Source: Agapetus fuscipes (taxonomy: Eukaryota; Arthropoda; Insecta; Trichoptera; Glossosomatidae). From it: DNA of 64,000 nucleotides. The notes under the pieces were generated by a model. The model saw nothing but the letters and a program-made list of their open reading frames with translations, searched no databases and was not told the origin of the DNA. This document shows positions 1-64,000 of this stretch, piece after piece; positions within the stretch are counted from its first letter, which is position 1; every line of letters begins with the position of its first letter. Where the stretch lies: positions 16,863,960 to 16,927,959 of the forward strand of contig OX637333.1 in assembly GCA_951799405.1 (NCBI GenBank), written 5' to 3'. The translations under genes and the position numbers were made by a program.

Positions 1-1556
1 TCCAGCATCTCAAGGTCAGTAATGAATATTAGATTCACGAGGTGTCATGATTCCTTTGTAAAAGCAATAAAATGTAAGAGATCTAATTAGCAGGCTCGGC
101 TCACCAAATAATTGCTATCTGTAATCTAAGATGCAAAGATATGTTAACATTTAAGATTCATGCCCACAAACGGACACGTGTAAGTTCGCGCTTACGAATT
201 CTGTATGTGTACCTACTTACAAATTAAAATCCAATCTTCAAACGAACATACATCCTGCTACTGGTGCCGACCTTCCCTGAAACGGGCGACATTGGCAAAG
301 TGAAACATATTTTATAGTGTGGGCGGTCAGACTCATATCAATCCATTGGCCAACATTATGGCCTTGCTGACTGCAAATATTTTTTCTTTTTAATTTCATT
401 ATTTTTCTAAAGAAAACAATATTTTGTGAAAAAATATTCCAATTTTTACTTAAAATTTATGTCAACAAAATAAGTGAATATTTTTTGTTAATTCATCAAT
501 ATATAAAGTATTAAAGCAGAGGTCTACATTATTTGCATCTGTATTAATCAAAATGAAACATTTTTTTATTTTTACTCTCTTACAGGAGGTTGCAAGCATG
601 CAGTAGCCTTTCTGTCATGGGTGCATCGTCGCAGCGAAGAGCCAGCAAAGACAGAAGTGAAATGTTACTGGAAGCGGTCAAAGATGGCAGAGATAGGCTC
701 AGCTGTGAAATTCATAAAATGTAGGGATTTAGGAGAACTTAAAACTTTCACAGATGGGCCTTCGAGTAACGGAAAGTTTTTGGCATCCGTCGTTAAAGCA
801 ACGAAGGAAGCTGACGTCAAGGATGTCCTCCTTATGAAGTATTTTAAGGAGGGCAATCCTATAGAATCCCTTAGCATCCATAGATTAATGGAGGAATTTA
901 TAGACGATGGAAAAGGCACGACCCCTCAGCAATTTCAAACATACTGTGAAAATAGAATGAGTGTTGAGGCGTGCAACGAGGCAGCCAAGGAAACTCTGGA
1001 GCAGGCTGATTGCACTCTTTGGTACGAGTTGAGGTATGGGAGAATCACAGCATCCAAGATCCATGAAGCGTCACGCTGTCACACTCCTGATGGCTCTCTT
1101 GTGGAGCAGCTGTTGGGAGGAAAAATTTTTGAGACGGCAGCTGTGACACGTGGCCGAAAACTGGAAGAGTTGGTTTTCAAAAAAATCAAAAAGCAATATC
1201 CCGATCTGAAAAAATGTGGATTATTGCTATCCAAGCATTATCCATTTTTTGGAGCTTCTCCTGATGGAGTATCTCAAGAATATGTACTTGAGATAAAATG
1301 TCCAAGCACCGAAAAATGGATGGAGAAATATTTTGTCAAAGACAAACCCACTCCGAAGTTCTTTGCACAAATCCAAATGCAAATGCATTTTACAAAAAAG
1401 AAAAGAGGAATATTCTGTGTTGCCAAACCGGATTTTGAAAAGAGTTGTGAGACCGTTGAATGCACTGTGGAGTATGATGAAAATTATTGTTTAGATTTAA
1501 TGGAAAAAGCATGTGAATTTTGGACTAAAACATTATTTTTTAGATTATTTCAATAA
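1..1556 (+). CDS. SWIM zinc finger / YqaJ-type nuclease gene, copy 1 (3' part)
   Basis: The window opens inside this gene. Bases 1-14 are the last bases of an exon reading (C)PASQ-g, the intron is 15-585 (GTCAGT...TTACAG), and the final exon is 586-1556. The exon join recreates Q-G-G-C-K-H, the second half of a SWIM zinc finger (CxC...CxH). The final exon carries a lambda-exonuclease/YqaJ fold of the PD-(D/E)xK class: an RITASK motif, FGASPDG with the metal-binding Asp, then LEIKCP with the E-x-K pair. It ends IPFR-like at FRLFQ and a TAA. The same gene with all exons is at 38043-40378, with identical intron phases. It converges on a THAP-DDE transposase gene, so it belongs to a two-gene DNA transposon. 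Role in transposition is inferred; YqaJ-family proteins are recombination exonucleases. The exon-3 frame is open and looks intact. Confidence 0.85.
122..355 (-). repeat. T repeat (LINE-A 3' tail), minus
   Basis: Degenerate copy of the 250-bp T repeat described at 8917-9176, lying inside the intron of the nuclease gene. Recognisable pieces on the minus strand are the TTTGCCAATGTCGCCCGTTTCA block, the GCGCGAACTTACAC-like block and the terminal CTTTGCATCTTAGATTA. Confidence 0.7.
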
Positions 1557-1665
1557 ATGTTTTATTTTATATGAATTAATTTTTATCTGTAATGTTGATC
1601 TGCTATTCTTGTTCTTATTCTCTCAACATTCTGAATAATTATATACTTGAGAATATTATTTATTG

Positions 1666-1915
1666 TTTGTATCCCTTGACTTATAGGTTGGTATGACGCT
1701 GAACACCCATGCTGTAAAAAATGGTTCACTTTGCCAATAAAAGGACGGCAAAAGTTGCTAGGCTTTTGTTCATTTGAGTATTCATTTATATGGTTTTTGA
1801 ATTGTAAGTAGGTACACATGCAGCATTTGTAAGCGAGAACTTACACTTGTCTGTTTGTGGGTGTGTATTTAGTAGGAACTTTAAATGTTTATGTATATTT
1901 TCAACCTAGATTACA
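1666..1915 (+). repeat. T repeat, plus, degenerate
   Basis: Starts with CTTGACTTATAGGTTGGTAT and continues through GGTTCACTTTGCCAA, a shortened middle, ACATGCAGCATTTGTAAGCG and the CTGTTTGTGGG block. The characteristic TTAGATTA end is lost. It lies just downstream of the nuclease gene stop. Confidence 0.75.
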
Positions 1916-2089
1916 TTAGACTTTATGTATTACACTGTGGGTACTTTGAAAAGTATAGCTATAAGGTGTTTTAATGCATATTTACCAAAGTCTAACAATT
2001 TTAAAGTATAGTTATTTATGTATTTTATAACTGCTGTTTCTTAACTACTTTTTTATATTTGATATATGTGATAACTACTTTGTTAACAA

Positions 2090-2295
2090 AAGGTTCACTT
2101 GCCAATATTACCTCTGTTCCAGGGAAGAGCGTCAAGTTTAAGGGCTTGTGCATTCAGTTTAAATTTGGGTCTTTATTTTGTTAATGAACATGCAGCATAT
2201 TATGTAAACGTTAACTAACACAATATGCCTGCTTATAGAAATGTATTTAATATGAATCATAAAGTCATGTGTATCTTTACCATTTAGATTATAAT
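2090..2295 (+). repeat. T repeat, plus, degenerate
   Basis: Begins within the repeat at GGTTCACTTGCCAATATTACC and ends at the ATCTTTACCATTTAGATTA block. More diverged than most copies. Confidence 0.65.
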
Positions 2296-2534
2296 GTAAA
2301 AATGCACTACTTAACAATACCTGGTATTGGAGTTTTTCATATGTTCTTATTATGTAGGTATCATCTTTCTGTTGGTTTTTCTAATAAAAATAAAGAAGTT
2401 GTTGATTGAAGTGTACTTTATTAATAAAAAAGGCTTTCCATTATTAATACAAACATTAATACTCATTATGTACATGTTGCAACAGATGTAAAGTGAGATT
2501 CAGAAAAATTGACCAGAATAGTAAATGTAACTTA

Positions 2535-3095
2535 GTAAGCAACATGTGAAATGAAGAGTTGAATAGTAAAAATTAGATAAAAGCTATCAAGGTAAATTAA
2601 AACACATTAAGATTTAAAAATAATCTCAGTCATACAAGTGAAATGAAGAGTTGAATGGCAAAAAATAGATAAAAGCCACCAAGTTAAATAAAAACATGAG
2701 ATTTCAAAAATAATCTCAGTCATACAAGTGAAATGAAGATTTGAATGGTAAAAAATAGATAAAAGCCACCAAGTTAAATAAAAACACATGAGATTTCAAA
2801 AATAATCTCAGTCATACAAGTGAAATGAAGAGTTGAATAGTAAAAATTTTATAAAAGCCACCAAGTTAAATAAAAACACATGAGATTTCAAAAATAATCT
2901 CAGTCATACAAGTGAAATGAAGAGTTGAATAGTAAAAATTTGATAAAAGCCACCAAGTTAAATAAAAACACATGAGATTTAAAAAATAATCTCAGTCATA
3001 CAAGTGAAATGAAGAGTTGAATGGTGTAAAATAGATAAAAGCGACCAAGGTAAATAAAAACACTTGAGATTTAAAAAGTAATATCAGTCATAAGC
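2535..3095. repeat. 92-bp minisatellite, about 6 copies
   Basis: The phrase CTCAGTCATACAAGTGAAAT recurs at about 2625, 2715, 2807, 2899 and 2991, with an altered one near 3083, a spacing of 90-92 bases. It fills the gap between the convergent 3' ends of the nuclease and transposase genes of copy 1. Not a multiple of three in most units and no gene is evident in it. Confidence 0.9.
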
Positions 3096-3175
3096 TCAAA
3101 AGCATAAAGGTTAAATATAAGTACTGAAAATAAAAATTGAATTTTAAAAGTAATGTCTAAGGGTGGCTAACCCTT

Positions 3176-5363
3176 CTAAACTTTGATCAATGATTTTTGT
3201 AAGTTGATCAGACCACAAGCAATCACAATAATTTCATCCAAGCGATTCACGAGGTTGTGGTCGATAGTTGAATGCATAGTGAGCATATGAAATTCTCTCA
3301 CTCTGCTTATCACACGCTCTACGTGAATACGTAAAGCGGCAATTCGCTTTGCTTCCTTAACTTCGTTTTGGCTAAGGGTACTTTTCTGCAGCACGCTTGG
3401 AGGGCGAACAAGGTGAGCACCCTTTTCCTCTAAAACATGGGAAATATTCTTAAACCCCCGATCTGCCATCACCCATGTTCCTGTGGCGATGTTGTCGAAA
3501 TAGCCACAGTCCTGAGCAATAGTAGAGTCGGTTGCTCGGCCTCCATACCCACATGATAAGAAATTAATGAGACCATCTGGAGTGCAAGAAATTAGATATT
3601 TTACCGTATTACAGGCCTTGTATTCAGACCACGTTAATGATTGGTGCAGCGAGTTGCCTGGTTTCTCAATTTGAATTTCAAGACAATCAATAATGGAACG
3701 GACATTCCTATATCGAGCTCGAAATGCAATGGGCAATTCCAACCTTATGAGTTTTGCAGATGGCCATATAATCAACTCTTTGAGTACCCCTGATAAAATG
3801 GGAATCGTTTTCTTAAAAATGCGACATATAGAGGAATCTGACATTCCAAAATGTGCACCTATTACTTTATATGAAAAATTCAACCTAATTTTCTTTAGGC
3901 AAATCATTATATCTATAATAGGTGCACAAACTGTATCTTGCAGAATAGCCAATACATGGTACATTTCTTTTGGAATGCCTAAATACAGTTGAGGTTGACG
4001 TTGCACAAGCAAAATATAACCTCTTTTCATCTCAACGTTAAGCGCGTCCATTTCCATATTGTTGTCTTCAAAATCCGAGCCACTACCATAGTCAACAAAA
4101 AGATCAGAATCACTATCTTCAGGGTCTGAACTGGAAGATGAATAGACAGCTTCCACATTCAATTTTTCCAGAGGAGATTCCACAGGTTTCACCTTGATCG
4201 GTGAGCAGCTACTGTGAGTGGTCGGGGGTCTCACATTCAAGGTGTTGGTTGCTTTGCTCCTGTAGGTGGGTACCATATTCACCTGCACTGCTTTATCCAA
4301 TGGAGCAGAAGTCAGATGCGTTGACTGCTCCACAGCATCCACATCAGTTGATGTGAATGCATCCACATCAACGGATGCGGAAGCATCCACATCAACTGAT
4401 GTGGATGCTTCAGAGTTTGTAGCGTTCAGACTTGCTTCTCTTAAAAGTTCCATCACTAGCATTTTTCTTTTTCTAATCTCGCCGGTTTTCCTATCCACAG
4501 TCTTTTTAGCTTTTTGGCACTCAAATTTGTGCGGCAAAACTCCTTTCTTCAGGCGCATATTGCTTCCCATCAATCTGCCCATCATAAAGTTTTCCAAGTC
4601 GTCCTGGAGCTGTAAAAATATAAATAACATAATATGAGAGCATGTAGTTCACACAACTACTACAACAAAAAGTAAAAAGGTAGGTTAGACACATTAGTAC
4701 ATGACAATATATTATTATTAAGTATGCACACAAACTTCTAGGATAAAAAAGTTGTGATGTCACACAGCCGGGTTGTCAGGGCAAAGGCAAGCTTATATTT
4801 TATTATAGGTTGCTAAGGGGTCCAGTCCCATAGACCTGTGACCTTTGGCCGATGAGAAAATATTATATTTACATTCCAGTCCATTGCTGCCTTCCTAAAG
4901 AAACAAGTACAAAAACTTTGCTATGTTAACACTTGTTTTTTTATAAATTACGGAATCAAACAATATTTGAGGATGTTTTTGATCATTACTGACAAAAAAA
5001 ACTATGAGTTTCTAATCAATTTGTTAAAAACAAATCGATTTTAATTTTGACACGTTTGACAGCGTTTTCACATGCCATTTCTTGAGCCACGTGATTTATT
5101 TACGAAGGCATGTAGAAATAACATATTTTATACATAGGTATGCAATTAAATAACAACAAAATACTATAACTTACATTAAAATGGTCTTCGCAAATGAAGC
5201 GGGTAGATTTGGAAGACAGAAGTTCGTCTCGCTTCATCACAAGACACCATTTTTTGTGGATAGCTGGATCGCGGGGCATCCGCAAAAACTTTTTATCCGG
5301 TGTTGCACGTGACGTATTTGTACACATCGGAACTACACAATATTTATGATACTTCGAAGACAT
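3176..5363 (-). CDS. THAP-domain DDE transposase, copy 1 (2 exons)
   Basis: Exon 1 is 5363-5175 and exon 2 is 4609-3176 (minus strand), with GTAAGT donor and TTTTTACAG acceptor, giving about 540 residues. Exon 1 is a THAP zinc finger: C9-x4-C14, W39, C58-x2-H61, ending CEDHFN at the splice. Exon 2 has a linker rich in Asp and Ser with four SxDVDA units, a helix-turn-helix region (LKKIRLNFSYKVIGAHFG, SSICRIF), and a DDE_Tnp_4/IS5-type catalytic core. The catalytic triad is D371 (IIDCLE), D446 (MADRGF) and E494 (HVERVISR). The first ATG of exon 1 is chosen because THAP domains start at or near Met-1. The frame is open throughout. It should bind the element ends and catalyse cut-and-paste transposition. 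Related to the 44396-46822 gene, which has the same intron. Confidence 0.88.
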
Positions 5364-5494
5364 TTTTCAAGGTTTGTTGTGAGTTTATATTATGTTTGTC
5401 GGATCTCGGAAGCTTGATAATAGCACGTATTTTCACACTGACAGCCGGCTTTCTAATACTACAAACACACGTCACTCACGCCACTTGGATCCAA

Positions 5495-5502
5495 TGACGT
5501 CA
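5495..5502. promoter_or_regulatory. TGACGTCA (CRE-type) octamer near right end
   Basis: A perfect palindromic CRE/ATF site about 130 bases upstream of the THAP-DDE start codon and 180 bases inside the transposon end. The same octamer sits at 46961 and 46974 (right end of copy 2), 37803 (left end of copy 2) and 42494 (putative short relative). Confidence 0.5.
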
Positions 5503-5795
5503 CACGAGCTCCAGCCAATAGCGTCGCGTTTGAATTGGACTCGATTTGTCGGCATTTTATTTTACAAAATTAAAAATGAAAAGCCCAATTTTACCACTTA
5601 AAAAAAATATAGTTGAGATCCTTGACTTATAATCTACACAAAAATATCGTTTTCAACCATATTGCTCACCATTGCAATTACCCTATTATAAAAGAAAAAT
5701 TAATTTATATTTTAAATATTTTTATTTTTAAATAGTCATAGTTTTTAGTTAATATATTGTTCATTTCATATCTATTTGTAAAATGTATTTAAGTA

Positions 5796-8700
5796 TTGTT
5801 TTTTCTGTTTATGTCTGCCGAAAATGATAGAATTTTTAGATTGCCGCATTATGGAGCGGCCGCCATTAATTTTCATCGACAGAATGAATGGGTTTTTGGG
5901 ATATGGAATGTAAGGAAGATGAATGATTGCAAGGAGAAAGAAATTATGAATGTAATGAAAGAGAAGCGAATAAAAGTGATGGGTGTGACTGAAACAAAAA
6001 TGAAAGGGAATGGTGAGAAAGTATTAGCGAATGGTGAATTGTATATTTGGTCAGGTGTGGAAGATGGGAATGATAGGCAGGGTGTAGGTGTAATTGTGAG
6101 TGAGTGTGTGAAAGGATGCATAACAGGATACCAAAGAGTTTCTCCCAGAATTTTAACTTTAAAATTTAAAATTAAAAACTTGAGACTTTTCTTGGTGACT
6201 TGTTATGCTTCTGTGGATTCAGAGTGTATGGAGGTGAGAATGAGTTTTTGGAATGAATTGAATGCAATTGTACATGAAAGGAAGAAGAATGAAAACATTA
6301 TAATTTTGGGTGATATGAATGGATGGATAGGTATGCAAAGAGATGAATGTTTGAAAATTATTGGTCCTAGTGGACGAGGTGTAGTCAACGATAATGGGCG
6401 ACATCTGATTGCTTTGTGTGCGGAGCACAGTCTTTTTGCATCGAATACTTGGTTTCGGCATAAGGATGTGCATCTGTACACAAGGCAGATTGTGGGAAGT
6501 CGCACAATCATTGACTACATCTGTGTGGATGAAAGATTGAGAGGAGCCGTAAGAGATAGCCGTGTCTACCGCGGGCCTGAAATAGGCAGTGACCACTATC
6601 TCTTATGTGCTAAAATAATGCTTGGTGAAGTAAGAAAGAAGAAACGTAAGAAGCAAGTAAGAATGCCTAGAATAAAAGTAGAAAGGCTGAATGAAGAAAA
6701 TGTGAACGAGAAGTATGTATCAGAGCTCCACAAAATTTTAAGTGTGAATGAACTTGAGAAGAACGTGTGTGGAAAAGATATTGAAAGTATGTGGAAAGAT
6801 CTGAAAGAAGGAATGACTGAATGCGCTAAAAAAGTATGTGGGGTAACGAAAGGTGGAAGATTGAAAGGAGATGCCTGGGGGAATGATAGTGAAAGAAGCT
6901 GTGAAAGTAAAGAAAAAGTGTTATAAAAATTGGCTGAATGATAGAAATGATAGAAAGCTAGAAGACGAATATAAGATAGCTAAGAGAATAGCGAAGACTA
7001 TAATTTATGAAAGCAAGATGAATGAACAAAGAAAGATTGATGAAAGGATTAACAGAAGTTACACCGACAGTAAGAAGGAATTTTGGAGGTAGATCAATGC
7101 GGATAGAAATAAATCTTCTGCATTGACCACTCCAGGAGTCAAAAGTGCTGCCGGTGAGATGGTATGGGAGAATGAAGAAGTATGCAAGAGATGGAAGAAC
7201 TATTTTCAAGAAATTTTTGGTCAGGGTGAAAGAAGAATTTATGAACAGATAGATGAAGAAAATGAATTGAATATTTTGAAAGAAGAAATGAAAGTGTCTA
7301 TTTCACGTCTGAAGAATGGGAAGTCTGCTGGGTTTGATGGTATAAATGGTGAAATGTTGAAAGCAGGAGGTGAATGTTTGATAGATTGGATGTACGAATT
7401 ATGTAAGCTTTGTGTGAATGCAGGAGTAGTACCGATGGATTGGAGGAAGGCAGTCATTGTTCCCATTTACAAAGGTAAAGGGGACAAAAAAGACTGTCAG
7501 AACTTCAGACCAATCAGTCTACTTAGTATACCAGGAAAAGTCTTCTGTAAGGTGATTATAAAAAATGTGATTCTGACTACTAGTGAAAGGATTTCCGATA
7601 TACCGTCCGGCTTTATGGCCGGTAGAGGCTGTGTTGATCAGATTTTTACTCTACGACAACTTGTTGAAAAACAATTGTCGGTGAGGCGGAAGCTGTTCGC
7701 GGCCTTTGTAGATCTGGAAAAGGCTTTTGACTCAGTAGACAGAGGTATGTCATGGAATGTTTTGAAAGCATACGGAGTGAATGGGGCTCTCCTAGGTGCG
7801 GTGCATGCAAACTATGAAAATAGTAAGGCATGTGTCCGTATTGATGGTGAGTATAGTGAGTGGTTTGAAGTTTATAAGGGTGTGAGGCAAGGATGTGTGA
7901 TGAGTCCTTGGCTATTGAGCATAGTCATGGACAAGTGTGTCAGAGATGCTAGACTTAATGATTGTGGATTGATGATAGGAGAGAGCAAAGTGAGTGTTCT
8001 ACTGTATGCAGATGATGCAGTTCTTGTATCTGATTCTGCAGTAGAATTGCAAACAATGCTTTCTAGATTGAATGAAGCTTTGTTAGGTAACCATTTGAAG
8101 TTGAATTCAAGTAAGACGAAAGTATTGATTTTTGAAAGAGATGAAAATATGAATTTAAAATTAATGGAATGAATGTTGATGTCGTAAATGAGTTTGTATA
8201 CCTGGGAAGTAAGTTTGAAAAAGATGGAAGAATGATCGGTGAATTTGAAAGAAGAATAATGAAAGGCAGGTGCGTACTGGGTGCTACCGCTAGCATCGCC
8301 AAGAACCAGAATCTTTCAAAATATGTTCGACTGGCGGTGCACGGTGGTATACTAGTGCCCACTCTGATATATGGAAGTGAAGCCTGGACGGTGAGTGAAA
8401 GTGAGATTAGTAAAGTCCATACAGTAGAAATGGACTACTTAAGAAGTATGATTGGGAAAAGACGGAGTGATAGGGTAAGGAATGATTTTGTTAGAGAGGA
8501 ATGTGGTGTGAGAGAAAGTTCGAAAGTAAAGATTAAAAGAAGTAGGCTAAGATGGTTTGGACATTTGGAGAGAATGAATGAGGAAAGACTGACGAAGAAA
8601 GTATATGCTGCGAGAATTGATGGATGTCGTGGAAGAGGAAGACCGAGAAAGGTATGGATGGACCAAATTTTCGAAATAGCGAATGAATGGGATATCCAGA

Positions 8701-8810
8701 GTCATAATAAAAGGAGAGCTTGTATGAAAAAGGTTATGGCTCTGGATGAAATGAAAGAAGTATGCAAGGATCGAAAGAAATGGCGGTTGATCTGTAATGC
8801 TGGCGGTTAA
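5796..8810 (+). pseudogene. LINE-A endonuclease-reverse transcriptase, broken
   Basis: Pieces in order are: endonuclease 5796-6926 (WNVRKM at the start, TETKM, GDMNGW, and SDHYLL near the end of the domain); linker 6871-7092; reverse transcriptase 7123-8172 (FRPISLLS, FVDLEKAFDSVDR, GVRQGCVMSP, the catalytic YADDAVL); and C-terminal region 8169-8810 (LPTLIYGSEAWTV, RWFGHLERM, RGRGRPRKVW). The lesions are a frameshift near 6870-6926, an in-frame TAG at 7090-7092 and another frameshift near 8160. The ancestral protein was a single polyprotein that nicks DNA and copies its RNA into it. No ORF1 is visible. Confidence 0.9.
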
Positions 8811-8916
8811 AGCTGAGGCTTTTAAATTTAAAAAATATGTGTTGTAGTTTTTTAATTTTTTACTGTTTAATTGCTTAGAATTTATTTGTTTTATATACTT
8901 TATTGTATTAATTGCT

Positions 8917-9176
8917 TGTACTCCTTGACTGATAGGTTGGTATGCGGCTGACCACCCATACTGTAAAAAATGGTTCACTTTGCCAATGTCACCCCTGCTT
9001 CAGGGAAGGTCGGCAAGAGTTGCAGGGTTTATGTTCATTTGAGATTGAGGTTTTTATATTGTAGGTCCACATGCAGCATGTGTAAGCGCGAAATTATGCA
9101 TGTCTGCTTGTGGGAATGCATTTAATATGAATCTCAAATGATACATATCTTTGCAGCTTAGATTTAGATTTAGAAG
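8917..9176 (+). repeat. T repeat: 3' tail of LINE A (reference copy)
   Basis: Landmarks in order: TTGACTGATAGGTTGGTATG, CGGCTGACCACCCATACTG, ATGGTTCACTTTGCCAATG, TCACCCCTG, CAGGGAAGGTCGGCAAGAG, CACATGCAGCATGTGTAAGC, GCTTGTGGGAATGCATTTAA, CTTTGCAGCTTAGATTTAGA. Here it directly follows the LINE stop, which shows that the many isolated copies are 5'-truncated LINE insertions or a SINE using the same 3' end. The tandem GATTA-type terminus is typical of RTE-like 3' ends. Confidence 0.85.
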
Positions 9177-9177
9177 C

Positions 9178-9486
9178 AATGAAATTATGCTTGAAATACC
9201 AATTACAGTGTGAAAATGACAAAATATACAAAACTTTCATATAAACCTCCACAAATTTGAAAAAGGCTACAACATCTCTCATAACTGCAATCCATAGTAC
9301 TTGAATATCTTTAAATGAGCACAATTTCATTTGATATAATGTATAGTTACAATCTTCAAGATAAGATTCCTTCTCTCATCGTTTCCATTTTCTGAAGAAC
9401 AGCCGTTCCCAAATTTACAAATTCACAAAACTACTGTATCTCATTTATAAAAATAAAGGCAGGATAAAATCTGCCGGGACAGCTAG
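9178..9486 (+). mobile_element. Non-autonomous Helitron 3' end
   Basis: The end shows the Helitron signature: a GGCAG-n-CTGCC hairpin, then CTAG at 9483-9486, followed by T. A second copy ends the same way at 57757. The 5' end is not clear because LINE A abuts it. It sits directly against a Helitron helicase fragment, i.e. one Helitron inserted into another at an A|T site. Confidence 0.7.
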
Positions 9487-10080
9487 TTAATGTATAATAA
9501 ACTTCCTTTTGTTGTTGATTTGACAGGGGTACATTTGTTTGAACTATTAAATATAATTCCTGGTGATCATATTCTCTTTCCCGGTCAAATTTTCGATTAG
9601 ATGCGTCATTTATTTCACGATTTAGCACTTTTATTCCTAATTTGACTAATAAATTACCGCACATGAGGTAACACATGTCTTGGGTCAAGATCAAAGCTTG
9701 ATTATGTATCTCCTCATTCATTTGAAGGTCGGGATTTCTTGAACTGACACGAATTTGATGTAAAATGTCTTCCGACATATTATCCTTGTCTTTGTAACAC
9801 AGGTTAGATGGGTTCGATGGAAACCATGTCGAAATGATGATAGCAAATAATGTGCGTATCTGACTTGGAGATGCAGAGATAATTGCTTCAACGATTGTCG
9901 TCTCCCAATGGGTATGCACATGCAGCACGATATGTTGGGAATACGGTAGCATTAACAGGCCGAAGTGAATCAAACGACGTTGGCCCACCCACATTTACCA
10001 GCAACAACCGCAAATAGAAACATTCATCATTATTTGGATGAACTGTATATATACGACCAAGAGCATCAGTAGAACGCACG
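9487..10080 (-). pseudogene. Helitron helicase fragment
   Basis: Minus-strand protein pieces in two frames: GRIYTVHPNN, ECFYLRLLL, GPTSFDSLR and VFPTYRAAC, then after a frameshift LMLPYSQHI through to NQQQKEVYYT, where the nested Helitron end interrupts it. These phrases are typical of the segment before and at the start of the PIF1-type helicase of Helitrons. No Walker motifs remain. It is a non-functional relic. Confidence 0.75.
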
Positions 10081-10479
10081 ATGGCAGTTGATCTGTAATG
10101 TTGGCGGCTAGGGTTTATGAAAGTGAAATTTGTTTTATGTTTTAGTTTTTGATGTCCTTATATATTATTATTTATTGATTTAAAAAATGTAATTTGTCGT
10201 GTATGTTCCTTGACTTATAGGTTGGTATGCGGCTGTCCACCCATGCTGTAAAAATTATTCACTTTGCCAATGTCACCCCTGTTACAGGGAAGGACGGCAA
10301 GAGTTGCAGGGTGCATGTCCATTTGAGATTTGGTTTTTGTGTTGTAGACTCACATGAGGCATATGCAAGCGCAAACTTGTACATGTCTGGTTGTGACAAT
10401 GCATGTAATGTGAATCTCCAATGTAACATATCTTTGCAACTTTGATAAGATTAGATTAGATTAGATTTGGCATGCGTTC
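10081..10479 (+). mobile_element. 5'-truncated LINE A
   Basis: Starts at the last codons of the LINE-A ORF (reading L-I-C-N-V-G-G stop), runs through the 3' UTR and a full T repeat (about 10205-10479) and ends in GATTAGATTAGATT. It separates two minus-strand Helitron coding fragments, so it inserted into a Helitron. Confidence 0.8.
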
Positions 10480-10812
10480 CAAAGCACTCTTAAACAGCCT
10501 GACCAACGCATGATGTTCATGAAGTAGTTGCTGTAGATCTTGAAGAATTTCTCTTTTCATTGCTGCATTCATCTCTTGACATCCATCCAATTGTTTCCCA
10601 AATCGCTTCATTGCAGTTCACATACCAACGCGGCGCTCTTTACGCGCAATTTCTTGTTCTTTTTCACTCCTTTCACTCGCAATGTTTCGAATCCTAAATG
10701 CATTACAGATTCGTCGGGAAAGATTTGATCCCCTTGGTGGTGGCATGGCTTTCTTAATATTTTTTGGGCACATTAGATTCATAGAAACTTGAAACAAATC
10801 GGTCAACTTCAA
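10480..10812 (-). pseudogene. Helitron Rep N-terminal fragment
   Basis: Minus-strand pieces: MPPPRGSNLSRR near 10745, ERSEKEQEIARKER, and a second open piece with LQQLLHEHH and LVRLFKSALERMPN. These match the N-terminal start and the segment before the Rep nuclease of Helitron proteins. The region between this fragment and the helicase piece at 9487-10080 is missing. The rolling-circle HUH motif is not present. Confidence 0.65.
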
Positions 10813-11085
10813 TTATTCACAGACTCCATAATGTTTAGCTGTCAGTTGCATTTTGTTTTTTTTTTAAAAAAAGAACGGCTAGACTGTTTTTTACGGATTG
10901 CTTTCAGTTGCGTTTTTTTTTATTTATACCTACCACGTTTTCTGTCAAGTATTAAAAAAAGTATAAAATGATATAAAAAGTACCCTATGTCCTTTTCCTG
11001 GTTTTAAGCTACCTCCTCATCAACTTTCAGACAAATCAGTTCAGCCGTTCTTGAGTTATGGATAGTGTAACTAACACTACTTTGT
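10813..11085 (-). other. Helitron non-coding flank (likely)
   Basis: AT-rich sequence upstream (minus strand) of the Rep start. The stretch near 11020-11075 (CAGTTCAGCCGTTCTTGAG) resembles 5' non-coding sequence commonly seen in arthropod Helitrons. No gene seen. Confidence 0.35.
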
Positions 11086-11325
11086 TTTATTAATATAGAT
11101 GCATTCCCACAAGCAGACATGTATAATTTCGCGCTAACACATGCCGCATGTGGACCTACAATATAAAAACCCAATCTTAAATGAACATAAGCCCTGCAAC
11201 TCTTGCCATCCTTCCCTGAAACAGGGGTGACAGGGGGCAAAGTGAACCATTTTTTACAGTATGGGTGGTCAGCCGCATACCAACCTATAAGTCAAGGAAC
11301 ATGCATGACAAATTACATTTTTTAA
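11086..11325 (-). repeat. T repeat, minus
   Basis: Good copy in reverse: GCATTCCCACAAGCAGACAT through CCATTTTTTACAGTATGGG to ACCAACCTATAAGTCAAGG. Lacks its GATTA tail. Confidence 0.85.
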
Positions 11326-11340
11326 ATCAATAAATAATAA

Positions 11341-11640
11341 CTAGGGGCGTTGCCCCTGGCTGCTACGCAGCCCAACCCCTTAATATTTGTGAAATGTTTA
11401 TATTGCACATAGTTTTCTCGAGTTAAACTTCGTAGTATTAAAAAAACGTGTAAAATAAAAACACGCAGTTTTTGTAAAAGAACATTTACTTAGATTTGTT
11501 AGGCTTTGATAAAATAAATTTATGAAAATCCGCCATTACAAAAAAATACTGGTAATATCCCGCACTGTAAACGGTTATATACCTTAATATAATAAATACA
11601 TCGATAGTGTATGCAAAAACTAAAATTTTTGACTCAAATG
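11341..11640. repeat. Repeat B (double-hairpin terminus)
   Basis: Begins CTAGGGGCGTTGCCCCTGGC, which holds two consecutive short hairpins (GGGGC...GCCCC and GGCTGC...GCAGCC), and runs to ATACATCGATAGTGTATGC. A close relative is at 15382-15660 and fragments lie at 15700-15850 and 18535-18640. The hairpin and CTAG edge could be a rolling-circle element end, but this is unproven. Confidence 0.6.
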
Positions 11641-11745
11641 AACATAAGTGCAAAAAGAGTTGCACTTTTGTTCATTTGAGTTGGGTGTTTATGTTGTAAG
11701 TCCACATGCAGCATGTGTAAGCGTGAACTTTTACGAGTCTGCTAG
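11641..11745 (+). repeat. T-repeat middle segment
   Basis: GTTCATTTGAGTTGGGTGTT through CCACATGCAGCATGTGTAAG to CGAGTCTGC, followed at once by the 16-bp minisatellite. A nearly identical copy of this stretch lies at 13060-13150. Confidence 0.7.
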
Positions 11746-12440
11746 TGTACTTGTGTTATGTCACTGTGATTTTTGGTTAAAGTGCTGTTCTGTCACTGTG
11801 CTGTTTTGACACTGTGCTGATTTGTCACTGTGCTGTTTTGTCACTGTGCTGTTTTGTTACCGTGTTGTTTTGTCACCGTGTTTTTGTGTCACTGTGCTGT
11901 TCTTTCACTGTGCTTTTTTGTCTCCGTGTTGTTTTGTCACTATGCTGTTTTGTCAACGTGCTGCTTTGTCACTGTGCTGTTTTGTTACTGTGGTGTTATG
12001 TCACCGTGTAGTTTGGTCACTGTACAGATTTGTCACTATGTTGTTTTGCCACCGTCATTTTTTGTCACTGTGCTGTTTTGTCACTGTGCTGTTATGTCAC
12101 TGTGCTGTTTTGTCACCGTGCTTTTCTATCAATGTGCCGTTTTGTCACTGTGCTGTTATATCACTGTGCTGTTTTGTCACCGTGTTGTTGTGTCACTGTG
12201 CTGTTATGTCACTGTGCTGTTTTGTCACCGTGCTATTTTGTCAATGTGCCGTTTTGTCACTGTGCTGTTAGATCACTGTGCTGTTTTATCACCGTGCTGT
12301 TTTGTCACTGTGCTGTTATGTCACTGTGCTCTTTTGTCACCTTCCTGTTTTTTCACTGTTTGTTTTGTCCCCGTGCTTTTTTGTCACTGTGCTGTTTTGT
12401 TACTTTGTTATTTGGTCATGTATCGTTTTGTCACTGTTAT
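11746..12440. repeat. 16-bp minisatellite (TTTTGTCACTGTGCTG), about 43 units
   Basis: Unit TTTTGTCACTGTGCTG with substitutions (GTTA for GTTT, CCGTG for CTGTG). The long Cys-Val-Leu-rich reading frames across it in all three plus-strand frames are a by-product of the low-complexity unit, because 16 is not a multiple of 3. Confidence 0.92.
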
Positions 12441-12504
12441 ATAACTATGTAATATAGCTTTGCAACTTAGATTACAGATTATAAAGAATAGAAATCAAAA
12501 TAAT

Positions 12505-12740
12505 TTCCTTGTCTTATAGGTTGGAATGAGGCTGACCACCCATACTGTAAAAATGGTTCACTTTGCCAACGTCACCCCCGTTTGAGGGAAGATGGGCAAG
12601 AGTTGCAGAGCTTATGTTCATTAGAGATTGTGTTTTTATGTTGTAAGGACACATGCAGCATGTGTAAGCGCGAACTTATAAGTGTGTGCTTGAGGGAATG
12701 CATTTAATATGAATCTCAAATGGTATGTATCTTTGCAACT
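12505..12740 (+). repeat. T repeat, plus
   Basis: Near-complete copy from CTTGTCTTATAGGTTGGAAT to CTTTGCAACTTAGATTATAG. Confidence 0.8.
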
Positions 12741-13223
12741 TAGATTATAGAACTAAACAAAATAATTTCCTTGACTAAAAGGTATGTGGCTGACCACCCA
12801 TACTGTAAGCAATGGTTCACCATGCAAATTTTATCTCTGTTTGAGGAAAAGTCGGCAAGAGTTGCAGGGCTTATCTTCATTTGAGATTAGTTTTTTTAAT
12901 GATAAAAGAAAAACAGCTTTGTTTTCGATTACGTGAGTATTTATTTTTATACCACAACCGGTTTCGCAAACATCCGTTTGCATCGTCAGGTGGATCAATT
13001 AATACATCGATAGTGTATGCAAATACTAAAATTTTTGACTCAAATGAACATAAGTGCAAAAAGAGTTGCACTTAATATGTTCATTTGAGTTGGGTGTTTA
13101 TGTTGTAAGTCCACATGCAGCATGTGTAAGCGTGAACTTTTACGAGTCTGCTAGTGTACTTGTGTTATGTCACTGTGATTTTTGGTTAAAGTGCTGTTCT
13201 GTCACTGTGCAGTATTAATTGAT

Positions 13224-13261
13224 CCACCTGACGATGCAAACGGATGTTTGCGAAACCGGTT
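13224..13261 (+). ncRNA. Hammerhead-like motif (right arm)
   Basis: Order: CCAC (helix I), CTGACGA, one extra T, helix II GCAAAC-GGAT-GTTTGC, GAA, palindromic helix III ACCGGT, then T. The 3' strand of helix I, GTGG, is now displaced beyond the inserted T repeat. The intact mirror copy is on the minus strand at 12952-12994 with its GTGG present. The extra base between CTGACGA and helix II departs from the canonical hammerhead, so activity is uncertain. Confidence 0.5.
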
Positions 13262-13515
13262 CTAATCTAATCTAATCTAAGGTGCAAGGATATGTTACAT
13301 TGGAGATTCACATTACATGCATTCTCACAACCAGACACGTACAAGTTCGCGCTTGCACATGCCTCATGTGAACCTACAACATAAAAACCAAATCTCAAAT
13401 GGACATACACCCTGCAACTCTTGCCGTCCTTCCCTGAGACAGGGGTGACACTGGCAAAGTGAACCATTTTTACAGCATGGGTGGTCAGCCGCATACCAAC
13501 CTATAAGTCAAGGAA
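13262..13515 (-). repeat. T repeat, minus, inserted in fold-back arm
   Basis: Complete copy including the TTAGATTAGATTAG end on the minus strand (CTAATCTAATCTAATCTAAG on the plus strand). It splits the right arm of the fold-back element exactly after the ACCGGT palindrome. Confidence 0.88.
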
Positions 13516-13784
13516 CCAACCTATAAGAAAGGTTGTGGTATAAAAATAAATACTCACGTAATCGAAAACAAAGCTGTTTTTCTTTTATCATTAATGATGA
13601 ACGATTACAAAGTTAATGCCTCTACAATCAATAAAATTAGTTTTTTTATTTTGTAAGTCCACATGGGGCATTTGTGGGCGCGAACTTATACCTGTCTGCT
13701 TGTGGGAATGCATTTAATATGAATCTCAAATGGTATGTATCTCTGCAACTTAGATTATGTAAAGAAATACACAAAATAATTTCG

Positions 13785-14035
13785 TTGACTTATAGGTTGG
13801 TATGAGGCTGACCACCCATACTTAAAAAAATGGTTTACTTTGCAAATTTCACCTTTGTTTCAGGGAAGGTTGGCAATAGTTGCAGGGCTTATGTTCATTT
13901 GGAATGGGTTGTTATGTTGTAAATACACATGCAGCATATGTAAGCGCGAACTTACACATGTCTGCTTGTAAGAATGCATGTAATATGAATCTCAAATGTT
14001 ATATATGTTTGCAACTTAGATTACAGATTGAAATC
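13785..14035 (+). repeat. T repeat, plus
   Basis: Complete copy from GACTTATAGGTTGGTATGAG to TTTGCAACTTAGATTACAG; the adjacent 14020-14350 segment is shared with 48430-48766. Confidence 0.82.
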
Positions 14036-14350
14036 CATCTTTATTTCGTGTTTTTTTTTTTTTAATTTGCTGAAGTAAAAGAAAATGTAAAAAAACTTTC
14101 ACGCTTTGCCGCTAGATGTCAATATAGTTCTATACATTTTCAGTATGAACAAACAGATTTATTTGAAAGAAGTTTTCAGTGAGTTGTAAACACAAACGCG
14201 AAAGCTCGCAGCTTTGCAGCATATATACAAAAATTAATTTGCCATCGATCAGGAATGTTTTTCATCTGCTGTGATGGCATTAATTTTGAAAATTGAAATT
14301 GTAAGCGAATAACGACGGCACGAATAACGACGGCGAAGGGTATTATATAT
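14020..14350 (+). repeat. Repeat C
   Basis: About 330 bases present in inverted orientation at 48430-48766. Shared landmarks are GCCGCTAGATGTCAATATA, TTTGCAGCATATATACAAAA-like and CATCTGCTGTGATGGCATTAA. Both copies abut the 3' end of a T repeat, so the two may have moved as one unit. Confidence 0.65.
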
Positions 14351-15270
14351 ATAGATATATACATAAATAATAATATATACATGGACATAACCAAATATTT
14401 TATTTTTCTCGGCAGGATGATTATATAGGCCTCTGGCCTGTGTGACAAGGGTTCTTTACGATCAATAACAAATTTTTGTTTCACTTTCTATGGTAAACAA
14501 GCCCAACCGGCTGACATTTTTTTTTGTGAAAGTTTTTAATTTTTACGACTTCTTAGCTCAAAAACATTTCTTTGTATAATTTATAATTTAGTGGTTCAAA
14601 TTAATAATGTATAAAAAAAACTTTAAAGAAAAATGAAAAGTTCAAATTAACTCGGCTTACTATTCTTGAACCTTACGATCGCAACAAAGCCCTCAAAATG
14701 GTCCTCAATCAAAGAAACTTAAAAAGTGGTTCTTGGTCGAAAAACATACCGAAGAGGTCCCTGTTTAAAAACAGGTTTGGGACCATTTGTGCTGAGGTAA
14801 GCTTTATTGTATTTATAAATGACGAATACTGAAGTCATTCAGACAAAGGCTTATTTAGATCTGATCATAAGAGTTAATTTCATACAAAAACCAATCCATG
14901 TTTTGTTGATTTTATTTTGGGTATTTTATTATGCGGAGAGCGAGGAATTTTGGCGATGCACGGGCCTCCGTTTAAAAATGTACAGTGCTCTCAAAATTCA
15001 CCGTTTGAGCTGTTTTTTAAAGAAATGTATAGGGCTTCATACAAAGATTTTGGGCATTGCCACAAAATGCACTGCGATATAATATCTATATTTGAAAACC
15101 TACCAACTTGGAGTATTTTCATGTTCGCGGAGCTGTATAATATGTAAAATCATTATGAATGTATAATAGGACTTGACACAAACGGAATTTTATGCAGAAC
15201 AAATTTGTAAGTATTGGATCGTGGCATTATTACTGGGGGTGCAATGCAGCGATGCACCTTACCTGGAGCC
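14351..15270. other. No gene recognised
   Basis: AT-rich. An open stretch without a start codon spans about 14640-14828 (plus strand, containing EPYDRNKALKMVLNQRNLKS) and another open frame spans 14917-15147 (CHKMHCDIISIFENLPTW). GTAAGC near 14798 could be a splice donor. I recognise no family for either. Confidence 0.3.
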
Positions 15271-15274
15271 GTCA

Positions 15275-15375
15275 CTGGGGGTGACATTGGCAAAGTGAAC
15301 CATTTTTTACAGTATGGGTGGTCAGCCGCATACCAACCTATCAGTCAAGGAATACAAGCAGTTAATACATTCAAA
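15275..15375 (-). repeat. T repeat, minus, 5' part only
   Basis: GGTGACATTGGCAAAGTGAA through ACCAACCTATCAGTCAAGG; bounded by repeat B. Confidence 0.75.
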
Positions 15376-15381
15376 TATACT

Positions 15382-15850
15382 AGGGGCTACGCCCCTGGCT
15401 GCTACGCAGCCCAACCCCTTAATGTTTGGTGAATGTGTATATTGCGCATAGTTTACTCACGTTAAAATTCGTAATATTAAAAAACATGTAAAAATATGCA
15501 GTTTTTGTAAAAGAAAATTTTAATTTTGTAGGCTTTGATAAAATAAAATATATGGAAGACCACCATTCAAAAATTAAAAGACAGGGATTATCCCGCACTG
15601 TAAACGGTTGTACATTAATGTAATAGATACAACAATAGTCTATGCAAATCTTGATTTAATATCAATCTTTCTATATTCTCATTTGGCCACCCTATGATCT
15701 GTCATTCATCAGGATTATCATGCACCGTAAATGGTTATAGATTTTATCAGAATAAGTAAATCGACACTGTTAGAAAATATCGATTCGATATAGGTGTAGG
15801 CACATCGATATATGAATACCATTAAAAATATATCGGAAATCTGATAGATT
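15382..15850. repeat. Repeat B, second copy plus fragment
   Basis: CTAGGGGCTACGCCCCTGGC at the left edge, the shared TATCCCGCACTGTAAACGGTT phrase near 15590, and a second fragment with CACCGTAAATGGTTATAGAT and an ATCGA-rich end near 15725-15830. Confidence 0.6.
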
Positions 15851-17465
15851 GGTATGAAACTAAACCCCATGCTGTATACATCTAGTTCACTTTTGCCTAT
15901 GCCACCCTGGCTTCCGGGAAGGGCGTAGGGCGGTTCGTGTGAGGTTTGTTTTTTGTGCACATGCAGCAAGTGTAAGCACGATCGTGCTTGCTTGTAGGAA
16001 TGCATGTAACATGAATCTTAAATGTACAATACCTTTGCAACTTAGATTATATAGAATTAAACAATACAATTTGCGTTGAATCATATGTTGGCATGAGGCT
16101 GACCACCCTGTAAACAATGATTCACTTTGCAAGTTTCACCCCTGTGTCAGGGAAGGTTGCCAAGAGTTGCAGGTCTTATGTTCATTAAAGATTGGGTTTC
16201 TATGTTGTTAGTCCACATGTAGCATTTGCAGGCGTGAACTTATAGGTACGGGTTTGCTTGTGGAAATGCATTTAATATGAATCTCAAATATAAAGTATTT
16301 TTGCAACTTGGATTATAGATTTTATAGAAATAAACAAAATAATTTCCTTGATTTCAAGGTTGTCATGAGGCTGACCACCCATACTGTAAAAAAATGGTTC
16401 ACCTGGCAAATTTCACCCATTTCAGGAAAGTCGGCAAGAGTTGCAGGGCTTATGTTCATTTGAGATTGGGTTTCTATGTTTTTAGTGCACATGTAGCATG
16501 TGTAAGCGCAAACTTCTACGTTTCTGCTTGTGGGAATCTAATCTACTTCAACTAATCTAAGTTTCAAAGATATGTTACATTGGAGATTCACATTACATGC
16601 ATTCCCACAACCAGACATGTACAAATTCGCGCTTGCACATGCCTCAAGTGAACCTACAATATAAAAACCGAATCTCAAATGGACATACACCCTGCAACTC
16701 TTGCCGTCCTTCCCTGAAACAGGGGTGACATGGGCAAAGTGAACCATTTTTAAGCATAGGTGGTCAGCCGCATACCAATCTATAAGTCAAGGAACATACA
16801 CGACAAATTACATTTTATAAATAATTTCCTTGATTTATTGGTTGGTATGAGGCTGACCATCCATACTGAAAAAATGGTTTTATTTGCAAATTTAGCCCCT
16901 GTTTCAGGAAGGTCGGCAAGAGTTGCAAGGCTTATGTTCATATGAAATTGGTGTTCTATATTGTAAGTCCGCATGCAGCGTGTTTAAGCGCGAACTTAAG
17001 ATTGTATGCTTGTGGGAATGCATTTAATATGAATCTCAAATGTACAATACCTTTGCAACTTAGATTATATAGAATTAAACAATACAATTTTCGTTGAATT
17101 ATATGTTGGCATGAGGCTGACCCCCCTGTTAACAATGATTCACTTTGCAAATTTCACCCCTTTGTCAGGGAAGGTCGGCAAGAGTTGCAGGTCTTATGAT
17201 CATTAAAGATTAGGTTTCTATGTTGTTAGTCCACATCTAGCATTTGCAGGCGTGAACTTATAGGAACGGGTCTGCTTGTGGGAATGCATTTAATATGATT
17301 CTCAAATGTAATATATCTTTGCAACTTAAATTATATAGACCTAAACTAAATAATTCCTTGACTTATAGGTTAGTATGCGGCTGACCACCCATACTGTAAA
17401 AAATGGTTCACTTTGCAAATTTCACCTATTTTTGAGGGAAGTTTGGCAAGAGTTGCAGGGCTTTA
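15851..17465 (+). repeat. T-repeat cluster (six plus copies, one minus)
   Basis: Plus-strand copies begin near 15851, 16083, 16345, 16826, 17095 and 17355, spaced about 230-280 bases, with a reverse copy at 16553-16803. Several share the same variants (TAATATGAATCTCAAAT then ACCTTTGCAACTTAGATTAT), which suggests tandem or segmental duplication as well as separate insertion. Confidence 0.8.
16553..16803 (-). repeat. T repeat, minus, in cluster
   Basis: Complete minus copy with CAACTAATCTAAGTTTCAAAG at its 3' edge and ATCTATAAGTCAAGGAACAT at its 5' edge. Confidence 0.85.
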
Positions 17466-17489
17466 ATTTGATATTATGTTCTAAGTAAG

Positions 17490-17700
17490 AACTTGGCGGT
17501 TTCATGACTCATTCCTTTGCCAAACTGCCCGTTTATGGAATGGTCTACCAGTATCTGTGTTCCCTTCCCAATTTAATCCGGTTTTATTCAAAACCAACAT
17601 CAATCACCACTTCCATGCAGCGCCTTACGACAGAACCAAGAACTCAAGCAACACCTCTGCGGCACCCTTCCAGGGTGACATAGACTACCAAGACTTTTAA
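17490..17700 (+). pseudogene. LINE C-terminal fragment (different family)
   Basis: A short open frame reads FLCQTARLWNGLPVSVFPSQ then FNPVLFKTNINHHFH and ends at TAA near 17700. The pattern 'R-T-A-x-L-W-N-x-L-P-x-S-x-F' followed by 'F-K-x-x-x-x' is typical of the very C-terminus of many arthropod LINE reverse transcriptases. It is unrelated to LINE A or B. Confidence 0.6.
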
Positions 17701-17734
17701 GAATTGGGGAGCCTCCCGCACAGGATTCCTTAAA

Positions 17735-17830
17735 AAAAGTCATCATGGGGCATGTGTACACGCAAACTTATACCTGTCTACTTGTGGGACTGCATTTAAT
17801 ATGAATATCAAATGTAATGTATTGTGCAAC
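17735..17830 (+). repeat. T-repeat 3' part
   Basis: CATGGGGCATGTGTACACGC through TGTGCAACATAGATAATAG. Confidence 0.6.
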
Positions 17831-18104
17831 ATAGATAATAGATTATATAGGTATTAGGTATATCTCTAAATCTCTTTAAAAGCTTATTCGTATTTGAAAA
17901 TATTTAATGAGAAAAAGTACTTACTGACAATTTTGTTGAAAAATTATGTATAAAATCTTTTTCTGCCATGATCTGTATTTCTAAAAACTGGTTTGCGTCC
18001 CCGCTCGGATTTTTAAATATTTATTAGAGGACGCAAAATAGATTGATGAATTGCATTCCTTTCAAATTTATTAAAAAAAAGGGACAAAGAAAAAACCAAA
18101 ACAA
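17831..18104. other. No feature recognised
   Basis: AT-rich DNA between a T-repeat fragment and a tRNA-like sequence. Confidence 0.4.
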
Positions 18105-18178
18105 ACATGTCATCCCCAGGCCCGAACCCGGGTCCTTCTGCATCCAAGACGCAGACGTTACCGCTAGGCCACGCCGCC
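18105..18178 (-). repeat. tRNA-like sequence (SINE head or tRNA relic)
   Basis: Minus strand shows an A-box-like GTGGCCTAGCGGTAACG and a B-box-like GGGTTCGGGCC with an anticodon-type hairpin CTGCG-TCTTGGA-TGCAG. The acceptor stem does not pair and the base before the anticodon is C instead of T, so a working tRNA is unlikely. Confidence 0.5.
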
Positions 18179-18235
18179 TTTCCAAAGGGGTGAGAAAATT
18201 GTCTTACATATTCAAAACGTTTTTCCCGCGCTCGC

Positions 18236-18490
18236 TTGACTTATAGGTTGTTATGCGGCTGACCACCCATAATATAAAAATTGGTTCACTTTGCCAATGT
18301 CACCCCTGTTTCAGGGAAGGACGGCAAGAGTTGCAAGGCTTATGTTCATTTGAGATTGGGTTTTTATATTATAGGTCCACATGCGGCATGTGTTAGCGCG
18401 AAATTATACATATCTGCTTGTGGGAATGCATTTAGTATAAATCTTAAATGATATATATCTTTGCAGCTTAGATTAGATTAGATTAGATTA
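18236..18490 (+). repeat. T repeat, plus
   Basis: Complete copy ending GATTAGATTAGATTAGATTAG. Confidence 0.88.
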
Positions 18491-18534
18491 GCATCAGAAC
18501 ATACGATACGGCTTTTCCAACACATAGCACTATT

Positions 18535-18775
18535 AATTTTTCACAATATCGTGCAATGTAAATGGTTATAGATTTACATAATGTATACATCGACAGTGTT
18601 TGAAAATATCGATTTAAAAATATATCGGAAATCGGAAATACTATGTTTGTGTGAGGTTGGTTTTTAGTGCACATACAGCATGTGTAAGCGCGACTGTACA
18701 CGTGTCTGCTTGTGGGAATGCGTGTAATAAGAATCCTAAATGTACCTACTATATCTTTGCAACTTATTTCAGATT
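18535..18775 (+). repeat. Repeat B fragment plus T-repeat 3' part
   Basis: GTGCAATGTAAATGGTTATA and an ATCGACAGTGTTTGAAAATA phrase (repeat B), then a T-repeat tail from CACATACAGCATGTGTAAGC to ATATCTTTGCAACTTA. Confidence 0.55.
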
Positions 18776-18869
18776 CTTATGTTGTAAGTTCACATGCGTT
18801 AAATTTCATGAACGTGTATTCATCAGTTTTTTTTTGTCAAAAATTATATTTGTTATTAATTGAGTTAAT

Positions 18870-19025
18870 GTTTAGCGCCTCTATGTTATAATTTATGTAA
18901 ATAGTCTGGTATGTAAAAAATATTTGTTTGAAAATGGGATAGCGCCTCTATGTTATAATTTATGTACATAGTCTGGTATGTAAAAAGTATTTGTTTGAAA
19001 ATGGGATAGCGCCTCTATATTATTA
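18870..19025. repeat. 75-bp tandem duplication
   Basis: Two almost identical units beginning TAGCGCCTCTATGTTATAAT and a third partial unit at the right edge. Confidence 0.85.
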
Positions 19026-19091
19026 TACTTTAAATATGTAACATAATATGAGATTTGCATCCTTTATATACATGTTATTTTCTAGCTTTCT

Positions 19092-19185
19092 CGAGCAGGC
19101 GGCGTAGCGTAATTGGCTACGCAACCGGTTCTCGCGCCTCATCGGCCGGGGAGACCCTGGTTCGATTCTCGCGAGGAGACATTTT
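19092..19185 (+). repeat. tRNA-like sequence (probable SINE head)
   Basis: GGCGGCGTAGCGTAATTGGC resembles a tRNA 5' part with an A box, and CCTGGTTCGATTCTCGCGAG contains a B box. The spacing of about 50 bases fits a tRNA-derived promoter. No matching acceptor stem. Confidence 0.45.
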
Positions 19186-19655
19186 GAATGTTTAAAATTT
19201 GAAAGTCCAAGCGATTGACGACCAAGTAGGACATTATAATAAAGGATAAAACAAATAAACTCTAAACAATTAAACAGTAAATAAATTGCACAGAATCTGC
19301 ACTCGACTTTCTTGCATAAATTAACCCACTGTATGACGTATGTAAAGCTAGAATCATCTACCAGCTTATGCAGTTTCAATGACAATATAATATATCGATA
19401 ATAGATCAATTTTATTCCACCACGGTGTGTACCTTGAAATGAATCTGACTTCCGCACTTAAATCCGGAAGAAATAAAGAGATCCATGGTCAGATCCCACT
19501 GAAATGCACCTGACCCATGGAAAAACTCCCTTCGAAAAAGGAACAATCCTTCTTCACAGTTCAACTAGAGTGAACCGGTCAATTCACTCTTAGGTGAAAA
19601 TTGTAAGATTATGGCCAATAATCTTGATGTATTTGTGTGATCGCCTATTTAGTGG
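19186..19655. other. No gene recognised
   Basis: May be the body of the SINE that starts at 19092, but no second copy is present in the window to define it. Confidence 0.3.
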
Positions 19656-19659
19656 TTTT

Positions 19660-20690
19660 GACTAGAGATGCAACGAATATTCGGCAACTATTCGGTATTC
19701 GGCCTATTCGGCCACTTTATTCGGTATTCGGTCTAATAGTGACCAGTATTCAGCCGAATACCTAATACCAAAAATTATTAAAATAAAAACGCAATTTCAG
19801 TCAAAAAGCATTTATTTGGAAAGTTAGTTAAGTAGTTTTAATATTTAAAATGAATTAGAGGCAGATTGTGATGAATAAATAGCAGTTCCTCTGCGTTAGC
19901 TGGTAAAAGCCGATTCCGTTTTTCTTCATACACAAGACCTGCCTCTGAAAATAGTCTCTCACTGTACACACTACTGCAAGGTGACGACATATACATTTTA
20001 ACAAATTTTGTTAGCTTGGGATACTGTTTGGCGTTTGCAGACCACCACTTGTAAGGGTCTGCCCACTGCCCTACGATCGATACGAGCGCATTTCAAATAA
20101 AAGTCAATCTCGCCAGCGATATCACTTTTTTCCATCCCCTCAGTTGCCATATTGGCTGTAGCAACTTCATTGAGGCATTCCCAGAAATTGCCATAGATTT
20201 CTTCTAGCGTAGTTGCACTTGCATTCTGATCAGTGTTACGTCTCTTACTAGGTGGCGCAAAATCATCATCGCTTTCGCAACTACTAGACTCATCACAAAC
20301 TTGCTTGAAATTATCCAAAATATTTTTTTGTCTTGCTCTCTCTGTCTGAACAGTTCCCAAGAAACAAGATTTGAACCTCGGGTCAAGAAAAGTGGCGACC
20401 AAGTACTTGTCGGTATCTTCAAAGTCAAACCACTTTTTAAGCTCAGTTCTCAGTGTCAATCTCATTGTCAATAAATCTGTTGTCTTTGCTGTAGTTTCTT
20501 CCTTTTCCAGGTATTTCAACAATATTGCAACATGTGGTATCACTTCAGAGACGCAAGACAGACCAGAACTGGTTATTTTCGTTATCTCTTTGAACGGTTT
20601 CAGAAGTCTAATGCATTGTTCCATCAGCTCCCACTGCGATGGTGACAAATTGGTCAATATATCGTGATCTGTTATCGTGATATATCGGAA
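19660..20690 (-). pseudogene. hAT transposase relic (3' half)
   Basis: Minus-strand frame 20657-19998 reads SQWELMEQCIRLLKPF, TDKYLVATFLDPRFK and a Ser/Asp-rich segment, typical of ZBED/hAT transposases. After a frameshift near 20040-20060 the dimerisation domain continues to about 19846 with PYKWWSANAKQYP, SSVYSERLFSEAGL and LLFIHHNLPL. The left edge (near 19669, AGAGATGCAACGAATATTCG) looks like a hAT terminal inverted repeat, followed by many ATTCGG repeats. The catalytic N-terminal half and other end are missing; a LINE-A truncation begins at about 20700. Confidence 0.82.
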
Positions 20691-20699
20691 TATATCGTG

Positions 20700-21154
20700 A
20701 TCTGTATGTATGAAGAAAATTATGACTCTGGAGGAAATGAAAGAAGTATGTAAGGACAGAAAGAAATGGCGGTTGATCTGTAATGTTGGCGGCTAGGGTT
20801 TATTAAATTGGAATTTGTTTTTATTTGTAAATGGATATTTTGTATTTGGATATTATTATTTAGTGATGTATAAAATGTAATTTGTCGTGTGTGTGTTCCT
20901 TGACTTATAGGTTGGTATGCGGCTGACCACCCATGCTGTAAAAATGGTTCACTTTGCCAATGTCACCCCTGTCTCAGGGAAGGACGGCAAGAGTTGCAGG
21001 GTGTATGTCCATTTGAGATTTGGTTTTTTATGTTGTAGGTTCACATGAGGCATGTGCAAGCGCGAACTTGTACGTGTCTGGTTGTGAGAATGCATGTAAT
21101 ATGAATCTCCAATGTAACATATCTTTGCAACTTAGATTAGATTAGATTAGATGT
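20700..21154 (+). mobile_element. 5'-truncated LINE A
   Basis: Starts within the last codons of the LINE-A ORF (MTLEEMKEVCKDRKKWRLIC), then the 3' UTR and a complete T repeat (about 20893-21154) ending TTAGATTAGATTAGA. The Penelope-like ORF starts immediately after. Confidence 0.88.
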
Positions 21155-21155
21155 T

Positions 21156-22754
21156 ATGTACAAGGACACAGCTCTTTCACTTTATCAAGATAAAGTGAAA
21201 GCGTTACTTGATCCCACTACATATAAAGTTTTAAAGAAGGACCCTACATCGAGTGTACTGAGGAAAACAAATGATTTGATTAAGAAATCTCCGCATATTG
21301 CTCCTGAAATAAAAAAGGACTTAAGAAGTTCTGAAGCGATACCGGCCCGTCTGTATTGCCTTCCAAAAGTGCACAAAGAAAACACACCACTAAGACCAAT
21401 AGTCACTACCATAGGATCACCTACATACAAACTGTCTAAGTACCTAACTTCACTACTTCAACCACACGTAGGAAAGACCAATAGTTATATTAAAGACTCT
21501 ACACATTTTGTCAACAAACTAAAAGACCTAACGTGCAATCCTTCAGATATATTGGTGAGCTTTGACATTATATCCCTATTCACCATGATTCCAGTGGATG
21601 AAGCTCTTGAATGCATAAGAAAAACTATAGGCAATGACTATATTGACTTATACAAACACTGTTTATCTACCACATATTTTCAATGGAACTCCCACTTCTA
21701 TGAACAGATGTCAGGAGTAGCTATGGGCAATTGCCTTAGTCCTGCCGTGGCTAATCTATATATGGAATTTTTTGAAAAGACAGCAATGGAAACTGCACCT
21801 AAAAAACCAAAATGTTGGTTTCGATATGTTGATGATACCTTCATAATATGGAACCACGGAGAGGAGGAACTAAACAATTTCCTTACTCATTTAAACAGCA
21901 TCAACCATAGAATACAATTTACAATGGAGAAAGAAAATGGTGATAATTCAATAGCTTTTCTGGATGTTCTGGTCACACGCACACACGAAGGTATACTAAA
22001 TTACTAAGTGTATAGAAAGCCCACACACACTGACAGATATCTACACAAATTTTCAAATCACCATCCCGCCCAAAAACGAGGTGTTATAAAAACACTTATG
22101 GACAGAGCAACTAGAATTTGTCAGCCTGCCTCACTAGAAACAAAAATACAACATCTAAAAACAGCCCTAGTGAGAAATGGTTATACAAATAAAGAGATAA
22201 ACCGTTTTACACGGAGAAGAAATGCCTCTACCAAAACAAGTAAATATGACACTAATGCAACAAAGGTCTTTATCCCATATCTCAGAGGTATCACTGATCG
22301 CATTGGAAAAATACTTCTCAAAAATAATATAAAAACCATATACATTCCGACCATGAAGATACAACACGCCTTACGTTCTGCAAAAGACAGACTGGATGTC
22401 CTGGACTCACCTGGTGTATATCAAATACCGTGTAGCTGCGGTTTATCGTATGTAGGCACCACAAAAAGATTTATAAACACACGGGTTAAGGAGCATAAAA
22501 GAAACTGCAGACTAGGGCAGACAGAGAAATCTGCCGTTGCGGAGCACGCCCTGTTAGACAACCACGATATAAACTTTGATGACACCAAAATAATTGCTAA
22601 GGCTCGTGGATATTATGCACGGCTGTATAGAGAAGCCATCGAAATTTATAAAAATAAAAATTTTAACAGGAAAGAAGAGTGTTTGAAACTAAACAATACA
22701 TGGTTGAGCACAATTGAAGTTATGAAAGAGGGTAGTTTTATACCTAACAATTAA
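21156..22754 (+). pseudogene. Penelope-like element: RT plus GIY-YIG endonuclease
   Basis: One reading frame of about 532 codons with a single in-frame TAA at 22005-22007. The RT domain shows RLYCLPKVHK, PLRPIVTTIGSPTYKLSKYL, the LVSFDIISLFTMIPV motif, GVAMGNCLSPAVANLYM and the catalytic RYVDDTF. After the stop, VYRKPTHTDRYLH continues the frame, and a GIY-YIG nuclease follows (GVYQIPCSCGLSYVGTTKR, then the conserved R and the E of REAIEIYK). This domain order is specific to Penelope-like elements. The N-terminus is missing: the frame begins at the LINE-A 3' tail, so the element is truncated or interrupted there. The stop codon would separate the RT from the endonuclease. Confidence 0.92.
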
Positions 22755-22985
22755 GCCACGCCCCTTTTAGAATCTACGTATATAAGACATCGCCCATCGT
22801 TCAGACCTCAGTAGCGAGCAGAACTCTGAAAAAGTCGCCCACAGAGGAGACGAAACGTAAGCTGAAAGTCTTCAAGAAAGAATAAAAAGAAGAAGACAAG
22901 CAAAAACATGGACCACGGTCAAAACCCGGAACCAGAAAATCAAGCTTCCTACATATGTTTGATACAGTACAGCTGACCTCTGTAC
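22755..22985 (+). mobile_element. Penelope-like 3' flank with hammerhead relic
   Basis: Non-coding segment following the ORF. At 22826 it reads CTGAAAAA, then GTCGCC-CACAGA-GGAGAC, then GAA and ACGT, i.e. the hammerhead order with core substitutions. Such motifs lie in the pseudo-LTRs of Penelope-like elements. The core changes (CTGAAAA for CTGANGA) suggest it is dead. Confidence 0.5.
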
Positions 22986-22989
22986 TGGA

Positions 22990-23670
22990 ATTTACTGTAT
23001 CCTGCCGCCGTTCCACTAGGGGTGGCCGGTACCTCCGCAGATGCGCCTCCACTTTTTTCTGTCCTAACAAACCACTTTAATTTCCTCAATTTAATTTCAC
23101 CTTTTTCATACATACTCTTCTCTTATTCCCACTCTGCAGATTCCATTCTTTCGCAATCTCACCTATTTGGTCTAACCATTTTTTCTTCGGCCTTCCCCTT
23201 CCGCGCTTTCCTCTGACATTTCCTTTGTACACTTTCTTCATTAGTTGTTCATCATCCATTCTTTCAAGATGTCCGAACCATCTCATTGTACTTTTTTGTA
23301 CTTTCATTCTTATATTCTCTTTTATACCACACTCGTTCATCACCCAATCATTACGTACTCTATCACTCAGTGTTTTCCAGCCATTGCTCTTAGGTAAGCC
23401 ATTTCCACATACATACTTTACTCAGCTCACATTCATTAAGCCTCACTTCCACCAACCAATATGCCATGGTGGGCCGCCGATCTCATATTCTTCGTAAGTT
23501 TCTTATTTCTTGCAATTCTTCCAATCGTTCCTACTACACTTCTTCCTCTACTAGCGCGCTTTTCCAATTATTTCGTCAATTTCGCATTTGACTCAAACTT
23601 GCTTCCCAGATAATAAATTTCTTTCACGACCTCCACTCTTGTTTCATTCAGTCTGATCTCAATTTCTTTT
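22990..23670 (-). pseudogene. LINE family B, 3' part, minus
   Basis: Minus-strand pieces: MNECGIKENIRMKVQKSTMR, RWFGHLERMDDEQL, RGKRGRGRPKKKW and a C-terminus ending in G-H-P just before CCTAGTGGAACGGCGGCAGG. Several frameshifts. Family B differs from A by this 3' end (no T repeat) and the G-H-P terminus. Confidence 0.85.
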
Positions 23671-23674
23671 TTTG

Positions 23675-23820
23675 ATTTGAATTTGAGATTTGGTTTTAAT
23701 TTGTGAGTACACATTCAGCATTCGTATGCGCGAACTTACACATGCCTGTTTGTGGGCATGCATTTGATATGAGTTTTGAATGTTTATGTTTCATTGCAAC
23801 TTTGATTCTAGATTATTATA
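23675..23820 (+). repeat. T-repeat 3' part
   Basis: TTTGAGATTTGGTTTTAATT through TTCAGCATTCGTATGCGCGA to TTGCAACTTTGATTCTAG. Confidence 0.65.
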
Positions 23821-23824
23821 GATG

Positions 23825-25140
23825 GTCATTGAACCCTTCTGTATGCAAACTAGGACTTTGTATGGTGGGTAAACTTTTTAGTTATATTTTGGAAAAGTAA
23901 CGACTGATTATTATTGGTATTTAGAAAATATTAAGAATCACAGCCTTTTTCCTTATTTTAACCCTTTGACTACCAAGAAAATTACGAAAACATTTTGTAT
24001 GGAAATTTTTTCACTTTGTATGGTGGCTATACTTTTGATTCACTTTTTGGAAAAAAATAATGATGGCAATATATAAGTTGTCATTATTTACTTACATTTG
24101 TAGAAAATTAATTTTTATTAACCTTCTAACTGCCGAGAATTTTTCCATTATTTTTTTATTTTATATGGCAACTCCCTAAACCGAGATTATTATGAAGAAA
24201 TTATTATATTTATTAGATAGATCTATTTTATAAATGGATTCACAAAAAATTTAAGAAAAATCGTTGGGGCCGTTTTCGAGAAAATCACATTTAAAAATTT
24301 CAGCTCTTCGGAAGCCATCTTGAATTATCAAAAAAGTAAAAAAAAAAATTATTACGAATTAAAGTGATAAACTTGTTCTTTCCATCAAATCTACAATAAA
24401 TTTAAATACCTTGCATTTTAATGGGTTTTTGTAATATTTTCGATTTACAATTTCAGGTCGTGTAAACGGTGTTTTATGTTTATTTTTTCAAATTTATGTT
24501 GTCTATAATATTGTAGAACATTATATTTTTGTTGACTCCTTAACTTTCGAGAAAATCACAATTGTTTGTTTTTTTCATATGGCAACCCATAGACACAGAT
24601 TAGTAAGAGTGTTGCCTTAACTAATTTATTAAGTTAAAAACTAATTAGTGGCAACTCTGAAAATTTAAGAAAAAATTTTGGAGCCGTTTTTGAGAAAAGT
24701 ACAATTTTATGTTTTTTTTGTATCGCAGCCATCTTGAATTTTCAAGTTGGTATAATGCCATGTTATTCATACTTAATACGTGTCCAAAAAAGTTGATGTA
24801 ACCAAAATTTGGTATCTCTGGGTCTTATACTTTGGAAAGTGACACACATACATACACACACACACACACACACATACACACACACACATACAAACAGACG
24901 TTTTTGAAGTCCTGCACCAGGACAACTCATTTCCGTGAAAACCTCGAAAACAATTTTTCACACCAAATCAAAACTTTTTTTATGGCCTTCAGCTATAGCA
25001 AGAAAGTAAAAATTAAAAAACTACAAAATATATGGGTATCGCCGTCGAAATTTGTACCTTTTGTCTTGTGCGTGTGTCCCCTAATGATTTTCAGCTTTTT
25101 CATAAAAACTGGTGATCTCTACTGAATTCTAAAATTATCA
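23825..25140. repeat. AT-rich interspersed repeat with CA microsatellite
   Basis: The left part (23850-23950, ACTTTGTATGGTGGGTAAAC, GGAAAAGTAACGACTGATTA) recurs at 63850-64000. A CA/TG microsatellite is at 24840-24893. Near 25030 the sequence ATATGGGTATCGCCGTCGAA matches the terminal part of the fold-back element at 26832. No protein recognised. Confidence 0.5.
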
Positions 25141-25208
25141 CAGTAAAGTAAATGAAAAGCGTATCGAAATACAAAAAAAAACTGCAAAAAGCATTAAGTG
25201 GCGATGTA

Positions 25209-25846
25209 CAGTGGTGCCTCACACAACGAACTTAATTCGTTCCGGGAGCAAGTTTGTTATGTGAAAAGTTCGTTACGTGAAACGCGTTTTCCCATAACAA
25301 TACATGTTAAAAAAAATAATTCGTTCTGTAACATAAAATATGCTAAGATGACATAAAAAAAGATAATTTTTTTGTTATTATTTTTATTTAGATACATCTA
25401 ACAAAAACATAACTTTTTTAATTTTAAGACAGACTAAGTAGAGTCTACCGAATCTTGCACATCTTCATCCATTTTCTGCTTTTTGGCCAATGGTTTCATG
25501 AAAAACCTGTCCAAAGTCGTTTGTTTTTCTCTTTTCTCCAACATCTGCCGGAAATAACGGACAAGAGTATCGGAGTAAAGATCGTGATTTAATTCGTAAT
25601 GAAGAACGATTGCCGCGATACGTGCGTAAGTTAAGCGCAGTGACTAACGACTGCCTGCGGTGCCTGCGCGGGAGTATGCAATACATCGGCAGCGATCGTG
25701 GAAGCTCGGGCGAAGCAGTCGTGGAAGCTCGGGCGACTTCGTTGTGTGAAGCGAAGTTCGTTGTATGAATCGTGAAATGAACGAACAGGAAGTTCGTTGT
25801 GTGCAGCGTTCGCTGTGCGAGGCGTTCGTTGTGTGAGGCGCCACTG
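25209..25846 (-). mobile_element. Tigger/pogo-type deletion derivative
   Basis: Terminal inverted repeats CAGTGGTGCCTCACACAACG (left) and, on the minus strand, CAGTGGCGCCTCACACAACG (right), flanked by TA on both sides (25207-25208, 25847-25848). The interior (minus strand) encodes a C-terminal remnant with QTTLDRFFMKP, as in the relative at 47690. Most of the transposase is deleted. Confidence 0.85.
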
Positions 25847-25859
25847 TAATTAAAAAATA

Positions 25860-26540
25860 AAACAAAATCGCCTTTTTTCCATTCCCATACAAATTTTACA
25901 TGTCCGCAACCCGTTTTTGACCCTTTGATGGCATGATACGATCAAAATAGTCAAACGTTTTTAAAGTTGAGTATTTTTGCATATACCTTAGTAACGTATC
26001 TTTCATTTTCTGTACTAGCCACAATAATATTTACTTATTTAAACACAAAATATTGATTGCTAAGGGTTGTCTCCATTTTTGGCTCCGAAATTTTTCTTTT
26101 AGTATGTTACCAATTCCATTGGAACTGACAAAAATCTTGCAATCCTAAGTATTTGTTCACGTATGGTAACTCTTTGATGCAGTGTGGACAACACAAAAAA
26201 ACTCATTCGATACCTTCATTTTCTTCTGAGAACGTTAACATCAGACTCGGGAATTTGTCGTGTGTGTTTTGAGTGGAAGTTTGCTTGGCATTATTAAGGT
26301 ATGTATTCGAATATGTTGTCAGTTGTATATTTTTTACTTAGATCCATTAATTCTTCTAATGATTGTATGTTTTTATCATTGCTGACAGTATTATTTTTCA
26401 AATGGCACAAGTTTAGGTAATGTCGGGCGGTTTATTATTTACAATCTTTACCGTATGTTACCATACTAAGGTGTATTCACGTAGGTGAAAAATGTACGCA
26501 AAAAACCATTGCCTATCTATCTAAATCTATGATAATCTAT
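25860..26540. other. No gene recognised
   Basis: AT-rich with several TTTGATG/GTATGTTACC phrases; no ORF or repeat that I can name. Confidence 0.35.
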
Positions 26541-26544
26541 AATT

Positions 26545-26755
26545 TAAGTTACAAAAATATATTGCATTTAAGATTTTAAGTTCGTACTTAAACATGCTGC
26601 ATGTGCACCTTCAATATAAAACCCAATCTCAAATGAACATAAACCCTGCAACTCTTGCCGACCTTACCTGACACAATGGTAACATTGGTAAAGTGAACCA
26701 TTTTTTACAGTATCAGTGGTCAGCTTCATACTAACCTATAAGTCAAGGAAACTTA
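26545..26755 (-). repeat. T repeat, minus
   Basis: From the ATCTATAATTTAAGTTACAA edge through CCTGCAACTCTTGCCGACCT to CTAACCTATAAGTCAAGG. About 15% diverged from the better copies by eye. Confidence 0.75.
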
Positions 26756-26831
26756 TTGAAATACAATAAACGAACGATTTTAGGTAGTTATTAAATGTGC
26801 GTATTCATATTTTTATTAAAGCGTCGTCCAA

Positions 26832-27153
26832 ATATGGGTATCGCCGTTTAAATTTGTACCATAACTGTCGACCGGCAAGATTCAAGAAAACGAAAACATC
26901 GTTAATTAAGGTCTATTCAAAATGACATTCAAAATGGTGCTCTTATATTTTTACTGAACAGTGTTTACGAACTGCTATAAAATCTTGTATTCGTCGTCGA
27001 AAAAAGAAATGAGATATCGAAATGTAAACAAACCTAATTTTTCGAACCTGTCCGTCATTTTGAATAGACCTTAATTTAATTCACGATGTTTTCGTTTTCT
27101 TGAATCTTGCCGGTAACAGTTATGGTACAAATTTAAACGGCGATACCCATATA
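26832..27153. mobile_element. Fold-back/TIR element, about 95-bp arms
   Basis: Left arm starts ATATGGGTATCGCCGTTTAA and the right arm is its reverse complement, ending TTAAACGGCGATACCCATAT. The arms continue through CGGCAAGATTCAAGAAAACG to ATTCAAAATGAC. The central 130 bases are unique. No hammerhead-like core seen. Confidence 0.8.
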
Positions 27154-27164
27154 TAAAAAAAAAA

Positions 27165-27275
27165 CACATGCGGCATGTGTAAGCGCGAAACTATGCATGT
27201 CTGCTTGTGGGAATGCATTTAATATGAATCTCAAGTGATAATATATATCTTTGCAGCTTAGATTTAGATTAGTCA
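27165..27275 (+). repeat. T-repeat 3' part
   Basis: ACATGCGGCATGTGTAAGCG through GCTTGTGGGAATGCATTTAA to CTTTGCAGCTTAGATTTAGA. Lies 60 bases downstream (minus strand) of mRpL43 exon 2, within its intron 2. Confidence 0.75.
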
Positions 27276-27332
27276 ACAAAATCTATCTTTTTGTTCATTC
27301 AGCTTCCGCAATTTATAAAATGTGTAACTTAC

Positions 27333-27643
27333 TATATTCTGCTACCATGGCGGGACTGCGGTGTCTTCGGGGCTTCAAGTACGTAACTACCCCAGGCTTC
27401 TCTCTAGCAAAGTTGATCAAGTCATGCTCTATGAAGTCTCTGTAGACGGTACAAAAATAAAAACCATCAAATTAACATGTTCTTATTTTTTGCCTCATTA
27501 ATTCATCAAGAAAAAAATAATAATAACCTCATCCCTTTGCTGCTGCCATTGTATTTGCAAAACTTAAAAGTGATTCTCTGTAATTGACAAACAAAACGGC
27601 CAATACCATTCTGAAGGGGGGCTCTTGGAAACCCCGACTTCAT
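27333..27643 (-). CDS. mRpL43: Mitochondrial ribosomal protein L43, exons 1-2
   Basis: Host gene on the minus strand. Exon 1 is 27643-27528 (38 codons plus two bases) and exon 2 is 27439-27333, joined as ATG-AG|A-GAC. The protein reads [29 protein letters not shown], then [38 protein letters not shown]. The segments [14 protein letters not shown], DFIEHDLxxFAxxxPGVVxYxKPRR and VAEY are hallmarks of bL43m (L51/S25/CI-B8 fold), a large-subunit protein of the mitochondrial ribosome. The donors are GAG|GTTATT and ATA|GTAAGT, and the acceptor is CTACAG. The C-terminal exons (roughly 80-100 residues) should lie to the left but I did not find them. The start codon is the first ATG of the open frame and fits the family N-terminus. 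Confidence 0.88.
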
Positions 27644-27870
27644 AAATATATGATTGTTAGACATGGCCTAGAAGATAATGACTCCTTTGACGACGAGAAG
27701 AAGAGGTTCTAGAGAACGACGTATTGATTATAACGATGTAAAAAACACAGGTAGATAGTAAAATGATAATGAAAATGATGCAAAATCCCTATTCCAAAAT
27801 TATGAATTTTAAGGTTATGTCACAATCACAGGCAAGGAAAACCGGACGCCTGTGACGCCAGCGTGACAGG

Positions 27871-28416
27871 CAGTGTTGCCACCTTAGTTTTAGTAATGGG
27901 GGCAATTAAAGAAGCTAAAAAGGGCCAGATCGGGCTAAAAGGAGCACAAAAAGAGTTGGTGTAAAAAAAGGCTAAAAAAACACCGGACTAATGATTTCAA
28001 TTACTTATGTATTTATTTTTTAGTTTGAATCACAATAATTTTTTTCAAAATTAGGTTCAAAAATTAAAAATATTAGTTATTTTACAAACTAAAATTAACA
28101 AATTTTTCGTTTAGAATCATTTAGTTGCCATAGATATGTTGCCATAATCGAACAAATGGTATCTACCAAAAAAAAAAAACAATATATAATGACGCCACAA
28201 AAAAATATTTAAAAAAACATGACGAAAATTGCGAAAGTTCGATGTTATGGCGATGTAACTATGTAAGCATGGCGCAAATTTCAGATTTTCGTACAATATT
28301 TTTAAGTAAATGAAAAGGGCTAGATAGCCCTTTTCGGGCTAAATCATTAAACAACGAGTTCACCTACAGTAAAAAGTGCTAGATCTAGCCCCAAAAGGGC
28401 TAAGGTGGCAACACTG
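27871..28416. mobile_element. hAT-like MITE upstream of mRpL43
   Basis: Terminal inverted repeats CAGTGTTGCCACCTTAG at both ends, flanked by GTGACAGG and CTGACAGG (8-base target duplication with one mismatch). No transposase. The interior has repeated GGGCTA-containing hairpins. It starts 228 bases upstream of the mRpL43 start codon. Confidence 0.85.
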
Positions 28417-28424
28417 CTGACAGG

Positions 28425-28660
28425 TGCCAGCCTGACAGCTGGGGATGAGAACTAACAAAACGGGTTTCCCAAGATGTATGGAATATTTTTTTAATGAACA
28501 AAAAATATTTTTAACTGAAATAAAAGTAATATATGAGAGCCGAAAATATAGATGATAACTACATACTACTACAAATACCTTAGTTTTTCTATAATAATAC
28601 ATAGATATAAATAGGTTAGGTATAGATACATGTTGTTATCTTCATTTAATCTTCTCCAAA
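28425..28660. other. No feature recognised
   Basis: AT-rich flank with a GACAGGTGCCAGCCTGACAG phrase that resembles, in reverse, sequence just upstream of MED28 at 47219-47250. Confidence 0.3.
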
Positions 28661-28661
28661 T

Positions 28662-28806
28662 CTAAAGTTGCAAATATTTAGGTATTTAGATATCATTTGA
28701 GATTCATATTAAATGCATTCCCACAAGTAGACACGTATAATTTCGCACTAACACATGCCGCATGTGGACCTACAATATAAACCCCATCACAAATGAACAT
28801 AAGCCT
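28662..28806 (-). repeat. T-repeat fragment, minus
   Basis: AAAGTTGCAAATATTTAGGT through GCATTCCCACAAGTAGACAC to AAATGAACATAAGCC, where it is truncated. Confidence 0.7.
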
Positions 28807-28939
28807 TCTCCTATTTATATTGTCTGTTGGTCCGCGGGAGGTACTTCTTCCGTTTCCCTCCAACAGGTTAAGTTTTCTAATCTCGACTATAGCTATTTAT
28901 TCATAAACTCAACCTGCAGTTTTCAAGCAATTGATAAGC

Positions 28940-29900
28940 TAGCCTCTTTTGATTAATTATGTCTTTAATTAACATAATTTGAAATAAAAAAGAAACTTGT
29001 ATGCGTCCGTGTTTGAAAAAAGATACATCGAAAAATAATCGGATATTTGTTTTAAAGTTCCAACTTCGAGATTTTTTATTTCGTAGCTTGGGAATTTGCA
29101 CTTAAATTTTATTGGCTTAATTGATTGATTATGTCTTAAATTAACATAATTTGAAATAAAAAAGAAACTTGTACGCGTCCGTATTTGAAAAAAGATACAT
29201 CGAAAAAAAAATCGGATATTGGTTTTAAAGTTCCAACTTCGAGATTTTTTATTTCGTAGCTTGGGAATTTCCACTTAAATTTTATTGGCTTAATTGATTG
29301 ATTATGTCTTAAATTAACATAATTTGAAATAAAAAAGAAACTTGTATGCGTCCGTGTTTGAAAAAAGATACATCGAAAAATAATCGGATATTTGTTTTAA
29401 AGTTCCAACTTCGAGATTTTTTATTTCGTAGCTTGGGAATTTCCACTTAAATTTTATTGGCTTAATTGATTAATTATGTCTTTAATTAACATAATTTGAA
29501 ATAAAAAAGAAACTTGTACGCGTCCGTATTTGAAAAAAGATACATCGAAAAAAAAATCGGATATTGGTTTTAAAGTTCCAACTTCGAGATTTTTTATTTC
29601 GTAGCTTGGGAATTTCCACTTAAATTTTATTGGCTTAATTGATTGATTATGTCTTAAATTAACATAATTTGAAATAAAAAAGAAACTTGTATGCGTCCGT
29701 GTTTGAAAAAAGATACATCGAAAAATAATCGGATATTTGTTTTAAAGTTCCAACTTCGAGATTTTTTATTTCGTAGCTTGGGAATTTCCACTTAAATTTT
29801 ATTGGCTTAATTGATTAATTATGTCTTTAATTAACATAATTTGAAATAAAAAAGAAACTCGTATGCGTCCGTGTTTGAAAAAAAATCCATCAAAAAATGT
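28940..29900. repeat. Satellite array, ~172-bp monomers in alternating pairs
   Basis: The phrase AGAAACTTGT recurs at 28991, 29162, 29337, 29509 and 29681, and AGAAACTCGT at 29852, i.e. every 171-175 bases. Monomers alternate between two variants (ATGCGTCCGTGTTTG and ACGCGTCCGTATTTG), indicating a dimeric higher-order unit. The gypsy element at 30004 inserted near the end; a diverged monomer continues at 37284-37520. Confidence 0.9.
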
Positions 29901-30003
29901 TCAATACTGTTATAAATAATGTAAATTTAAAAGAAAAAAAATTCATAGTTCGGAACTTTTTATAACTTTGTTTTTAGGTGCGATGATGTATAATATTATA
30001 TAT

Positions 30004-30520
30004 TGTTATGTAAATATAAATATTAAAATAAGTATGGGTAGTTATAGTGTTATGTAAATATAAATATTGAAATAAGTATGGATAGTTATAGTTATAAGAA
30101 TCCTCAAAAGTATTGGTAGGTAAGATCGATAATTATGTATAAGTGTAGAATTCTCTAGGCTAAGTAGGTATTTGTTATAATTATAGGAATACTGTATTAC
30201 ATTTGTAGGTAGGATTTTGGTTGTATCTCTAGGTAGTACGTGAAGCGTCGAGAAGTAATAATTACTCTGGAACCGTCTGGCGACTTTAGTTCTGGATCAT
30301 ACTGCTCGGAAGAGTATAAAGGTGCGAATGGCCTGCAGAGCGGGCCAGTATCATAGCGACTAACAAACACATCGAAGCCATCTGATCAGTGAACCGAAAC
30401 CAATGGAATAATCGAGAAAGTAGTGTGAAAATAAATTTTGTAACTGTGTAAAATAAATAACTAATGAAGAAGACCTGTGTATTTTTAATTTGAAGACAAT
30501 TGAACCCTAATTTCGTAACA
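30004..30520 (+). repeat. 5' LTR
   Basis: Starts TGTTATGTAAATATAAATAT and ends TAATTTCGTAACA. The first 44 bases are duplicated in tandem within the LTR. A TATAAAGG box lies near 30315, the likely start of transcription being shortly downstream. Confidence 0.93.
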
Positions 30521-30545
30521 ATTGGCGTCAGGTGCGGAATTGTCA
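30521..30545 (+). promoter_or_regulatory. Putative tRNA primer-binding site and leader start
   Basis: Just after the LTR, TGGCGTCAGGTGCGGA begins with the TGG typical of primer-binding sites complementary to a tRNA 3' end. Which tRNA is unknown. The untranslated leader continues to 31182. Confidence 0.5.
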
Positions 30546-31182
30546 AGAAAAATTAAGATCTTCTGTCTAAAAATAAATAAAATAAATTAAATAGTGTTAA
30601 AATGAACTTTATTCAAATTGAACTTTGTGTGAACTGACTTTTGTGAAAACAAGTGTTTAAATAAATTTTTGTTAAAAGAAAAGACGCAAAAGCAAGTTGC
30701 TTATAAATTCTGGAACATCATATGGAACATAATTCTGGACATAACATAATGACTATTTTACCGCATTGAGAAAGTCATCAAATTGGACCATAGTTTTTTT
30801 ATTATTGTGTGTGATTAAAAAAAATAAAATAAATAAATAAAAATCTTGAAAAATATTACAAAAGAACGTTCCAGATTCATCGAGAAAAAGTTTTTGAATA
30901 ACTATCCTTTGTTTACAAGTGTGTGAATGTACATTAAGTACCTACCTGTGTGTTTGAAAGACTTGAGACGAAATAAATAATTATGTACTATCAGACATTA
31001 TTATGTTAAAAATATTGGTGAATTAAAAATAAATATTAAAAGACAGTACCTACCAATCAGTGTAATCAGATAAATTATTATTTTGCTAAAGTACGTATTC
31101 AAAACAGCTATATATATAAAACTCAAAACTTGTATTAAATAAATTTAAAAATATTTTTGTTTTGAAGTAAATTTTGAAAAAA

Positions 31183-32549
31183 ATGGCAACCAAAGTGAAC
31201 ATCAAGGACCTCAAAGTCACTGAGCTTAAAAATGAGCTTCTGGAGAGGGACCTGGAGACCTCAGGAGGGAAGGCGGCCTTACAGGCACGCCTCATGGAGG
31301 CCTTAGAACAGTCAGGCGAAGACCCGGCATATTTTGTCATGGCGTCTGGAGGGGACCGCGCCTTGGACGAGCTAAACCTCAGCATCACCGGAAACTTCAC
31401 TTCCATGGAGGAAAAGCTGAAAGGGGAGATGGCTGACAACGCCAAGACCCTGAAAGTGGAGATGGCTGACAACGCCAAGACCCTGGAGGAGAAGATGGCT
31501 GACAACGCCAAGACCGTGAAGGAGGACCTGACCGGGCTGGAGGAGAAGATGACCACCAACCTGAAGGAACCGACCTGAAGGTGGAAATGGCTGACAACGC
31601 CAGGAATCTGGAGGAAAAGGTGTCCCGAAATCTCACAACCCTGAAAGGAGAAATGGAAGAGAAGATGACAGCCCTGAAGGGGGAAATGGAGACTCGTATA
31701 TCAAGCCTGGAGGACCGTCTGCGTGCCGAGCTGGCTGACAAGTGCCAGATGGAGTCCACCAGAATATCCCCCAAAGACGGCCTTCACGACGAGACCGACC
31801 AGGGATGCTCAACTCCAACCAGGGTCACTAGAGGGGATGACGACCCTTCGCTGTCGAAGCACAACCTTCCGACCTTCGACGGGAAGACGTCGTGGGAGGA
31901 GTATTTGACCCTCTTTGAGACGGCTGCCATGATGGGAGCCTGGAGCCAGCAGAAGAAGGCTTCGGTTCTCAGCCTGTCGCTCCGAGGAGACGCTCTCAGG
32001 GTTCTGCAGGCCATACCCCTGGACAACCGTGGTGACTTTGGGCAGCTGAAGCAGCGCTTGGACATGCGCTATGGCCACAAGTGCCTGGAGCAGCTGTACA
32101 AGTCGCAGCTGAACACAAGGGTGCAGAAGCCCAACGAGAGCCTCCAGGAGTTTGAAATGGACATCGCCCGCCTGGTACGAGACGCTTACCCGACAGCCTC
32201 CGACGACATCTGTGAGAGCTTGGCAGTGGACAAGTTCCTAAATGGATTGCGGGAATGGGAGACGCAACAAGCCGTAAAACTGGCCCATCCCAAGGCTTTG
32301 AACGAGGCGCTCAGCCAAGCTCTCGAGTTTGAGGCTGTCAAACAGTCCATCAGGGGCCACGCCAGGGTTCGTGCAGTCGAGGCAGGTGAGGTCAAGCTAC
32401 CTACAACCGAGGAGCTAATTGAAAAAGTGCTGGAACGTCTGAGACCTCGAAGACGAGACCCACGCTGCTGGAACTGCGGACAGCTGGGCCACCTTAGCAC
32501 CAAGTGTCCCAAGCCTCAGAAACCCAGAAAACAGGCTGCGGAAAACTAG
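31183..32549 (+). pseudogene. Gag with N-terminal SAP motif, frameshifted
   Basis: Two pieces in different frames: 31183-31578 and 31581-32549, broken by a one-base shift in a run of coiled-coil repeats (units of MADNAKTL). The N-terminus (LKVTELKNELLERDLETSGG, KAALQARLMEAL) is a SAP-type helix-extension-helix DNA-binding motif, unusual for a retrotransposon Gag. The second piece has a retrotransposon capsid region (WEEYLTLFETAAMMGAWS, LRGDALRVLQ, YKSQLNTRVQK) and a C-terminal CCHC zinc knuckle (CWNCGQLGHLSTKC). It normally forms the particle shell. The ATG at 31183 is preferred as the first ATG after the leader. Confidence 0.85.
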
Positions 32550-35500
32550 AAAGGGTTAATGGGAAGGGGCAACCGTTGACCCACGCTGGAGAGGCCCTGA
32601 AAGCTGCTGCTACTGTCGCAACCGTGAGAGGAAAAGCCAGCAGCATTTTTATCAATGGCATAATAGATGGAGTAACTCGTGAACTACTGGTGGACACGGG
32701 AGCAACCAGGACAATTCTGAGACGCGACATAGTGGCACGAGGTAAGCAGATTGCACCAACAAAGTGGTCTCTGCACACCGCCACGGGAGAGTCAGCACAG
32801 GTGTATGGGGAGACGATTGCCACCTTCCAAATTGGCAGCACCACTTTTGATCATCGGACGTTGGTGGCCAACATTGAAGAAGACGTTATATTGGGAATGG
32901 ACATACTGGACAGATTTGGGTGCAGTTTAAATTTAAAGAAAGGGTCCATTAAAATTGGAAATGAAGAAGTCATCCTGCAAAGACGGAAAGAACTGGCTGC
33001 ACGTGTTATCCTAGCCAAGAATACCGAAGTGAAGGGGCGATCCGAGATGATAGTGAGTGCCCGCCTGGATTCCAGTAGTACAAATGACCAAATCTGTATG
33101 ATAGAACCGGAGAACATGGACAATGTTAACAAAGGAGTCATGGTGGCAAGAACAGTGATTCGCGCAAAGGAGACCATTCCTGTCAAGATCATGAATGTGA
33201 ACAGCTACCCAGTTAAAATGAATGAAGGTTTTGTTTTGGGCAGATGTGAGAGGATAACTTCCATTGTGCAACAGATGACAAACATGTCATGCGAAGGAAA
33301 CAAATTGTCAACACAATTGGAAGCCCTGGTCCACGACGCTTCCCAAGGTCTAACCGAGGAAAACAAACGGAGAGTGAGGAGTTTGATCTGCCGCTACCAG
33401 AACATTTTCGAGGACTCTAATGGCCGTCTGGGAAGAACCAAGGTAGTGCGACATAGCATAGACACCGGAGAAGCGAGACCAATAAAACAGGCTCCAAGAA
33501 GACTACCCTTTGCAAAGCGGGAAGAAGCTGACAAGATCATCAAAGACATGAGCAAGGATGGCATCATAGAACCATCAAGTAGCCCTTGGACATCCCCGGT
33601 GGTACTGGTGAAAAAGAAGGATGGTACCACGAGATTTTGTGTGGACTACAGACTGCTCAACGATGTTACGAAAAAGGATAGTTACCCTCTGCCAAGGATT
33701 GACGACACCTTGGACACATTGGCAGGATGCACCATTTTTTCCACATTGGACCTGAAAAGTGGCTACTGGCAAGTTGAATTGGATGCCAAAGATAAGGAGA
33801 AAACTGCATTCTCGACTGGATCTGGACTTTGGCAGTTCACCGTGATGCCATTTGGCTTATGCAATGCCCCCGCCACGTTTGAAAGGCTGATGGAGAATGT
33901 GCTGCGAGGACTGTCATGGGAAACCTGCCTGGTATACTTGGATGACATAATCATCCTGGGAAAGGACTTCAACCATCAGTTGAGAAATCTGGAGCAAGTT
34001 TTCGGGCGACTACAAGACGCTGGACTGAAGCTCAACCCGAAAAAGTGTAACCTGTTCAAGAAACAAGTAAATTACCTGGGACACATAGTTTCTCAACGTG
34101 GAGTTGAAGTTGACCCTGCCAAAATCAAGGCAGTAAGAGACTGGCCCGTGCTGAAGGACAAACATGAAACTAGGAGTTTCCTGGGGCTGTGCACTTATTA
34201 CAGGAGGTTTGTGCCAAGATTTGCGGACATTGCAAAACCGCTCACCAAGCTTACGGAAGAAAACACTCGCTTCCATTGGAGTGATTCCTGCGCACAAGCA
34301 TTTGAAGAGCTTAAGGGAAGATTAACAAGTGCCCCCATCTTGAGCTACCCACGAAAAGATGGAAAGTTCATCCTGGATACCGACGCTAGTAATGTGGGGA
34401 TAGGAGGCGTCCTTTCCCAAATACAGGATGGGCATGAGACTGTTCTGGGTTACTTCAGTAAAGTGCTTTCCAAGCCAGAACGAAATTATTGCGTGACCAG
34501 ACGAGAGCTTCTTGCCGTGATAAAATCAGTGGAACACTTCCGCAAATACTTGTACGGGAGAAAATTCACACTACGGACTGATCATGCTGCACTGGTTTGG
34601 CTTCTGAAATTCAAAAACCCAGAAGGGCAAGTGGCTAGATGGATTGAAAGGCTCCAGGAGTATGATTATGACTCCGAACATAGACCTGGCACGCTTCATC
34701 GAAATGCGGATGCATTATCCAGACGACCATGCGCCAGTGACTGCAAACATTGCAGCAAGATGGAGGACAAGGTAGCAATTGTCCAAAGGACGACCACCGA
34801 AGATGAGGACTGGCAAGATGAAAAATTGGCGCAAGACCAACTGAATGATCCGGACTTGAAGTATGTGATGGAATGGGCGCGAGAAGGAGAAAGGCCAACC
34901 TGGGAAAAACTCGCCCCCTTATCACCAACTGTCAAGGCTTATTGGGCTCAATGGGGATCCATAGTGATAGAAGGAGGGTTTCTGAAACGAAAGATCGAGA
35001 AGGAAGACGGCACACTTAGAAGAAAGCAAACCCTCGTTCCGAGGAGCCGAGTACCGGAAATCCTTGGACTGCTGCATGGAGGAACTTCTGGAGGACATCT
35101 AGGCGTTAAGAAGACGCTGGAGAAAGTGAAAGAGCGATTTTACTGGATCAACTGCAGCGAAGACGTCAAAGATTGGTGTCGAAAATGTGTAACCTGTGCA
35201 ACGGCCAATGGACCGCAAAGGAAAAGGCGAGCACCAATGCGTCAGTACAATGTTGGCAGCCCCTTTGAAAGAATTGCCATCGACATAGCTGGCCCATTTC
35301 CTACAACTGAGAAGGGTAACAAGTACATCATGGTGGTGATGGATTACTTCAGCAAGTGGGTGGAAGCTTACTCAATCCCTAACCAAGAGGCCGTAACCGT
35401 GACTGAAGTTCTAGTTACCGAATTTATCAGCAGGTTTGGCGTACCCCTGGAATTACATTCTGATCAGGGAAGGAACTTTGAAGCTGCTATCTTCCAGCAA

Positions 35501-36766
35501 ATGTGTGAGCGGCTAGGGATCTACAAGACCAGGACCACTGCGCTACATCCACAGTCTGATGGAATGGTGGAAAGGATGAACCGTACCGTGGGGAGGTACT
35601 TAGCCAAAGTAGTGTCCAGCCATCAGCGGGACTGGGACCGACATCTGCCTTTGTTCTTATTGGCTTACCGGTCGGCTGTTCAGGAAACGACGAAGAAGAC
35701 TCCCAGCAGCATACTGTTTGGGCGAGAAATGCGACTTCCTTGTGATCTCAAATTTGGCTGCAAACCAGGTGAAGACCTAGCCGGAGAAGACTATGTGACA
35801 GACCTTCGCAGGAGGCTGGATGACATCCATGATCAGGTCCGCATGAACATCGGGGAAGCCAGCGATCAAATGAAGGAGCGCTATGACACCAGAGCTGACA
35901 GCATGGGGTACAAAGCTGGTGACTGGGTGTGGCTTTTTGACCCCAAGAGGCGCCAAGGATACTGTCCGAAACTTCAGCGTTCCTGGGACGGGCCGTACGA
36001 GATCTTGGAGCGCATCAACGATGTGGTCTACCGCATAAAAAAGAGACCAAACGGAAAACCAAGGGTCGTGCACTACAATCGCCTCTCACCATACCTAGGC
36101 GATAATGATGACCAACCAGCCCAAAAAGTACGACAGTGCGTCGCATCCGAAAGATCACCAGCCTTTGAGACGTTCTGGGAGAACGCGAAGGCAGGGCAGA
36201 AGTTTCGCCATGGAGTGACCACAGAAGTCCACAAGGACTTATTTGAGGTCACTAGGGACCACACACTGGCATGCAGTGTACCGGAAGATCTAGATATGTC
36301 TAGAGGAATTGCACGGGTCTTCCGATACAAATTCGGAGAACCGCAACCCTCGAGCAGCCCGCAAGGAAGAGCTCTGAGACTACCGAAGGGGCGTCAACAA
36401 GCATACTGCCTGGTTGTCCCGGATTCCAGCAACCTGGAAGAGGACTACAAGGCATTGTGGGACGGCCTTGTTGAGCTGCGTGACTACATGTTGGAGGATC
36501 AGCAGGCGCGTCTGGCAATACCGAAGATGGGTGGCGGCCGCGCTAATCGAGACTGGCGGATAATCCGGAGTATGATTGAAGCAGTGTTCTCGGGAGTCGG
36601 CATCAGCGTCATGGTGTGCTGCGAGCAAGCGCAGCCGAGAGCCAGTGGGGAGAAATCCGTGGACTGCCACTTCTTCCTGACCACAGGGTGTCGACGTGGA
36701 TCAGCATGCCCCTACCTACACAGAGTCAAGACTGTTCCGGGACGAAACAGTCTAGGTGGGGGGTAG
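32504..36766 (+). CDS. Pol polyprotein with C-terminal macro-like domain and CCCH finger
   Basis: A single open frame of 1420 codons, overlapping the Gag end in the -1 frame, so probably made by -1 frameshifting. Protease DTGA at residues 64-67; reverse transcriptase with FSTLDLKSGYWQ and YLDDIII near 477; RNase H with DTDAS near 626; integrase zinc motif around 857-900, DDE at about 926, 986 and 1022, and a GPYEIL motif at about 1164. Residues about 1250-1375 resemble TARG1/OARD1-type macro domains: DHTLACSVPEDLDMSRGIA, FRYKFG, then an IPKMGGGRANRDW loop and the final beta strand ISVMVCC. A CCCH zinc finger (CHFFLTTGC...CPYLH, C-x7-C-x5-C-x3-H) follows at about 1388-1406. The stop codon abuts the 3' LTR. 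The macro loop lacks the Asp of the usual catalytic position as I recall it, so it may bind rather than cleave ADP-ribose. Confidence 0.9.
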   Translation: MSQASETQKTGCGKLERVNGKGQPLTHAGEALKAAATVATVRGKASSIFINGIIDGVTRELLVDTGATRTILRRDIVARGKQIAPTKWSLHTATGESAQVYGETIATFQIGSTTFDHRTLVANIEEDVILGMDILDRFGCSLNLKKGSIKIGNEEVILQRRKELAARVILAKNTEVKGRSEMIVSARLDSSSTNDQICMIEPENMDNVNKGVMVARTVIRAKETIPVKIMNVNSYPVKMNEGFVLGRCERITSIVQQMTNMSCEGNKLSTQLEALVHDASQGLTEENKRRVRSLICRYQNIFEDSNGRLGRTKVVRHSIDTGEARPIKQAPRRLPFAKREEADKIIKDMSKDGIIEPSSSPWTSPVVLVKKKDGTTRFCVDYRLLNDVTKKDSYPLPRIDDTLDTLAGCTIFSTLDLKSGYWQVELDAKDKEKTAFSTGSGLWQFTVMPFGLCNAPATFERLMENVLRGLSWETCLVYLDDIIILGKDFNHQLRNLEQVFGRLQDAGLKLNPKKCNLFKKQVNYLGHIVSQRGVEVDPAKIKAVRDWPVLKDKHETRSFLGLCTYYRRFVPRFADIAKPLTKLTEENTRFHWSDSCAQAFEELKGRLTSAPILSYPRKDGKFILDTDASNVGIGGVLSQIQDGHETVLGYFSKVLSKPERNYCVTRRELLAVIKSVEHFRKYLYGRKFTLRTDHAALVWLLKFKNPEGQVARWIERLQEYDYDSEHRPGTLHRNADALSRRPCASDCKHCSKMEDKVAIVQRTTTEDEDWQDEKLAQDQLNDPDLKYVMEWAREGERPTWEKLAPLSPTVKAYWAQWGSIVIEGGFLKRKIEKEDGTLRRKQTLVPRSRVPEILGLLHGGTSGGHLGVKKTLEKVKERFYWINCSEDVKDWCRKCVTCATANGPQRKRRAPMRQYNVGSPFERIAIDIAGPFPTTEKGNKYIMVVMDYFSKWVEAYSIPNQEAVTVTEVLVTEFISRFGVPLELHSDQGRNFEAAIFQQMCERLGIYKTRTTALHPQSDGMVERMNRTVGRYLAKVVSSHQRDWDRHLPLFLLAYRSAVQETTKKTPSSILFGREMRLPCDLKFGCKPGEDLAGEDYVTDLRRRLDDIHDQVRMNIGEASDQMKERYDTRADSMGYKAGDWVWLFDPKRRQGYCPKLQRSWDGPYEILERINDVVYRIKKRPNGKPRVVHYNRLSPYLGDNDDQPAQKVRQCVASERSPAFETFWENAKAGQKFRHGVTTEVHKDLFEVTRDHTLACSVPEDLDMSRGIARVFRYKFGEPQPSSSPQGRALRLPKGRQQAYCLVVPDSSNLEEDYKALWDGLVELRDYMLEDQQARLAIPKMGGGRANRDWRIIRSMIEAVFSGVGISVMVCCEQAQPRASGEKSVDCHFFLTTGCRRGSACPYLHRVKTVPGRNSLGGG

Positions 36767-37283
36767 TGTTATGTAAATATAAATATTGAAATAAGTATGG
36801 GTAGTTATAGTGTTATGTAAATATAAATATTGAAATAAGTATGGATAGTTATAGTTATAAGAATCCTCAAAAGTATTGGTAGGTAAGATCGATAATTATG
36901 TATAAGTGTAGAATTCTCTAGGCTAAGTAGGTATTTGTTATAATTATAGGAATACTGTATTACATTTGTAGGTAGGATTTTGGTTGTATCTCTAGGTAGT
37001 ACGTGAAGCGTCGAGAAGTAATAATTACTCTGGAACCGTCTGGCGACTTTAGTTCTGGATCATACTGCTCGGAAGAGTATAAAGGTGCGAATGGCCTGCA
37101 GAGCGGGCCAGTATCATAGCGACTAACAAACACATCGAAGCCATCTGATCAGTGAACCGAAACCAATGGAATAATCGAGAAAGTAGTGTGAAAATAAATT
37201 TTGTAACTGTGTAAAATAAATAACTAATGAAGAAGACCTGTGTATTTTTAATTTGAAGACAATTGAACCCTAATTTCGTAACA
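36767..37283 (+). repeat. 3' LTR
   Basis: Same sequence as the 5' LTR with one visible difference in the first 25 bases (ATTGAAAT for ATTAAAAT). The polypurine tract GGTGGGGGG (36755-36763) overlaps the last Pol codons, directly before the TAG stop. Confidence 0.95.
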
Positions 37284-37520
37284 ATATTTACATAAACTTA
37301 AATAAAAAATTGCACCATACTACTTAATTTTCGAAAAATATTCCATCTAAAGAAACTCGGTCAAATTGTTGAAAATTTGCAAATTTCAAAATTTTTTTTT
37401 TCGCATCTTGGAAATTTCCACTTAATTTTTTTTGGCTCTACTGATTAATTATACCTTCAATTTACATAAATTAAAATAAAAAAGGAACTTCTATGCGTCC
37501 ATATCTATGAGAAATTCCAT
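37284..37520. repeat. Diverged satellite monomer
   Basis: Retains CATCTTGGAAATTTCCACTT and GGAACTTCTATGCGTCC phrases of the satellite at 28940-29900, on the far side of the gypsy element. Confidence 0.6.
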
Positions 37521-37802
37521 TTTACTAAAAGGGCTGTAAGTGGACTTGGTTATTTTTAATAGTTTTTAGTATTGTCTTTCAAATTGCATATTTAAAATTT
37601 CATTTTTTTTATTGTTTTATTACATTATAATAGGGTATTTTCACATTTTTTTTTTTTTTGTGATTTCAATTTGTTTATGCTTTATTAGCCCAAAAATTGT
37701 TGAATTTTAATTTTAGTTGTATTTTTAGCAAAGTTATAAGCATTTAAAAATCGTTTTTTTAAATTACGCGCCAAAACGCCCCTAGATGAAATTTTCTAGC
37801 GC

Positions 37803-37810
37803 TGACGTCA
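37803..37810. promoter_or_regulatory. TGACGTCA octamer upstream of nuclease gene
   Basis: Perfect CRE-type palindrome 233 bases before the nuclease ATG and about 170 bases inside the left end. It mirrors the octamers before the transposase start at the other end. Confidence 0.5.
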
Positions 37811-38042
37811 CTATCTTGTAAACATCGCCAAGCATGTCGCCAAGTATCAGCTGACAGCAATGGCTGACAGCTCTCACACTTTGTGGCTCTCACCAGCTCT
37901 CACATTCTCGGGCTCATTCCCAACCTATGTTCTCAACCGTCTCTTGTTCATGTTTACACCGTGCGGTTGTTTGTTCAAGAAGTTTGTGTGTTTTTTAAAA
38001 GTTTTCATTTGTTTCTTCAAGAAGTTTTCATTTATAATCGCA

Positions 38043-40378
38043 ATGGCTGAAAATGGGTATTGTAAAGCGCAGTCAGACAATTTACCCTCAATAACCCTAG
38101 AAATGGCGTGTTTCTACATGATGAACAATACGAATTATTTAAGTGCAGAAACCCGTGGTGTAAAAGCTACCAGGTAAGCCATTACCAGTCATCTTGTATA
38201 CAATATCATATTGAGTTGTTTATAATGACGCTTTATTTTGGCATAATATGTTTCATAAAAAGTGGTACGTGTTGTTTACCGCGTCCTGCGTGACTATCAT
38301 GTGTTTATTTATTTTTAATTTCTCCATGATAAAAGAGCGCCGTTTAAGTGTGTGTCACATCTAAAGGGCCCTCACGATCATGAATGAGATATTTTATGAA
38401 GGTGCCGTTTTAGTTCTCCCTTTAAAATGACAACAGATTCCAAAACCCTCACTCCCTAGTATGAAGTTAATATTGATAATGATGGGATGTTCCATGTGGT
38501 GTATTTTACAAATAGTTCTGCGTTTGCAAATAGTTGAGTACTTAGACTGAATGCTTTTTATATTTGCCTTTTTATTTTATCTTAACTAATTCATACTGTT
38601 CATTATAGTTCATCAAGAGACGACTATGGGGACAATGCAGTTGGCTATGTCCAGGTCAGAAGGGATGGAGACATATGTACGGCAAAAGGGAAAGTGACTC
38701 CAGAACATAAGGTCCGTTCCACGTGCTATGCAGTGACGCTCAAATGCAATGAGGCAGCGGGTGTTGTGGAATCGTGCATTTGTGCAGACTGCCCAGCTTC
38801 TCAAGGTATGTTCTACCTAATGTAATGCTTATATCAATGATTTAATATGGATTTTAAATGCTAATACAGTGGTACCTTGAGATACGAGTGCCCAAACACA
38901 CAAGGTATTTGTGACATTTGAGATTCAAGGAACGGCTAGCTGCGATGCTGCACACAGCCCGCCAGCTTACTGCGCCTGTACTTTGTGCTTCTCGCGCATT
39001 ATCCCTTTGGTATTCCATGGGTTAGAGATCCTCATTAAAAGGATCCTTGAGGAATATCTGGGTGGGAAAAGAAGAGTTGGCAGACCTAGGCTGAGATGGG
39101 AGGATGAGGTGAGGAAGGACGCAAACCAAGTACTGCAGGTGACAGATTGGAAAGCTGCAGCGGTAGACAGGAGGAGTTAAAGGCGAAGGCTGATGGAGGC
39201 CAAGGGGAAATATGAGCTGTAGGAACATTGAAGAAGAAGATTATTTCAGTGTGCTTTTTTACCTCGTTGTCGAAGCAACTTTGCTAAGTTTTTCTAGGGG
39301 ATTGAGCTTTTTGTGCATTTTCATACTTTGTCACATTTCTTTTATATCCAAACATCATATCATATCATAACAAGTAATACCTTATTATTAATTGGAAATG
39401 TGTTTTGCAGGAGGCTGTAAGCATGCGACTGCATTTTTGTTTTGGGTTCACCGCCGGAGCCAAGAGCCTGCTACAACTGAGACAAAATGCTACTGGCAGC
39501 GCTCCAAATTATCTCAAGTTGGGAAAAATATAAAGTTTATTAAATGTTCTGATTTTGGCCTCGTCAAGAAACCTAATAATATGCCATCAAATAAAAATAT
39601 TTTGCGAGAGGTTATTGACGGGGCCATTAATCGGAATATTGATAATGTTCTATTTATGAAATATAATAAAAGCTGTACTATGGAGCAAAAGATGAGTGTC
39701 CATCAACTTATAGAAGATTTTATGGATGTTGGTGACTCAGCCGAGGATTTTTTAAATTTTGCCATGCAAGCCATGTGCCAAAAGACCTGCGATGCTCTTG
39801 GTAAATCGACTGCAAAGCAGTCAGACTGCAGTTTGTGGCACGAGCTGCGCTATGGACGCATTACTGCGTCTAAATTTTATGAAGCTGCTCGATGCCACAC
39901 ATCTGATGGGTCCCTGACTGCAAGTGTACTCGGTGGAAAAACCATCGAAACCAAGAGCATGAGCAGAGGGAAAATATTGGAAAAGAAGGTGTTTTTGCAA
40001 TTAAAAACTGTTTTTAAAGACATAAAAAATTGTGGCCTTTTTATCAGCACAAATTATCCCATTTTTGGGGCTTCCCCTGATGCAATTACTAATGACTTTG
40101 TCATTGAGATAAAATGCCCGATGGTTGACGACTGGCAGAAAAAGTATATGCACCATAACCAGCCCAGTGCCAAATACATGGCGCAAATGCAGCTACAAAT
40201 GCATCTGACTAAAAAAAAAAAAGGCATTTTCTGTGTAGCTACACCTAGTTTTGAGGAAGACAGCCAAGTAGTCATCATATATGTAAGTTATGATGAAGAT
40301 CTTTGTATTAATTTAATAACCGAGGCAACAAACTTCTGGAAAAAAAATATATTTCCGAAGTTGTATCATCCAGATTAA
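38043..40378 (+). CDS. SWIM zinc finger / YqaJ-type nuclease, complete
   Basis: Three exons: 38043-38173, 38609-38805 and 39411-40378, giving about 431 residues; both introns are GT-AG (GTAAGC, GTATGT donors). Exon 2 carries CICADC and exon 3 starts GCKH, making a SWIM finger C100-x-C102...C112-x-H114 split by the intron. The nuclease domain has RITAS near 259, FGASPDA with D333 and IEIKCP with E342 and K344, the PD-(D/E)xK signature of YqaJ/lambda-exonuclease proteins. The likely activity is DNA exonuclease; its part in transposition is inferred. An upstream in-frame ATG (37860) exists but it would add a hydrophobic, unconserved stretch, so the ATG at 38043 is preferred. Intron 2 contains a LINE fragment. 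The reading frame is intact. Confidence 0.88.
38905..39240 (+). pseudogene. LINE C-terminal fragment in intron 2
   Basis: Reads EYLGGKRRVGRPRLRWEDEV, RKDANQVLQVTDWKAAAVDR, a C-terminal pattern of arthropod LINE polyproteins, stop at 39178. Unlike LINE A or B in wording. Confidence 0.6.
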
Positions 40379-40381
40379 TGT

Positions 40382-40525
40382 ATCTCCACTTTTTCTCTGT
40401 TCTTGCATATCTCTTCAATATTCATCACATTTCTCATACATACTCCTCTCTTATTCTCACTCTGCATTGTATCCATTCCTTCCTCAGTCTTCCCCTTCTA
40501 CGCTTTCCTCGGACATTCCGGGTGC
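40382..40525 (-). pseudogene. LINE family B fragment, minus
   Basis: On the minus strand, RENKRGVCMRNVMNIEEICK-like coding sequence, matching the C-terminus of family B at 42190-42270, directly after the nuclease stop codon. Confidence 0.65.
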
Positions 40526-41131
40526 AAGGGCAGACAACTAATTGCCCTTGAACATAAAAATTGCAATTCTCACAGTTTGGTCAATGCTCAGATTCCTGCT
40601 GCGTGGGCTTTGTTATTACCTATAATAATTGTACATCTTTATCGTAACTCATCCTTCTCATTTCTTTATGGATTTTGTCATGTCAATTTTGTATCTGTTC
40701 TTTCATTTTTTATACTTTCTCATGTAGATTTATGTATTCTGTAAAATTATCATTTCTTAATAAAAAAAATACATTTATGTAAAAAATCATCATATTCTTT
40801 TCTTTCCTGAGTTCACCTAATCATTTTTACACTGATATTCTATGAACTTTAAACACAACCACTCAAATTGACAAACAAATAATGACAAAAAGGGCTAATT
40901 GCTAATGTCGTATGTGACCACTAGGCAATGCAATCTCGAGGGATCAGAAATTGTTTTTTTGAACACAGCCTTAACTAGGAGTGATTACAATCGATCACTC
41001 AAATCACAAAAAATGAGGCGAGATCTCGGAAGATCGGGATCTCACGAGACCGAGATTGCATTCCCTTATGACAACATAAATGACCAGTTTTATAAATATT
41101 AATGGATACTTACTGTATGAACTACCATACT
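40526..41131. other. No gene recognised
   Basis: AT-rich DNA between a LINE-B fragment and the candidate exon at 41132. Contains GGCGAGATCTCGGAAGATCG-like text near 41016. Confidence 0.3.
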
Positions 41132-41251
41132 CTAAAAGCCATTTGTTACTAGTGTTTTCATTGTTGGCACTAATTCATTTGCTTTCTTAGCATCAGAATG
41201 AACTATGCAACAAATGCAGGTCTGTAAAACATCTTCCACTTGTGGGTGTAA
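41132..41251 (-). other. Candidate orphan terminal exon
   Basis: After a plausible acceptor (TCTTTCAG), the minus strand is open for 39 codons to a TAG: LHPQVEDVLQTCICCIVHSD, AKKANELVPTMKTLVTNGF. The Cys pattern and charged segment look coding, but I recognise no family and no upstream exon. Confidence 0.25.
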
Positions 41252-41496
41252 CTGAAAGACGTGAAATTTTCAAAATAAAATTTATTTATAATTCAATTAC
41301 ATAAAATTATCAAGTACACAATAAAAAAATATCCTTACATTTTAACATAATCAAAATCAAGTCAAGATAACAATAGGCTGGGAAGGTACAAGGTAAGGCT
41401 ACTGGAAGAGATGTATAAACAGGCAAAACAAAGCGTCAAGAAAAAACAAAATGACCAGTGAGAAGAGAGAGAGTATAAAAATATAGATGAAGAAAT

Positions 41497-42671
41497 AGGG
41501 TATTTGCAATAGTGAGGAATTTGGTAAAAAGTGTATAAATTTGAGAGATTACGATAAGAAGAGAAAGAGCTTTTAGTAAGAACGGTTTAAAAGTGAATGC
41601 CAGTAAGACAAAAGTATTAGTGTTTGGCAGGACTGAGGAATGCGAGGAAATTGAGATAAGACTGAATGAAACAAGAGTGGAGGTCGTGAAAGAATTTGAT
41701 TACCTGGGAAGCAAGTTTGAGTCGAATGGGAAATTGACGAAAGAATTGGAAAAGCGCGCTATTAGAGGAAGAAGTGTAATGGGAACGATTGGAAGAATTG
41801 CAAGAAATAGGAAACTTACGAAGAATATGAGATTGGCGGTCCACAATGGCATATTGGTTCCGACATTGATGTATGGAAGTGAGGCGTGGACAGTTAATGA
41901 ATGTGAGCTGAGTAAAGTGTACGGTTGAAATGGATTACCTGAGAGCTATGGCTGGAAAGACACTGAATGATAGAGTACGTAATGATTGGGTGATGAACGA
42001 GTGTGGTATAAAAGAGAATATAAGAATGAAAGTACAAAAAAGTACAATGAGATGGTTCGGGCATCTCGAAAGAATGGATGATGAACGACTAACGAAGAAA
42101 GTGTACAAAGGAAATGTCAGAGGAAAGCGCGGAAGGGGAAGGCCGAGGAAAGAATGGTTCGACCAAATAGGTGAGATTGCGAAAGAATGGAACCTGCAGA
42201 GTGAAAATAAGAGAAGAGTATGTATGAAAAGGTGATGAATATTGAGGAAATGAAAGTGGTTTGTAAGGACAGAAAAAAGTGGAGGCGCATCTGGGGAGGT
42301 ACCGGCCACTCCTAGTATAACGGCGGCAGGATACAGTACGATAAGAATATTAACAAGGTCCTAATTTCAAGTACAAAATAAAATTATATGATTTCAAATT
42401 TGAAAAAGAACTTTTGAAAATTTTGACCGGTTTTGAAACAGATATGCGATCAACTGTGCTAGTATTGCGATGGCCGTTAAAAGTTAAAGAAAATGACGTC
42501 ACAGCTGAAAATACAATCCCAAGGAGTGTTTTGGTGCGTAAATTCAAACTTAATTTCTTGAACTTGAATAACTTTGTAAAAAAATCAAATAAACATAAAA
42601 TTCAAGAAGTTTTTAAATAAGAAAATAAAAAGGAATTTAAATAGACAAGGAAAAAAAAGTCAAATTTCCCT
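41497..42671. mobile_element. Possible short ISL2EU-type element with nested LINE B
   Basis: Left edge AGGGTATTTGCAATAGTGAG (41497), preceded by AT, nearly identical to the ends of copies 1 and 2. Right edge near 42671 (minus strand AGGGAAATTTGAC) followed by AT. A TGACGTCA octamer is at 42494. LINE B at about 41581-42345 would be a later insertion. The right edge is less certain. Confidence 0.45.
41581..42345 (+). pseudogene. LINE family B, 5'-truncated
   Basis: NASKTKVLVFGRTEECEE through LGSKFESNGKLTKE, LVPTLMYGSEAWTVNECE, then after a frameshift near 41920 MDYLRAMAGKTLNDRVRND and RWFGHLERMDDERL, then a further frameshift near 42232 and G-T-G-H at the end. 3' end GTATAACGGCGGCAGGATAC. Confidence 0.88.
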
Positions 42672-42689
42672 ATTGTGAAAGAGGATGTG

Positions 42690-43010
42690 AGAATAAGCAT
42701 TTAAAGATTTAAAAAGTGGAAAAGCTGCAGACTTTGATGGTGTACATTGCTGAGATGATTAAATGCGCTGTGGAATTTACGGTTGACTGGTGTAAAAGTG
42801 GGTGAGACAAAAGTGCCTGTTTTACTCTATGCCGATGGTAAAGTAGTGTTGGCCGATACAGCGGAGGAGCTCCAGGTGATAGTCACTAGAATGAATAATG
42901 CTTTTGGTAAGAACGGTTCAAAAGCGAACGTCAGTAAGACAAAAGTTTTAGATGACAGGAATGAGAAAATTGAGGTAATTTTTATTTTCATTTGAATAGG
43001 CGAACAAACA
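42690..43010 (+). pseudogene. LINE family B, internally deleted fragment
   Basis: KSGKAADFDGVH at the start of the RT domain is joined abruptly to VKVGETKVPVLLYADGKVVL (the YADD motif changed to YADG) and VSKTKVL. About 140 residues of RT are missing between. Confidence 0.75.
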
Positions 43011-43167
43011 GTGTTACAGAAGAAATATAAAGATAATTATAATAAAGATATGGCCTATGAGGAATGTGTCCTATGTTGCCACAGATATCACAGGTAAAGT
43101 TGGAACGAAGTACAAGTTGTTATGGTTATGCCTAATTACAAGAAGCATTTACTGCTCTCAAAACAGA

Positions 43168-43391
43168 ATACAATTTGAATAAGAGTTTTAGGCTTACACG
43201 GCCGGCTGATGATGCTGGAGTGATGCTTTCCGGGATCTGTTGCCGTGGTCTATGGGAGCTAGAGCTATGGGAGCGTGGTCTATGGGAGCTATGGAGCGTG
43301 GTCTATGGGAGCTAAAAACGTCCGGAAGCTCCAGCTCCCACAGACCACGGCAACAGATCCCGGAAAGCATCACTCCAGCAGTATACAATTT
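43168..43391 (-). mobile_element. Hairpin insertion with 9-bp target duplication
   Basis: ATACAATTT occurs at 43168-43176 and 43383-43391. Between them is a 36-base tail, then inverted arms of about 48 bases (TGCTGGAGTGATGCTTTCCG... and its complement ending CATCACTCCAGCA). The loop holds three short GTGGTCTATGGGAGCT units. Architecture resembles the hammerhead fold-backs, but no such core is visible. Confidence 0.6.
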
Positions 43392-43454
43392 CTGTACATA
43401 AATGTAAAACCATAAATGTAGGAGTACTTATCAACAAAATTAACAAAAACAACT

Positions 43455-44095
43455 ACAGTGGAAGTTGTGAGAGAATTTGATTATCTGGGAAGCAAGTTTG
43501 ACTCCAATGGGAAACTAGAGGTAGTAGAGGAAAAAGTGTGATGGGAACAATAGGAAGAATTGCAAAAAATAGGAAACTCTAGAAGAGTATGAGATTGGCA
43601 GTACACGATGGCATATTGGTACTGACATTGATGTATAGAAGTAACGTGTGGACAGTTAATGAATGTGAGCTGAGTAAATTATGTAAGGTTGAAATGACTT
43701 ACCTGAGAGCAATGTGACTTTGTGTGTCAACAAAATGTCTATCCAGTCAGAAAGATACAGAATGATAAGAGTCTGATATCAGAAATAATATAAGTACATA
43801 ATATAAATATTAGTTCTGACGTCTTCAAAGAATGAATGATGAACGACTAACAAAGAAAGTGTACAGAGGAAAACGTGTAAGAGGAAGACCGAGGAAGGAA
43901 TGGATAGACCGAGAAGGCAAGATTGTAGAAAAATAGAATCTTCAGCGTGAGAATAAGAGAAGAGTATGTATGAGGAAGGTGATGCATGTTGAAGACATGA
44001 AAGAGATATGCAAGGACAGAAAAAAATGAAGATGCATCTGAGGAGGTACCGACCACCCCTAGTGGAATGGTGGCAGGATACAACAACATATAATT
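43455..44095 (+). pseudogene. LINE family B fragment, strongly decayed
   Basis: VEVVREFDYLGSKFDSNGKL, a stop-riddled middle, ERLTKKVYRGKRVRGRPRKE-like C-terminus and the 3' end CCCCTAGTGGAATGGTGGCA. Confidence 0.75.
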
Positions 44096-44109
44096 CATTA
44101 AAATTTCAA

Positions 44110-44345
44110 AGCAAATAACACTTTTCAGATACAGACAAACTATAATGGGAGAACTTACATAATGCTCGACGTTTAGCTGGCGACGTAGACAATACCTTCA
44201 GTAGGCCCCCTCTCTCTAGGATGACCTTCATCCTTCCATCCGTTGTGCAGAGAGGGGGCGTACTGAAGATGTTGTCTACGTTGCCAACAAAACGTTGAGA
44301 ATTATGTAAGTTCTCCCATTACGGTTCATCCAATATCCAAAAAGT
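44110..44345. mobile_element. Fold-back element, about 72-bp arms, degenerate hammerhead-like core
   Basis: Arms AATGGGAGAACTTACATAAT at 44148 and its complement ending GTAAGTTCTCCCATT at 44321. The right arm reads CTGAAGAT-GTTG...CAAC-AAA-ACGT near 44262, the same order as the other hammerhead-like motifs but with the G of GAAA changed. No clear target duplication. Confidence 0.55.
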
Positions 44346-44395
44346 GTTATTAACTTTAAAATTGAAATGAATAATAATTTGTAAATACGAGCTAT

Positions 44396-46822
44396 CTACT
44401 TTTTTATCAAAATGCTTTGCATATTAATAATTCCACATGCTATGGTAATGATATTATCCACATATGGAATTAGATTATGGTCAATTGTTGCATGCATTTT
44501 GAGCATTTGAAACTCTCGAACTCTACTGATCACACGTTCGACGTGTATGCGTAAAGCCGCTATACTCTTGGCGTCTTGTACTTCTGTACGAGTTAATTTA
44601 ACATTCTTTAGAACTGAGGGAGGACGCACTAAATGCGCTCCTTTGGTCTCTAATATATGAGCTATGTTTTTGAAGCCCCTATCAGCCATAACCCACATAC
44701 CACATGTCACATGATCGAAAAAACCACAATCTTCTGCTATGGTGGAATCTGTGGCACGGCCTCCATAGCCGCGGGAAATGAAATTTACAACCCCATCAGG
44801 CGTACATGAAATAAGGAATTTCAATGCATTGCATCCCTTATAGTCAGACCATGTCAATGCTTGATGAAGGGGATTTTTAGGTTTTTCTATTTGAACCTCC
44901 AAGCAGTCTATTATTGCCTGCACTCTCCAATACTTCGATCTGAATGCCTGTGGTAAATTTTTTCTGATGTCTCTGTGTTCTGGCCAAAATATAAACACTT
45001 CTAGCCCGTGAGCCAAAAGTGGCAAAGTTTTATGGAATATCCTACAAACAGATGACGTTGATTTTCCAAAATGCATACCTAGAATCTGGTATGAAAGATT
45101 TAAGCGAATTTTTTTTAATGTCATCATAATATTTACACATGGAATGTGCAGATTTCGCTCTAAAACACTCAAAATAAAAACCATGTCTTTTGGGATACCC
45201 AAATACATCTGCGGATGATTTTCTATCAGCATTACATACTGTTCACTGATAGACTTCCCCATCTCATGTTCATTTTCTTGAAAAGAATAATCATCAGAGT
45301 CAGTACTACACACATACTCAGAATGTGAAGAGTTTGAAGGTGACAGTGTGACAACATCATCAATTTCTCTATCAATATCTATATCTGGTGAATTAAATTT
45401 ATTCCTCATTGGTGAACAGGCAATGGTGGACATGGGCTTTTGAAACGAAGCCGAAATTCCTACACTCCGATACTTCGGTCGCAAACTAACCTGGCAACCA
45501 AAATGTTTTGTTGGACCAGCAATCACATTACCAGATGGCTGAAGATGTTGGCTCACATCATCTAAAGTGAATGCCTCAGGATACTGAGTTACAGCATCTT
45601 GTGAAGTCGAGGGCAGAGGATTTTGCACAGCATCTTGTGAAGTGGAGGGCAGAGGATGTTGCACAGCATCTTGTGAAGTGGAGGGCAGAGGATGTTGCAC
45701 AGCATCTTGTGAAGTGGAGGGCAGAGGATGTTGCACAGCATCTTGTGAAGTGGAGGGCAGAGGATGTTGTACAGCATCTTGTGAAGTGGAGGGCAGAGGA
45801 TGTTGCACAGCATCTTGTGAAGTGGAGGGCAGAGGATGTTGCACAGCATCTTGTGAAGTGGAGGGCAGAGGATGTTGCACAGCATCTTGTGAAGTGGAGG
45901 GCAGAGGATGTTGCACAGCATCTTGTGAAGTGGAGGGCAGAGGATGTTGCACAGCATCTTGTGAAGTGGAGGGCAGAGGATGTTGCACAGCATCTTGTGA
46001 AGTGGAGGGCAGAGGATGTTGCACAGCATCTTGTGAAGTGGAGGGCAGAGGATGTTGCACAGCATCTTGTGAAGTGGAGGGCAGAGGATGTTGCACAGCA
46101 TCTTGTGAAGTGGAGGGCAGAGGATGTTGCACAGCATCTTGTGAAGTGGAGGGCAGAGGATGTTGCACAGCATCTTGTGAAGTGGAGGGCAGAGGATGTT
46201 GCTCAGCATCTTGTGAAGTGGATGGCAGAGGATGTTGAACAGTATCTTGTGATACACTTTGCTCACATGATTTTAATACCTCACATTCATCCATAATGCG
46301 TTTTCTTTTCCCACTTTCAACTGTTTTCTTTATTGGGGAGATTTTATTCCTCTGACATTCGAAGAATCGAGGATAAATGTTCTTCTTTAATATGAGATTG
46401 CCTCCCACCATCTTATGTCGCACGAAATTCTCCAAATCCTCTTGTAACTGTAAAAGAAAAAAAAACGTAAGTCTTCATAGGTAGGATATTAATTTCAAAC
46501 ACGTTTCAAATTTCAAACACGTTTCAAATTTCAAACACGTTTCAAAGTTCACTGCTGTTGATTGTAGGTTATTAACAAAGACACAAACGTGCGTATGGAG
46601 AGTATTTAACAAAATAAACATTACACTTACATTAAAATGGTCCTCACAGGCATAGCAGCGGGTTTTATTTGCCAAAGGTTGGCCTCTCTTCATAACTTTA
46701 CACCATTGCCTCCTAACGATGGGATCTAGGGGAACACTTATATATGTTTTATTTGGGGTTACAACGGTAGTGTTTTTGCACCGTGGCACAATACAATATT
46801 TATAAAACTCTACCGAAGGCAT
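44396..46822 (-). CDS. THAP-domain DDE transposase, copy 2 (2 exons)
   Basis: Exon 1 is 46822-46631, exon 2 is 46447-44396 (GTAAGT donor, TTTTACAG acceptor), about 747 residues. The THAP finger has C10-x4-C15 and C59-x2-H62. The helix-turn-helix region (LKKIRLNLSYQILGMHFG, SSVCRIF) precedes the catalytic core with D578 (IIDCLE), D653 (MADRGF) and E701 (HVERVISR). The spacings of 75 and 48 residues equal those of copy 1. The linker is expanded by about 18 copies of SQDAVQHPLPST. The ATG at 46822 gives M-P-S-V-E-F, matching the THAP start; one further upstream at 46846 is possible. Frame intact, likely functional or recently so. Confidence 0.9.
45590..46250. repeat. 36-bp coding minisatellite, about 18 units
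   Basis: The plus-strand unit contains GTTGCACAGCATCTTGTGAA then GTGGAGGGCAGAGGAT. Most units are identical; variants lie at the edges. It encodes SQDAVQHPLPST in the transposase linker. At 36 bases it keeps four or more of the six frames open, which creates long spurious ORFs on both strands. Confidence 0.97.
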
Positions 46823-46960
46823 GTTATCAAAAGTAATAACTTTCACAAAGCTTCTGAAAAGGACGCACTATGTTTGGCTTCACCTAAACTTCACGTGATG
46901 GTAGCGTACTGCAGAGAATGTCAAACACACATGTCAACACGGAATGTAAATAAAAGAAAG

Positions 46961-46981
46961 TGACGTCAACATATGACGTCA
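46961..46981. promoter_or_regulatory. Two TGACGTCA octamers upstream of transposase
   Basis: Perfect palindromes at 46961-46968 and 46974-46981, 140-160 bases upstream of the THAP start codon and about 190 bases from the right end. Confidence 0.5.
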
Positions 46982-47378
46982 CAGCACCGGAAATAGAAGT
47001 GGCAGATCTCATATCCGTTTAAAAACTTGTCCAAATTTCTATATTTTCTTTTTTGAATATAAAATCGAAAAAAAATATTTTTGGCTTCAAATCAACATAT
47101 TCCTATTTGATTTTTCGAAATCTATCTAAAAAATACATTTCTTATCATATTCCTCACTAATGCAAATACCCTATTAAGTTATTACCTTTTTTTTTATATG
47201 GGGAAATTTAAATTTTGGGCTGGCACCTGTCAGGCTGGCGTCACACCGGTAGGCTGTCTTCACACCGGTCCGGTGAAATATATTAGCTATTATGGATTAA
47301 ACATTCTTTACAGTACAAGGATCCCTGTGCTTTTTTTTTTAAATGTTTTCCAGTTAGTTGGTTGTCGCAGGAGAAACG

Positions 47379-50300
47379 ATGGCGGCCCCATCGAATGACG
47401 CGGCGAATCTCGTTGAAGAATTTGAAGAATCGTTTCAGGTGAGAAAAAAGCTTCCATACTTCTGCACTATTACTGGTTGAAAAATGAAATTTGATATTTT
47501 ACAACAAATTTGTTTTCAGCAGATAAAAAAAATCAATGTGAGGTTATAATACTTATTTGGTGAGTGCTGTTTTTGTCTGAAGAGCTCTCTTCGAGCTTGG
47601 TCGTTGCTGTATAAAGCGCCAATTTTCAAGCAAGACCCAGTTGCTGTAAGGCTGGATGGACCTTTAGTGACCGGTCTTTGGTAATGGTACAGTGGTGCCT
47701 CACACAACGAACGCCTCGCACAGCGAACGCTGCACACAACGAACTTCCTGTTCGTTCATTTCACGATTTATACAACGAACTTCGCTTCACACAACGAAGT
47801 CGCCCGAGCTTCCACGACTGCTTCGCCCGAGCTTCCACGATCGCTGCCGATGTATTGCATACTCCCTCGCAGGCACTGCAGGCAATCGTTAGTCACTGCG
47901 CTTAACTTACGCACATATCGCGGCAATCGTTCTTCATTACGAATTAAATCACGCACGTATCACGGCAGTCGTCCTTTTAAGTTAAACTCAAGATTTTTTT
48001 TATATCATGGCTTCTAAAAAAAGCAGGAAGGTGATTTCTGTTGAAATGAAACAGGAAATAATTAGAAGGAGTGAATGTGGGGTAAAACAGTGTGACCTCG
48101 TCAAAGAGTTTGGCCTCAGCAAGACCACCATTTTGACAAATAAGGATGCAATCAAATCAGCTGAAGCAGAATCAGATGAAGCAAACAGGATCAACGATCT
48201 TTACTCCGATACTCTTGTCCGTTATTTCCGGCAGTTGTTGGAGAAAAGAGAAAAACAAACGACTTTGGACAGGTTTTTCATGAAACCATCGGCCAAAAAG
48301 AAGAAAATGGATAAAGATGTGCAAGATTCGGTAGACTCTACTAAATCTGTCTTAAAATTAAAAAAAATATGTTTTTGTTTGATGTATCTAAATAAAAAAA
48401 AAAAAAAAAAAAAAAATTATGTCATCATCCTTTATTATATTACTCCAGGCCATCGTCATTCGCTTTGAGTTTCGATTTTCAAAATTAATGCCATCACAGC
48501 AGATGAAATACATTCGCGAAATATGGGAAATAAAATTTTGTATATATTATGCTGCAAAAGTGTACAATTCGCGTATGTGTTTGAATCCCCTACTAAAATA
48601 CACTTATAAACCCTTATAATATTAATAGACCCTTTTGTTTTTATATCGAAATACGTATGAAAATATATTGACATCTAGCGGCAAAATTGGAAAGTTTTTT
48701 AATATTTTCTTTTATTTGATTCAAAATTAAAAAAAAAACAAACAAAATAAAAATGGATTTAAATCTGTTATCTAAGTTGCAAAGATATATAACATTTGAG
48801 ATTCATATTACATGCATTCCTACAAGCAGACATTTGTAAGTTCGCGCTTACACATAATGCATGTTGACTTACAACATAAAAACCCAATCTCAAATGCAAC
48901 TCTTGCCCACTTTTCCTCAAACAGAGATGAAATTTGCATGGTGAACCATTTCTCTCAGTATGGGTGGACAGCAACATACTAACCTATAAGTCAAGGAAAT
49001 TATTTTGTTTAGTTCTATAATCTTAGTTGCAAAGATACATACCATTTGAAATTCATATTAAATGCATTCCCACAAGTAGACAGGTAAAAGTTCGCGCTTA
49101 CAAATGCCCCATGTGGACTTACAACATAAAAACCTAATCTCAAATGAACATAAGCCCTGCAACTTTTGCCGACTTTTCCTCAAACAGAGATGAAATTTGC
49201 ATGGTGAACCATTTCTTACAGTATGGGTGGTCAGCCACATACTGACCTATAAGTCAAGGTAATTATTTTGTTTAGTTCTATAATCTTCGTTGCAAAGATA
49301 CATACCATTTGAGATTCATATTTATTAGGTATATAAATTTTATCTATAGAGATATATAATACCTATCAGAAATAATCAGCAGCATTGAACAAATTATTGT
49401 TGTAAATTGTATTGTAACTGAGTATTCTTACAGTGACACTGTTATGTTTAGTCTATCTTATATATAGTTTAAAAAATTTTTTGAGGAATTCAAAAACACT
49501 GTTTATTTTCACATGAATATATTTAAAAAGATTACAATCTTTAGAGTAAGTTACTAACGCTTTCGACCTAGAAGGTCATCATCAGGTATCTTTTTTTCAT
49601 CTCATACCTGATGATGACCTTCTAGGTCGAAAGCGTTAGTAACTTACTCTAAAGATTGTAATCTTTTTAAATATATTCATGTGAAAATAAACAGTGTTTT
49701 TGAATTCCTCAAAAATTTTTTTAAACTATAACAGTATGAATTTTCACAGTGTTAATACACAAACAATACAAAATATCTTATATATACTTATAAAACCAAA
49801 AAAGCGTTCGTTGGTAATGCGATAAAATGGTGAAGGACTAAACGGTTTTGGCTGTCTTTCGTTTCAGAATAAAGTACGTAATCTGAGAAGGGTTATAGCG
49901 TACAAAAAACTTGATAAAATAACGCAGAACATGTTTAAATTTGTGAAATGCTGAACGTCGTTTTTATATGGGAATTGATCATTTCCAACTTCATCTAATT
50001 GACAGATTTTTGTTCCATATTCAAATTTCATGAAATGTGTTCGGTTTGAAATATTGTAAGAGGTTAAACAAAATCAAATTAATAAAATAAACTGGTAGGT
50101 ACAAAATTTGAAAATGGAATAAAAGATTTTATTCATCATTCATTCAAATTGAGTGAAAGAGCACAGAATGACTTCTCTGACAATAAAAAGATGTTTTGGA
50201 GCTGGGTGAGACAAAACAACGAAAGTTGTAAGTCCACAACTCCGGGAATCAAAAATGTCAGCGGAGACATTCTGTGGAATAAAGAAGATGTAAAAAAGAG

Positions 50301-53300
50301 ATGGAAAGAATATTTTAATGAGGTTTTTGGTGAAGATGAATGTGATCCAACTGTGAAAGGAGAATATGATGAGGGTAATGTTTTGAAAATATCGAAAGAA
50401 GAAGTAAGAAAGGTTATAAAGGAATTAAAGAATGGGAAAGCTGCAAGTGTGGATGGTGTGAGACCTGAGATGTTGAAAGCGGGAGGAGAATGTGTGATTA
50501 AATGGATGAAAGAGCTTTGCGAATTGTGTGTTAGTGTCAAGGAGGTTCCATCGGACTGGAGAGAGGCGGTCATTGTGCCAATTTACAAAGGTAAAGGCGA
50601 CAAAAAAGACTGCCGTAACTACAGACCGATCAGCCTTCTTAGTGTGCCAGGTAAAGTGCTATGCAAGATTCTTATCCATAGGGTAAGATTATCCACCCAG
50701 GAGAAGGTCTCAGATATACAATCTGGCTTTATGCCAGAAAGAGGTTGCGTAGACCAGATATTCGCGCTTCGACAGATAGTCGAAAAACAGCTGGCCGTAA
50801 ATAAAAAGGTCTACGCGGCTTTCGTAGATCTTGAGAAAGCCTTCGACTCGGTGGATAGAAGTATGATGTGGTGTGTGCTAGAGAAGTATGGTGTAAACAA
50901 AGCACTTTTGAATGCGATACGCGCCATCTATGTAAATAGCAGGGCGTGTGTCAGGGTGGATGGAGAATACAGCGAGTATTTTAATGTGTACAAAGGTGTG
51001 AGACAGGGTTGCATAATGAGCCCATGGTTATTCAATATAATCATGGATCATTGTGTTAAACAAGCGAATCTGGAAGGACATGGCATACAAATTGGAGAGA
51101 GAAAAGTCGGAGTTCTGCTTTATGCTGATGACGCAGTATTAATTGCTGATTCAGCAGCGGAACTCCAGACAATGCTCTCTAGTTTGAACCATGCTCTGTG
51201 TGCAAGCAAGTTGAAAATTAATGCAAGTAAGACGAAAGTACTGATTTTTGACAGAACGGATGAAACTGAAGAATGCACGTTCATGTTGAATGGTACGAAA
51301 GTTGAAATTGTGGATGAATTTAGATACTTGGGAAGTATGTTTGAAAAGAATGGAAAGATGACAAGAGAACTTGAGAATAGGGTGTGCAAGGGAAAGCAAG
51401 TGGTCGGTGCAATAGGAAGAATAGCAACGAACAAGCGATTGACGATGGATCTGAGAATGGCGGTACACAATGGCTTATTGTTACCGACTTTGATGTATGG
51501 AAGTGAAGCATGGACAGTGAATGATAGCGAAATGAGTAAAGTATGTACGGTGGAAATGAAGCATTTGAGAAGTATGACAGGAAAAACTTTGAGGGATAGA
51601 GTTAGGAATGAATGGGTAAAAAAAGAATGTAATTTGAAAGAGGATGTGAAAGTTAAAGTACAAAAGAATGTGATGAGATGGTTTGGGCATGTGGAAAGAA
51701 TGAAAGATGATAGACTGACAAAGTATGTATACAAAGAATGTTTGAAAGGAAAAAGAGGGAAGGGACGACCGAGAAAAGTATGGAGTGATCAGATTGAGGA
51801 GATTGTGAAAGAATGGGATATACAAAGTGAGCGTAAAAGAAGAAAATGCATGAAAAAGGTGATGGATATGAAGGAATTGAAAGAGGTATGTCAGGATAGG
51901 AAAAAATGGAGGCAACTCTGCAGAGGCGCTGGCCACCCCTAGCGGAATGGCGACAGAGTTACAGTTACAGTACAGTTATTCATCAACAGCCTTTACCAAA
52001 CAGAACTCTTTTTTAAAAATTGGAATTTAGCTTTTCAACTGTCAAAGTCATGAAAAGTTTCAAGGTTAAATAAATAAGTCTTTAATCTCAGTTACAAATA
52101 TATGCACACATTTAAGGTTCATATTGAATGGATGCCCAAAAGGAAACACATGTTAGTTTGTGCATACATGTGTATGCACTAAATGCATGTATATTTTCAA
52201 AATAAGACCCAACTGCAAATCCCAAATAACAAGGGTGCAATTTATGCTGACTTTACTTAAAACAGGCAGAAGTGAAACAATTTGTACACAAACTTAGAAG
52301 TCGAGGACTTAAAATCTAAGTTGCATAAAAACATATGGTGGCACTTTCAACATTTCTTAGATCCCTCTAATCTAATCTAATCTAAGTTGCAAAGATATGT
52401 TACATTGGAGATTCACATTACATGCGTTCTCACAACCAGACACGTAAAGTTCGGGCTTGCACATGCCTCATGTGAACCTACAACATAAAAACCAAATTTC
52501 AAATGGGCATACACCCTGCAACTCTTGCCATCCTTCCCTGAAACAGGGGTGACATTGGCAAAGTGAACCATTTTTACAGCATGGGTGGTCAGCCGCATAC
52601 CAACCTATAAGTCAAGGAACATACACGACAAATTACATTTCAAAACATATAATCTAAGTTGCAAAGATATTTTGTCATTTTAGACTCATATTAAATACAT
52701 TACCAAAAGTAAGCACATTTTAAGTACATGCTTACACATGCTGCATGTGTACATAAACTTTGAAACTCCTGCCACTTTCGCTGAAACCAGGGGGGCATTG
52801 GCAGGGCCGGCGCTAGGGTTGGGCGCGGTCGGGCGACCGCCCAGGGCGCCAGGTGTGAAGGGGCGCCGCAGGCGCCCCTTTATATTTTTTAGTAATTTTG
52901 AAATTTTTGTGGCATTAAAACTCGAAAATATTTATTTTTCGTAAATAGTAAAAATTGAACCTGTAAAATAATTGTTTCATTCTTAGAAAGAGAAATGAAA
53001 ACAATTATAATTTTTTTTTTATTTTGTTATTGCTAGGTATATTTCTTTTTACTTTTTACTTTACAAAGGTACATATTTATTTCGCGACCTTGTTTTTTAT
53101 TTCGTTAAATGTTGTAATTATGAATGACTGAAATTATTTTAAGGAAGATGATTTCAGAAATGGACTATCTAAGAAGTATGATTGGGAAAAAAACGAAGTG
53201 ACAGGGTGAGGAATGATCTTGTAAGAGCAGAATGTGGTGTAAGAAAAAGTGTGAAATTGAAGATTAAAAGAAGTTTGCTAAGATGGTTCGGGCATATGGA

Positions 53301-56300
53301 GAGAATGAGTGATGAAAGACTGACGAAGAAAGTATATGTTGCAAGAATAGATGGATGTCGTGGTAGAGGAAGACCGAGAAAAGTATAGATGGATCAAATT
53401 TTTGAAATAGCGAATAAATGGGATTTCCAGAGTCATAATAAGAGGAGGGCTTGTATGAAAAAAGTAATGACTCTGGATGAAATGAAAGAAGTATGCAACG
53501 ACAGGAAGAAGTGGCGGCTAACCTGCAATGTTGATTTGTAATGTTGGTTTATTAATTTGTTACATTTTTTGGATAGGAAATTATTGACTTTTTTGTATAG
53601 ATTTCTTTTTATGGTTTTGTTCTTTTTTTATACTTAAACGTTATTTATTATTTGTATTCCTTGACTTATAGGTTAGTATGAGACTGACCACTCATACTGT
53701 AAAAAATGGTTCACTTTGCCAATGTCACCCCTGTGTTAGGAAAGGTCGGAAAAAGTTGTAGCGCTTATGTTCCTTTGAGGTTTGGATTTTATTTGTAAGA
53801 ACACATTCAGCATTTGTACGCGCGAACTACACGTGTTTGTTTGTGGGCATGCATCTGAGAGCTTTAAATGAATATATTATGGTAAATGGTAATTCATTTG
53901 AAAAGTTGTAAATAATTCAAGTTATAAAGGAAGTTAAAAAATACATTTTCGTCTCGGCGGATAAGAGTCAAATAACAATGACATTATGTGCCATTGTTAG
54001 CTGAGGTTTATCCGCAGTAGCAAAATATCGGAAATTATTTTTTGAAGGATGTTCCAAATTTGCATTTTCTGTTAAAATGGACTTTCACAAAGTTACTGCC
54101 GAAAATCTTCATAATTCACAGTTCCAGCTTATAAGTTGAATGTCTTCTTCAAATATGCGGACCTCATTGTTATACTTGCAATATTGAATTCTGTTACATA
54201 AATGTTACATAAAATGGAAATTATTATGCCAGAATCTTAGGCCAGCCTGTGCAACTTTCTATCGTATAGTTAGAGTCTCCATCCTTCTCCCCTTTATTTT
54301 GATGGTGCTAGTGTCTGAAGCTTGATCGATTTGTTCACCACCTATATAGTTTCTTCAACATTTATTGGTATAACTAAAACATTTTTTAATTCTAGTATGA
54401 GGCCCATAAATTCAACATAACCGCCTGTGAAACCATGGAGGTATATTCAATGGAGGGGCTATAAATGGGATTTAGTATCAATCGGCACGATGCAACGTCT
54501 TTGACACCATACATTTTAAATAGTGCTGTCTCGCTCACGACATATGAAATGCTTTTGTTATTTTCTATGTAAGCAACGTGTCTCTAACCCGTCTTCAATC
54601 TATGTACAAATTACCATGGAAACCCATGAAATCACTATGGTAACGGTTTTTGTTACGAGTGTTGTTGAAAGTATGAAAATATCTGATAAATTCCCAATTC
54701 AAAAATGTTTCCACCACATTGCGTACGGGATGATTTTCACAAGTATCTATTACCGCGAGCATAAAAGTTACATACTTGAAGAAACAAGTACCTATATACC
54801 TATTTGACAGGGGCGTGCATCCCATACAGGCACATGCGCCTAATACGTAGGCAAAATATGGTAAAAACGCGATTGAGGTTGATATTGAGATTTAAAATTC
54901 AAGATTTAAGTTTGATTGGAGCCATCGTTACCACTTCAGCCAAATTCAAATGAGTTATTTTGAAGGAATGTGAGAAAATATTTATTCTGAAATGTATTTG
55001 CCTACACCCTATGCACGCGCCTGCTATTTGAATATCACTAGTTCTAGAAATGGCCTTCACTTTCGCGAACAAAATATTTCGACAAACGAAAAATAAATTT
55101 TATCAACGTAATCATATAGAATAGTGATTAAAGTGAAATATTATTCTATATTCTATAACACATTTATTCTCTTTTGTTGGCACGTTTAGAAATTACCCAG
55201 TTTGGCATTTACATGGATTTTTTTTCCAATTAGGTAACACACTGTTGACAGTTAAAAGGTTACCAATAGACTGAATTTGGATTTTTGTATGATGAGTGGG
55301 GTAGCGTATTTCTAATTCTCAAAGGATTGATTTCCTAGCCCATCGAGTTCTATAAATCGATGTGCGGAACGATGTAAGTTTTTGGTTTGTATTTCGGGTA
55401 TGCGAAATATACACTCGGCGTGATTGTCCTCTTACATATCATTACATTGTACAAAATTAGACCTCAAGTTAAGCATGAAGACAGTTGATTTTTATATAAA
55501 TGCAGCTGACTTTTGTATGGAAATCAGTTATTCATAATTTGTTTTTTTTTATAAATGTACACGTTTTTTAATTTTATATTCTTTCCATTTTCTTTTTTTT
55601 CAAATTTTATATTTTAATTTTGTTCTGTCATTCTAAGTTTTCAAATTTTTGTTGTTTAATTAGTTTTTAATATGTTTTTTTCAATTTTTGATTTCATGGT
55701 TTGTTTTATGTAATAGTTTTTAATTTTTATATGCGTTATTTTTTTCTGTCATTCTATGTTTTCAAATTTTTGTTGATTTCATGGTTTGTTCTATGCAATA
55801 GTTGTTAATTTTTATGTGTAATTTTTTATTGCCTTTTGAATATTTTTTTCATTTTTGAATGCTTGTTTTAAATTATTAAATTCTTTCTATTTTAATTTTT
55901 TTTCATATTTTTTTTAAAGTTAATACTTTTTTGTCTAGACTTTTTTCCGTTTTCGTTTTTGTTTTCTTTTTTAATTTTTCTTTGTTTAATTTTAGATTTC
56001 ATATTTTTTATTTAATTTTTTTTCTTCAATTTTTATGTTGTAAGACTATTTCTGTCTTTTCCATTATTTTTTTAATTTGTGCTTTCTAAATATTGAATTT
56101 CAAATTATTCTACATTCGTACATTTTTTTATAGTTTAATTTTTTGTACTCTTGTCAAATTTTCATTTTTGTCCATTTTTTATTTTTTATGAAATTTATTA
56201 ACAAATGTATTATTTTTCAAAAAAAATTTTTGGACATGTATCCCTTCTCTAAGTTTATATTTTCCACCATTTGATTAGCTGTCAACTGTATTGTCATATA

Positions 56301-59300
56301 TTTTTTTTAATAAATGGTTACTACGTTCCTTTTTTTCGTATGAATTTGAATTTTCGAATGGCGAATAGGGGGGGGGGGGGGGGGGGCGCCTTAAAAAATC
56401 TCGCCCAGGGCGCTGGTAGTGCTAAAACCGGCTCTGGGCATTGGCAAAAGTGAACCAAGTTTTACTACATACTCTATCTTCTTACTTAATATTCAACTTT
56501 CTATGTGCAAACTTGAGCTTGAATCATTCATACGAGGTAACAAATCAAAGCTAAAATGAACAAAATTAAGAAAATATGAAGTTTGTATCATCAATAAATT
56601 GTGAAAAAAGGATTAGGTACATTTTTTCCGAATCTAAACTGCCAAGGTATTGGGGATTCACAAAATATGCATTCTCACAAGCACACATGTATAAGTTCGC
56701 GCTTGCACATGCCACATGTGAACCTACAATATTAAAACCCAAATCTTAAATAAACAAACACCCTACAACTCTGGCCGACCTTTCCTGAAACAGGAGTGAT
56801 ATTGGCAAAGTGAACCATTTTCTACAGCATGAGTGGTCAGCCGCATACCAACCTATAAGTTAAGGAGCATAAACACAATGATCTAAGTTGCAAAGATATG
56901 TATCATTTGAGATTCACATTGAATGCATTCCCACAAGCAGACATGCATAATTTCACACTAACACATGCCGCATGTGGACCTACAATATAAAAAAAATCCG
57001 AAATAAACATAAGCCCCACAACTCTTGCCGATCTTCCCTGAATCAAGTGTGCCATTGGCAAAGTGAATCATTTTCTGCAGCATGGGTGATCAGCCGCAAA
57101 CCAACCTATAAGTCAAGGAACATACACAACAAATTATGTTTTTAAAATCAATAAACAATAATATATATGGACATCCAAAACAATGATCTACCCTAAATTA
57201 TCTTATTGATTTTACTTCTTCTAATATCAATCAATATGTATACATACACTGTACATCAACGATTGCAACTAGCTTTATTTAAAGCATCATTTAAAACCTA
57301 TAAATCTTTAATAATTTGATTATTTTTTAATGTACACAGAAAAGGTTTCCTTCTGCCCAATAGAATGACAGCATTCTTTCATTGGTAATAAACAATGAAA
57401 TTATGCTTTAAATACCAATTACAGTGTGAAAATGACAAAAGATATAAAACTTTCATATACACCTCCTGAAACTTAAAAGGCTACAACAACAACTGCAATC
57501 CATAGTACTTCAATATCTTGAAATGAGCCCAATTTCATTTGATATAATGCCCATCAAAATATGCACGCTCAATTGTTTTAAGTTATTGGGCGATGCCGTC
57601 TCACTATAATAGTTACAATGATCACTTCAAAATAAGATTTCTTCGCTCATCTTTTCCATTTTCTGAAGAACAGCCATTCCCAAATTTACAAATCCACAAA
57701 ACTATTGAATCTCATTTATAAAAATAAAGGCAGGATAAAATCTGCCGGGTCAGCTAGTAAAAAATATAAGTGAAATTACCCTTTTGTAACGTCTACGTCA
57801 TGCGGCCAAGGTGCTAGGGATGAGGCAAACAAAATTTTTGTTTTGGTTGTTAGGAACCGTACTTAGTTTATTAAAATTAAATAAATATAAAATGCTGGTG
57901 CTCTTCTCATCTCTGTCATGTATCTTCGTAGTGATTGGCGGGGCTATACCGACTACGCTTACGTGTCAACACCCGTAAACATATGCTGGAGCCTGCGCAC
58001 ACGCCGGTGCGCACGCCCCTGTGTACCCCTGCGTATGCGCAGCCACCCCCCAACGCTCCCACCCCGCCAATCACAACGAAAATACATGACTGAGATAAGA
58101 AGAGCGCCAGCAGCCAGCCAGTTGCCAAAAGCAAACGGAGGATAAAGGTGCCCCATCGCTTCGAGTCTGAAAATGTTCCCCGCTTGAGGGAATGAAATGT
58201 CGGTATACAAAATTACTGCAAATAGAACATGGTCTAACTCGAGAAAAACTTAATCATTGAACACTGACCATGAAAGTGAAAGTGAAAGTTCACGCTGACG
58301 TACATGTATGTCCATCCGCCTTGAAAGGTTAACATTTAAAATTCATATACAATGCATGTTCACAGACACATGTAAGTTCGCGCTGACAAATACTGCATGT
58401 GTACTTGAAATTCAAACCTCAAATGAACATAAATCCTGAAACTTTTGTTGACCTTCCTTGAAACAGGGGTGACACTGGCAAAGTGAACCAAGTATTTTAT
58501 GCATAAATGTGCCGGTCCGTAGTTTAGTGGTAACACTTCGGACTCTGAATGGGAAGGTTGTGGGTTCGATTTCCGGCGGAGCACAAAACATATACCATTT
58601 ATATTTTTAAATTTGCTCTTCGCTGGGTTGAAAAATTCACAAACCTTTACCAATGACCGGTCACTAAAGGTCCATCCACCCTTACAGCAACTGGGTCTTG
58701 CTTGAGAATTGGCGCTTTGTAGCGACGACGATCAAGCTCGTAAAAAGGTCGATAGCTTAATTGGTAGAATATTATCTAGGTTTGTTGCAGTAACTTTGTG
58801 AAAGTTCATCTTTAAAATTTTTAAAATAATAAAAACTTTGTTTTAATTCACTGTGAATTTATTTTTACGGTAGGTTTTAAGGTAGCACCCGTCGATGGCA
58901 GATATTGCACTGCCGAAACTAGTAGTGCATTACGAAAATAAACTCACAGTGAATTAAAACAAAGTTTTTATTATTTTTTAAAAAATTTAATTGGTAGAAT
59001 ACATTCCATGCTGAGAGCAAGGGTTCGATCTCAAGGTTTATTCAGCCTTCACAAGAAATGAGAACCAGCCCTCCTGGGAGCTGGGAAACCCCCACTTCTA
59101 CTGAAAGTGGTTGGTGTGAGGCCGGCCCCCTTACCTGTAAAAATAAATAGGTCCCGAATCGCCACATGCGACTCCTTCGGGGATACCGCAGGCAAGAAGT
59201 TACACTATATGTGTAGCTTAGTTGCGTTTAATGTGCCAAACGTGCTTCTTATCTTAGTGGGCAATTTAAGCCTTACAGCCTAAGACCTTCACAGCTTGGA

Positions 59301-61658
59301 TTCCCATTTGTAGTGGACTAGTCTCGCCATGATGCCGTTCTTACTGGCTTCTGTTCTCAGAATCCAGACATTCAATTTCGCAGCATTCAACAGAGAATAA
59401 AACATTTGTTGTTTTATGTTTTAGTCCTGCCTCAATGTATTGACAAAGCAAGAAGCCGGACCGTGTGTCGAGAAGGAGGAAGTCAAAGTGGAAGTTGAAA
59501 GGTAATTTAATTATTAAAAGGTGTTACTTGTTTTTGTTTCCGGTCGATAGCTTGGTTAGAGTGCATGCATTCTATGCCGTGAACTCTGGTTTGAATGCCA
59601 CCGAAGGTGTCAGAAATAATTTCCGGTTTCGGTGTTTATTTCTAACCCCAAAATAAAATACTGGCAAGGTTTACTCAGCCTTCACATGAAATGAGTACCA
59701 GCCCCCTTGGGAGCAGGGAAACCCCCACTTAAACTGAAGTGGTTGTTGTAAGGCTGGTCCCCCTTACCTTTAAAAATAAAAAGGCTCTCCTCAAGACTTG
59801 CGAAACCCGTCGGGGATAACGCGGTAAGAAGTTACACTATATGTGTAGCTTAGTTGAATGAAAAATGGTTTGTGCCTTTTTGCACTGAAATTGCCCAATT
59901 TGAATGTAACCTGTGATGATGATGATGATAGATGACATATGACATCTCTCCCGTGGTGCCATTAAATGGTCCATTACACTGTGGCTTATTTTTTGTAATC
60001 TGAAGGAAGCTTGTTCCAGGTGACTGGCCCAGCTATCCCAAAACTCCTGTCAGCGAATTTTGTGACAGCTGCGTCTAGTATGCTGTTTTCATCTGCTTTT
60101 CTGTCTGTCACCTTGAGTTGTCTTCTTAACAGCTGTTACTTTAATGCTGTCGTCGAGTCTCCTCCACTTATTACTATCATGATTTACTACTCTCGGTTCA
60201 TTCACATCAATCACTTTTTCCATACATTTCCTTCTTTCACATTCACTCTGTGTATCCCACACCTTCACATATTCAGTAATTTAATCAAGCCATTGCTTTC
60301 TCACTACTCCTCTTCCCTTTGTGCCTCTGGCATTTGTTCTGGTCTGTCAAGCCTTCATCATCCATTCTTTCCAAATGCCTCAAGATCCATTCTTTCCGAA
60401 TGCCTTAATCTCACTATACAGCAGTGGCGAAGGGCGACATTCAACAGAAGGTAAGCCGGTTGAAAAGTTTTAAATATCAGTTAAACCCGAAGTATTCCAC
60501 AGTGAGTTGAATGAAAAAAAATTAAGCAAGGAAAACAAAATATTTTGTGCAATTTGCAACTACCTGTAATCCATGTATATTTTTGGTAGAGGAACTTATG
60601 AAAATATTTGGAAAACGCGTTCCTCCCTCAATAGTCATGTCTGGAAGAGCACGGCCCAATGTGTAACATGCTTTTTTGTTATACAAAAATATTTTTCTCG
60701 CAGAGTAAAAAAACTGTTCAATCTATTTGAATAAGGGCCATATTTTAATTTAACTGAGGACTTACACAAAATGCGGCAAATTCATAAAACGCAAAACGCA
60801 CACACAAATGTATAAAAATCAAAAACAATTTTAATGTAGGTTGACATCACACGTTATATGAAAAAACTCTATATCTCAAAAACTGTTCATATTACATTAA
60901 CTTAACTGCATTGTTTGTATACTTTGTATCATTCTATAATTATGAAGAAAAAAAATATTTCCAAAATACAAAACAACAAAATTAGAAGAAAAAATGAAAA
61001 AAAACGAGTTTTTTTAAATATTTTTATATGGCATCATTATTTAAGTTATATAAAAACAATTAACTTTAAAGTTTATATAAAGAATCTATAAATACCCATG
61101 TTTTTTTTCATTCATGTCACTCTTTTACTAAGGCCATAAAGTATAAAAAAACATATTTTAAAAAACAATGGGTTTTTTTTTTGTAACTGGATTCATAAGC
61201 CGATGCGAGACGGCTTCTTCAGCCAACGCCATAACACTAGCAAGTACCTACTTGCGCGGCTGGAACTTTAAAAATATTAGCTCAGCGCACGGGGCTGTAA
61301 CTATAAATAAATCTATGTTCTTCTCTTTTTCAAATACTTTTCAAAGTACTTTTCTGCCTAATTTCAAAAGGGAAGCCGATGGAAATCATGTTATTAGCAC
61401 CCTTCGCCACTGCTATACAGATACATTACACAGATTTTATTTTCATGAAGTATGAACTGTTTAAGGTTTATAGATCTGGCACGTCAGATGGAAGCGTTCT
61501 TTCTGCAGAAGAGGTTTTTGCTATCGGCCCTCAAGCCAGAGTTGCTGGTTAAAGAAGACAATAATGATCTGCGTGTGGAGGTGGCGCGCAAGGAGGAGCT
61601 GCTCAAGAAGCACCTCGACAAGATTGCCATGTGGCAGAATCTCCTCAATGATTTACAG
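47379..61658 (+). CDS. MED28: Mediator complex subunit 28, exons 1-3 (C-terminus beyond)
   Basis: Host gene. Exon 1 47379-47438 (MAAPSNDAANLVEEFEESFQ), exon 2 59425-59501 (SCLNVLTKQEAGPCVEKEEV, KVEVE plus AG), exon 3 61466-61658 (RFIDLARQMEAFFLQKRFLL, SALKPELLVKEDNNDLRVEV, then KEELLKKHLDKIAMWQNLL, NDLQ). Junctions are phase 0, 2 and 0 with GTGAGA, GTAATT and GTCAGT donors. The pattern 'LVEEFEESFQSC', 'DLARQMEAFFLQKR' and 'KHLDKIxxWQNLL' identifies MED28, a head-module-associated subunit of Mediator that links activators to RNA polymerase II. Exon 3 is predicted coiled coil. The 110 residues seen represent roughly two thirds of the family length; no convincing final exon was found before 64000. 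Introns are 11986 and 1964 bases and filled by TEs. Confidence 0.93.
47575..47685 (+). repeat. Repeat D, 135 bases after MED28 exon 1
   Basis: About 110 bases, CGAGCTTGGTCGTTGCTGT through AAGCAAGACCCAGTTGCTGT to TTTAGTGACCGGT, repeated in inverted orientation at 58640-58740 with roughly 90% identity by eye. Confidence 0.8.
47690..48400 (+). mobile_element. Tigger/pogo-type derivative with fused ORF
   Basis: Left end CAGTGGTGCCTCACACAACG preceded by TA (47688-47689). The ORF starting 48007 reads MASKKSRKVISVEMKQEII, RRSECGVKQCDLVKEFGLSK, a pogo/CENP-B-type helix-turn-helix. It is joined directly to the C-terminal LLEKREKQTTLDRFFMKPSA, so the DDE domain is deleted in frame. The right end is replaced by a run of A residues near 48395. 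Confidence 0.85.
48430..48766 (-). repeat. Repeat C, inverted copy
   Basis: Matches 14020-14350 in reverse; landmarks TTAATGCCATCACAGCAGAT and TTGACATCTAGCGGCAAAAT. Confidence 0.65.
48766..49325 (-). repeat. T repeats, minus (two plus a fragment)
   Basis: Copies at 48766-48997 and 49020-49260, and the first 65 bases of a third to 49325. They share the unusual CTCAAACAGAGATGAAATTT block, so they probably arose by tandem duplication. Confidence 0.8.
49454..49786 (+). mobile_element. Fold-back retroelement with hammerhead-like core
   Basis: Thirteen-base duplication TATCTTATATATA (49454-49466, 49774-49786). Arms of about 118 bases are almost perfectly complementary (49467-49589 and 49606-49727). 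A 46-base tail (49728-49773) precedes the right duplication. Lies in MED28 intron 1. Too short to code. Confidence 0.85.
49606..49644 (+). ncRNA. Hammerhead-like motif
   Basis: TAC (helix I), CTGATGA, extra T, helix II GACCT-TCT-AGGTC, GAA, near-palindromic AGCGTT (helix III), A, GTA (helix I). The mirror arm carries it on the minus strand. Extra base before helix II as at the other loci. Confidence 0.5.
50140..51975 (+). mobile_element. LINE family B, 5'-truncated, open frame
   Basis: An uninterrupted frame of 597 codons (50149-51942) without an initiator, i.e. truncated after the endonuclease. It includes VWNKEDVKKRWKEYF-like linker text, RT motifs NYRPISLLSVPGK, FVDLEKAFDSVDR, GVRQGCIMSPWLF and YADDAVL. 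The C-terminal region has LPTLMYGSEAWTV, RWFGHVERMKDDRL and KRGKGRPRKVW, and it ends RGAGHP. 3' end CCCTAGCGGAATGGCGACAG. Lies in MED28 intron 1, same strand. The RT active site is intact; without an endonuclease or promoter it is not autonomous. The open frame implies a fairly recent insertion. Confidence 0.93.
52080..52330 (-). repeat. T repeat, minus, degenerate
   Basis: Weak copy; TAATCTCAGTTACAAATATAT at its edge and TAGAAGTCGAGGACTT at the other. Confidence 0.5.
52375..52640 (-). repeat. T repeat, minus
   Basis: Complete copy with TAATCTAATCTAATCTAAGT at its 3' edge. Confidence 0.88.
53145..53880 (+). pseudogene. LINE family A, 5'-truncated
   Basis: MDYLRSMIGK then frameshifted RVRNDLVRAECGVRK, RWFGHMERMSDERL, RGRGRPRKV followed by TAG, EVCNDRKKWRLTCN, then the 3' UTR and a diverged T repeat (53660-53880). 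Confidence 0.85.
53881..55510. other. Interior of hAT element; no gene recognised
   Basis: Contains one 94-codon frame (54523-54807) without recognisable domain. A short inverted repeat with CGGATAA/TTTATCCG lies near 53960-54015. Confidence 0.35.
55520..56270. repeat. T-rich strand-asymmetric tract
   Basis: About 750 bases dominated by T on the plus strand, with degenerate reiterations such as TTTCATGGTTTGTTTTATGT and TTTCATGGTTTGTTCTATGC. No coding content. Confidence 0.75.
56640..57140 (-). repeat. Two T repeats, minus
   Basis: Copies at 56640-56870 and 56880-57140, the second with an AGTTGCAAAGATATGTATCA edge. They are head-to-tail. Confidence 0.82.
57393..57757 (+). mobile_element. Non-autonomous Helitron, 3' portion
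   Basis: Same element as 9178-9486 but with about 60 more internal bases. Ends with the GGCAG...CTGCC hairpin and CTAG (57754-57757) followed by T. The 5' end probably lies further left but is unclear. Confidence 0.72.
57897..58112. mobile_element. Fold-back element with GC-rich loop
   Basis: Arms of about 47 bases: GGTGCTCTTCTCATCTCTGT at left, and complement of GGCGCTCTTCTTATCTCAGT at right, each ending at GTGATTGGCGGGG. The loop is far more GC-rich than its surroundings (GCGCACACGCCGGTGCGCAC). No duplication identified. Confidence 0.65.
58320..58500 (-). repeat. T repeat, minus, degenerate
   Basis: From AACATTTAAAATTCATATAC through CGACATGTAAGTTCGCG-like text to GACACTGGCAAAGTGAACC. Confidence 0.7.
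58510..58585 (+). repeat. tRNA-Gln-like sequence (SINE head or pseudogene)
   Basis: CCGGTCCGTAGTTTAGTGGT (A box), CGGACTCTGAATGGG (anticodon arm with CTG, Gln, but the stem is broken by GGG) and GGGTTCGATTTCCGGC (B box). Mismatched stems argue against a working gene. Confidence 0.55.
58640..58740 (-). repeat. Repeat D, inverted copy before MED28 exon 2
   Basis: Reverse complement of 47575-47685. Confidence 0.8.
58757..59000 (-). mobile_element. Fold-back retroelement with hammerhead-like core
   Basis: Fourteen-base duplication TTAATTGGTAGAAT (58757-58770, 58987-59000), a 50-base tail next to the left copy, then arms with ATAATAAAAACTTTGTTTTA and its complement. Inserted in the SINE head, so its target site is unambiguous. 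Confidence 0.85.
58885..58928 (+). ncRNA. Hammerhead-like motif, degenerate core
   Basis: GCAC (helix I), CCGTCGA (CTGANGA with two changes), extra T, helix II GGCAG-ATATTGCA-CTGCC, GAA, palindromic ACTAGT (helix III), A, GTGC (helix I). It lies in the loop between the arms, once, unlike at 49606. Confidence 0.45.
59540..59860 (+). repeat. tRNA-derived SINE, second copy
   Basis: GGTCGATAGCTTGGTTAGAG head, the TTTACTCAGCCTTCACATGA body and the AAGAAGTTACACTATATGTG tail. Begins 38 bases after the MED28 exon 2 donor. Confidence 0.8.
59985..60420 (-). pseudogene. LINE debris: CR1-like tail and family B-like tail
   Basis: On the minus strand 60085-59985 reads AAVTKFADRSFGIAGPVTWN then KLPSDYK, a C-terminal LINE pattern. 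60410-60150 has EGVGYTE, CERRKCMEKVIDVNEP-like pieces similar to LINE B. Both are decayed. Confidence 0.6.
60422..61412. mobile_element. hAT-like MITE ending 53 bases before MED28 exon 3
   Basis: Terminal repeats CAGTGGCGAAGGG at both ends (inverted) and perfect 8-base duplications CTATACAG (60414-60421, 61413-61420). Interior AT-rich, without transposase. It leaves only 45 bases between the duplication and the exon. Confidence 0.88.
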
Positions 61659-61844
61659 GTCAGTCAAGTAGCTTGATCCCTTTGCTTATTACAGGACATG
61701 CAGGATTACAAGACTATTCAACAATAGAACTGTTACCAAGTTACAAATATCATTTGGCGCATTAGAACACTGTTTTGCAACCAAAGGGTGCGTCACAGGT
61801 TCAAGCAACTGCTCCCCCGTTGACAATTTTCATTTCATGGAAAT

Positions 61845-62010
61845 TTTGGCCCATTGGTCACTTTGCAAATGTCACCCCTGTTTCAGGGAAGGATGAAGGT
61901 TGCAGGTTTGCATGTTCATGTGAAGTTTGGATTTTAATTTGTAAGTATACATGTACTCGCTCACTTACAGGTGTCAACTTGTGGGCGTCTATTTAAGAGT
62001 GTTGTAAACC
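61845..62010 (+). repeat. T repeat, plus, degenerate
   Basis: TTGGTCACTTTGCAAATGTC through TTCAGGGAAGGATGAAGGTT to TCAACTTGTGGGCGTC. Confidence 0.65.
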
Positions 62011-62149
62011 CTAAATCTGCTTTTGTTTCATACATTTTATTGTCTTTGTAAAAGAGTAGTAGACAGTAATGAAAAAGATCCGGCGTGTTTATTATTTTGT
62101 TATCTAAATTATAAAGGTTAAAAAAATGTATAACTTAAAAATTGTTATC

Positions 62150-62402
62150 ACAAGTTCCTTGACTTTATAGGTTAGTATGCGGCTAACCACCCATGCTGTA
62201 GAAGATGGTTCAATTTGCCAATGTCACCCCTTTTTCAGGGAAGGTCGGCAAGAGGCATGGTGTATGTTCATTTAAGATTCGGGTTTTTATATTGTAAGTT
62301 CACATGGGGCATGTTTAAGCCCGAACTTATATGTGTCTGCTTGTGAAAATGCATATAATGTGAATCCTTAATGTTATATATCTTTGCAACTTAGATTAGA
62401 AA
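62150..62402 (+). repeat. T repeat, plus
   Basis: TTGACTTTATAGGTTAGTAT through CACATGGGGCATGTTTAAGC to CTTTGCAACTTAGATTAGA. Confidence 0.85.
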
Positions 62403-62408
62403 CTAAAT

Positions 62409-62715
62409 AATCACATTAAATTTGAAAGAATGAAAAAAACGGATTTTACTGACCGTGCAAAAGAGAAGAACGGTGTTCTCTAAGTTTCATCGAAGTCATA
62501 TCTGACGTCTTCAGGAGACGTGTGTCCTCTATAAAGAGGAACCACGAACATCTTTATAGAGGACACACGTCTCCTGAAGACGTCGGATATGACTCCGATG
62601 AAACGTAGAGAAAATCGTTCTTCTCTTTGGCACGGTCAGTAGAATCCGTTTTTTTTCATTCTTTAAAATGTCTAACGAGCGTAATCATAATTTAAAATCT
62701 AAAATCACATTAAAT
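62409..62715 (+). mobile_element. Fold-back retroelement with hammerhead-like core
   Basis: Thirteen-base duplication AATCACATTAAAT (62409-62421, 62703-62715). Arms of about 115 bases (AAAGAATGAAAAAAACGGAT and complement) and a 38-base tail next to the right duplication. The T repeat ending at 62402 is its immediate neighbour. Confidence 0.87.
62567..62612 (+). ncRNA. Hammerhead-like motif
   Basis: TCTC (helix I, 62570-62573), CTGAAGA, extra C, helix II GTCGGA-TATGAC-TCCGAT, GAA, palindromic ACGT (helix III), A, GAGA (helix I). All helices pair; only the extra base before helix II is irregular. Confidence 0.55.
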
Positions 62716-62759
62716 GCTTTAAATTTTAAATTTGAATGGCATTCAAAATAATATGACTT

Positions 62760-63290
62760 AACACCTAGTGCTCTAGATAACAAAAAACACACAAATATTA
62801 TGTATTATCGCTTGCCGCCAGATCGGCGGCAAAGCTGCTAAAATATTCTAAGTAATTTGATTGTGATAGACACTTCGCTCCACCAGTTCTTGTTTACCGT
62901 ATACGCCAATCTTGTCAAAGATGACTTTTTCGTGCAGTTGTCTTATGAATCAAATTCTACACAATCTGAGCTAAGAAAAACCGTCAAACTCCATAATGTG
63001 AGAGTTCTTTTAAATATTTATAATATAAATTTCTTGTTTTTATAAGACACATTGGTCCAGTACACATGCAAACATTGCTCATGTAAAATTTTCTCAATGG
63101 CGTTTATGATAAACAAGAACTAAGGCAGCAACTTGTGAAGCCAACGCAATCCATAGTTTTGGTGAACCCCACCTCCCGCCCCCCATCCTGCTCTCTCCTC
63201 CAGCACACACAGGGCCTAATAACTTAAACTCTATCCATGGCCCAGTAAATTATACATACGTATAGAAACCGTTCTCACTGTATAGTACCT
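62760..63290. other. No gene recognised
   Basis: A GCCGCCAGATCGGCGGC hairpin near 62815-62831 and a 62-codon frame from 62857 are the only structures. Neither is identifiable. Confidence 0.35.
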
Positions 63291-63306
63291 ATCGTGTCAC
63301 AACATA

Positions 63307-63525
63307 TCGGTAAAAGGCAACTCGTCCAACGACAGTTTGGCCATTGACAAATCAGTCACACGACACTTCGTCCACACGACTTTTCAGCTAATGACATTTC
63401 GGCCAAAGACAAATCGGTCATATCCGTAAAAGACAACCCCTCCAAAGACAACTCGGCCATAGACAAATCGGTCACTCGACACTTCGTCCACACGACATTT
63501 CGTCCACACAACTTTTCGGTCAAGA
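63307..63525. repeat. 116-bp tandem duplication of nested short repeats
   Basis: GTAAAAGGCAACTCGTCCAA and GTAAAAGACAACCCCTCCAA start the two units. Within them, CGACACTTCGTCCACACGAC, GACATTTCGGCC and GACAAATCGGTCA phrases alternate. Confidence 0.8.
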
Positions 63526-63834
63526 AGAAGTTACACTGTTGTTAGCTTAGTTGCGTTGCGTTAGATGCAGCATGTGTAACAGCCAACTTACACTAAAATA
63601 AAAAATAACTTTCAATGATAGAGATGGTCATAATAAAAGTTTGTTTGAGAGCAAGTTTTCTGTGGTGAAGCGGTCAGTGGACAATTAAAATAAATTGTAC
63701 AGCGGACTGCACAGGACTTTATAGCACAAAATACGGTCATGTTTAGTTCATAGCCAATTTTCATAACAAAACATTTAGTTGTGTGTAAGTAATGAAGCTA
63801 ATCTTTTTAAGCAATTGTCTTTTTGCAGTATTAT

Positions 63835-64000
63835 CATGGATCCCGTTTGTATCAAAACTAACACTTTGTTTGGTGGGTACCAATACTTTTCATTGATATT
63901 TTGGAAAGTTATGATTGATTATTATATGGGTACAACTTACTAGATTTTAAGACTCGTAGCCTAGTATTTTATATTAGGCGTTTTAGTACCAAGAATATTA
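63835..64000. repeat. AT-rich repeat shared with 23825, cut by window end
   Basis: CACTTTGTTTGGTGGGTACC and GGAAAGTTATGATTGATTAT align with the start of 23825-25140. Confidence 0.6.

Follow-up and report, generated by a model that had tools for sequence, protein, structure and literature searches.

Fold-back insertions with a single tail in the genome of Agapetus fuscipes: 5'-truncated ends of Penelope-like elements and their likely origin by two-strand priming

The 64,000-nucleotide stretch of A. fuscipes DNA analysed here, hereafter the window, contains four short insertions with arms in inverted orientation between the repeats of a duplicated target, which raises the questions of whether such fold-backs form a class of their own and how they arise. 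The initial annotation had ascribed one plan to all four, and this plan was recovered in 4/4 insertions: inverted rather than tandem arms, a target-site duplication of 13-15 bp, one tail and a hammerhead-like motif. The tail had further been called unique; there is indeed one per insertion (4/4), but its sequence is the start of an open reading frame (ORF) of Penelope-like elements (PLEs). Insertions are named below by their first position, and the one at 49454 is built as follows.

49454..49466, no strand: left target-site duplication, 13 bp, TATCTTATATATA, exact repeat
49467..49589, minus strand: inverted pLTR arm, tailless, 126/127 identical to the right arm
49552..49588, minus strand: hammerhead-like motif within the inverted arm, its core CTGATGA running downward from 49585
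49604..49730, plus strand: direct pLTR arm, which together with the tail gives 82.7% to the PLE array L069
49605..49641, plus strand: hammerhead-like motif of the direct arm, helix I TAC/GTA, CTGATGA, extra T
49731..49773, plus strand: tail of 43 nt, its ATG at 49736 opening MNFHSVNTQTIQ, the N-terminus of the PLE ORF on C15
49774..49786, no strand: right target-site duplication, 13 bp, TATCTTATATATA

As aligned, the inverted arm spans 49463-49589 and takes in four bases of the duplication. Its outer end maps some 6-10 nt before the start codon of the ORF, an end that recurs across copies, and a loop of 14 bases separates the two arms. The motif at 49605..49641 is completed by helix II (GACCT/AGGTC), GAA, helix III (AGCGTT) and an A at H17. 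A 27-nt piece of the tail has 1898 exact copies in the genome. The three other insertions comprise the following features.

58757..58771 and 58987-59001, no strand: left and right target-site duplication, 15 bp, TTAATTGGTAGAATA
58772..58811, minus strand: tail, its ATG at 58809 opening MNFHKVTATNLD
58812-58865, minus strand: direct arm, within 58812..58990
58866-58990: inverted tailless arm, paired part 58935-58990
58885..58928, plus strand: hammerhead-like motif whose core, at 58889, reads CCGTCGA for CTGANGA (two substitutions)
62409..62421 and 62703-62715, no strand: left and right target-site duplication, 13 bp, AATCACATTAAAT
62422..62537, minus strand: inverted pLTR arm, tailless, 89.0% to the PLE L066
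62551..62669, plus strand: direct pLTR arm, 91.8% with its tail to the PLE L066
62570..62611, plus strand: hammerhead-like motif, TCTC/GAGA, CTGAAGA, extra C, GTCGGA/TCCGAT, GAA, ACGT, A
62670..62702, plus strand: tail; reading frame MSNERNHNLKSK from the ATG at 62668, corresponding to MSNDRNHNLKS in the PLE L066
12886..12898 and 13636-13648, no strand: left and right target-site duplication, 13 bp, ATTAGTTTTTTTA
12899..13005, minus strand: inverted tailless arm, hammerhead core from 12989 downward
13212..13594, plus strand: direct arm in two pieces (13212-13261 and 13531-13594), hammerhead core at 13228
13595..13635, plus strand: tail with the open frame MMNDYKVNASTINK

The arms of 58757 are identical at 52/56 positions and its tail stands on the left, an orientation opposite to that of 49454; in 62409, with 110 of 119 aligned arm positions identical, the tail is on the right and the order is that of 49454. 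The right arm of 12886 is interrupted by a younger insertion (about 13262-13530), the continuation at 13531 having come out of a search for this family in the genome (1635 first-look candidates), and the whole copy ends at 13648. Its loop also holds SINE-like sequence, matching the flank of L073. The 58757 family counts 774 first-look candidates. An ATG and an open frame are present in the tails of all four elements, those of 49454, 58757 and 12886 opening alike, and the tail is absent from the inverted arm in 4/4. MicroRNA-like Rfam matches on the arms were rejected, as these are long hairpins and the scores lie below the gathering scores of the families.

To what the arms and tails belong can be read from PLEs that bear ORFs. 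The window itself contains one such element, truncated at its 5' end.

21150..22754, plus strand: window PLE, 5'-truncated, with reverse transcriptase and GIY-YIG-type C-terminal part and an in-frame stop at 22005
22820..22863, plus strand: degenerate hammerhead of this PLE, CTGAAAA, extra A, GTCGCC/GGAGAC, GAA, ACGT
22908..22952, plus strand: ORF-start sequence MDHGQNPEPENQASY with an ATG, at the 3' end of the copy, in the place of the tail

The window PLE matches RVT_1 (7e-14) and has 2249 homologues, the best 120 of which include arthropods, Anolis and others; its GIY-YIG part was read by eye and from annotated homologues, Pfam giving no call. Elsewhere in the genome (618 Mb), a tandem PLE array on C15, with three listed units and open frames of 516, 811 and 811 aa, includes a stretch (L069) that presents the hammerhead of 49454 with its extra base, the arm, and the ORF beginning MNFHSVNTQTIQNIING, the ORF itself opening MNFHSVNTQTIQNIINGSLAQK. 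A middle piece of this ORF (L096) matches RVT_1 (1.5e-12) and aligns with the window PLE at 32% over 339 aa (E=5e-49), and L026, a truncated copy of the 49454 family, leads from a GIY-YIG-type C-terminal part (E=2e-9 to P0120, in a single comparison) through the hammerhead into the tail. Homologues sought for a 78-aa fragment of L026 yielded no candidate with sufficient words in common. Similarly, a PLE at C17:388751-390283 aligns over positions 11-522 of the query, and its 3' end (L066) carries the 62409 arm and the tail encoding MSNDRNHNLKS. An ORF with reverse transcriptase and GIY-YIG was found in the same family for two of the four insertions (49454 and 62409). Since arm, hammerhead and tail together make up the 3' end of PLEs that bear an ORF, these two are, judged by sequence, 5'-truncated PLE copies, and the link to Penelope that had been proposed is borne out for them. 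When 58757 and 12886 were compared with 13 PLE 3' ends, there was no match except the SINE-like one and an ORF-bearing parent was found for neither; having the same plan and similar tail openings, both are very probably truncated PLE copies as well. At least two parent PLE families persist as long coding copies in the genome.

The hammerhead-like motif was considered next to these ends. A descriptor of it, composed after the sites had been seen, found four sites in the window (both arms of 49454 and one each in 62409 and 12886) and none in 150 dinucleotide shuffles. The core CTGANGA is exact in 49454, 62409 and 12886, and the two core substitutions previously noticed in 58757 are real. Up to E=5, Rfam gave no hammerhead match for the window, and a genome search with RF00163 has no weight either way, as it yielded 0 matches here and 0 in the 14 control genomes alike. 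The initial annotation had made its reading depend in part on covariation; this half of the check was run, and helices I and II do co-vary across families. Helix pairs were counted by script in 12 sequences, namely the four window elements, the window PLE and seven genome PLE 3' ends. With one extra base, 58/60 positions of helix II pair, against 23 and 20 with none or two, a count that is favourable to this register as the core anchors were chosen by hand and, where several GAA were available, that giving the best pairing with one extra base was taken. In helix I, 26/30 positions pair, as opposed to 7-11 when the strands are slid (ten sequences). Once L061 and L065 are left out as near-duplicates, helix III, its length set to 4 or 6 bases for each sequence, can be drawn as self-complementary in 10/10 sequences, in line with the earlier suggestion of palindromes suited to dimers. 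The title of a paper on PLE hammerheads reportedly speaks of cleavage as dimers.

The extra base before helix II, which had been reported as common to the fold-backs, is present in all four insertions. It is also found in all eight PLE families with a readable hammerhead (L061/window, L062, L063, L064/L065, L066, L068, L069 and L070), and therefore does not set the fold-backs apart. Cores are changed in L061, L063 and the window PLE, and among the 13 PLE 3' flanks (L061-L073), L071 and L073 show a decayed hammerhead by eye and L067 and L072 none. We presume that the extra core nucleotide of a viroid hammerhead stands at the same place as here. Such a nucleotide is mentioned in the available part of the viroid report (PMC11014351). 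Taken from pairing and core, the motif is probably the element's own ribozyme, a candidate minimal hammerhead acting as a dimer.

The way in which the fold-backs form was approached through further copies in the genome. For the 49454 and 62409 families, the 40 candidates with the highest scores were taken out of 648 and 1889, respectively, and 30 loci each were kept. The direct arm extends to the tail end in 30/30 copies of each family (u660-662 and u351-356, respectively), an end selected for by queries that carried the tail. An inverted segment was found in 16/30 copies of the 49454 family and 26/30 of the 62409 family, and reading added two more in the former (L008 and L027). Exact target duplications of at least 9 bp were seen in 17/30 and 15/30 copies, respectively, these being AT-rich repeats counted with no shuffled control. 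Single-armed and longer copies occur in the same families.

The outer ends of the inverted arms fall at a second recurring position. In the 49454 family they lie at u604-625 in 15/16 (ATG at u623), and in the 62409 family at u325-341 in 22 of 24 scorable arms (ATG at u331, numbering of the L036 unit), the two others ending at u212 and u292. In L005 and L023 the inverted piece was cut short by the edge of the searched interval, and for the comparison of inner ends below their ends come from a separate alignment; the low outer end of L023 reflects that same edge, its arm in fact reaching u619. When flanks were read directly, the tail was seen on 0/17 and 0/23 inverted arms in the two families, L057, among the 23, running about 8 bases beyond the ATG. 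Among the first 20 listed of the 1898 exact tails, nine copies had an inverted arm, 0/9 reaching the tail end in alignment, and 19/20 copies start no more than about 205 nt from the tail end. Overall, 0/49 inverted arms checked bear the tail, and most end near the start codon. A list made from arms only, the first 100 of 628 in the 49454 family, gave neighbouring pairs within 1.5 kb that are head-to-head in 27/27 cases, and of its nine pairs on C1, eight have one exact tail, one has none and none has two. On C1, two instances of exact tails lying close together were considered as two-tailed fold-backs and rejected: L094 was read as a fold-back nested in another copy, and the tail pair of L095 was read as two separate insertions.

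The inner ends of the arms vary from copy to copy. Junctions are distinct in 15/16 (49454) and 24/24 (62409), that is 39/40 overall, and a fold-back inherited as such was rejected because junctions differ among copies. Within a copy, both arms tend to share variants: at 3 and 6 polymorphic columns, own-arm agreement amounts to 35/39 and 101/108, with shuffled means of 0.741 and 0.673, and was reached by 3 and 0 of 2000 shuffles (L005 and L023 contributing no cells), an agreement that would arise too if copies came from different source lineages. The two inner ends lie within 10 nt of each other in 14/25 copies of the 49454 family (shuffled mean 7.05, p=0.0002), in 3/24 of the 62409 family (shuffled mean 4.76, p=0.93) and, weakly, in 4/9 of the tail-only sample (p=0.05). 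The coincidence being found in the 49454 family and not in the 62409 family, a run of both cDNAs to one RNA end is not general. Among the 5' ends of the 49454 family, 6/20 fall just upstream of the hammerhead at u480-500, where a uniform spread over u1-626 would give 0.67, and one over u450-626 would give 2.25 (p=0.02).

Taken together, we propose, with a probability of about 0.9, that the insertions are 5'-truncated PLE copies and that their fold-backs result from two-strand target-primed reverse transcription that begins at two sites on the RNA. The sequence of steps is inferred from these footprints. In 49454 and 62409 the tail is the beginning of the ORF, which is what RNA read from tandem PLE units would give. 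The PLE endonuclease would nick an AT-rich target on both strands, at places about 13-15 bp from each other, and the two free 3' ends would serve as primers for reverse transcription, with one RNA, or two RNAs of one source, as template. On one strand, synthesis would start about 12 codons into the ORF and yield the tail, while on the other it would start at the start codon, or slightly upstream of it, and yield none. The cDNAs would then end at variable upstream places and have their ends joined, leaving a head-to-head fold-back between target duplications, and a single cDNA would leave a single-armed copy. Two nicked strands with one start each would thus account for the single tail, the head-to-head arms and the target duplications, and the fold-back itself would have no separate function. 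Indeed, a PLE protein of the anole cleaves and extends both strands, and two internal RNA start sites bound the tail, according to the parts available of PMC11167929.

Other readings have to be weighed against this one. The inverted arm might be made by a single tailed cDNA that folds at a palindrome and copies itself, as suggested by inner ends that often meet, by eye, near the hammerhead beside self-complementary sequence, by the variants shared between the arms of one copy, and by the self-priming on an antisense template that was deduced from palindromes at inverted junctions in the available text of PMC3846280. Such copying should however carry the tail into the inverted arm, which was seen in 0/49, and most outer ends lie at the second recurring position beside the start codon, so that we regard it as very improbable as a general explanation; a share of self-priming events on antisense RNA may remain compatible with the copy data. 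Very improbable as well is that the fold-backs are a distinct non-autonomous retrozyme class, replicating in this form and only mobilised by PLEs. Short copies are common, as the tail-only sample illustrates, and metazoan retrozymes with type I hammerheads do exist, with PLEs as proposed helpers (PMC7229834), but the tail is the PLE ORF start, the 3' ends are shared with ORF-bearing PLEs, nearly all junctions are distinct, single-armed and longer copies belong to the same families, and no retrozyme-type tandem hammerhead unit was found at the four window sites. The distinct Penelope-mobilised class suggested by the initial annotation does not hold either, given the origin of the tails, the presence of the extra base in PLE hammerheads, and the one-tailed inverted form that is already published in what is available of PMC3846280.

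The role of the hammerhead allows two further readings. That the motif is coincidental or purely a matter of coding constraint, with no ribozyme, would suit the changed cores of the 58757 copy, the window PLE, L061 and L063, as well as insertion of the anole PLE in vitro, which needed no hammerhead cleavage in the part of PMC11167929 covered. Against it stand the covariation of helices I and II across families, the self-complementary helix III in 10/10 and the hammerheads of PLEs already published, and we regard it as very improbable. Somewhat speculatively, PLE RNA might integrate as a dimer linked through the palindromic helix III, each RNA templating one cDNA from opposite target strands and synthesis tending to stop at the hammerhead joint. 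This is unlikely, the excess of 5' ends at u480-500 in the 49454 family being used solely for this reading; if true, the minimal hammerhead would be a dimer-linkage signal for double-strand integration, instead of or besides cleaving.

Two-strand, two-site priming bears on several aspects of PLE biology, since the set of footprints concerns PLE integration, the inverted ends, the one-sided tail and the role of the hammerhead. The 1,898 exact copies of a tail piece from one family, together with PLE families with long ORFs, form a natural set that favours such priming over self-copying of one cDNA. A literature search on twin priming with Penelope gave, judged by title, none on PLE integration, and one on inverted PLEs with target-primed reverse transcription of both strands, weak on subscription journals, gave PMC11167929 alone; the combined footprint argument for PLE integration may be new. 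As a caution, the tail should be checked for an ORF start before short hammerhead fold-backs are named a new class.

Several known systems resemble these insertions. Minimal hammerheads in PLEs are said to have been described by Cervera and de la Pena in 2014 and by Lunse, Weinberg and Breaker in 2017. As far as review passages and titles go, these dimer-acting hammerheads share with the present ones a helix III that is very short or absent, type I and a PLE context. The metazoan non-LTR retrozymes (PMC7229834) likewise have a type I hammerhead and are non-coding, repetitive and probably mobilised by PLEs. However, they are tandem units with canonical hammerheads, RNAs of about 170-400 nt and circular RNAs, whereas the window elements are inverted 5'-truncated PLE ends with minimal hammerheads, and the arms are inverted, rather than in tandem between same-sense hammerheads, in the four window elements and in 27/27 close pairs of the 49454 family.

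The Poseidon PLE of Anolis carolinensis, PAc, presents in the available parts of PMC11167929 two sites of reverse transcription initiation that bound a tail near the beginning of the ORF, a hammerhead adjoining the start codon, an AT-rich target and extension of both target strands, all as here. It belongs to a different family, the window PLE being 57% identical to the Anolis carolinensis protein P0010, which is not established as PAc, and no fold-back products are described in the text parts covered (PMC11167929). Inverted pLTRs, a one-sided tail and a target duplication are known in animal PLEs from the accessible portions of two reports (PMC3846280, PMC8969392). The closest descriptions are those of Pen2a_Av of Adineta vaga and other inverted-pLTR PLEs, which in the available text of PMC3846280 have, as here, adjacent inverted pLTRs and a target duplication, an optional 31-bp tail on one inverted pLTR comparable with the one tail here, a pLTR and tail that run into the ORF start, and an inverted pLTR shorter than the direct one. 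The word hammerhead was not found in the main text of that report (PMC3846280). The window copies differ in consisting of pLTR-type ends only and in duplications of 13-15 bp rather than 8-10. The fold-backs are thus ordinary in kind, being 5'-truncated PLE insertions in the already published inverted-pLTR form.

Several features lie in the window beside or within the fold-back copies of Penelope-like elements (PLEs), and head-to-tail PLE arrays occur on C9 and C15 of the same genome:

507-1556 and 39392-40378: a pair of ORFs encoding YqaJ and alkaline-exonuclease domains
3176-4648 (-): transposase ORF, enclosing a strongly self-complementary stretch at 4331-4414
13262-13530: SINE-like sequence with a TTAGATT-repeat end, lying in the right-hand arm of the 12886 copy
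21150-22952: PLE copy, truncated and interrupted by a single in-frame stop, with a decayed hammerhead and an ORF-start tail
28949-29898, 29999-30092 and 36764-36855: repeats with units of 172 bases (5.5 copies) and 44 bases
32498-36766: Gypsy-type ORF
44396-46474 (-): ORF with a DDE_Tnp_4 transposase domain (domain match 1.1e-38)
C9:17697430-17704442 and C15:10618989-10625520: head-to-tail PLE arrays

The 44-base repeat flanks the Gypsy-type ORF on either side and is perhaps part of the terminal repeats of that element. Within the DDE_Tnp_4 ORF, a 36-base unit is repeated in frame 18.4 times at 45591-46252 (98% match), giving a reiterated STSQDAVQHPLP stretch in the product, and several microRNA-precursor models match the self-complementary stretch of the other transposase ORF, all below cut-off. 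The two YqaJ ORFs resemble each other by eye.

Some 26 kb separate the end of the truncated PLE from the 49454 insertion, and the SINE-like sequence, being inserted in an arm of the 12886 copy, is younger than that copy. The arrays are evenly spaced, at 2,737 (C9) and 3,152 bases (C15), with open frames of 516-893 aa.

In several PLEs, the GAA-ACGTC end of the hammerhead overlaps coding starts that read ...ETS... (genomic 3' ends L063:379-450 and L064:329-352; homologous proteins P0010, P0017, P0028 and P0074). The PLE ribozyme may be partly coding; the N-terminus of the Anolis homolog, P0010, is MPAIDVGETSG.
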